Made by a program: the position numbers and the translations under genes
Assembly (NCBI GenBank): GCA_012728895.1
Contig: JAAYEG010000019.1
Location: forward strand, 1 to 36,452
DNA length: 36,452 nucleotides
Reading direction: 5' to 3'
Source: Methanospirillum sp.
GTDB lineage: Archaea; Halobacteriota; Methanomicrobia; Methanomicrobiales; Methanospirillaceae
The notes under the pieces: model-generated
What the model was told of the DNA's origin: nothing
Databases searched by the model: none
What the model saw: the letters and a program-made list of their open reading frames with translations, nothing else
In this document: positions 1-36,452 of the stretch, piece by piece
Position numbering within the stretch: the first letter of the stretch is position 1
How the letters are laid out: every line of letters starts with the position of its first letter

Positions 1-3
1 CGG

Positions 4-126
4 GCGGCGACAGACGAGACATCCTCGCCACGGTGATAGGAAGAGACAATCGCTTCGGGATCGTCAGCCGCCAGCTTCTGCATACACCCCGTCTCATCGG
101 GTGTCAAGTAATTATGAGATCCTACA
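4..126 (+). repeat. Left copy of an inverted repeat found at both window ends
   Basis: This stretch matches the reverse complement of 36326-36448 without gaps; by hand count 100 of 123 bases agree (about 81 percent). It contains two possible hairpins kept in both copies: GGCGA (7-11) with TCGCC (25-29), and ACACCC (84-89) with GGGTGT (99-104). The second is followed directly by CAAGTAATT. Similarity fades after about base 126 and runs to the window edge on the other side, so the element probably continues outside. No convincing protein is visible: substitutions fall at all codon positions. It could be the end of a mobile element or a structured non-coding repeat. Confidence 0.75.
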
Positions 127-1059
127 GAAACGGTTCTCGCGTGCCGAGTCCCGTGTTGATCTCGCTCGCCCGCCCATCCCTGTCCGCACCAGCTCGGACG
201 TTCCGGGGGCTGTCGTAGAAAACTGACCGTCCCTGGATTCGCACCGCCCCTCCCGGCACGGGGCGGGCTCCGATTCTGCTGGTCGGTGAGGTCGTACGAT
301 CTGAAGCCGGACGACAGAGACCCGTCGCCCAACCCGAAGAAGGGTTCGATCGTCCCGTTTGCCTGGTACGGCTCCGTCCAGCCGCGATATCTGGAACGCA
401 GCAGAGCGCGGGAGACCGTCCGATGGCGGGGGGTACCTGTAATCTGGTTCGAGACGGACAGGCGCCCGCCAACCGCCTAGATCTCGCCTGTGAAACCCCC
501 CGCGCACCTACCCCGTCGCGAACACCATGATGTACGGCGGGATCGCCCCGGACCGGACGGCGGGTCGTGGACCAGTCGGTCTCCCAGGCAGGCGATCGAT
601 CCCGGGACGTCCCCCTCGAAGAGAAACGCTCTCCCCCCCGTCCTGCGGGGGTGTCATCGCGGTCTGCCGATCGGACCGGATCCCGCCGTTCGTGGCTATC
701 CGGCACATCTTCTCCTTGCCGCCCCTCCGTTCGCGCAGGGTGCGATGCAGCACCGATCGGAGTTTTCAGGCCCTTTGGGGCGACGCGCCGGTGATGGCTC
801 AAGGACGGAGCCGGGCGGCACGGCGACGGGTCCGGAGCACCGAGTCCCGTGAGTCGGTCGCGCTCGCCTGCCGGGGATGCTCCGGGACCGGGGAGCGCCC
901 GCGAACCCTGGTGCGCCGGGGTGAACCCGGGATTCTGCCCGTTGAGAATGCGCGAGCGTGCGGCGATGACGGGCACCCCCTGGCTCCCGGGAACCGTGAA
1001 TCTCCACAGAGACCCCCGTCTCGCCACCTTTTTCGGCTCGCAGACCGAACCATCTCTCG
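127..1059. other. GC-rich stretch without a recognisable gene
   Basis: About 930 bases lie between the left repeat and the helicase. Long open frames exist on both strands, but they are the stop-poor frames expected of GC-rich DNA and I recognise no domain in them. A perfect six-base hairpin with a five-base loop lies at 635-651 (CCCCCG / CGGGGG). The 13 bases at 952-964 also occur in the right terminal repeat but the match decays quickly, so I do not call a third copy. No clear TATA box precedes the helicase. Confidence 0.5.
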
Positions 1060-3336
1060 ATGCCCGGGGTCTACGACGCTCTCCACGGAACGCTCCAGAT
1101 GACCCTCCTCCAGCGGCTCGGATGGGATGCCCTCCGCCCGCTCCAGGAGCAGACGTTCCGCGCCGCGACGAGCGGGGCGGACCTGCTGGTGATCGCCCCG
1201 ACTGCCGGGGGCAAGACCGAGGCGGCGATGATCCCCGTCGTCGACCGGGCCCTCAGGGAAGGGGCGCAGGGCGTCTACTGCATCTACCTCTCGCCCCTGA
1301 AGGCGCTCATCAACGACCAGCTCGAGCGGGTCGAGGCGTTCTGCACCCCCGGACGTCTCTCCGCCGCCGCCTTCCACGGGGATATCCCGGTCTCGGAGAG
1401 GCGGCAGGATCCGGACGATGAACCCCATGTGATGTTGATCACGCCCGAGTCGCTGCAGGTCCTTCTCCAGACCGCCGCGGGCCGCCGCCGCTTTTCGCCG
1501 CTCCGGTTCGTGGTGATCGACGAGGTCCACGCCTTCGCCGGCACAGACCGGGGAGTTCAGGTCAGGGCCCTGCTGGACAGGCTGGACAGAGCCGCCGGGC
1601 GACGGGTGCAGCGGATAGGTCTCTCCGCGACGGTCGGCAACCCGGCAGACGTCCTCGCCTGGCTCTCTGGGCCGAACCGTAAACGCCAGCTGGTCGTGGT
1701 CCCGGCGAGCCCTGCCGCACGGCGATTCTCGTTCGCGCTCGAGCCGGACGAATCGCGACGGGCGGATGCGCTCGTACGGCTCGTCAGGGGACGGCGTGCT
1801 CTCGTCTTCGTCGCATCGCGGAGCCAGGTGGAGCGGCTCTCGACCCTGCTCGAAGGGCGGGTCGATGCACTGTACTGTCATCACTCCTCGGTCTCGGCGG
1901 CGGCCCGCCACAGGGCCGAACGGGCGTCCAGGGCCGGTGAGCCCTTCTGTATCGTCTGCACCTCCACTCTCGAGCTCGGGATCGACATCGGGGATCTCGA
2001 CCTCGTTGTCCAGCTCGGGCCGCCGGACTCGGTGGCGTCGTTTCTCCAGAGACTCGGTCGGGCCGGCCGGCGCGGGCAGCCAGCGCGGTTCGCGTTCGTA
2101 CTCGCACGACCCGCCGAGGTGGTGCTCGCGCTCGGTGCGCTCGAGGCGGCTATGCGCGGCGAGGCGGAGATAATCGAACCGCCCGCTCACCCATATCACG
2201 TCCTGGCCCAGCAACTGCTCCTCGGGCTCGCGGTGTCGCGGAGAACGAGGAGGGCGGTCCTGGTCAGCGAAACCGGTTCGCTCGGGCCTTTCCAGGCCAT
2301 CCCGGAGAGCGAGCTCGAGCTCGTCGTCGACCACCTCCTCGACGGGGGGTTCATCGCAGCCGATGGGGATCTCCTGATGGTCGGCCCGGCGACGGAGACT
2401 GCGTTCGGTGGTACACATCGACGCGAGCTCTACAGCGTGCTGCGGGGTGGACGCGACTACCGGGCAGTCACGCCCGACGGCGAGGAGGTTGGGCGGCTGG
2501 ATGCCCGGTTCGCGCGGTCGGATGCACCCGGAGTCTTCTCACTCGGAGGGAGGGGGTGGAGCGTGGTCGGCCGTGACGACGTGCAGAACCTGTTGATCGT
2601 CCAACCGGGCTCATCTGCGACCCGTCGGGCGTTCTGGTCGGGGCGTCCCGGGGGGGTGAGCCCCCTCGTCGCCCGATCGGCGCTCTCGATCCTCGCCGGG
2701 CGCGGGTCAGGGATCGCCCTGGACGACAGTGCGCAGGAGGCTCTCGACGCCTGCCTCGCCCGGATGCCCCGTGGGATCCAGCCGGAGGGGGTGACGGTCT
2801 TCGAGCGTGGAGACGGAGGGACGCCGGACGTTATGGTACTGACCCCGTTCGGGGCGGCGGGCAACCGCGTGGTCGGGTCGTTCCTCCGCTCGCGACTCGG
2901 GACCCGCGAATCAGTCATGCCCCTCGATCTCGGCATCCTCGTGCGACGTGCAGGCGCTCACGGCGAGGCGGGCCGGCGGGTTCACGCTGCCCTCCTCGAG
3001 ATGAGGTCGGCCCCACCCGGGGATGTCGCCGCTACCCTACCCGTCGAGCCGCAGTCATCAAGGGCCTTCGGCTCTCTCGTGCCGCCCGCGCTCTTTTCCC
3101 GTATGGTCGTCCTGGACCAGCTGCGCCTGCCTAAGCTCCTGCATGACCTCTCGTCCGGCACCATCGTGCATCTTGGCGAGGACGATGGCCGAGCTCACGA
3201 CGGCAGCGGTGGCGAGGATGAGGCTGTCTCCTGTCCCGGAGATCTCCGCGAGAGGTGGGAGAATCCCGGTCGCTCCGGCGAGCGAGAGAACGCCCATGAA
3301 ACCGACCGCCGCCGCGAGGAGGCGGGTGATGGATAG
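1060..3336 (+). CDS. Lhr-like ATP-dependent DEAD/DEAH-box helicase
   Basis: Superfamily 2 helicase, probably acting on DNA or RNA in repair or recombination as Lhr proteins do. Motifs seen in order: Walker A APTAGGKTEA (residues 46-55), Ia LSPLKALINDQ (about 78), Walker B DEVH (154-157), SAT (about 189), motif V STLELGIDIGD, and motif VI QRLGRAGRRG. The part after motif VI resembles the winged-helix and C-terminal regions of the Lhr family. At 758 residues it is shorter than large bacterial Lhr. The family-like sequence seems to end near residue 707 (about base 3180); the last 50 residues are low-complexity and polar and lie antisense to the neighbouring hydrolase gene, giving a 279-base convergent overlap. 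The ATG at 1060 sits just ahead of the conserved N-terminus. No clear Shine-Dalgarno site is visible. Confidence 0.9.
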   Translation: MPGVYDALHGTLQMTLLQRLGWDALRPLQEQTFRAATSGADLLVIAPTAGGKTEAAMIPVVDRALREGAQGVYCIYLSPLKALINDQLERVEAFCTPGRLSAAAFHGDIPVSERRQDPDDEPHVMLITPESLQVLLQTAAGRRRFSPLRFVVIDEVHAFAGTDRGVQVRALLDRLDRAAGRRVQRIGLSATVGNPADVLAWLSGPNRKRQLVVVPASPAARRFSFALEPDESRRADALVRLVRGRRALVFVASRSQVERLSTLLEGRVDALYCHHSSVSAAARHRAERASRAGEPFCIVCTSTLELGIDIGDLDLVVQLGPPDSVASFLQRLGRAGRRGQPARFAFVLARPAEVVLALGALEAAMRGEAEIIEPPAHPYHVLAQQLLLGLAVSRRTRRAVLVSETGSLGPFQAIPESELELVVDHLLDGGFIAADGDLLMVGPATETAFGGTHRRELYSVLRGGRDYRAVTPDGEEVGRLDARFARSDAPGVFSLGGRGWSVVGRDDVQNLLIVQPGSSATRRAFWSGRPGGVSPLVARSALSILAGRGSGIALDDSAQEALDACLARMPRGIQPEGVTVFERGDGGTPDVMVLTPFGAAGNRVVGSFLRSRLGTRESVMPLDLGILVRRAGAHGEAGRRVHAALLEMRSAPPGDVAATLPVEPQSSRAFGSLVPPALFSRMVVLDQLRLPKLLHDLSSGTIVHLGEDDGRAHDGSGGEDEAVSCPGDLRERWENPGRSGERENAHETDRRREEAGDG

Positions 3337-3834
3337 GCCGGTCGTGTCGAGGTGTTCCGGTGCTGAGGCAGACCGCGCCACCGTGAACAGCAGCGCGAGG
3401 GTGGCGGCGCCGAAGATCCACTCCGTGAGGGAGCCGATCTCCGCCATCAGCCCCTCGACGAAGAAGTCCGGGTAATGGCCCGGTACGAACGGTCCGAGGA
3501 ACGGAAAACACCACGCAATCGGGTCGCGCCACATCGCGTCGAGGAGCTGGTGCGAGAGGACGCCGAGCGCTAGAACGAAACCGGCGACCCCTCCGCGCTC
3601 CCGATGCAGGATTGCCCCGGCAGCGAGCAGGACGAACAGGAACAGGAGCGAGTGCCCGACGAGGCGGCCGTTGTCGAGGGTCTGGGTGAGCAGAAGGTGC
3701 CCGAGCGGCTTGTCCAGCAGGTCCGGGAGGAAGCCTCCAGCCAGGCCCGCCCGTCCGAGTCGGCGTTCGTCCATCCGGCCGGAGACTGCGAGACCGATCG
3801 CAGACCCGACGAAGAGGTGGCAGAAGACGAGCAT
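3058..3834 (-). CDS. Membrane-bound metal-dependent hydrolase, YdjM/DUF457-like
   Basis: A 258-residue membrane protein. The N-terminus holds His- and Asp-rich motifs typical of the YdjM/DUF457 family: an early His (CHLFVG), GGFLPDLLDKPLGH, GHSLLF and SHQLLDAMW, suggesting metal binding. Several hydrophobic segments follow, including FLFVLLAAGAIL, IFGAATLALLFTVA, LLAAAVGFMGVLSLAGA and LILATAAVVSSAIVLA. The substrate is unknown for this family. It is the last gene of a three-gene minus-strand operon, seven bases after the M20 peptidase. The final 37 or so residues, after the last membrane segment, are charged and lie inside the helicase 3' end, so that tail may be a by-product of a late stop codon. 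Confidence 0.75.
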   Translation of the reverse strand: MLVFCHLFVGSAIGLAVSGRMDERRLGRAGLAGGFLPDLLDKPLGHLLLTQTLDNGRLVGHSLLFLFVLLAAGAILHRERGGVAGFVLALGVLSHQLLDAMWRDPIAWCFPFLGPFVPGHYPDFFVEGLMAEIGSLTEWIFGAATLALLFTVARSASAPEHLDTTGLSITRLLAAAVGFMGVLSLAGATGILPPLAEISGTGDSLILATAAVVSSAIVLAKMHDGAGREVMQELRQAQLVQDDHTGKERGRHERAEGP

Positions 3835-3841
3835 CCCTGGA

Positions 3842-5011
3842 TCAGGCGTACGCTTCGATCAGTCGCAGGTATACCGCGGTCGCTTCTTCGAGCGCTGGGA
3901 CGGGGACTCGCTCGTCGACGGCGTGGATTCTCGCGAGCTCGCCGGGGCCGTACTCGACCGTGGGGAAGCCGGCGAGTCGGAGGGCACGGGCATCCGAGGC
4001 GGCCCACTGGACGATCGGGGTTGCCGGTGCACCCCTGACGGCCTGGATGGCTTCCGAGATCCTGCCGACGATCCGTGCACCGGGCGGCGTCCAGCTCGGG
4101 GACGAGCTGCTCAGGCATCTCATGGTCGCGCGAGGGGCACGGGCGGCGAGCTTCCGCGCGAGCACGACGGGGTCGCAGCCCCACGGGAGCCGGAGGTCTA
4201 ACTCGAGGTCACAGTGCTCGGCCACGATGTTCGCTTTCTCCCCCCCGTCGATCCGTCCCGGGTTGAAACTGATCCGGCGCAGGATTGGCCCCGCTCCCGG
4301 AAGATCGAGAGCGGTCTCCAGTACCCGTTCGGAATCCGAGATCACTCTTGCGAGGTCGGGCCCGGGGTCGAAGACCCGCTCGTGGAGCTCCCTGACATAC
4401 TCGATGAGCGCGACCGCGTCCATCACGGACGACACTCCACGGACCGGGTAGAGCGAGGCGTGCCCGGGTTCTCCAACGAATTTAAAAAGGGCACGGAGAA
4501 GTCCCTTCTGGCCGATGCAGGGCGCGCTCTCCGGGGTCGGCTCTGCGATAAGGCAATCGCAGGGGGCGATCAGCCCCCTGTCGAGCAGGTGCCGGACACC
4601 ATCACCGCCGGTCTCCTCGTCGCAGACGAACGCGACACCGATTCGAGAGAGGTCGTGACCATGGGCCACCGCCTCCTCCAACCCCGCGAGCAGCGCGGCG
4701 CACCCCCCCTTCATGTCGGTCGAGCCGCGCCCGAGCACATATCCCTCGCGGATCTCGCCGGCGAACGGGTCGAAGGACCAGGTCTCCCCCAGAGCAGGGA
4801 CCACGTCGAGGTGCCCGCAGAGGAGTAGGTCGGCGTTCGTCCCATTCGCGACCGTGTTCACCCTTTCACTCGTCTCCCCCGCCATCCTTGTCCGGAGACC
4901 GAGCTCATCGAGCCGGTCGCGCACGAACTCGGCGCAGTCGCGTGTGTTCCCGGGTGGATTCTCGGAGCGGATCGCGACCAGCTGGGACGCGAGGCGGGCG
5001 ACGTGGCTCAT
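3842..5011 (-). CDS. M20 family metallopeptidase (ArgE/DapE type)
   Basis: A 389-residue zinc-dependent amidohydrolase of the family containing acetylornithine deacetylase and succinyl-diaminopimelate desuccinylase. Expected metal and catalytic residues are visible: GHLDVVP (H67, D69), STDMKGG (D99), DEETGG (E132 as general base, E133), AEPT (E157) and a C-terminal His in ARIHAVDERV (H363). The conserved GHASLYPVRG stretch begins the dimerisation domain. Length matches the family. The exact substrate cannot be read from sequence; no lysine or arginine pathway gene is adjacent. Its start overlaps the stop of the upstream unknown gene by four bases, so the two are probably co-translated. Confidence 0.88.
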   Translation of the reverse strand: MSHVARLASQLVAIRSENPPGNTRDCAEFVRDRLDELGLRTRMAGETSERVNTVANGTNADLLLCGHLDVVPALGETWSFDPFAGEIREGYVLGRGSTDMKGGCAALLAGLEEAVAHGHDLSRIGVAFVCDEETGGDGVRHLLDRGLIAPCDCLIAEPTPESAPCIGQKGLLRALFKFVGEPGHASLYPVRGVSSVMDAVALIEYVRELHERVFDPGPDLARVISDSERVLETALDLPGAGPILRRISFNPGRIDGGEKANIVAEHCDLELDLRLPWGCDPVVLARKLAARAPRATMRCLSSSSPSWTPPGARIVGRISEAIQAVRGAPATPIVQWAASDARALRLAGFPTVEYGPGELARIHAVDERVPVPALEEATAVYLRLIEAYA

Positions 5012-5520
5012 GCGGTATGACCGGCGCGATACTCCTCGAAGAACCGGGCAAGAGAGCCGGTTTCCTCGTACAGCGACTTCAAGAACTCGTTGTCGAACAG
5101 CTCGTTGATGGCCAGCGTGAAGAACCCGAGCGGTAACGCGGTCGTGCTATCCGGGTCGAGGACGAGCCTGAACGACCGGTACCCGGCGGGATCCTCGTCA
5201 TCGTACACCGCTCTCCAGACCGCTGGCAGGCGCTCGAACCGGTCTGGGTGATTCGCCTTAAGCCAGTTCACGAAACCACGGAAGAGCGGGCGATCTCCTT
5301 TCTTCTCCTCGTCCACCCGCCAGCGGAGGTATTCCATGCTCATGATGTTCTTGGGAGAGGCGTAGTTGTACGACATGAGCCCGAGCGTATAGTCGAGGTG
5401 TGCGCAGGCATCGATGAAAAAAAACTTGAGCACCGGGTGAAAGAGCGCGGTGTCGTGGAGCATCAGGGACTTGCCGTAGAGCGCCTGCAGCCCCCTGCGG
5501 TACTCGTTATTCTCACTCAT
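5008..5520 (-). CDS. Conserved-looking hypothetical protein
   Basis: I do not recognise this 170-residue soluble protein. It has normal composition for a real gene, with alternating hydrophobic and charged segments and many aromatic residues (for example FHPVLKFFFIDACAHLDY and EEYRAGHTA at the end), no signal peptide and no clear motif. It is probably mostly helical. It heads the operon that continues with the M20 peptidase (four-base overlap) and the YdjM-like hydrolase, so it may act with one of them. A TATA-like sequence at 5544-5553 lies about 28 bases before the ATG, consistent with a leaderless or nearly leaderless message. The function is not known. Confidence 0.75.
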   Translation of the reverse strand: MSENNEYRRGLQALYGKSLMLHDTALFHPVLKFFFIDACAHLDYTLGLMSYNYASPKNIMSMEYLRWRVDEEKKGDRPLFRGFVNWLKANHPDRFERLPAVWRAVYDDEDPAGYRSFRLVLDPDSTTALPLGFFTLAINELFDNEFLKSLYEETGSLARFFEEYRAGHTA

Positions 5521-5543
5521 ACGGTCAGCGTGGGAGTGAGGTA

Positions 5544-5560
5544 GTCAAATACCTTGGTAT
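5544..5560 (-). promoter_or_regulatory. TATA-like box with overlapping inverted repeat
   Basis: On the minus strand GGTATTTGAC lies about 28 bases before the ATG at 5520, as expected for an archaeal TATA element. The inverted repeat ATACC-TT-GGTAT (5549-5560) overlaps its upstream side and could bind a regulator. This is inference from position and symmetry alone. Confidence 0.4.
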
Positions 5561-7864
5561 GGGGGATCGTCCCAGGGCGTTCTCTCATCCCTTGAGGGTA
5601 AGTGCGCGTGCCCGGCGCTTTCCGGGACACGATCGGGCAGGTGGAGTCCCTCGTTCTCCTCCCGGTGCGGTTACCAGAACTTGCCGTCATCCATGAAGAC
5701 AATGTGGTGCAGTCCGGGCATCCGGTGTCTTTATCACCGGGTATCCCTGGAAACCCGGACTTAATGATCGCGGGGGCGTCCCCCTGAACACCCGGGTTTT
5801 CTCACACATGGAACGGGTTCCTTCGGTATCCATGGCTTCCTGTGCTTTCAGTCTCCCCTGGCCTTCAGCCGGTATCTGAACGCCTTTACGATCGTCCCCG
5901 GGACGCCTCTGCGCGAATCGGGGGGGCTGATGAAGGGTGTCAGCACTGCGCGATACCGGGTATCCCGGACGCGTCCATCCCCCGATCGCGATAAGCACGT
6001 GCACCGGGACTGGGGTGTCGTGCGATCACGGGGTACGGCCGCTCCGCGTGAGCCCGTGTCTGGCCGATCGCCCGGTTCCGACGTTTCTCCCTGATTGAGG
6101 GTTGATGTCACGGATCGCCCGGTACATCGTCCCGTTTACCGATCCCACTGGCTTCATGCCGTATCACATCCTGTCCCGCAGAATGTCTCTCCCTGCCCAT
6201 AGCTCGAGACGACGGTCACGCAGCGACGCAGTCGACATATCCAGCCGGCAGATCGGCGGGAACTTCCGGTTTACGAGACCCTCTCTCGTCAACGCTCACC
6301 GCCGACTGCGATGGCCGACCACGTGAATGATCAGCACCCGAACGTGCTCACCGGGAAAGATCGACCGAAGAGGGGGATGAGGATGGTCCGGTCTATTCGT
6401 AATTCCGGGGGTGTCCGATCGTTCGGACGCGTGTGTAGCACTGAATTCATATTCACGCGACCGCCTGTCCTGGAACCTGGCGATCCGCCACTGGGGGGAT
6501 CGACCAACAGAGAAAGGTTCGTGCTCTGTATCTTCCGGAACGGCTTTGAGTTCATTCTGACGGTCGACTGTTCCGTCCGTGGTCACGCTGTCCGCGATCG
6601 AGAGGTAGACCCTCCCGGACGCGCGTTCGATCTTTCGATCTACCCGCGGGTGATCCGGCCCCGCCTCGCCACGCCGAGTGTGAGATCTTCGGGCATCAGG
6701 AGACGCTCCGAAGGCATGGTGCGGGATGGCGTTCCTCGATCTCGAGATGAACAGGGGGCCTTGTCTCTCCAGGATATCGCTCGGGACATCGTTCAGCGAA
6801 AAATCATTCATGGGCATCACTCTGGTCGCCGAAGCCGCCGAGTCAGGGACGGGAACCCGGCATGTCGTGGATCCGGCGACATCGTCCTGGACGGAAGAGC
6901 CGGCGTTACATCGCCGTCGACGGTCAACCGGCTACGCGTGGCCTTGCCGGGGCGTCGGCGCGTCCTTTTTTCTCGATCTGTGCTACCAACGTTCGTGGTT
7001 CTCTGCGTTATTTTGCGCGCCGGGCCTGCGACCGTGCAGGGGGGGGTCGAGCGGCACCGAACCGGGTTTTCACGCCCTGCGGGTGGCGATGCACAGGGAG
7101 ACCCGGCGATCGACCCGGGACGGGACCACCGGGTTTCGAGGTGGGGTCACGACGGTCGGACGTGACGCTGCAGGATCTACGGGGCGTGAACCCCGGGGCA
7201 ACGGGGACCAGGCTGGCCTGCCCGGGTCCAGATCCCCTGGCGAGCGGCGATGGCAATCACCCCCCGCTGTTCCCCCCGGGGAGATATCCCCGGACCGCTG
7301 CCTGCCAGAGAATGCACGCATCCTGACTTGCAGGGTGACTCGTGGGGATGAGATCCTGCAGATCTTCTCTCTTCGCCCGAACCCGTCAGCCGTCGCGACG
7401 GTGCTCGTCTCCCTGCTGTAGGTTGGCGGAATAGAAGGGGCGTGTGCCTCGATCCTCGTGCCCGCCGCACTTCGGGCTTCCTGCCCGCCCACGCTCCCGG
7501 TGCTGCCGGCGGTCGCCGTCCCCTTCCCGTTCATCTCCGCGGATCGGATCCCGCGAGCGGGAATAGATACGGAACATGCGGAAGCAACCCCGCCCGGAGG
7601 TACTATTCGCCCCGCACCTCGTGGTCATGCCGGACTCGACGCTGGTCGAGCCGTTCGATCGGAAACCTCGGTGCGAGTCTGGTGCACTCGGATCATGGCG
7701 GGGATGGCGCGTCCTCGGGCGGCGTCTCTCGCTGCACCCCAGTGCCGGTCCGAACGGCAGTCCCGCTCCCTGGCCCGTCCAGCACTCGTTGCTCGGGCGG
7801 GTGTCCCGGTTCGATCCCTCGGGGATGTATACCGGTTGGATCCGCACCTCCGCGTGCCCGATCG
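5561..7864. other. Long gene-poor stretch of about 2.3 kb
   Basis: No convincing gene was found between the unknown protein promoter and the 3' end of cdc48. Open frames up to 284 codons exist on both strands, but none shows a domain, a good start context or protein-like composition; they are rich in Arg, Pro, Gly and Ser as in other non-coding GC-rich frames here. Small perfect hairpins are visible: CCGGGT/ACCCGG near 5740-5761, GGGGG/CCCCC at 5772-5784 and GTCCGA/TCGGAC at 6412-6427. Base composition is less GC-rich around 6100-6600. I saw no tRNA, 5S rRNA or obvious structured RNA, but a small RNA cannot be excluded by eye. Confidence 0.5.
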
Positions 7865-7870
7865 AAAAAA
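7865..7870 (-). terminator. T-tract terminator of cdc48
   Basis: On the minus strand the cdc48 stop codon TAA is followed immediately by six T residues. Archaeal RNA polymerase terminates at short U-tracts, so this is a plausible terminator touching the stop codon. Confidence 0.5.
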
Positions 7871-10348
7871 TTACTGGTATTCGGGGGGTTGGGCTTCCTT
7901 CGGCAGCCCGCCCTTGAAATGCTGCTGGATCTTCGCGTAGTAGGTCCGGATGTTCTCGTTCATGGTCGGGTGGACCTTCCCGAGCGCGTTGTTGAAGTGT
8001 TCCTCCTTGATCAGCGCCCGGGAGGTCTCCGTCTCCTCGAGCGGTATCCCCGCGCTCCTGGCCAGCTTTGCTGCCTCCATCCTCTCTCTGAGCGCCGACA
8101 TGCCCGCTTCGCGGGCGAGGGCCTCGATGTCCGAGCCGACGAAGCCATCGGTCCGAGCAGCGAGATCGTTCAGGAGCCTGTCGCGAGCCGGATCTTCCGC
8201 CCGCAGGCGCTTCTCGGCGAAGGCATTTCCGAGCTCCCGCCGCCGTTCGTGCAACACCAGCCCGCCCTCCGCTTCGACCGGTATCCCTTTCGCAACCGCG
8301 CGTACCTCGTCGAGTGAGACCGTCCGGTCACCGCCGAGCATCTCGACGAAACGCTCCAGTTCGGCAGCCCCGAAACCCTCGGTCAGCGCCAGCACGTCCT
8401 CCATGACCGAGCCTTCGAGCGGTTTGCCGCGCGTGTGGATCTCAAGGATCTGGCGGCGCCCCTCGAACCCGGGCTCCCCGATGTAGACGAGCCGGTCGAA
8501 ACGGCCGGCGCGGAGCAGGGCCGGGTCGACGATGTCGGGTCGGTTTGTCGCGCCCATCACGACCACATCCTTGAGATCCTCGAGCCCGTCCATCTCGGTC
8601 AGGATCTGGTTGAGCACCGACTCGATCACGTGCGTCCCCGTCTCGGTGCCACGGGACGGCGCGAGGGCGTCCAGCTCGTCGAAGAAGATGATCGAGGGCG
8701 CGACCTGCCGGGCCTTGCGAAAGACCTCTCTCACTGCCCGCTCCGACTCTCCCACCCATTTCGAGAGGAGCTGCGGGCCCCGGATCGGGATGAAGTTGGC
8801 CCCGGACTCCGACGCCGCCGCTTTCGCTATCAGGGTCTTTCCGGTGCCGGGCGGCCCGTACAGGAGGACACCCCGCGGCGACGTGATCCCGAGCTGGTCG
8901 AAGCGTTCGTGGTTGGTCAACGGGTATTCGACCGCCTCACGGACCTCCTCCATCGCCTCGTCGAGGCCCCCGATGTCGGCCCAGGTGACGTGGGAGACCT
9001 CGAGCATCACCTCCCGCATCGCGGACGGTCCCACGTCCCTGAGCGCGTCTCGAAAGTCGCGCGAGTCGACCTGGAGCGACGAGAGCTCCTCCTCGGTCAA
9101 CTCGTCCTTCTCGAGATCAAAGTCGGGGAGCTTCCGCCGCAGTGCACGGATCCCGGCCTCCCTGGCGAGCGCCGCGAGGTCCGCGCCGACGAACCCGAAC
9201 GTCTGCTGGGCGATCCGCTCGAGGTCGACGTCATCGCCGAGCGGCATGGCCCGGGTGTGGATCTTCAGGATCTCGATCCTGTCCCTCTCGCTCGGAACCC
9301 CGATCTCTATCTCTCGGTCGAACCTGCCGGGCCGCCGGAGCGCCGGATCGATCGCGTCGACCCGGTTGGTCGCGCCGATGACAACGACCTCGCCACGCTC
9401 CTCGAGGCCGTCCATCATGGTCAGGAGCTGCGCCACCACGCGCCGCTCCACCTCGCCGGTCACGTCCTCGCGGCGCGGCGCGATCGAATCGAGCTCGTCG
9501 ATAAAGATGATCGCCGGCGCGTTCTCACGGGCTTCCTCGAAGACCTCCCGCAGGCGCTGCTCTGACTCCCCGTAATACTTCGAGATCACCTCGGGCCCTG
9601 CGATGGCGATGAAGTGCGCCCCCGACTCGTTGGCGACGGCTTTCGCGATGAGTGTCTTGCCTGTGCCGGGCGGTCCGTACAGAAGGACGCCTTTCGGCGG
9701 TTCGATCCCGAGCCGCCGGAAGAGCTCGGGGTGCCGTATCGGGAGTTCGATCGTCTCGCGCACCCGCTGGAGCTCGTAGTTGAGACCGCCGATGTCCTCG
9801 TAGGAGATCTGCCTGGCCCCCTCGAATCCCGCTGCCGGCTTGTCCGAGAACTCGATCTCGGTGTTCTTCGAGATGATGACGGCCTCGACGGGCTCGACCT
9901 GGACCGCCTTGAAGTTGACGATCTGCGGCTGCATGAATGGGAACCCCTGGCGGATGGGGACCGAGTCGCCCTCGACCACCGGAAAGTCGATCAGCGAGTT
10001 CGTCGCGTGCTCGAGGTTGATCGGGAGGTTGGACGGGAGATCGACGGGGGGTGCGAGCACCACGCGCCGTGCCTCGATCTCCTCGGCAAGCTTCGCAACC
10101 CGGATGCGGTCCCCTATCGAGACCCCCGCGTTTCCCCTTGTGATGTTGTCGATCCGGATCTTCTCCTGGTTCCAGTCGGAGACCAGAGCCCGCCAGACTT
10201 TTGCCACGGTCCGGCGCTTCCCCTCGATCAGAACGATATCCCCGGGAGAGACCTTCAGCCTGAGCATCGTCTCGGGGTCCAACCTGGCCTTTCCCCCCCC
10301 CTGATCCTCGGGATAGGCGCTGTCCACCTTGAGGTAGATTTCAGGCAT
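7871..10348 (-). CDS. CDC48/VCP-type AAA ATPase (two-ring unfoldase)
   Basis: A hexameric ATP-driven unfoldase that extracts and unfolds proteins, often feeding the proteasome. It has an N-terminal double-psi barrel and CDC48 domain 2 (to about residue 180), then two AAA modules. Numbered from the GTG at 10354, Walker A GPPGTGKT lies at 227-234 and 500-507, Walker B IIFIDELD at 282-289 and IIFFDELD at 555-562; pore loops are KYYG and KWVG. The second module has an extra segment of about 75 residues (about 650-728) between [12 protein letters not shown] and the usual [12 protein letters not shown] lid helix; its start itself looks like a lid helix ([15 protein letters not shown]). I chose the ATG at 10348 because AAGGTG precedes it and the protein then begins MPEIYLKV. 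It is divergent from larC. No C-terminal HbYX motif is seen. Confidence 0.96.
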
Positions 10349-10360
10349 ATGCACCTTACA

Positions 10361-10386
10361 TCTTTTATGTGTTCATTTATAAGTAC
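10361..10386. promoter_or_regulatory. Shared divergent promoter of cdc48 and larC
   Basis: Only 44 bases separate the cdc48 ATG (10348, minus) from the larC ATG (10393, plus). A minus-strand TATA box, CTTATAAATG (about 10374-10383), lies 26-35 bases before the cdc48 start; on the plus strand TCTTTTATGT (10361-10370) lies 23-32 bases before larC, which would then be leaderless. The two elements almost touch, so simultaneous firing may be limited by steric competition. Confidence 0.6.
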
Positions 10387-10392
10387 TGGTGA

Positions 10393-11589
10393 ATGCGTAT
10401 CCTCGTGATCGACCCGGTTTCGGGCGCTGCGGGCGACATGCTGGTCGGAGGTCTCCTGGCTGCCGGCGGTGACCGGGAGGCAGTCCGGCGCTCGATGGCG
10501 TCGGTCGTGGCCGACCCCGAGTTCGGGTACGCCGACCGGGCCGGCATCCGGGGAGTCCGGGTCCTGACACGTGCCGGCCCCTCCCGGCGGACACTCGAGG
10601 AGGTGCTCGTCCGTGTCTCCGGGGCCGACGCCCCCGGGGAGGCGATCGCGCTCGCCGTCCGGGTCTTTCGCCGCCTTGCCGCTGCCGAAGCCTCGGTCCA
10701 CGGCGACGACCAGGTGCATTTCCACGAGGTCGGGGCCGACGACGCCATCGCGGACGTCCTCGGCGCCGCGACGGCCCTCCTGTCGCTCGGGGTCGACGGG
10801 ATCGCGGTGATGCCCGTCCCGCTCGGGCCGGGAACGACCGATGCAGCACACGGCGCGTACCCGCTTCCCGCTCCGGCCACGGTGGCACTCCTGGCCGGTA
10901 CCGGGATGGAGGTCCGGTTCGTGCCGGACGCCGATGGAGAACTGGTCACGCCGACCGGTGCCGCCCTCCTGGCCGAGTTCGTCACGACCTCGTGGCGGCA
11001 GCTGGCCCCCTTCACGATCCTCTCCGCGGGGTACGGGGCAGGATCCCGCGACCCCCCGGGCCGTCCGAACGTGCTCAGGGCGCTCGTGGTCGAGACAGCG
11101 CACACACACGGGGATTACGTCGAGGTGCTCGAGACGAACGTCGACGACGTGACCGGCGAGGTCATGGGCAACGCGCTCGCACGGGTGATGGAGGAAGGCG
11201 CACTCGACGCGCAGGCCATCCCGGCGCTGATGAAAAAAGGGAGAATGGGGTACCTGGTGCGGGTTGTCTGCCCGCCGGCCGATGGCCCCGCCCTCGCCCG
11301 GATCCTCGCCGAAGAACTCGGCACGCTGGGCGTCCGATCCGTTCCGTTCGTCCACCGACTGGTAGCGGAGCGGTCGATCGAGCCCATCGAGGTCACCATC
11401 GGTTCCGAGACGCGTCTCATCGACGTGAAGCGGGGACGGATCGCCGGAAGGACCTTCACCAGCAAGCCCGAGTTCGAGCAGTTGAGGGCCTGGGCCGAGG
11501 AGACAGGCCTGCCGCTCCGCGAGGTGGCCCGGGCGGTGGAGCGGGCGATCAGTCTCCGTTCCAGGGGCGGGGGGACCGATGAGCACTGA
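10393..11589 (+). CDS. larC: LarC family protein (nickel-pincer cofactor biosynthesis, formerly DUF111)
   Basis: LarC is the CTP-dependent cyclometallase that inserts nickel into the pincer cofactor of lactate racemase. The 398-residue product begins with the family signature of an N-terminal DPVSGAAGDM and continues with FHEVGADDAIADVLGAA, PLGPGTT, LETNVDDVTGE and PALMKKGRMGYLV, all in the usual order and length. It is one continuous frame, unlike the Lactobacillus plantarum gene, which needs a programmed frameshift. No larA, larB or larE lies in the window, so the cofactor user is unknown; larC-like genes are common in methanogens. The stop overlaps the radB start by 11 bases, indicating one transcript. 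The start is just after a likely TATA box, suggesting a leaderless message. Confidence 0.9.
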   Translation: MRILVIDPVSGAAGDMLVGGLLAAGGDREAVRRSMASVVADPEFGYADRAGIRGVRVLTRAGPSRRTLEEVLVRVSGADAPGEAIALAVRVFRRLAAAEASVHGDDQVHFHEVGADDAIADVLGAATALLSLGVDGIAVMPVPLGPGTTDAAHGAYPLPAPATVALLAGTGMEVRFVPDADGELVTPTGAALLAEFVTTSWRQLAPFTILSAGYGAGSRDPPGRPNVLRALVVETAHTHGDYVEVLETNVDDVTGEVMGNALARVMEEGALDAQAIPALMKKGRMGYLVRVVCPPADGPALARILAEELGTLGVRSVPFVHRLVAERSIEPIEVTIGSETRLIDVKRGRIAGRTFTSKPEFEQLRAWAEETGLPLREVARAVERAISLRSRGGGTDEH

Positions 11590-12247
11590 CTGGCTCTCGA
11601 CCGGGAACGGATCTCTCGACCTGCTTCTGGGCGGCGGATACGAGCACCGCATGATCACGCAGGTCTACGGCGAGGCAGCGACGGGCAAGTCCACGATCTG
11701 TGTCATGGCGACGGTCCAGGCACTCCTGACCGGCAGATCGGTCGTCTACCTCGACTCCGAGGGCTTCTCCTCGGAGCGTTTCCGCCAGATCGCCGGCGAC
11801 AGGGCCGAGATCCTCGTTGACCGTCTCTTCCTGTATGAGCCGCTTGATCTCGCCGAACAGGGGGTGATGATCGGGAACGCCGAGGCGGTGCTCAGGACCC
11901 GCCCGGCGGCCCTGATAGTGGTCGATTCGGCGACCGCCCTCTATCGCCAGGAGGATCTCGACGACAACGAGGCGCTGCGGGTCCTGACGCGACAGATGCT
12001 CCACCTACTGGGGCTCTCCCGCCGCCACGATCTCCCCGTGCTCCTGACGAACCAGGTCTACATGGACCCGGTCAGGGACCGCGTCGTCGGCCTCGGCGGA
12101 ACGGCCCTCGAGCACATCTCGAAGGCCATCGTCCGGCTCGAAAAAATTAACGGGCGGCGGCGGGCCGTGCTGGCCAAGCACCGCTCCCGTCCCGAGGGGG
12201 GACGGTTCGAGTTCGAGATCGTCGAGACCGGGATCCGCGAGGTCTAG
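11579..12247 (+). CDS. radB: DNA repair and recombination protein RadB
   Basis: RadB is a RecA/Rad51-family paralogue restricted to Euryarchaeota that assists RadA in homologous recombination. The 222-residue protein consists of just the ATPase core, as usual for RadB, without the N-terminal helix-hairpin-helix of RadA. Walker A GEAATGKST lies at residues 31-39 and a Walker B strand ALIVVDSATA at about 110; TNQVY and the C-terminal VLAKHRSRPEGG match the family. The ATG overlaps the larC stop region by 11 bases. It ends tail to tail with the MerR gene, the two stop codons overlapping by four bases. A decayed copy of its first 80 bases is found near 15010-15090. Confidence 0.95.
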   Translation: MSTDWLSTGNGSLDLLLGGGYEHRMITQVYGEAATGKSTICVMATVQALLTGRSVVYLDSEGFSSERFRQIAGDRAEILVDRLFLYEPLDLAEQGVMIGNAEAVLRTRPAALIVVDSATALYRQEDLDDNEALRVLTRQMLHLLGLSRRHDLPVLLTNQVYMDPVRDRVVGLGGTALEHISKAIVRLEKINGRRRAVLAKHRSRPEGGRFEFEIVETGIREV

Positions 12248-13080
12248 GCGACCGGGTACTGGACCTCGGTCATCAGCTCCTGCTCGGGGGTCGTGCCGGG
12301 GTCGTTCAGGTAGACCTCGCGGGGGGGCCCGTCGCACTCCAGCCCGAGGGCCTGCACGGCCTTGAAGACCGCTTCGTGGGCCGACGATATCCCCGGGTAC
12401 GGCCCCGTGTAGAGGGCGGAGACGACGCGGGTCGCGGAGAGGGTCCTGAGTTCTAGGGCGGGGTCGTCGACCTCGACGCGCCCCGCGACCGGGAGCGCGA
12501 CCTCGATCTCCGCCTCCTGCTCCCGGCACCCGGTGTCGTGGTAGAGGGTCATGATCGGGCCAGCGACACTGAACGCCGGTTCCCGGCAGTTCCTCGGCGC
12601 GAGCGTTGCGCAGATCTTGCCGATGAGGCGTGTGATCGTCTCGCCGTACGTGCCCGAGCCCCTGCACGAGAGCACGCGCATGGCCGGGATCTCCTTGATG
12701 ACCGGTTCGGTGATCGACATCGTAAAAACCTCCTGGTCGGCCTCGCCACGGGCGAGAGCCGCCTCTATCGCCGCCAGCCGTCCGAGCTCGGCCCGGACCG
12801 CTGTCCGCCGGTCGGTAAAAAGCCTCCGGACGATCTCCCGGTCGCCCACGGCCCGGGCGTCGAGCAGGGCTCCGACCTCGGCGAGCCCGAATCCGAGCGC
12901 GACCAGGTGGCCGATCGTCACACCGCGGCCGATCTGGTCGTAGGTGTAGGAGCGGTACCCGGTGCAGAGGTCTTTATCGGCAGGCACGAGCAGCCCGCGC
13001 TCGTCGTAGAGGCGAAGCGCCCGCTGCGAGAGCCGGGTCACGCGGGAGAAGGTCCCGATCGGGATCCGTTCGACGGTCAT
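12244..13080 (-). CDS. MerR family regulator with GyrI-like effector domain
   Basis: A one-component transcription regulator of the BmrR/TipA type. The N-terminal 70 or so residues form the MerR winged helix (IGTFSRVTRLSQRALRLYDE, then GYRSYTYDQI), followed by a linker helix and, from about residue 122, a GyrI-like small-molecule binding domain ending in VYLNDPGTTPEQELMTEVQYPV, the family's typical terminus. Such proteins sense hydrophobic cations or drugs. GAGGAG about ten bases before the ATG at 13080 supports the start. It lies back to back with a small lipoprotein gene across about 110 bases, which could be a target, though nothing in the sequence proves that. Confidence 0.9.
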   Translation of the reverse strand: MTVERIPIGTFSRVTRLSQRALRLYDERGLLVPADKDLCTGYRSYTYDQIGRGVTIGHLVALGFGLAEVGALLDARAVGDREIVRRLFTDRRTAVRAELGRLAAIEAALARGEADQEVFTMSITEPVIKEIPAMRVLSCRGSGTYGETITRLIGKICATLAPRNCREPAFSVAGPIMTLYHDTGCREQEAEIEVALPVAGRVEVDDPALELRTLSATRVVSALYTGPYPGISSAHEAVFKAVQALGLECDGPPREVYLNDPGTTPEQELMTEVQYPVA

Positions 13081-13157
13081 GGTGGCACTCCTCTCGTTGG
13101 CGCCGCGGGTAGATGAGGGTGCGGAGTCTCACGCGCGTCAGGGCCCGGCGCGACGGG

Positions 13158-13168
13158 CTTCTTATGGG
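13158..13168 (+). promoter_or_regulatory. Weak TATA-like element before the lipoprotein gene
   Basis: CTTCTTATGGG lies about 26 bases before the ATG at 13190, the spacing expected for a leaderless archaeal transcript. The match to the TATA consensus is poor. Confidence 0.3.
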
Positions 13169-13189
13169 AAAACCTCGGTACCGTTACAT

Positions 13190-13600
13190 ATGCGTCTATT
13201 GATCGTCGCCTCCGTACTGGCTATAGCGGTTTTGGCCGCCGGATGCCTGCAGCCCTCACCCCCGGTGGAGCCGACCCCCACGCCGGCCGATACGCGGTTT
13301 GCGTCCGGCGACCTTCTCCACGGCGACCTCGCCGGGGCCGGTTTCGACGACCCGAACGGGACGCCCGCGGAGGCCGCTATCGTGATCCTGGAGTACCAGC
13401 CGCAGTTGGACGAGTACATCTACACGCTCGTGCAACCCGCGGACGGGGGCTGGAGGTACATGTACCCGTCCGGCGACTTCGTGATGCGCATGGCCCGGGA
13501 TCGGTCGACCTTCGAGTCGTACCGGCTTGAGCGGATTGCACATGTCGACATCAGGGCGATAGCAGGTCCCCCGGACACGACCGCTTCCCGGACGTCCTGA
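13190..13600 (+). CDS. Small secreted lipoprotein, unknown function
   Basis: A 136-residue protein with a clear lipoprotein signal: MRLLIVASVLAIAVLAAGC, where the Cys at residue 19 would be lipid-modified after cleavage. A Pro/Thr-rich linker follows (PSPPVEPTPTPAD), then a compact domain of about 90 residues rich in aromatic and acidic residues (YQPQLDEYIYTLV, GGWRYMYPSGDF). I do not recognise the domain. The frame stays open upstream to 13079, but the ATG at 13190 begins directly with the signal peptide and has a TATA-like element at the right distance, so I chose it. Anchored outside the membrane; divergent from the MerR regulator. Confidence 0.7.
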   Translation: MRLLIVASVLAIAVLAAGCLQPSPPVEPTPTPADTRFASGDLLHGDLAGAGFDDPNGTPAEAAIVILEYQPQLDEYIYTLVQPADGGWRYMYPSGDFVMRMARDRSTFESYRLERIAHVDIRAIAGPPDTTASRTS

Positions 13601-13906
13601 GGAGACTCTCATCCCCTGACCGTCTTGACCTCGGTTGTCAACAGGGAGCGGAATCCTCCCTCGCCGCCACGACCCGACTGCGAGGGCCGATTCGGCTGCT
13701 GCCCGGTTCGCCAGCGCTGGGACCTCGAGATCGCATTCCTCGCCGGCAACTCCGCCTTGCCGGGCGTCGTCTCCTGACCGGCCCGTGCGCCGGCCGCTGG
13801 TGGACGATCGCGGCGACAGCGACGGCGACCGTGCACTCCTCGCCGGGCAGTCATCGATCCCGGCGCACACCAACCCCCCGGGGTGGTACCCGTCTCGACA
13901 CCCGCT
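13601..13906. other. Short intergenic stretch, nothing recognised
   Basis: About 300 bases between the convergent ends of the lipoprotein and the RibD-type gene. I see no gene, no T-tract terminator and no repeat in it. Confidence 0.4.
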
Positions 13907-14572
13907 CTACCGGACCGCGCGGTAGGAGAGGAGGACTGTCCCGTCATCGAACGGCTCGACTGCGACCCGCTCGAGAGGTGTCCCCGGGGCGCCGGGGGCG
14001 AGATCGTCGGCGACGAACGACGAGCGCGGGCTCGACCCGCCCGCGAGCCAGGGGCAGACGAGAAGGTGGACCTCGTCCACGAGCCCGGCGCGGAGAAGCG
14101 CCCCGTTCAGCCGCCCGCCCGAGTCGACTCGGATCCGCCGGACACCGTACTCGCGGTGGAGCCGGCCGAGCGCGAGAGCAAGGTCAACACGGTCTGTTCC
14201 GACGATCAGCGGATCCACGTTCCGCGAGGCTAGGTACGTGCGGTGCGCCCCGGGCACGGAGTCCGCGAGGAGCGCGATCCACCCGCGCCAGTACGGCGCC
14301 TCCTGGGAGACCGACCACCGCCGGACGCGCCCGCGGCCGTCCACGACCACGAGCAGGGGGCGCTCGTCGCCGGGAGCGGCCCGCGCCGGGGCCGGCCCCT
14401 CGTCGTACGTGTTCTCGACGCCGCCGTACTTCTCGATCGCCACGACCGACGTCTCCGATCCCACGAGGGTGGCGTCCTCCTTGAACCGCGCTGCGATCCG
14501 GTAGTAATGCTCGAGGTCGACCTCGAACCCGTCGAGCCGTCCATCCAGGCTGACCGAGAGGTAGCAGATCAC
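13907..14572 (-). CDS. RibD C-terminal / dihydrofolate reductase-fold family protein
   Basis: A NAD(P)H-dependent reductase of the RibD C-terminal (RIB7-like) family, whose archaeal members reduce a diaminopyrimidine intermediate in riboflavin and F420 synthesis. Seen features: an N-terminal VICYLSVSLDGRLDG strand and loop, DATLVGSETSV, LLVVVDGRGRV, then IRVDSGGRLNGALLRAGLVDEVHLLVCPWLAGG, the family's closing motif. At 221 residues it is of normal size. The start is uncertain: conserved sequence begins at or a few codons before the GTG at 14572, and the next in-frame GTG is at 14659, which would add 29 low-complexity residues. A TATA-like CCGTTTATCC about 55 bases upstream favours the shorter form. 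Whether it is the true riboflavin enzyme or a paralogue is open. Confidence 0.8.
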   Translation of the reverse strand: MICYLSVSLDGRLDGFEVDLEHYYRIAARFKEDATLVGSETSVVAIEKYGGVENTYDEGPAPARAAPGDERPLLVVVDGRGRVRRWSVSQEAPYWRGWIALLADSVPGAHRTYLASRNVDPLIVGTDRVDLALALGRLHREYGVRRIRVDSGGRLNGALLRAGLVDEVHLLVCPWLAGGSSPRSSFVADDLAPGAPGTPLERVAVEPFDDGTVLLSYRAVR

Positions 14573-14620
14573 GTACGGTCGATCTCGCGTCGTATCCGTG
14601 GTGACCCGATGGAACGGAGC

Positions 14621-14631
14621 CGGGATAAACG
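14621..14631 (-). promoter_or_regulatory. TATA-like element before the RibD-type gene
   Basis: The minus strand reads CCGTTTATCC here. It would place transcription start near 14600, giving a leader of about 28 bases to the GTG at 14572. Confidence 0.35.
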
Positions 14632-14700
14632 GATCGCCACGCCCGGGTGCGGGCTTCACGGGACCACACGCCGACCTCGTGGCAAGATCGTTCCGAACGC

Positions 14701-15090
14701 CTGTCCCCGGACCGGCGGACGGACCGGCTTCGACCGGATCTCCGCCGGAGACTCCCGAACGCCCGGGGTCAGATCCGTTCCGTTCGTTCTTCTCTGCGCC
14801 ACCGGGCGGTCGGTCGCCCCCCGGGGTCGCCGTCGGTCCGAGGGGCGTCCCGCCGACGCGAGGCGGAACTGGGTCGGAGGCAGGATCCTCGGCAGCAGGC
14901 CCGGGTTCGCGGGGAGGCGGGCACCGGGCGAGGGGATCGGCCTGTCGCCCCGGGATGTGGCCCGCGAGTTGGAGCGGGCGATCGGTCCCCGGCCCCGGAA
15001 CCAGGCGCCGACGAGCACTGATGTCTATCGACCGGGAACGTATCTCCCGGCCCGCTCCCGCCGCTGGATTCGGGCACCGCGTGGTCCCAC
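14701..15090 (+). pseudogene. Decayed duplicate of the larC 3' end and radB 5' start
   Basis: This stretch aligns with 11264-11659 (larC C-terminus through the radB P-loop approach), 390 against 396 bases. Shared blocks include GATCCGTTCCGTTCGT (14772 against 11336), GAGCGGGCGATC and TCGACCGGGAACG; translation keeps GVRSVPFV and a relic of the larC C-terminal helix (DVARELERAI against EVARAVERAI). The radB start codon has become ACG, and one base is missing just after it, shifting the frame. The larC frame has small indels. It is therefore a non-functional relic about 3.4 kb from its parent, in the same orientation. It may come from local duplication, or from a foreign larC-radB. Confidence 0.75.
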
Positions 15091-15300
15091 ATCTCCTGAA
15101 GCACGGCTCAGGCCCCGTCGAGAAGAAAGGGGGAGGGGCGCGCCCGTCTCCGATCGCGATGGCCCCCCGCAGGAGCGGACCCCCCGACTGCGCCTCTTCG
15201 GTGCCGATGAACGCGTTCCAGGGGGTTCCTGCAGATACGGTGCAGACAGGCCCCCCCCCACCGGAAAGACAAAACGAACAGGCGTCCTCTTTTTCGGAGA

Positions 15301-16137
15301 ATGATCCCGGAGGACCCGGCACTCGTCTACAACCTGCTGCTCTTTCTCGTGGGCATCGCCGTCGGGATAGCGTCGGGTCTTTTCGGCGTCGGAGGGGGGT
15401 TCCTGATGGTGCCCTCCCAGTTCTGGGCGCTCGGGCTGCTCGGGATCGATCCCGAGACGGCGCTCAGGACGGCGCTCGGAACGAGCCTCGCGGTCGTGCT
15501 GGTAACCGCGGCATCGGGGGCGTGGGCACACCACCGCCGGGGATCCGTCCGCTGGGACGTCGTGACGTGGAGCGCACTCTCCGCGGCGATCTTCTCGTTT
15601 TTCGGCGCCTCGTTCTCGACCCGTATGCCCGGCCGGCCGCTCGAGATCCTCCTGGGGCTGGTCCTGGTGGTGACCGCAATACAGCTCCTGAAGCAGCGGA
15701 CACCCAGGGTGGAGGGTGACGTGGGGATTCTCTCGTCCACCGGGTATTTCGCCATGGGGATCCCGATCGGCCTCCTCTCGGGACTTCTCGGCATCGGGGG
15801 AGGAGTCGTCCTCGTGCCGATCCTGACGATCGTTCTCCGGCACCCGATCCGGGTGGCCGTCGGCACGTCGATGCCGATCATCCTCTGCGCGGCGGCAGGC
15901 GGGGTGATCGGGTACGCTCTCAACGGCCCCGCCGTCATCGCCTCCCTGCCCTGGTCGCTCGGGTACGTCCACCTTCCCGGCGCCCTCGCCCTCGCCGCAG
16001 GGTCCGTTCCGGCGGCGCAGCTGGGTGCCCGGCTCGCCCACGCTCTCCCGCCCCGTCTGCTGAGCGTTGCGCTCGCTCTCCTGATGGTCCTGACAGGGGT
16101 GCTGATGATCGACCTGCCCCGAATCTTCGGGCTATGA
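15301..16137 (+). CDS. TSUP (TauE/SafE) family membrane permease
   Basis: A 278-residue integral membrane protein of the family that moves sulfite, sulfonates or other small organic anions. The family's internal duplication is clear: GIASGLFGVGGGFLMVP near residue 20 is repeated as GLLSGLLGIGGGVVLVP near residue 160. Around eight hydrophobic segments are visible. The ATG at 15301 is preceded by CGGAGA at proper spacing. The gene converges with the aldehyde dehydrogenase, their ends overlapping by six bases. The substrate is unknown; no sulfur-metabolism gene is adjacent. Confidence 0.9.
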   Translation: MIPEDPALVYNLLLFLVGIAVGIASGLFGVGGGFLMVPSQFWALGLLGIDPETALRTALGTSLAVVLVTAASGAWAHHRRGSVRWDVVTWSALSAAIFSFFGASFSTRMPGRPLEILLGLVLVVTAIQLLKQRTPRVEGDVGILSSTGYFAMGIPIGLLSGLLGIGGGVVLVPILTIVLRHPIRVAVGTSMPIILCAAAGGVIGYALNGPAVIASLPWSLGYVHLPGALALAAGSVPAAQLGARLAHALPPRLLSVALALLMVLTGVLMIDLPRIFGL

Positions 16138-17565
16138 TCCGAGATCGGGGTCTCTCGTCACCAGCAATCGCGACTCCGTCATCTCATCGATGGCGTAGCG
16201 GGGGCCCTCGCGCCCGAGCCCAGAGGCCCCGCTGCCTCCGTACGGCATCTGGTCCACTCGGAAGGCCGTGTCGTTCACGATAACCGTCCCGGCGTGGGAC
16301 TGTCCGAAGGCACGGGCGACCGACCCGATGTCGCGGGTGAAGATCGACTGTTGAAGGCCGAAAGGCGAGGCGTTGGCGAGAGTCAGGGCCTCGTCGAAGC
16401 CGTCGTACGGGGTGATCGTGATGACGGGGGCGAAGATCTCCTCCGCGTTCACCCGCATCGAGGAGTCTGTTTCGGTCAGCACGGTGGGCGCGAAGAGCGT
16501 GCCCTGCCTGGTGCCCCCGCATTCGCATCTCGCCCCTGCGTCGATGGCCTCCCGCACGGCCGTTTCCGCTGCTCCCGCAGCCGCCTCGGAGATCATCGGG
16601 CCGATACCGGTGGCATGGTCGCGCGGGTCGCCCACGGTGAGCTCCCGCGCGCCGTCGACAATGAGGCCGAGCCCCTCGTCGTAGACGGATACGTGGAGAA
16701 AGATCCGCTGAACCGAGAGGCAGACCTGCCCCGCATTCGCGAACCCTCCCTGCACGCACCGTTCTGCCGCCCGCGCCAGGTCGGCATCCGGTTCGATGAT
16801 CACGGACGCGTTTCCACCGTGTTCGAGGGTAACGCGGGTGCGCCCGGCGACGCCCTTCAGGTGCCAGCCGACCTCCGGGCTCCCGGTGAACGAGAGGAGG
16901 CCGATCCGCGGATCTCCAGCCAGCCGTTCTGCATCCCCGGTCGAGGATGGTACCACCGAGACGGCGGCGGACGGACACCCTGCCTCGAGGGCGCACTCGC
17001 CGAGAGCGAGGGCTGAGAGCGGCGCCTTGGTCGACGGCCGGACGATCACCGCGTTACCCGCTGCAAGGGCCGGGCCGAGCTTGTGGCAGACGGTGCTGAG
17101 CGGGAAGTTGAACGGCGTGATCGCGAGCACGATACCGACCGGGAACCGCCGATAGACCCCGATGCACCCCTCTCCGGAACGGGTCCAGTCGAGGTCGACG
17201 ATCTCGCCGCCGAGCCTCCGTGCCTCCTCAGACGCGATGCGGAGTGTGGCGGCGGCCCGGTCCACCTCGGTCCGGGCCATCGAGGTCGTCTTTCCGGCCT
17301 CGAGCACGATCGTCTCCGCGAAACGGTCCGCGCAGGCCTCGATGAGCGAGGCCATGCGCTCGAGTACTGCCGAGCGGGCGCCGGAGGACAGTCGCGCCAT
17401 CTCCGCCGCGCCCGTGCCGGCGGACCGTACCGCGTCATCCATGTCACCCGCACCGGCGAGGGCGACGCGGGCGACGGTCGATCCGTCGTACGGGAAAATG
17501 ACGTCCGCTGCGCGAGACGATGTCCGTCTCTCGCCGCCGATGATGAAGGGGCGGGGCGGGTCCAT
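16132..17565 (-). CDS. NAD(P)-dependent aldehyde dehydrogenase, CofA/lactaldehyde dehydrogenase-like
   Basis: Oxidises an aldehyde to its acid with NAD(P). The 477-residue protein has the family landmarks: TPFNFP (N153) of the oxyanion hole, K180 in RPSTKAP, the FTGSPEVG cofactor loop, general base E248 in LEHGGNAS and nucleophile C282 in NAGQVCLSVQR, with EEIFAPV and a C-terminal GASGLGREG. As I recall it, the MJ1411 lactaldehyde dehydrogenase (CofA) of Methanocaldococcus shares INDSSLFRQDNMPFGG-like sequence with the NDTAFRVDQMPYGG seen here, so lactaldehyde or a similar short hydroxyaldehyde is a reasonable guess. I chose the ATG at 17565; the minus-strand GGAATAAATC 20-30 bases upstream suggests a leaderless message. 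It is divergent from the acyl-CoA synthetase. Confidence 0.9.
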   Translation of the reverse strand: MDPPRPFIIGGERRTSSRAADVIFPYDGSTVARVALAGAGDMDDAVRSAGTGAAEMARLSSGARSAVLERMASLIEACADRFAETIVLEAGKTTSMARTEVDRAAATLRIASEEARRLGGEIVDLDWTRSGEGCIGVYRRFPVGIVLAITPFNFPLSTVCHKLGPALAAGNAVIVRPSTKAPLSALALGECALEAGCPSAAVSVVPSSTGDAERLAGDPRIGLLSFTGSPEVGWHLKGVAGRTRVTLEHGGNASVIIEPDADLARAAERCVQGGFANAGQVCLSVQRIFLHVSVYDEGLGLIVDGARELTVGDPRDHATGIGPMISEAAAGAAETAVREAIDAGARCECGGTRQGTLFAPTVLTETDSSMRVNAEEIFAPVITITPYDGFDEALTLANASPFGLQQSIFTRDIGSVARAFGQSHAGTVIVNDTAFRVDQMPYGGSGASGLGREGPRYAIDEMTESRLLVTRDPDLGS

Positions 17566-17585
17566 ACCTGGTTGTGGTTTCCCGC

Positions 17586-17631
17586 GATTTATTCCCTTTG
17601 CCCCTCCAGCCGTTACGCCACACCTATATGG
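17586..17631. promoter_or_regulatory. Divergent promoter pair between aldehyde dehydrogenase and acyl-CoA synthetase
   Basis: The 94-base gap holds a minus-strand TATA-like GGAATAAATC (17586-17595) at leaderless distance from the dehydrogenase, and a plus-strand CACCTATATGG (17621-17631) about 30 bases before the synthetase ATG. The arrangement allows common control of both genes. Confidence 0.5.
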
Positions 17632-17659
17632 ACCGCTCCCGATATCTTTTGCGGAGCTT

Positions 17660-19192
17660 ATGCCGAACGTCACCGTCCTTCTCGACGCCCGCACGGTCCC
17701 CGATGCGCGCCTCGCGGTCGTCCACCCGAAACGCGGGGTCGCCCACACCTACGCCTCGCTCCGCGCCGAGGTCGATCGTGTCGGCGCGGGCCTGAGCGCC
17801 CTGGGCGTCGGGAAGGGAGACCGGGTCTGCATCTACATGGACTCCTCGACCGAGTACCTGATCGGCTACCTCGCCTCCTGGCGTATCGGTGCGGTCGCAG
17901 TCCCGACCAACATCGTATTCAGGGAGCGGGAGCTGCTCCACGCGGTGAACGATGCGGGGGCTGCCGCGCTGATTACCGACGCGGGCGGGGCCGAACTCGT
18001 GCAGAGGATCCGAAGGGAGGCGCCTACGCTCGTGAACGTCGTGGTCGTCGGCAGCGCCGGACCGGGTGAGCACGCCTGGGACGACCTCGGTCCGGCACCG
18101 GCCGGGATGCGTCTTCCGGCCAACTGCGCCTTCGACGACCTCTGCCAGATCCAGTACACGGCCGGCACGACCGGACGGCCGAAGGGGGCGATGCTCACCC
18201 ACGGCGCCTGGGCGGCCGCCCTCGATGCCGAGCGGGAAGCGCTCGGACTTGGCCCAGACGACATCTACCTGGGGATCTACCCGATGGGCCACGTCGGCGT
18301 TTCATGGGGGCTCGCTGTGCTCCGGGCCGGCGGAACCTGGGTGGTAATGGACCGGTACGATCTGGACGGTTACCTCGCGCTCGCGAGGGAGTTCCGCCCG
18401 ACCGTCCTCGCGGGGATGCCTCCGGTGATCCACGGGCTGGTCCACGCTGCGCCCGGGGCCGAGGAGGCTCTCGCATCCGCGCGCCTCATCATCTCGGGCG
18501 GGGGCTCGCTCCTCCCCACTGTCTGGGAGGCCTTCGACCGACGGTATGGGATCCCCGTCGCGAACGCCTACGGGCTCTCGGAGACGATCGTCTGCGGCTC
18601 CGGTACCGTGACCCTGCCGGCCTATCCAGGGCTGCACGCCGGGTACCGCTCGGTCGGCGTCCCTGTCGGGTACACCGAAGTCCGGATCCTCGACCCGGAC
18701 GACCCCGAGCGCGAGGTCGAGGCCGGCGAGGACGGTGAGATCGCGCTCCGCGGGTTCTCTGTTGCCCGGGGCTACTGGAACCTGCCTGAAGAGACGGCAG
18801 CGGTCTTCAGGGACGACGGGTGGTTCCTTACCGGGGACATCGGCCATCTCGACAGTCTGGGAATCCTCTACGTCACTGACCGCAAGAAGGACATGATCAT
18901 CATGTCGGGCTGGAAGATCTATCCGACCGAGGTGGAGGACGTCCTGATCCGGCACGAAGCAGTCGCCGACGTGGCGATCTACGGGATCCCAGACGAGCGG
19001 CGCGGAGAGATCCCCGTCGCGGCAGTCGTCCCCGCCGCAGGCAGGACGATCACTCTCGACGACCTCCGATCCTTCTGCAAGGACAGACTCGCCCCCTACA
19101 AGTGCCCACGCAGGCTTGAGCTTGTCGAAGCCCTGCCGCGCGTCCATGGCTGGAAGCTCCTCCGCCGCAGCCTGCGCGAGCGCAGCTCCTGA
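17660..19192 (+). CDS. Acyl-CoA synthetase / class I adenylate-forming enzyme
   Basis: Activates a carboxylic acid through an acyl-AMP intermediate, normally to the CoA thioester. The 510-residue protein has the ANL family motifs: phosphate loop YTAGTTGRPKGAMLTH (about 166-181), NAYGLSET, GWFLTGDIG, and DRKKDMIIMSGWKIYPTEVE at the hinge. The catalytic C-terminal Lys is present at residue 499 in HGWKLLRR, although the usual SGK context is altered. The frame is open far upstream, but the ATG at 17660 follows GCGGAG and a TATA box and begins at the conserved region. The acid is unknown; the divergent aldehyde dehydrogenase could supply it. Confidence 0.92.
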   Translation: MPNVTVLLDARTVPDARLAVVHPKRGVAHTYASLRAEVDRVGAGLSALGVGKGDRVCIYMDSSTEYLIGYLASWRIGAVAVPTNIVFRERELLHAVNDAGAAALITDAGGAELVQRIRREAPTLVNVVVVGSAGPGEHAWDDLGPAPAGMRLPANCAFDDLCQIQYTAGTTGRPKGAMLTHGAWAAALDAEREALGLGPDDIYLGIYPMGHVGVSWGLAVLRAGGTWVVMDRYDLDGYLALAREFRPTVLAGMPPVIHGLVHAAPGAEEALASARLIISGGGSLLPTVWEAFDRRYGIPVANAYGLSETIVCGSGTVTLPAYPGLHAGYRSVGVPVGYTEVRILDPDDPEREVEAGEDGEIALRGFSVARGYWNLPEETAAVFRDDGWFLTGDIGHLDSLGILYVTDRKKDMIIMSGWKIYPTEVEDVLIRHEAVADVAIYGIPDERRGEIPVAAVVPAAGRTITLDDLRSFCKDRLAPYKCPRRLELVEALPRVHGWKLLRRSLRERSS

Positions 19193-19345
19193 GGGCAGGG
19201 ACACGTCTGGTCCCCGTTCGCACAGGATCCCTGTGGAACCGCGGGGCTCTGCGTGGTTCTGGAGTGGATCACTCTCGTCGCACGTTCGTCTCCCTCGCGT
19301 GCTGCTCCCTGGCGATGGTGTTCCGCTGGCGCCTTACCCGGCCCG

Positions 19346-19353
19346 TTTTTTTT
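19346..19353 (+). terminator. Possible T-tract terminator
   Basis: Eight T residues on the plus strand, about 150 bases after the acyl-CoA synthetase stop, flanked by CCCGG and CCGGG. It is the longest T run near this gene and may end its transcript. Confidence 0.35.
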
Positions 19354-20233
19354 CCCCGGGAGCCGAGCTCGAAAAACCCGGTCCTGCCAGACCGAATCGA
19401 TCCCTTCGATGCCATGGTCCTCCCGCTGTTCCCGGGTCTCCGCTCGCGCGAGATATTGCCCGTGAGATGCCTCCCGTTGCACCATGCGACGCGGCAGGAG
19501 AGGCCAGGTGGAGAAGATGAGCAGGTTGCCCGGAGTCTTCGAACCACGGTCGGGACCGGCACACGGCAGGGACGGGGATACCGTGCGAACTCTCCATTGG
19601 GTCGCACAACAGGGCCCGGTTACGGCAGACCGCATGGCTCCGTCGTCTCTCCCTGGCGGCGGACGGGAGGAGCCGGGAGCCCCGGTGGATCGTCCTGCCC
19701 CGGAAGGACCAGGGTGTGACCCCGATGCGTCCTTCTTCCCGGGAGGCGGTCTCTCCGGGTTTCGGGATACCGGGGATGCCGGCAGGCAGACGGTCGCCCT
19801 GGTCGGGATCGACCCGGAAGCGATAGGATGACCGGGGGGTCGTCCTGCCTCCGGTCGACGAGAACCTGGATCTCGATCAGCGGGTCGCCGTGGGCGGCGG
19901 TAACCGCTATCTCACGTTGGAGGAAGTGGGCTCCGCACGTTGCTCGTCCAGGTGGAGCGATCCAAGACGGGGAGGGGAGAGTGTGACTCGTGGTTCTCGG
20001 GACCGGGAGGTCGCGGCACGAGGTATGCCACGATGGGACGAGGTTCCGGTTCTCTGGCCGGTAACCGCCCGCCCGTGCCTTTCCGTGTGACCCGTCCCCC
20101 GGCTCGCGCACCTCCCAGCGGCCCCGGCCGATGCCAGCCGGCGCTGACGCAGAACCTCGGGGAGATCGTCTCACATCCCCCCCGCGGAATGGGCGGCGTC
20201 GGGAGGTTTCCGAAGGGAGGAGAGGAGAGGGAC
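19354..20233. other. GC-rich stretch without a recognisable gene
   Basis: About 880 bases with overlapping open frames on both strands, all of Arg/Gly/Pro-rich composition without domains. I saw no gene, tRNA, repeat array or clear promoter here. Confidence 0.45.
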
Positions 20234-20557
20234 GTGCCGCTGATCGAAAAAATCAGGCAGGCTCGTCAGAATCTCGAGCACGGAGACCTGTGCCGCGGCA
20301 GGGGCGACAGTGAGGGTCTGCCGAACGACAACGACGACCGAGCCCCGGAGATCTCTTCGCCGGGTGACGCGGACGAGCCCTTCGAGAAGGGGGTGATGGC
20401 GGTGGACCCGGGGGAACGACGGGGGGAACTCTGTGCCTCTCGCAGGTCATGCACTCCACGCCGGCCTGCATGCCGGGACTGCGGGGGACGGAACGGGGGA
20501 CGGTTCGGGCACGGCTCGAGCACCCACCCCCTCCCGGGATCCATTGACGGGCGCTGA
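20234..20557 (+). CDS. Possible small hypothetical protein
   Basis: A candidate 107-residue protein starting with GTG after an unusually long purine-rich stretch containing GGGAGGAGAGGAGAGG, a strong but perhaps accidental Shine-Dalgarno site. The first 20 residues (VPLIEKIRQARQNLEHGDLC) look like a real amphipathic helix; the rest is low-complexity and polar with four scattered Cys near the C-terminus (CTPRRPACRDCGG). I do not recognise it. It may be a decayed gene whose only surviving part is the N-terminus. Low confidence that it is expressed. Confidence 0.25.
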   Translation: MPLIEKIRQARQNLEHGDLCRGRGDSEGLPNDNDDRAPEISSPGDADEPFEKGVMAVDPGERRGELCASRRSCTPRRPACRDCGGRNGGRFGHGSSTHPLPGSIDGR

Positions 20558-20585
20558 CGCGTGCGAGGGGGGGCTCACGATGGTC

Positions 20586-20786
20586 TCACCCGTCGGCCGA
20601 CGTATCGAACCGCAGGAAGGTGCAGCACTCGCCGACGATCGTCTCTCCTGGCGCTGCATCGCGCAGGGTAGGATCTGCGTGATCGGCGCAGACAACGGAC
20701 GCGCAGCAACCCAGCGACTGGATTCCGATCGCCTCCTTCCCGCATATCTCACAGAGAGGCCGCTTGTCACCGGGGGTCATGGGCAT
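20586..20786 (-). CDS. Small Cys-rich, probably zinc-binding protein
   Basis: A 66-residue protein with a tight pattern of metal ligands: CEICG (residues about 12-16), then GCC, VCADHAD and GECC near the end. CxxC followed by CC, CxxH and CC is typical of small treble-clef or zinc-ribbon proteins, and I believe similar short proteins occur in other Methanomicrobiales, though I cannot check this. It could be an RNA- or protein-binding adaptor; no function can be assigned. Two in-frame ATG codons (20786 and 20780) can serve as start. It is monocistronic, with gene-poor DNA on both sides. Confidence 0.6.
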   Translation of the reverse strand: MPMTPGDKRPLCEICGKEAIGIQSLGCCASVVCADHADPTLRDAAPGETIVGECCTFLRFDTSADG

Positions 20787-21136
20787 TCATCCGTACATCT
20801 GACGGTCCCTGTCCGGGAAAATGTTGTTCTCTCGGGGCTCGTCCGCGCACCGCAGTCGTAGTGAGCGGCGTGCGGTCCCGTCAAACCCCTTTCGAGAGCG
20901 CGCCGTCGCGGAGAACTGGTGCACGCGGTGCTGCACGCCGGGCGAAAACGACGTCTGCCTGAAATCGGCCCGGGGACGATCGGTTCGCGCGGAGTCTGGC
21001 GTATACTCGGGCGGGCCTTCGCCGGGCGGCTCTCTGCTGAAACGTTGACGGGTGGTCGAGAATTCCCCAGGAGAGGGCCACGGTCCCCTGGAGCCTGGTT
21101 TCGTTTGCGGCCGTGTGAGGATGGCGAGGTTCGCGT
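20787..21136. other. Intergenic stretch, nothing recognised
   Basis: About 350 bases between the small Cys-rich gene and the strong promoter of the F420:NADP reductase. I see no gene or repeat. Confidence 0.4.
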
Positions 21137-21149
21137 AATTATATATATT
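21137..21149 (+). promoter_or_regulatory. Strong TATA box of the fno-SDR operon
   Basis: AATTATATATATT stands out as the most AT-rich spot in the region and matches the archaeal TATA consensus. Transcription would begin near 21172, giving a leader of about 22 bases that carries GAGGTGAAGGG just before the GTG start. This suggests high expression. Confidence 0.7.
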
Positions 21150-21193
21150 GAAACAGGTTCCCTTCTAACACAGAACATGACAGAGGTGAAGGG

Positions 21194-21871
21194 GTGAAGA
21201 TCGGAGTAATCGGTGGAACAGGAGGACAGGGCCTCGGCATCGCCGTCCGGTTCGCGCAGGCGGGCGAGGACGTGATCATCGGCTCGCGGACGGTCGACAA
21301 GGCCGAAGCCGCAGTGGCGAAGGTCAAAGAACTGCTCCCGGGCGCCACGAACGTCCGGGCCATGGCGAACCCCGACGCGGCGAAAGAGGCCGACGTCCTG
21401 GTACTGACCGTGCCGCTCGCGGCGCAGAAGGAGACGCTCCTCTCGATCAGGGAGGGGGCGAAGGGCAAACCGCTCCTCGACGCGACGGGGCCGCTCGAGT
21501 CGGCCATTGGCGGGTCGGCCACCAAGTGCCTGTACCTGCCCGAGGGCTCGGCGGCGCAGCGGGCGCAGGCGATCCTGCCGGACGCAAAGGTGATCTGTGC
21601 GTTCAACAACATCTCACAATCCTGGTTCATGCTTCTCGACGAACCGATCGACTGCGACTGCCTGATCTGCGGCGATGACAGGGATGCCAAGATCCTGGTG
21701 ACCCCGCTCATCGAGAAGATCCCGGGCCTCCGCGTCATCGACTGCGGCGCGCTCGAGCGCGCGAGCATCATTGAGAAGATCACGCCGCTGCTGATCGGCC
21801 TGAACATCCGGAACAAGTGCCAGTTCGGCGGCATCCGGATCACCGGGCTCGATAAGGGGCGTGTCTGCTAG
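21194..21871 (+). CDS. fno: F420-dependent NADP reductase (8-OH-5-deazaflavin:NADPH oxidoreductase)
   Basis: Transfers hydride between reduced coenzyme F420 and NADP in the cytoplasm, supplying NADPH or, in alcohol-using methanogens, passing electrons from NADPH to F420. The 225-residue protein has the N-terminal Rossmann motif VIGGTGGQGLGIAVRF, an SR pair after strand two (IIGSRT) that fits the NADP 2'-phosphate, LTVPLAAQ, the F420-site region CAFNNISQSWF, and the C-terminal NIRNKCQFGGIRITG typical of the family. The start is GTG, set by AGGTGAAGGG immediately upstream and by the conserved MKIGVIGG beginning. It is followed 39 bases later by an SDR gene in the same transcript. Confidence 0.93.
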   Translation: MKIGVIGGTGGQGLGIAVRFAQAGEDVIIGSRTVDKAEAAVAKVKELLPGATNVRAMANPDAAKEADVLVLTVPLAAQKETLLSIREGAKGKPLLDATGPLESAIGGSATKCLYLPEGSAAQRAQAILPDAKVICAFNNISQSWFMLLDEPIDCDCLICGDDRDAKILVTPLIEKIPGLRVIDCGALERASIIEKITPLLIGLNIRNKCQFGGIRITGLDKGRVC

Positions 21872-21910
21872 CACAGAAACACGAACACGACTATCACAGG
21901 AGGAACAACA

Positions 21911-22669
21911 ATGGGAAAGCTCGAAAACAAGGTAGCCATCGTGACCGGGGCGAGCTCCGGGATGGGCAAGGAGATAGCAAAACTTTTCGCACAGGAGGGC
22001 GCCTCCGTCATCGCGATCGCGCGACGGGCGGAGAAGCTCCAGGAGGTGATCGACCAGATCACCGCGGAGGGGGGAAGGGCGCTTGCCGTCTCCGGCGACG
22101 TCTCGAAGGAGGAGGACGTCCGAAACGCAGTTCGAACGGCTGTGGAGCAGTACGGCAGGCTTGATATCGTCGTCAACAATGCAGGCCTGATGGACCGGAT
22201 GGGCGGCGTCGCCGTCGTGGACGACCAGCTCTGGAACTCGATCATCGACGTCAACCTTACGGGGCCGATGCGGATGATGCGGGCGGCGATCCCGGTATTC
22301 CTCGATCAGGGCGGGGGCGTCTTCGTAACGGTTGCCTCGATCGGCGGGTTGCACGGGTGCCGCGCTGGCGCCGCGTACACTGCCTCGAAGCACGGTGTCA
22401 TCGGTCTGGCCAAGAATGTCGGCCACATGTACGCGAAGAAGGGCATCCGGTCGAACATCATCGCCCCTGGCGGTGTCAACACCGATATCACCAGCAATCT
22501 CCAGATCGACCCCGAGGGGGGCGCCCTCTGCGGGGCGGGACTCGTCACCAACCCGCGGATGGGGGAGGCCGATGAGATCGCCCGCGTGGCCCTCTTCCTA
22601 GCCTCGGACGACTCCAGCTTCGTGAACGGAGCGACCCTCGTGGCGGACTCCGGCTGGAGCGCATACTGA
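21911..22669 (+). CDS. Short-chain dehydrogenase/reductase (SDR)
   Basis: A classical SDR of 252 residues that interconverts an alcohol or hydroxyacyl group and a carbonyl using NAD(P). Seen: TGASSGMG (12-19), NNAG (89-92), and the catalytic triad S143, Y156 and K160 in YTASK. Arg residues after the second strand (AIARRAE) favour NADP over NAD, which fits its position after the F420:NADP reductase. AGGAGGAAC ahead of the ATG is a near-perfect Shine-Dalgarno site. It may be annotated elsewhere as 3-oxoacyl-ACP reductase, but archaea lack that pathway; a secondary or primary alcohol, or a sugar, is as likely. Confidence 0.9.
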   Translation: MGKLENKVAIVTGASSGMGKEIAKLFAQEGASVIAIARRAEKLQEVIDQITAEGGRALAVSGDVSKEEDVRNAVRTAVEQYGRLDIVVNNAGLMDRMGGVAVVDDQLWNSIIDVNLTGPMRMMRAAIPVFLDQGGGVFVTVASIGGLHGCRAGAAYTASKHGVIGLAKNVGHMYAKKGIRSNIIAPGGVNTDITSNLQIDPEGGALCGAGLVTNPRMGEADEIARVALFLASDDSSFVNGATLVADSGWSAY

Positions 22670-22735
22670 GTGGCGAACTGCCGTTCCGCCCGGTGGATCC
22701 GCTGAGAAAGCCGGTCCCTCTCCCCTGCGGTCCTC

Positions 22736-22740
22736 TTTTT
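22736..22740 (+). terminator. Possible T-tract terminator of the fno-SDR operon
   Basis: Five T residues after TCCTC, 67 bases beyond the SDR stop. Short and therefore uncertain. Confidence 0.3.
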
Positions 22741-22879
22741 CCAGTGATTCCCGGAAACCCGCGATCCCTCCTGGTCGTCAGCTCTCCTGCGCGCCACCTG
22801 CCGGGCGACATTCCGCTCTTCCCCTCACCCGCACGGGTGGCCCGGGACGGTGTCCGGTCGTTGAACCGCGGTCGTGCGG

Positions 22880-23293
22880 TCAGGTCGAATCCGAACTGGC
22901 CGGCCGGAGTTCGCCCTCGTCGAGGAAGACCGTGAGGAACGGACCCCCCGCGCCTCGCCCTATCCTGGCAAAGAAACGCTCGTTCCTCCCCCCGACCGAT
23001 GCCTCGAAGTCGACCCGCTCGACACCGAGAGCCTCCTGCCTGACCCGCTCCATCTCGCCCTCCTCGAAGAGACCCGCGACCGCTTCCCGGGTCGCGCCGA
23101 GCACCCCTTCCAGGATCTGGAGGACGCTCCGGCCCGAGAGCCCTGCTGTCTCGCGGCAGGAGGCGATCACCGCCTGGGAGACCGTGGTCGAGACCGGAAG
23201 GCCGACTCGATCGGCGACGATGCTCACGTCGACCTGTTCTCCGGTCGCGACGGCCCAGGCGCGCCAGCTCGGCCAGCGAACCCCGGTCATCCG
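22880..23293 (-). CDS. Hypothetical protein
   Basis: I do not recognise this 137-residue protein. Its composition looks genuine: an early helical part (VDVSIVADRVGLPVSTTVSQ), a long charged helix (LFEEGEMERVRQEALGVERV) and a strand-rich end (RNERFFARIGRGAGGPFLTVFLDEG). The frame stays open upstream to 23419, but the ATG at 23293 is preceded by GGGAGGACGGACGG, a good Shine-Dalgarno site, so I chose it. A TATA-like GCATTAAAACAC near 23430 and an A8 tract at 23392-23399 lie in the presumed leader. It stands alone between the SDR and the DUF4097-type lipoprotein. Confidence 0.5.
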   Translation of the reverse strand, partial: RMTGVRWPSWRAWAVATGEQVDVSIVADRVGLPVSTTVSQAVIASCRETAGLSGRSVLQILEGVLGATREAVAGLFEEGEMERVRQEALGVERVDFEASVGGRNERFFARIGRGAGGPFLTVFLDEGELRPASSDST

Positions 23294-23582
23294 TCCGTCC
23301 TCCCGGCACTCACTGACCGCCGTCGATGCCCCTGTCTCCCTGGGCGCGTCGTGGAAGGATCCATGGGCGATGGTGAACCTTCGCAAGGATGTTTTTTTTG
23401 GTCTTCCTCGCCGGAACATCCGGGAGGTGTTTTAATGCAGGAACAGCCACGGGGGGTTCACGGGGTTCTGTGCTGCTCCGACGACGGGGGGTCCTTCCTC
23501 TCCCCCGGGGCTGGGCGCTTTCAGCTGCGCATCCTCGCCCTTCCCCCTTGCCTGGATGATGGTCTCGGGCCGTCTTCCGGGG

Positions 23583-24485
23583 TCAGCCTGCCGTGACGAA
23601 CCGGATATCGCCGTTGGACGTCCTGGCCGTGACCGTGTGGCCCCCGGATCCGGCCGTCCCGTGGACCCGGTTCCGCGACACCTCGTCCACCCGGAAGGCC
23701 CCGTTCGCCAGGTCGATCCTCCCCGACGAGGTCTCTGCGTCGATTACCGCGTCGAGACCCGGGTCGAGGGCGAGCTCGATATTGCCGTTGCTCGTCCTGA
23801 GAGCGACCTCATCAAAGACGGCCCGCACCTCCGCCGAGATCCGGCCGTTCGACGTCTCGAGGTCGCCGAGCGCGGCTGCCTCCCCGACCTCGATCGCGCC
23901 GTTGCTTGTCCTGGCGTTCACGATACCGCCAGCCCCGCGGACCGTGATCCCCCCGTTGCTGCTCCAGAGATCGAGACCGCCCCCGGCGTCGAAGACGCGT
24001 ATCGCCCCGTTCGAGGACTCCGCCACGACCGTCGCCGAGACCTTGTCAACCAGCACATCCCCGTTCGATGTCCGGACCCGGATATGCCCGATGCTCTCGG
24101 GGACCATCACGACCATGTCTACGGATGCCCGCGCGAAGGGGCTCGTCCGGGTGGCGCGGACCGTGAGGGTCGATCCCTCCTTCACCTCCAACGAGACCTT
24201 CTGCAGCTCGCTCTCCCCGTGCCGGCTCCGCTTGGTCGCCTGGACCGCAATCCGGGGCTCCGTCCACCCGTGGACCTCGCATGCCCCGTTCGTTGCCTGC
24301 AGGTCGAGGGCAGAGACTCCCGCTGCACTCACCGTCTGGTTGACGGTCTCCCGGACCTCGTCTTGCCCGTCGCTGCCCGGGCCGATGCATCCCGCCCCGA
24401 GCAGGAGGGCCCCCAGCACGATGACAAACGCGATCCGTCCCGAGGCCCGAATCCAGCCTCCGTGTCCAGGCCAGTCCAGAATCAT
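23583..24485 (-). CDS. DUF4097-like beta-repeat lipoprotein
   Basis: A 300-residue exported protein. The hydrophobic stretch IAFVIVLGALLLGAGC is a lipoprotein signal with Cys at about residue 33. The mature part is built from at least six repeats centred on T/S-S-N-G followed by a beta strand (RTSNGDVLV, ESSNGAIRV, WSSNGGITV, RTSNGAIEV, ETSNGRISA, RTSNGNIEL, a final RTSNGDIRF), spaced about 18-25 residues apart, as in the right-handed beta-helix-like DUF4097 proteins linked to cell-surface or stress functions. The start at 24485 gives a long N-terminal region before the signal. It ends 290 bases beyond the preceding small gene, on the same strand. Confidence 0.75.
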   Translation of the reverse strand: MILDWPGHGGWIRASGRIAFVIVLGALLLGAGCIGPGSDGQDEVRETVNQTVSAAGVSALDLQATNGACEVHGWTEPRIAVQATKRSRHGESELQKVSLEVKEGSTLTVRATRTSPFARASVDMVVMVPESIGHIRVRTSNGDVLVDKVSATVVAESSNGAIRVFDAGGGLDLWSSNGGITVRGAGGIVNARTSNGAIEVGEAAALGDLETSNGRISAEVRAVFDEVALRTSNGNIELALDPGLDAVIDAETSSGRIDLANGAFRVDEVSRNRVHGTAGSGGHTVTARTSNGDIRFVTAG

Positions 24486-25000
24486 GCCCGGATTGAAGGA
24501 GGAGGTCCGTACAGAAAAGTGTTGCGACGGGCCCCGTCGTCTTCGCAGTACCCGTTCGTGTTTCGGGAGCGGTCGCCGTTACCTGTCGGGCAGTTCCCTC
24601 CTGCTCGTGGAGACGTCGGTGACGCTCTTCTCGAAACCGAAGGAGGAGTCCGGGCCCGAATCGATGCTGTCGGCGGCTCGGGTCGCGCCCCTGTCCTGTG
24701 ATGGGATCGCGTCCGGGGAGCCTCACGCGCGGTGACGGACTTCGCCCGGAGGATGCGTGTGCGTCCCGCGAGCTCCCGAACTGCCTCTCGACTTACCGAT
24801 CGTCGCATCCCCTGCCGGTGCTCGCGCGGCACGGGAAACGCGCACACTCCGCATCTCTTCTCTCGAGCTCGCGGCTTGGTCATCCCCTCGCCGTGGGAGA
24901 GGACAGCCGGGTAGAAGCCTGGTCGGGCCGTCCCCTGCATCATTCCCTTCGCAAGCGTCGTTGTCTTTTCGATGCACCCGGTACGCGGGGCGGTGATCCG
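24486..25000. other. GC-rich stretch without a recognisable gene
   Basis: About 500 bases between the DUF4097-type gene start and the 3' end of the SLC13 gene. Only Arg/Pro/Gly-rich open frames are seen, with no domain. Confidence 0.4.
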
Positions 25001-25048
25001 GTCACGGCGTGACAGGGAACCCTTGCTCAGACCCCCCTTCCTGTCACG
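25001..25048 (-). terminator. Hairpin at the SLC13 3' end with alternative pairing
   Basis: CGTGACAGG (25008-25016) pairs perfectly over nine bases with CCTGTCACG (25040-25048), which overlaps the SLC13 stop codon at 25044-25046. A competing short hairpin, GTCAC (25001-25005) with GTGAC (25009-25013), uses the same middle arm. The structure could terminate or stabilise the SLC13 message; no T-tract follows. Confidence 0.4.
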
Positions 25049-26816
25049 GGGGCCAGAACAGGATGATGAGAGGCGTGGCCACCGCCAAAACAACGAGGGA
25101 GAGCGGAAGGCCGAGCCGCCAGTAGTCGCCGAACTGCAACCCCGAGGGCTCCAGGATCAGGGCGTTCGACTGGTGGCCGATCGGGGTCAGGAACGGGGTC
25201 GAGGCCCCGATGGCCACCGCCATCAGAAAGGTGTCGATCGATGCCTCGAGCCCTGCCGCGAGGCCGATCGCGATTGGGGCCATCAATATTGCGGCCGCGG
25301 CATTGTTGATTACGTTCGTGACAAGCATAGAGGCCACGAGCATGGTGGCGACCAGTGCGATCACGGGGAGCTCCCCCTCGAGTCCGAGGAGCGCGCCGGC
25401 GATCAGCCCGGCACCCCCGGTGGTCTCGAGCGCGTGGCCGACCGGGATCAGGGCAGCAAGCAGGACGACGACCGGCCAGTCTATGCTGTTGTAGACCTCC
25501 CGGATCGGGACGATGGAGAAGAGGACCATGGCCGCTGCCGCCATCGCGAAGGCACCCTCGACAGGGACCAGTCCGAGGGCGGTGATCGCGATCGCGAGAC
25601 CGAAGAGACCGATCGCGAGGTTTAACCGACGACCGGAAGCGGGCCTGAGCTTTCGATCGGCGAGGGGAAGGAGACCGAGCGTCCGGATCGTCTCGCGAAG
25701 GGCAGGCGGCGCCCCCGCGAGCAGCAGCACGTCGGAAGGCTCGATCACGACCTCGCTCAGGCGGACCATGGGCGTGACGCCGGGCCTTGCCACTGCAACC
25801 AGGTCGACCCCCGTCTTCATCTCGAGCCCCGCCACAGGGACCGTGCACCCCGCGATCGGGGATGCCGCCGGGACCACCGCCTCGCAGAGGGCACATTCCG
25901 GACCCGCCCCCTGCTCCACGCAGCCCGACATCATCTCGAGGTTGCCCTCCCGGGTGAACTGCTGGAGCGCGGGGGCGTCTCCCCGCACCAGGAGGAGGTC
26001 GCCACCCCCGACCACGCGGTCCGGGTCGGTGACGACCGGTCCCGAGTTCGCAGGAACCAGCCCTGCGAGGACCACGGTCGGAGCGATTTCCGCCACGTCC
26101 GCAAGGGACCGCCCGTCGAACGGAGAACCCGGGGGCACCCGGATCTCGGCCAGGTAGCCGTCCAGCCGGAAACGATCCCCGGGGTCAGCCTGCCCGGGTC
26201 TGCGGGGCACCAGGCGCCAGCCTATCGCCGCAATGAAGAGAAGACCCGCGAGCGCGACCCCGAGACCAACCGGCGTAAAGTCGAACAGGGTGAACGGCCC
26301 GGGGGCATGCTCCGCGCGGAACGAGGCGATGATGATGTTGGGCGGCGTCCCGATCTGGGTGATCAGGCCACCGAGGAGAGAGCAGAAGGCGAGGGAGAGG
26401 AGGAGAGGCGATGGCGAGCGGCCGCATCGCCGCGCCATTCCGATCCCGACCGGCATCATCAGCGCGAGCGCCCCGATATTGCTCATCACTGCCGAGAGGG
26501 CGGTCACCAACCCGCCGAGAGTGAGGATCTGGAGCCTGGGCCTGTCTCCCACCCCTGCGAGCCTGAACAGGATCCGCTCCACCAGCCCGGAATTCAGGAG
26601 CCCGCGCGTGATCACCAGCACCGCGGCGACCACGATAACGGCCTTGTTCGCAAAACCCAGAAAGGCCTGGTCCCAGGGAACCACGCCGGTGACTGTGGTG
26701 ATGAAGAGCGCGATCAGCGCGACAATATCGTGGCGAATTCGCCCGTCGATGAAGAGCACGAGCGCCACGGCAAGCGCGCCGAAGACGACCGCCTGGTCGA
26801 ATGTCAGGCCGAGCAT
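25044..26816 (-). CDS. SLC13/DASS family permease with central RCK_C (TrkA_C) domains
   Basis: A membrane transporter for sulfate, dicarboxylates or related anions coupled to cations. Two membrane halves flank a soluble centre of about 230 residues holding two TrkA-C-like domains (VPPGSPFDGRSLADV and VPVAGLEMKTGVDLV regions), thought to bind ligands. First-half signatures are SNIGALALMMP and TQIGTPPN; second-half ones are VTNVINNAAAAI and TPFLTPIGHQSN. The centre carries three nearby Cys (SGCVEQGAGPECALCE), which is odd and could be a redox or metal site. The ATG at 26816 has GGGGTG nine bases upstream; an in-frame GTG at 26828 would add four residues. Substrate unknown. Confidence 0.88.
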   Translation of the reverse strand: MLGLTFDQAVVFGALAVALVLFIDGRIRHDIVALIALFITTVTGVVPWDQAFLGFANKAVIVVAAVLVITRGLLNSGLVERILFRLAGVGDRPRLQILTLGGLVTALSAVMSNIGALALMMPVGIGMARRCGRSPSPLLLSLAFCSLLGGLITQIGTPPNIIIASFRAEHAPGPFTLFDFTPVGLGVALAGLLFIAAIGWRLVPRRPGQADPGDRFRLDGYLAEIRVPPGSPFDGRSLADVAEIAPTVVLAGLVPANSGPVVTDPDRVVGGGDLLLVRGDAPALQQFTREGNLEMMSGCVEQGAGPECALCEAVVPAASPIAGCTVPVAGLEMKTGVDLVAVARPGVTPMVRLSEVVIEPSDVLLLAGAPPALRETIRTLGLLPLADRKLRPASGRRLNLAIGLFGLAIAITALGLVPVEGAFAMAAAAMVLFSIVPIREVYNSIDWPVVVLLAALIPVGHALETTGGAGLIAGALLGLEGELPVIALVATMLVASMLVTNVINNAAAAILMAPIAIGLAAGLEASIDTFLMAVAIGASTPFLTPIGHQSNALILEPSGLQFGDYWRLGLPLSLVVLAVATPLIILFWPP

Positions 26817-26869
26817 CTCGGCCGGCACCCCCCGCCGCGAGCCGCGTTCACCCCGCTCCTCCTCCAGGT

Positions 26870-26885
26870 ATGTACTTCTCTGTTG
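26870..26885 (-). promoter_or_regulatory. Candidate promoter element shared with the CDF gene
   Basis: The plus strand reads ATGTACTTCTCTGTTG, one base different from 36165-36180 upstream of the CDF exporter. On the minus strand it contains AGTACAT, a TATA-like string about 55 bases before the SLC13 start. It may be a promoter or an operator. Confidence 0.35.
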
Positions 26886-26933
26886 AGACAGGATAACCGT
26901 TCTGAGGGGACCCTGAGAACCACCCCCGCCGGA

Positions 26934-28661
26934 TCAGGACCGCGAGAATAGCTTCTCGAGCCGCCCGCGCGAGAAGGTCACCACCGTCGGCCGCCCGTGG
27001 GGGCAGGTGAGCGGCGTCTTCGCCGCGAAGAGCTGTCCGATCAGCCGCTCGCCCTGCTCGCACGTGAGCGGGGCCCCGGCCCGGATCGCGCCGTGACAGG
27101 CGACGATCCTGACGAGACGCTCCCGTGCGTCCGGCCCGCTCCCCCCGCCGATCAGCTCGCCCACGATCTCCCGGACCACCGCCGGGTCCACTTCACGGCC
27201 CAGCAAGACCGGGACGGTCCGGACCGCGTACCGGTTCTCGCCGAACTCGTCCACTGCGAAACCGGCAGAGGCCAGCGAATCCCGGTTCTCGTCGACGACG
27301 GTCGCCTCCCGGGCGGTGCACTCGATCACGACGGGGACCAGGAGCTCCTGGACTTCGACCGGTCCGGGGGCCGAGAGCCGGTCGTAGAGCACCCGTTCGT
27401 GGGCCGCGTGCTGGTCGACCAGGACGAGGTCGCCGTTGCCCGTCCGTCCGACCAGGTAGGTGAGCCCGACCTGGCCGATTACCTCGACCTCGCGCCCCCC
27501 TCCAGGCGCCGGTTCCCCCCCGAGCGCGGTCTGCCGGAGCTGCCGCTCGGTCCGACGGCCGTAGGCGAGACCCCTCTCGGCGACGACGGGTGCCGCTGCG
27601 GGTGTGGGATCTCCGGGTGGACGGGGCACCGGCGCGGGGGGACCGTGTGGGGACGGGACCGGACGGAGGACGCCGAGCGCCGAGGCGACGGCTCTCGAGA
27701 CCGCCTCCGCCACCTCGGGCTCGCGGGACAGTCGGACCTGGCGCTTGGCCGGGTGGACGTTGACGTCGACGAGCCCGGTATCGATCTCGAGGGCGATCAC
27801 CGCGACCGGGTGCCGGTCCGACGGGAGCAGGGTCCCGTACCCGGCCCGGACGGCCGCGACGAGCGGCGCGCTCTGTACGATCCGCCCGTTGACCGCGACG
27901 AAGACCTGGTACGGGTTCGGCCGCCTGACCGACGGCGGGGCGACGTACCCCGAGACCCGGCAGAGCGCGCTCTCGCCCTCGACCGGCAGCAGTCCGCCAG
28001 CCAGCTCGGGGCCGAGAAGTGCGGTGACCGCTTCGGAAACCCCGGTGCCGGGGGTCGCGAGCCGGGTTCGGCCGTTGTGTGTGAGCTTGAACGCGACATC
28101 GGGACGGGAGAGCGCGAGCCGCTCGACCGTCCCGGCGACGTGGGCGATCTCGGTCCCGAGCGTCTTCTGGAACTTTCTCCGGGCCGGGGTGTTGTGGAAG
28201 AGCTCTTCGACCTGGACCCTGGTCCCTACCGGAGCGGGGTTTTCATTCTCCTCCAGCACGGCGCCGCCCATCACGACGAGCCGGCTTCCCAGCAGATCCC
28301 GGGGGCGGCGCGAGACGATGGTGAGCCGGGCAACCGCGGCGATCGAGGCGAGGGCCTCGCCCCGGAAGCCCAGGGTCCGGACCGAGGCAAGGTCGTCGAT
28401 CCCCCTGAGCTTCGAGGTGGTGTGGGGGAGGACGGCGATCCGGAGATCCTCCGCCGACATCCCGGAACCGTCGTCGGTCACCCTGATCATTGCGATCGCT
28501 CCGTCTCGCGACCGGATGCCTACATCGATCCGCCCGGCCCCTGCGTCGAGCGCGTTCTCGACCAGCTCCTTCACCACGGATGCCGGCCGTTCGATCACCT
28601 CGCCGGCCGCGATCTTGGTAATCGTAGTCGGGTCCAGCGGTCTGATCGCGGACCCGGTCAT
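26934..28661 (-). CDS. mutL: DNA mismatch repair protein MutL
   Basis: GHL ATPase that links mismatch recognition by MutS to strand incision. The N-terminus holds KIAAGEVIERP and ELVENALDAGA (catalytic E35), DDGSGM and TLGFRGEALASIA. After a Pro-rich linker (about 330-375) comes the C-terminal dimerisation domain with the endonuclease motif DQHAAHERVLYD near residue 413, ACHGAIRAG, and CPHGRP near residue 551. In the endonuclease motif the last metal ligand position, normally Glu, is Asp. At 575 residues it is of ordinary length. Its start overlaps the mutS stop by four bases, so it is translated from the same message. Confidence 0.96.
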   Translation of the reverse strand: MTGSAIRPLDPTTITKIAAGEVIERPASVVKELVENALDAGAGRIDVGIRSRDGAIAMIRVTDDGSGMSAEDLRIAVLPHTTSKLRGIDDLASVRTLGFRGEALASIAAVARLTIVSRRPRDLLGSRLVVMGGAVLEENENPAPVGTRVQVEELFHNTPARRKFQKTLGTEIAHVAGTVERLALSRPDVAFKLTHNGRTRLATPGTGVSEAVTALLGPELAGGLLPVEGESALCRVSGYVAPPSVRRPNPYQVFVAVNGRIVQSAPLVAAVRAGYGTLLPSDRHPVAVIALEIDTGLVDVNVHPAKRQVRLSREPEVAEAVSRAVASALGVLRPVPSPHGPPAPVPRPPGDPTPAAAPVVAERGLAYGRRTERQLRQTALGGEPAPGGGREVEVIGQVGLTYLVGRTGNGDLVLVDQHAAHERVLYDRLSAPGPVEVQELLVPVVIECTAREATVVDENRDSLASAGFAVDEFGENRYAVRTVPVLLGREVDPAVVREIVGELIGGGSGPDARERLVRIVACHGAIRAGAPLTCEQGERLIGQLFAAKTPLTCPHGRPTVVTFSRGRLEKLFSRS

Positions 28662-31264
28662 TCCCCGGCCTCCTCTTTAAGTCGGTAGAGCGCCTGAAGC
28701 GCCTCGAGCGGGGTCATCCGGTCGGGATCGAGGGCGCGGAGCGTTACCAGGATCGGGGGCTCGGGGGGCCGGTTCGCATCGTTCTCCACCGGGAGGAGCA
28801 TCTGTGTGTACCGCACGCGCCGCGGTCCCGTGCCGGGCTCACGGGCAGCCTCGCGTCGGACCAGGTCCTCGAGCAGGACCCGGGCCCGCTCGATCACCCG
28901 TGCCGGGACCCCCGCGAGCTCTGCAACGTGGACGCCGTAGGAACGGTCGGTGGCTCCGGGGATGATGCTCCGCGTGAAGATCACCGATGTCCCGGTGTCC
29001 TTGACGGCCATGTGAAAGTTCCGGACGCGGGCGAGGTCGTTCTCGGCCTCGACCAGTTCGTGGAAATGGGTCGCGAAGAGCGTCCGCGGGCCGGCCTTTC
29101 CCTTCCCATGCAGGAATTCGAGCACGGCCCGGGCGATCGCGTACCCGTCGAGCGTGCTGGTCCCCCGCCCGATCTCGTCCAGGACGACCAGGCTCCGCGG
29201 CGTCGCATGGACCAGGATATTCGCGAGCTCCAGCATCTCGACCATGAACGTGGACTGGCCCGATGCCAGGTCGTCGAAGGCCCCGACCCGGGTGAAAACC
29301 CGGTCGACGACGCCGACTGTCGCGTGATCGGCCGGGACGAAGAACCCGCACTGTGCCATCACCGTTATGAGGGCGACCGCCCGCATGTAGGTGGATTTCC
29401 CGGCCATGTTCGCCCCGGTGATGATCAGCAGCTGCTCGCTTCCTGTGTCGAGGACGGTATCGTTCGGCACGAACGGTTCGGTCGTCTGCTGCTCGACCAC
29501 GGGGTGCCGGCCTCCGCGGATCAGGATCGCGGTCCCGTCATCTACCGTCGGACGGGTGTAGTTGGCGCAGACGGCAACCTCGGCGAGCCCGGCGAAAAGG
29601 TCGAGCAGCCCGAGGGCTCTTGCCGCTGCCTGGAGGCCCGGCACCGCGGGCCTGAGCGCATCGATGACCTCCTCCCAGACTTCCTGTTCCCGCTCGGCGA
29701 GCCGCTCGTCGGCGTGCGCGATCTCGGTCTCTTTTTCGCGCAGGCCCGGCAGGGTGAACCGTTCGGCGGAGGCGGTCGTCTGACGCCGCTCGTACTCGGG
29801 GGGCACCCGGTCGGCCTGTGATTTCGAGACCTCGACGTAGTAGCCGAAGACCCGGTTGTAACCGATCTTCAGGGACTTCAGCCCGGTCCGCTCGCGCTCG
29901 GTCTGCTGGAGTCCTGCGATCCAGTCGCGTCCCGATGCCGCGAGCTCCCGAAGCCTGTCGAGTTCCGGGTCGAACCCCGCCCGGAGCATGCCACCGCTCC
30001 GGGCGAGAGCGGGGGGCTCGTCGACGAGTGCGCGGGCGAGGAGATCGGCTGTTTCGGCGTGGTCTCCAAGTCCGTCTGCGGCCGCCTCGACGAGCTCGGG
30101 GAGCTCGCCGGCGCTCGTGAGCAATTCAACGATGCCGGGATGGGCCTCGAGCGACCGGCGGAGAGCCGCGAGGTCGCGCGGCGAGCAGTTGCCATAGGCG
30201 ATTCGGGCTGTGATCCGCTCCAGGTCCCCCACTCCGTTGAGCCTGCGGCGCAGGTCCATCCGTGCCGCAGTCTTGGATGCGAAGAAGCCGACCGCGTCCA
30301 GCCGGCGGTTGATCGCGCCCGACTCCGCGAGTGGCCTGACGATCCGGGCGCGGAGGGTCCGGGAGCCCATCGGCGTCACTGTCCGGTCGATAACGCCGAG
30401 CAGGGTTCCTCCCTTGCGGTCGTCACGGATCGGACGGGTCAACTCCAGGTTCCGGATCGTGATGGCGTCCAGGACCGGTTCCGTGCCCGTCGGTTCGGCG
30501 AGCGAGAGGCCGGCAACCTGGGGGAGGGGAGCATTGTTCATGGCCTCGGCGTAGGCGAGCGCGGCACCTGCCGCCGCCACAGCTCCGTCGGCTTCGAACG
30601 TCCGGCCGAACCTCTCTCCCAGGCGGCGCACAGCCTCCGACGCGTCGAACTCCCCGGTCGGCCGGCGCGTGACGAGGCCCCCCTCGGAGGCAACGGCCTT
30701 GAGGAGCGGGCCATCGAGCCCCTCCGGGACCAGCACCTCCTCGGGTGCGCGCCGGGCCATCTCGGCTATCAGAGCGGACCCCGCCTCCGCGTTCGAGACT
30801 GTGAACGCCGAGAACTCGCCGGTGGAGGCGTCCAGGGCCGCGATACCGGTCTCGCCCGTCCCCGGTGCGACCGCCATCAGATATCGGGCCTGCGGCGCGT
30901 CGAGCATCGCCCCGTCCACGAGCGTCCCCGGGGTCACGACACGGACCACCTCGCGCCGGACGAGCCCCTTCGCTCTCTTCGGGTCCTCCATCTGCTCTGC
31001 TATCGCTACCCGGTAGCCCTTCCGGACAAGGCGGTTGATGTACGACTCGGCCGCGTGGAATGGTACGCCCGCCAGCGGGATCCGGTTGCCGTCCCTGTCG
31101 GTGCCGCGCGAGGTCAGCACGATATCGAGCTCGCGGGCAACGGTCTCGGCGTCGGGCCCGAAGGTCTCGTAGAAGTCGCCCATCCGGCAGAGAAGGAGGG
31201 CGTCGGGGTGCTCCCGTTTTGCCGCGAGGTACTGCCGCATACCGGGGGAGAGGCCGTCGCTCAT
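28658..31264 (-). CDS. mutS: DNA mismatch recognition protein MutS
   Basis: Clamp protein that finds base mismatches. The 868-residue product is full length: the mismatch-binding F-x-E motif is in MGDFYETFG (F31, E33), so this is the MutS1 type active in post-replicative repair, not MutS2. The connector, lever and clamp domains follow, then Walker A TGANMAGKST (about residue 615), Walker B LVVLDEIGRGTST and a C-terminal helix-turn-helix region. The ATG at 31264 lies about 30 bases from a good TATA box, and the first residues match bacterial MutS (MRQYLAAKREHPDALLL). Euryarchaea other than some mesophiles lack this gene, which is generally seen as acquired from bacteria. Confidence 0.97.
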   Translation of the reverse strand: MSDGLSPGMRQYLAAKREHPDALLLCRMGDFYETFGPDAETVARELDIVLTSRGTDRDGNRIPLAGVPFHAAESYINRLVRKGYRVAIAEQMEDPKRAKGLVRREVVRVVTPGTLVDGAMLDAPQARYLMAVAPGTGETGIAALDASTGEFSAFTVSNAEAGSALIAEMARRAPEEVLVPEGLDGPLLKAVASEGGLVTRRPTGEFDASEAVRRLGERFGRTFEADGAVAAAGAALAYAEAMNNAPLPQVAGLSLAEPTGTEPVLDAITIRNLELTRPIRDDRKGGTLLGVIDRTVTPMGSRTLRARIVRPLAESGAINRRLDAVGFFASKTAARMDLRRRLNGVGDLERITARIAYGNCSPRDLAALRRSLEAHPGIVELLTSAGELPELVEAAADGLGDHAETADLLARALVDEPPALARSGGMLRAGFDPELDRLRELAASGRDWIAGLQQTERERTGLKSLKIGYNRVFGYYVEVSKSQADRVPPEYERRQTTASAERFTLPGLREKETEIAHADERLAEREQEVWEEVIDALRPAVPGLQAAARALGLLDLFAGLAEVAVCANYTRPTVDDGTAILIRGGRHPVVEQQTTEPFVPNDTVLDTGSEQLLIITGANMAGKSTYMRAVALITVMAQCGFFVPADHATVGVVDRVFTRVGAFDDLASGQSTFMVEMLELANILVHATPRSLVVLDEIGRGTSTLDGYAIARAVLEFLHGKGKAGPRTLFATHFHELVEAENDLARVRNFHMAVKDTGTSVIFTRSIIPGATDRSYGVHVAELAGVPARVIERARVLLEDLVRREAAREPGTGPRRVRYTQMLLPVENDANRPPEPPILVTLRALDPDRMTPLEALQALYRLKEEAGE

Positions 31265-31289
31265 GCCGTTCTCTTATCTCGGCCCGGGA

Positions 31290-31298
31290 AGATATAAC
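31290..31298 (-). promoter_or_regulatory. TATA box of the mutS-mutL operon
   Basis: The minus strand reads GGTTATATCT here, about 30 bases before the mutS ATG, implying a leader of only a few bases. Confidence 0.6.
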
Positions 31299-31897
31299 CG
31301 GACCGATCAGGGCGGGCCCGCCTCCCGTGTAGGGAGAATATGGTCGCAGGGAGCGGGGGGGCGTTGTTTCGATGGCGGCGGGTCCGGCCCCGCGCACCAG
31401 AAGAAGGGGGTCCCTGTGCCCGGGGGGCCGACCGCGCGGATCGGGCGGGCCGAGCGGGCGGCGCTCCCGGCTCCTTCGCCACACTTTTCCGCGCTGTTCC
31501 GGACAGTGATGGACCGCCGCTCGCGGGGGCAGCGGCCCTGGGCGCGGGGAAGAGTCAGCCCAGCGGCGTCAACCCGGGAACCGTCGCCGCGTCATCCCCG
31601 CCGGGTGGCAGCGCGACTCCCTCCTCTCACGGCAGGGGGAGGGGTGCGTCCTCGGGGATGTCGCTCGATCCGTCGCCACGGGAGGAATCGATCTCGCTAT
31701 GCACGCCGCTCTCCAGGAAGAAACGTGGTCCGGCGGTCGACCCCCGATGAAGTGCCCGCCCCCGGACTCCCCTGACCTCTGCCTGGTTAGGCCAATTGTG
31801 GTGAGCCGGGAAAATCTCGAGACCCGGGACGGAACGCCAATCCCCCGCCGTCAGGGGCCGTTCGATCGGGGCGGGTTAGACCCCTGTCACCGCCGCT
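31299..31897. other. GC-rich stretch without a recognisable gene
   Basis: About 600 bases between mutS and the short ferredoxin-like gene. I looked for debris of the C-terminal part missing from that gene and found none that I could defend. Confidence 0.4.
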
Positions 31898-32293
31898 CTA
31901 CCCGGTCGTCCCGTCCCCACCCCTGCCGGGATCCTGCGGACCGTGGGGGGGCACCGCGACGCACGCCGCGACCAGGAGATCGAGCGCCTGCCGGTAGAGG
32001 GCCGTCTCGCCGTGGCAGAGGAGGGCCTCGAGGTGCGCCCGTACGATCGGGGCTCCCTGGCAGGTGATCCACCGGACCACACGCTCCTCGTCGTAGGGTT
32101 CCGCCTCCCGCGCCACGATGCGGATCGCCTCGTTGGGGCAGGCGCTGACGCAGGTGCCCGCGCCGTCGCAGAGGTGCTCGCTGATAAGCCGCGATTTCCC
32201 ATCCCGGACCTCGAGCGCACCCACCGGGCAGTCGGGGAGGCAGAGCCCGCAGCCCGTGCACCGGTACTCCTCGATGGATACGATGGGCCTCAT
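31898..32293 (-). CDS. Short ferredoxin-like 4Fe-4S protein, paralogue of its upstream neighbour
   Basis: A 131-residue protein with two ferredoxin motifs. The first is complete (C12, C15, C18, C22 in CTGCGLCLPDCP). The second is CDGAGTCVSACP, in which the usual second Cys is Ala45, leaving C42, C48 and C52. After it comes a helical region (EAEPYDE, then APIVRAHLEALLCHGETALYRQ). Sequence and order match the first 120 residues of the neighbouring gene at 32319-33176, so the two arose by tandem duplication, and this copy lacks the C-terminal half and ends in a Gly/Pro-rich tail. I chose the ATG at 32293 to match the neighbour's N-terminus; a GTG at 32305 is possible. Probably an electron carrier; partner unknown. 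Confidence 0.75.
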   Translation of the reverse strand: MRPIVSIEEYRCTGCGLCLPDCPVGALEVRDGKSRLISEHLCDGAGTCVSACPNEAIRIVAREAEPYDEERVVRWITCQGAPIVRAHLEALLCHGETALYRQALDLLVAACVAVPPHGPQDPGRGGDGTTG

Positions 32294-32318
32294 CACGTCC
32301 CGCACCCCGGAGCATCGT

Positions 32319-33176
32319 TCATGGTGGAAGGATCTCCCCCCGGATCGAGACCGTGTGCTCAGTCACGGGAACTCCCGAACCCGAGTGCTCGAGGGCCCTG
32401 TCGACGATATACCGTGTCCCGCTGCAGCACGGCACCTCCATGTGGACGACCGTGATCGAGTTGATCCGGTGCCGGGAGAGGATTCCTGCGAGCTTCTCGA
32501 CGTACTCCTCGATCTCGGCGTCGAGCTTCGGACAGAACATGATGAGGATCCGGCCCTCCAGGAACTCGCGGTGGAAATCCGGGTGGGCGAACGGGACGCA
32601 GTCGCCGGTGATCAGCAGGTCGGCGTTTTCGAAGTAGGCAGCATCCGGGTGCTGGAGCCCCAGCTGGATCGGCCACTGTCTGAGCTCGGAGGGAGTCGCC
32701 CCGGCAGAGCTCCCGGGGGGTGTCGACGGCGCCATCTCGATCACCCGGGGCGCTACGCCCGGGCAGCCGGCAAAGGGGCGATCGCTGGTCCCGGCAGACC
32801 CCGGTGCGCACAGGGCGGCGTCGTGGTCCGGCACCGCGATCCTGTTCTCCTCCAGGTACGCGAGCGCCTGGGAATACAGCTCGGCCTCGCCGTGGTGAGC
32901 CAGGTGCTCGAGATGCGCCCGGATGACTGCCTCGCCCTGCCGGGCGATGTTACCCATCACGATCCACTCGTCGTACGGCTCTGCCTCCCGCTCGATGACC
33001 GAGATCGCCCCCTCGGGGCAGGTGCCGATGCAGGCGCCGAGCCCGTCGCAGAAGAGGTCGCTCACCAGCCGGGCCTTCCCCTCGATCACCTGCAGCGCCC
33101 CCTCAGGGCAGTCGGGCACGCACTGGCCGCAGCCCGTGCACAGCTCCTCGTCGATCGTGATAATACTGCGCTTCAT
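32319..33176 (-). CDS. Ferredoxin-like iron-sulfur protein with extra Cys-containing C-terminal domain
   Basis: A 285-residue protein. The N-terminus carries a full 4Fe-4S motif (C13, C16, C19, C23) and a second, CDGLGACIGTCP, with Leu46 in place of the second Cys. The C-terminal 130 residues form a separate domain with conserved-looking Cys in ITGDCVPFAHPDF, FCPKLD and EVPCCSGTRY, possibly another metal site. Proteins of this layout are found in many anaerobes, annotated only as 4Fe-4S ferredoxin; their role is unknown, and they are presumed redox carriers. I chose the ATG at 33176 because the TATA box at 33222-33230 would place the transcript start downstream of the alternative ATG at 33203. 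The short paralogue follows 25 bases downstream. Confidence 0.82.
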   Translation of the reverse strand: MKRSIITIDEELCTGCGQCVPDCPEGALQVIEGKARLVSDLFCDGLGACIGTCPEGAISVIEREAEPYDEWIVMGNIARQGEAVIRAHLEHLAHHGEAELYSQALAYLEENRIAVPDHDAALCAPGSAGTSDRPFAGCPGVAPRVIEMAPSTPPGSSAGATPSELRQWPIQLGLQHPDAAYFENADLLITGDCVPFAHPDFHREFLEGRILIMFCPKLDAEIEEYVEKLAGILSRHRINSITVVHMEVPCCSGTRYIVDRALEHSGSGVPVTEHTVSIRGEILPP

Positions 33177-33221
33177 GTTGTTTCGTCCGTTCTCCTGTAC
33201 CATTCAGGATGGGGCCCCTGC

Positions 33222-33230
33222 GTACTATAC
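33222..33230. promoter_or_regulatory. Near-palindromic TATA element between divergent genes
   Basis: GTACTATAC can be read as a TATA box on both strands. It lies about 50 bases before the ferredoxin-like start (minus) and 65-70 bases before the DUF1801 start (plus), so one site may serve both. Confidence 0.45.
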
Positions 33231-33294
33231 CTGTCGATCGCGGCCGACCGGTCCAGCGCGGATTCTCGCCGGCCCGGTGCGCGGCGAGGGTATT

Positions 33295-33711
33295 ATGACC
33301 GCGAACGACGAGAGTGGACGTGGGCACGGGATGACGGGACAGCGATACGTGAGGGAGACGACCGTGGACGATTACCTCGCATCCATCCCGGCGAAGGACC
33401 GGGAAGTCCTCGAGCAGCTGCGCCGGGCGATCCGGGAGGCGGCCCCGGAGGCCAGGGAGACGATCAGCCACGGTGTACCGACGTTCCTCCAGAACGGGCC
33501 TCTGGTACACTTCGCCGCTTTCAGGGATCACGACAGCCTGATCGTGGCGAGCCGGGCAGTCGTCGAGCGGTTCCGGGACGACCTGGAGGGGTACTCCGTC
33601 TCCGGAACCACCGTGCGGTTCAGGGCGGATCGACCGCTCCCCGCGGACCTGATCGCGCGGATCGTTCGGGCCCGGGTCGAGGAGAACGAGTCCGGCCTCC
33701 GGGGGAACTGA
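33295..33711 (+). CDS. DUF1801 (YdhG-like) family protein
   Basis: A small cytoplasmic protein of 138 residues. The conserved part runs from TVDDYLASIPAKDREVLEQL through EAAPEARETISHGVPTF and LVHFAAFRDHDSL to the end, matching the DUF1801 fold related to frataxin-like iron-binding proteins; some relatives are annotated as iron chaperones, but this is not proven. The ATG at 33295 is the first after the presumed transcript start; a second in-frame ATG at 33331 also has GGGCACGGG before it and would remove a 12-residue polar tail. It is divergent from the ferredoxin-like pair, which may indicate shared iron-related control. Confidence 0.75.
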   Translation: MTANDESGRGHGMTGQRYVRETTVDDYLASIPAKDREVLEQLRRAIREAAPEARETISHGVPTFLQNGPLVHFAAFRDHDSLIVASRAVVERFRDDLEGYSVSGTTVRFRADRPLPADLIARIVRARVEENESGLRGN

Positions 33712-33880
33712 CCGGGTACTGGCCGGCAACCATCCGCCAGGCTTCAGTCGTTCACGGGCGCGAACGGTGTGGCGAGCTCCCGGTCCCAGTCGCAGGTGAC
33801 TCAGACTGCCTCCCCGGACGGCAGGACCCGGCTCTCGAGCTTCATGTCGGCGGGTTCGTCCAGGAAGTCGACACCGCTGG
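33712..33880 (-). pseudogene. Remnant of a GyrI-like effector domain
   Basis: On the minus strand, VDFLDEPADMKLESRVLPSG can be read just after the stop of the hypothetical gene at 33882, strongly resembling the start of the second half of GyrI-like domains. It is cut by two in-frame stops, and the domain's closing QYPV appears in another frame at the far end. The same QYPV end closes the intact MerR regulator at 12244. I infer a decayed GyrI domain with most of its middle lost. Confidence 0.45.
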
Positions 33881-33881
33881 C

Positions 33882-34211
33882 TTAAAAATCGGCCATCAAC
33901 CCGGGCGAGTTGCGGAAGGGGCAGGGAAGCTGCGGCCTCGCTGCATCGACCGCGTCCGCGGGTCGGAGGCGGCGGGTCAGGACAGGGCCGGCGCTCTCGA
34001 CGTCCTCGCTGCCCGGGTCGGGCTCCAGAGAGAGCATCACCACGGCGTTCCGCCCCGGGAGATACGCGATAAATACCCTGTGACGGGAGCGGCCCCCATG
34101 GTCCAGGTCGAGACCGCTCGTGACCAGCGTCAGCCGGGCCCGGCGGTCGAGCTCCGCAACCTCGCTACCGATCACCTTCCAAGCCTGGTGCTCGGTCATG
34201 GGGCCGCTCAT
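33882..34211 (-). CDS. Hypothetical protein
   Basis: A 109-residue protein of unknown function. The segment from TEHQAWKVIGSEVAELDRRA through SRHRVFIAYLPGRNAVVMLS has the rhythm of a real alpha/beta domain, while the last 40 residues are less convincing. The frame is open for 95 more codons upstream, but those are low-complexity; I chose the ATG at 34211 (another is at 34199). No Shine-Dalgarno site is visible, and a TATA-like GGATATTACG lies about 60 bases upstream. It sits directly before the GyrI remnant, so it might itself be part of a damaged locus. Confidence 0.45.
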   Translation of the reverse strand: MSGPMTEHQAWKVIGSEVAELDRRARLTLVTSGLDLDHGGRSRHRVFIAYLPGRNAVVMLSLEPDPGSEDVESAGPVLTRRLRPADAVDAARPQLPCPFRNSPGLMADF

Positions 34212-34275
34212 GCCCGGGATTGGGATGTGTGCGACCGAGAGCTCGGGGGGCGTCCTTTCACGGCGACCGATGCGT

Positions 34276-35070
34276 AATATCCTAGACCTCCCGTGGCCCA
34301 CTGTGCCTTGGACAGCACTGGTTGTCCTCGATCGGGAATCAGTCTCGGGGGGGAGGTCTGGCCCGGTGGCTCCGAGAACGGGTGCCTGTCCATCGCGGAC
34401 CGGGTCTGCCCTTGCCCGGGGATCGCCCGAGGAGACAGAGCGGGATCTCTCCGCGCGGTCAGTCCCTGTCGGTCCCGTGACTTCCGGTCGATCCACGGGA
34501 ACGGTGAGATGGGCCGTTACAGGTCCCCAGTGCCGACACCGACCATCCTATCCACGCGGGCGGCGAGACCGGTCGGCTGCCGGTCGCGATCTCCGATCCG
34601 GATGCCGGCCCCGGGCGAGCTCGTGGTAAGGGGGCCCAGCCTCCGAAAAATCGGGGGGGCTCTTTCGATCCCGGGCGTCACCGCCGTCGTGGTGAACCTG
34701 TCCGGGAATCATTGTCGAGCGCCGTTCCCCCCGCCTGCAGTCCGGGAGACGGGAGGCCCTGCGCTCTTCCGTGCCCGTCATTGTCGTCGTGATCAACCTC
34801 GTCGTTCCTGCAACCGTGCGCCCTGCGGAGCTGTGGCAGGATCGAGAGCTGAAACAGCCGTGGAATCGAAGCTTCCGGGACTGCCATATCGACCCACACT
34901 TCCCGGGCAGGGCACCGAGAGATCGAAGGAGGTGGGGCGAGAGCACTCCGACCGGTATCAGCGGCGATCCCGCCCCCGTCCTGAGCCCGGGGATCTTCCC
35001 GCGCCGTCTAACTCGCGTCCCGCCCCAGCTCTGCTCTCCAGGCTACTGAGGCCGGCGCCACGGTCCCGGG
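34276..35070. other. Gene-poor stretch of about 800 bases
   Basis: It lies between the promoter area of the hypothetical gene and the 3' end of the CDF exporter. Open frames on both strands lack any recognisable domain. Around 34770-34900 the sequence is less GC-rich, but I found no gene or structured RNA there. Confidence 0.4.
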
Positions 35071-36042
35071 TTACGGGGAAGTCCGCTGGCTCCCCGACGG
35101 GCAGACCCCAGTCGAGTCCCCAGCCGGCAGAGATTCGGCCTCGATGTAGACCCGGTTGATCTCGGGGTACGCGGCCTGGAGGTCCGCCTCGATCCTCCGG
35201 ATCGCCCCGTGCATCTCCTCGGCAGTCGTGCCCGCGGTGAAACAGACGCCCATGTTCACGAGCAGGTCCTGGGGTCCCATGTACATCGTCAGGATGTCGC
35301 CGGCGCGCGCGACCATGGGGTCCGCCTCGACGTGTCGCCGGATATCGGCGAGCTCGGCAGGGGTCACTCCCTCCCCCACGAGGAGCCCCATGGTGCGAGA
35401 CGCGAGCACCCAGGCCACGCTCATCAGCAGCAGGCCGATCGCGATCGAGGCCGCTCCGTCGAGGTAGGCGTTGTCGAAGAGGTGGCCGAGAAAGATGCCG
35501 GTGAAGGCGAAGACCAGGCCGAGCAGTGCCGCGCTGTCCTCGAGCACCACCGTGTAGAGGCTCGGGTCCTTGGACCGCCGGATGAACTCCCACACGCCAA
35601 GGTCCCCCTTTGCCTCGAATAACTGCTTCGTGGCGATCCCCCAGGACCCGCCCTCGACGACGAGCGAGATCGCGAGCACGATGTAGGCAACCGTCGGGTC
35701 GCCGAGAGCGGCGCCCGGCGCGACATGGCGGATGTGCGAGATGCCCTCGTACAGCGACATGCCGCCGCCGATTCCAAAGATGGATACGGCAACGATGTGC
35801 GTCCAGTAGTACAGCGACTTGCCGTAACCGAACGGGTGGCCCTCGTCGGCAGGTCGTTTCGCGCGGTTCATCCCGAGCAATACGAGGAGGCCGTTGCCCG
35901 TGTCGACGAGCGAATGAATGCCCTCGGAGATCATGGCCGACGAGCCGGTGATCGCGGCCGCGATGAACTTGATCGCCGCGATGATCAGGTTGCCGGCGAC
36001 TGCGGCGATGACCGCGATCCGGGAACCGCCCTGGCTCGTCAC
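35071..36042 (-). CDS. Cation diffusion facilitator (CDF) metal exporter
   Basis: Exports divalent metals such as zinc, manganese or iron in exchange for protons. The 323-residue protein has six membrane segments with CDF ligands: HSLVD in segment 2 (H43, D47), GHPFGYGK after it, LEDSAALLG in segment 5, and a cytoplasmic C-terminal domain of about 90 residues (VNMGVCFTAGTTAEEMHGAI) that senses metal. The layout resembles the ZNT9-like branch, in which the segment-5 site is ExxxA/D rather than HxxxD; that is judged by eye. It starts with GTG at 36042, preceded by AGAGGTGGCCC, a good Shine-Dalgarno site. It is monocistronic, with a candidate promoter element at 36165-36180. Confidence 0.9.
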   Translation of the reverse strand: MTSQGGSRIAVIAAVAGNLIIAAIKFIAAAITGSSAMISEGIHSLVDTGNGLLVLLGMNRAKRPADEGHPFGYGKSLYYWTHIVAVSIFGIGGGMSLYEGISHIRHVAPGAALGDPTVAYIVLAISLVVEGGSWGIATKQLFEAKGDLGVWEFIRRSKDPSLYTVVLEDSAALLGLVFAFTGIFLGHLFDNAYLDGAASIAIGLLLMSVAWVLASRTMGLLVGEGVTPAELADIRRHVEADPMVARAGDILTMYMGPQDLLVNMGVCFTAGTTAEEMHGAIRRIEADLQAAYPEINRVYIEAESLPAGDSTGVCPSGSQRTSP

Positions 36043-36164
36043 GGGCCACCTCTCGACCCCGGCAGGGCCGGGCTTCCGGGGTATTCCGAGGCACGGGTGC
36101 CTCCGGGAGGGGGGGGACCGTCCGGGCCCGGGCGCGGAACCATCACCATTGTTTGAACCCCTTG

Positions 36165-36180
36165 ATGTATTTCTCTGTTG
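36165..36180 (-). promoter_or_regulatory. Candidate promoter element shared with the SLC13 gene
   Basis: The plus strand reads ATGTATTTCTCTGTTG, one base different from 26870-26885. On the minus strand it includes AAATACAT, a TATA-like string about 125 bases before the GTG of the CDF gene, implying a leader of about 100 bases. Confidence 0.35.
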
Positions 36181-36325
36181 CGCGGTTTCGCGGCAGCGGC
36201 AGCAGCAGAAAAGGTTCTCCGGGGATCCCGGAACCGTTTAGCGGGGAGGATTCCCCGGGAGCGTAAGCCTCGAGGATCTGGCGGCGACCCCCGCGGTCTT
36301 CCGTGACCTGCCAGCTGGTAGCCTA

Positions 36326-36448
36326 TGTAGAGTCTCCGAATTACTTGACACCTGTTGAGACTGGGTGTATGCAGAAGTTGGGGGCTGATGATCCCGGGGA
36401 GATCGTCTCTTCCTTTCGTCGTGGCGAGGGTGTCCCTGCCATCGCCGC
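36326..36448 (-). repeat. Right copy of the inverted repeat found at both window ends
   Basis: Reverse complement of 4-126 at about 81 percent identity without gaps. The five-base core of the second hairpin (ACACC/GGTGT) and the following TCAAGTAATT are kept. A highly basic 70-codon frame (36238-36450) runs through it, but substitutions between the two copies are spread over all three codon positions, so coding is not supported. The element appears to run off the window edge. Confidence 0.75.
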
Positions 36449-36452
36449 ACGC

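Follow-up and report, generated by a model that had tools for sequence, protein, structure and literature searches.

The stretch 14712–15086 of contig C9 is, judged by its alignment and its phylogeny, a gene relic: a decayed duplicate of this genome's own larC–radB junction. It begins at the very base at which similarity to a congener ends, and therefore it is probably the scar of an insertion. We hold with moderate confidence that it was left by an import, in which duplication and foreign insertion were followed by reciprocal loss and rearrangement. Contig C9 (36,452 bases, which we call the window) belongs to one metagenome-assembled genome of the order Methanomicrobiales (80 contigs, 2.28 Mb), and was compared with six congeners (G001–G006). 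The features discussed are listed in Table 1.

Table 1. Features of the window around the larC–radB relic
Feature	Position	Strand	Evidence
IS5-like transposase gene remnant	6015–6376	+	72–90% to repeated elements on C39, C58, C11, C45 and C56
cdc48-type AAA ATPase, native	7871–10354	-	Pfam AAA/CDC48_N; synteny; identity profile
larC (Ni_insertion family), intact, native, source of the relic	10393–11589	+	Pfam PF01969, 370 bits
radB (RecA/Rad51 family), intact, source of the relic	11579–12247	+	Pfam Rad51, 1e-20; 11-base overlap with larC
Foreign segment, G001-like congener: MerR-GyrI regulator (-), lipoprotein-like ORF (+), metallophosphoesterase stub (+), RibD-type reductase (-)	12253–14712		
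Decayed 5' end of a G001-type metallophosphoesterase gene	13603–13853	+	nhmmer E 1.5e-21
RibD-type reductase, intact	13909–14604	-	~230 codons; Pfam RibD_C; congener homology 13909–14604
Joint where G001 similarity (RibD upstream flank) ends and the larC relic begins	14712		G001 alignment
Decayed copy: larC 3' end (through the stop codon) and radB 5' end (~26 codons)	14712–15086	+	72% identity; shuffles; tree
New joint, relic to TSUP upstream region	15087–15258		Synteny against congeners covering the junction
TSUP (TauE/SafE) permease, native	15301–16137	+	Pfam PF01925; outside G001+G002, AU p 0.004 against own+G001

A decayed copy of the larC–radB junction

A blastn comparison of 11000–12000 with 14300–15600 aligns the relic, plus/plus, to 11275–11657 (274 of 383 positions identical, 9 gap positions, 172 bits), a stretch that takes in the final third of larC with its stop codon and some 26 codons at the start of radB. 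The relic is ~375 bases long and sits between two genes, RibD and TSUP. The initial annotation had placed a copy of the junction, in the same order and orientation, at 14701–15090; the alignment bears this out for 14712–15086, while 14701–14711 is part of the RibD side. No further larC or radB similarity was found in 14605–14711 and 15087–15258, and a whole-genome search returned the intact locus and 14712–15086 (E 1.7e-43), with no other copy of the junction.

In this contig, permissive scoring combined with mononucleotide shuffles yields z-scores near 10 that are spurious, and one could therefore suspect chance similarity or an artefact of GC-rich composition. Under a stringent local score, however, the pair 11264–11659/14701–15090 reaches 190, far above shuffled GC-rich DNA (1000 dinucleotide shuffles: mean 22, maximum 40) and above the other 390-base stretches of the contig (n = 339, at most 29). 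With an E value of ~1e-43 in addition, chance is ruled out, and we consider its probability practically nil.

As had been noticed from the letters, the start codon of radB is lost and a base is deleted after it: ATG has become ACG and one base is then missing (CCGATGAGCACTGACTGG in the intact copy, CCGACGAGCACTGA-TGT in the relic). This is one of six deletions of 1–2 bases in 375 bases, which disable the reading frame. In the larC part, the intact copy and the relic differ at 29, 36 and 22% of first, second and third codon positions, which reveals no purifying selection on codon positions; since all three have decayed, the relic is dead, unconstrained DNA. When the changes are polarised with the congeners, the relic has 62 derived changes of its own and the intact copy 16, and the two have 32 in common. 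The earlier proposal that part of the gene-poor DNA here is gene debris thus holds for the relic itself, and also for the metallophosphoesterase stub and the transposase remnant (Table 1).

The relic descends from the recipient's own genes

The relic is 72% identical to the local copy, 61–62% to G002 and G005, 55% to G003 and 54% to G006; larC–radB is missing from the G001 assembly, whose contig stops at 12253. In the maximum likelihood tree of larC/radB the relic branches with the local gene and not with another lineage (100% support; branch lengths of 0.374 for the relic, 0.039 for the intact gene and 0.188 for their common stem). The AU test gives p = 1 for this grouping and p < 0.0005 for each of three alternatives, in which the relic joins G002/G005, joins G003/G006 or branches outside own+G002+G005. 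None of the six congeners has a second larC–radB copy. The grouping with the local copy and the absence from the congeners therefore place the duplication in this lineage, at a time when G002/G005 had already split off. Among the sites that are informative with respect to G002/G005, and along its whole length, the relic sides with the local copy at 51 and with G002/G005 at 20, which shows that it is recipient DNA, not donor DNA.

The initial annotation had left it at a junction "duplicated or acquired twice", and it is the first of these that stands. A second larC–radB obtained from another lineage could be imagined because foreign DNA demonstrably adjoins the relic, but the full support for own+relic and the rejection of the other placements rule out an acquisition from outside; only a donor that had split off very recently would fit, and we find this very improbable.

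A foreign segment that ends where the relic begins

The two larC–radB copies, which are directly oriented, are separated by ~2.45 kb of DNA that resembles G001. MerR is 92–94% identical to G001, RibD with its upstream flank 90%, and the neighbouring native DNA 75–84%; MerR and RibD with its flank are closer to G001 than G001 is to G002 or G005. The trees group these genes with G001, and the AU test gives the native topology p = 2.5e-5 for MerR, 0.009 for RibD and 0.12 for the lipoprotein ORF, which taken alone does not reject a native origin. The flanking loci behave differently: at 3781–5555, at TSUP and at the metallophosphoesterase gene of contig C38 the genome lies outside G001+G002(+G005), with AU p values of 0.001–0.006 against own+G001. 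The identity profile of cdc48 agrees with a native placement, and its tree alone is poorly resolved. As read from these trees and identities, MerR and RibD are of foreign ancestry, and the ~2.45 kb would come from a G001-like donor.

The right edge of this segment is exact to the base. G001 reads ...GAACGCCTGTCCCCGGAC followed by TGCAGG, and the window ...GAACGCCTGTCCCCGGAC followed by CGGCGG; past ...GTCCCCGGAC at 14712, G001 continues toward a gene that we call F, whereas the window continues with larC. The joint is sharp, and the larC side is too decayed for calling microhomology. According to the identity pattern, the left border falls between ~11860 and 12253, within or just behind radB; the G001 contig goes no further than 12253 and so reaches neither this border nor the donor's own larC–radB.

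A direct repeat flanking foreign DNA is what a single crossover of the Campbell type would give in one step, if a circular donor carried larC–radB homology, and duplications of 109–950 bp in E. coli are a precedent (PMC3240628). In that case the relic should partly consist of donor larC–radB. This is not seen in the relic, which matches the local copy over its whole length (the 51 against 20 sites above) and not the G002/G005 side, where G001 belongs; moreover, up to ~11860 the intact copy shows no donor-like identity profile. We therefore regard this route as improbable, and favour a one-sided event over plain Campbell integration because both larC–radB copies are native.

Relics of the partner genes

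In the congeners the gene order is cdc48–larC–radB–MerR–lipoprotein–metallophosphoesterase/TPR–RibD–F. The metallophosphoesterase stub of the window lies directly behind the lipoprotein ORF, as in the congeners; it scores 40.5 bits, versus a maximum of 2.0 in shuffles, and is closest to G001 (68%), with 59% identity to the genome's own intact native copy. The latter is on contig C38, which carries intact native metallophosphoesterase/TPR genes and gene F (L072 8000–9258 and 5363–6702) in the ancestral order. Between metallophosphoesterase and F, in the ancestral slot and strand, C38 also contains a decayed RibD (L072 6927–7486; nhmmer 34.4 bits over profile positions 5–574, E 1.6e-10, at most 2.5 bits in 400 shuffles). 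The stub being of G001 type, the C38 gene of native type and the RibD relic on C38, the survivors are thus the foreign RibD, the native metallophosphoesterase and the first larC–radB. Directly upstream of the native metallophosphoesterase gene, C38 enters a repeated, IS-like sequence which is found in many places in the congeners.

The idea that the entire block was simply duplicated in tandem, C38 being the second half, was rejected on the grounds that the metallophosphoesterase of C38 is native-type and the stub of the window G001-type. As for timing, the change of the intact larC since the duplication (0.039) is of the same order as RibD's own branch from G001 (0.058). The branch lengths of the relics are ~1.1 for the RibD of C38, 0.59 for the foreign metallophosphoesterase stub and 0.37 for larC; the first two have thus diverged further than the third, and the three need not have begun to decay together.

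Regarding annotation, a 471-residue ORF on the minus strand (13907–15322) runs antisense through the larC–radB relic, and RibD_C matches only its residues 249–438. It follows that automatic annotation could add a spurious N-terminus of ~240 residues to RibD, and the case is a warning to annotators of false N-termini where a relic is read through.

Altered synteny around the relic

The start of TSUP adjoins the 3' end of cdc48 in G001, G002, G003 and G006. In the window the block from cdc48 to the relic is inverted relative to TSUP, so that the relic sits at the new joint, and cdc48 and TSUP are now apart. The other end of the moved block, 5521–7870, is gene-poor and holds the IS5-like remnant, of which longer copies exist on C39 and elsewhere in the genome; its name comes from reading the ORFs of L042, not from a profile. 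Remnants of the native radB 3' end, MerR or lipoprotein gene, which the inversion model predicts, were not detected in 5501–7870.

The position of the relic at the joint between the inverted block and TSUP might suggest that it was made by the inversion itself, staggered breaks leaving the block with duplicated break-point DNA on either end. Duplicates of this kind run in opposite orientations, however, while the relic has the same orientation as its source, which lies within the block, and this makes such an origin hardly credible.

A proposed history

Additive integration can leave a direct repeat of recipient DNA beyond an insert if homology guides one end and the other makes an illegitimate joint upstream of the anchor; entry of a circular molecule by single crossover has the same outcome. 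We propose that, in a first step, G001-like DNA with the MerR, lipoprotein, metallophosphoesterase and RibD genes entered behind radB by recombination at one end, while its far end, at base 14712, would have been attached illegitimately within larC, which would have repeated the recipient's larC 3' end and radB beyond the insert. In a second step, each of the doubled genes would have been kept once: the first larC–radB was presumably retained while the second decayed; the foreign RibD would have been kept and the native one, now on C38, would have decayed, and the reverse would hold for metallophosphoesterase; the foreign MerR and lipoprotein genes may have been retained and their native counterparts lost. 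In a third step, a rearrangement with ends inside the second radB and beside TSUP would have inverted the block relative to TSUP and split off the native remainder, which today follows an insertion sequence on C38.

What we infer is that duplication and import coincided in a single event, by which route recombination took place, and in which order the second and third steps came; the relic with its ancestry and lost constraint, the foreign ancestry of MerR and RibD, the base-exact joint, the two further relics and the altered synteny are shown by the data. Against a single event stands the native character of both copies, for which one must invoke a one-sided event with a sister chromosome, conversion at a later time, or two distinct events. 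The existence and the ancestry of the relic have good support, the mechanism moderate support.

The main rival dissociates the two events: a tandem duplication of native DNA from mid-larC to just past RibD would have been followed by random loss of one copy of each gene and, later and independently, by the replacement of MerR–RibD with G001-like DNA through ordinary homologous recombination. Tandem duplications are common, and this scenario agrees with the direct orientation, with two native larC–radB copies and with the ancestral order of the native metallophosphoesterase, RibD relic and F on C38. It nevertheless demands that the foreign edge fall by chance exactly on the duplication joint, base 14712, which is why we consider it unlikely, albeit the most serious of the alternatives.

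If the import reading is right, the window holds a legible fossil of gene import in an archaeon, in which a duplicated scrap of the recipient abuts foreign DNA at a single base, with relics of the lost partner genes surviving on either side. Such scraps could mark gene-replacing imports between close relatives, which ordinary screens for horizontal transfer miss.

Relics that change toward GC

In the larC–radB relic, polarised changes from A/T to G/C affect 29 of 63 sites and changes from G/C to A/T 21 of 158 (Fisher p = 6e-7), corresponding to an equilibrium GC of 0.78 (bootstrap 0.69–0.86). The equilibrium is 0.71–0.72 for the metallophosphoesterase stub and 0.69 for the RibD relic, whose alignment is less reliable. 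The three relics span 0.69–0.79, which is near or above the GC content of the window (~0.68) and comes toward the GC3 of its genes (0.84). The same count on the functional stretch 3781–5555 gives 0.21, a value which is not comparable to those of the relics because it is distorted by constraint. The gene-poor stretch 5521–6390 has a GC content of only 61.5%, but it holds transposase remnants.

A bias of bacterial mutation toward AT has been reported (PMC2936535), and for Halobacterium salinarum the equilibrium predicted from mutation accumulation is ~20% GC (PMC9997560). On the base changes of three short relics, dead DNA in this high-GC methanogen genus may evolve to GC rather than AT, a proposition that we find evenly balanced between true and false. 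If true, a bias in mutation or in gene conversion would keep GC high, and selection on coding sequence would not be needed. As neutral DNA of a GC-rich anaerobe, the relics run in the direction opposite to the usual AT-ward decay of pseudogenes.

Other observations on the contig

An apparent repeat, 13605–13905 versus 27614–27915, proved to be an artefact of permissive scoring. The repeat 31981–32275/32861–33155 lies in neighbouring minus-strand ORFs and is unrelated to the larC–radB relic; these adjacent ORFs, 31887–32315 and 32319–33203, are 71% alike over ~300 bases, the longer one having 4Fe–4S domains and the shorter one, which has no Pfam match, being possibly truncated or decaying. The ends of the contig (1–126 and 36326–36451) are inverted copies of a repeat (81%) that has many copies in G001 (87–89%), probably a mobile element where the assembly broke. 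The gene at 21194–21871, similar to F420-dependent NADP oxidoreductase, is 88–91% identical to several places in G001, whose contigs carry several copies, and 80–86% to other congeners. Last, the larC of G005 (L037 6168–6174) lacks ~115 bases beside an N, which is probably an assembly gap.

Comparison with known systems

In tandem duplication with random loss, as known from the gene order of mitochondria, each gene survives once and remnants of the other copy stay. Survival in one copy with remnants of the other is alike here, with the difference that the second set is partly foreign.

The homology-facilitated illegitimate recombination (HFIR) and single-crossover integrations of Streptococcus pneumoniae, Acinetobacter baylyi, Pseudomonas stutzeri and Escherichia coli (PMC3240628) have one homologous and one illegitimate end, as we propose here; the criterion that we used for HFIR is an illegitimate junction with 3–10 bp of microhomology. 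In a screen of one-sided plasmid integration in E. coli, the recipient locus was duplicated beside the insert in 56 of 60 clones, and the 14 duplicates that were sequenced measured 109–950 bp (PMC3240628), a range that includes the ~375 bp of our relic. The explanation offered for them is that a recircularised molecule entered by single crossover (PMC3240628), in which case part of the duplicate should be donor-type, whereas both copies look native here. The present case further differs in that it concerns an archaeon, and an evolutionary fossil rather than a selected clone. HFIR proper usually comes with a deletion in the recipient, and none is seen at the 14712 joint itself.

The type VI secretion effector modules of Vibrio cholerae (PMC5361080) offer another parallel: an incoming module pushes resident DNA downstream, where orphan immunity genes persist as remnants, and likewise here resident DNA persists downstream. 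Contrary to those modules, the genes imported here are metabolic and regulatory and bring no obvious advantage, and the remnant is a duplicate, not the displaced original.
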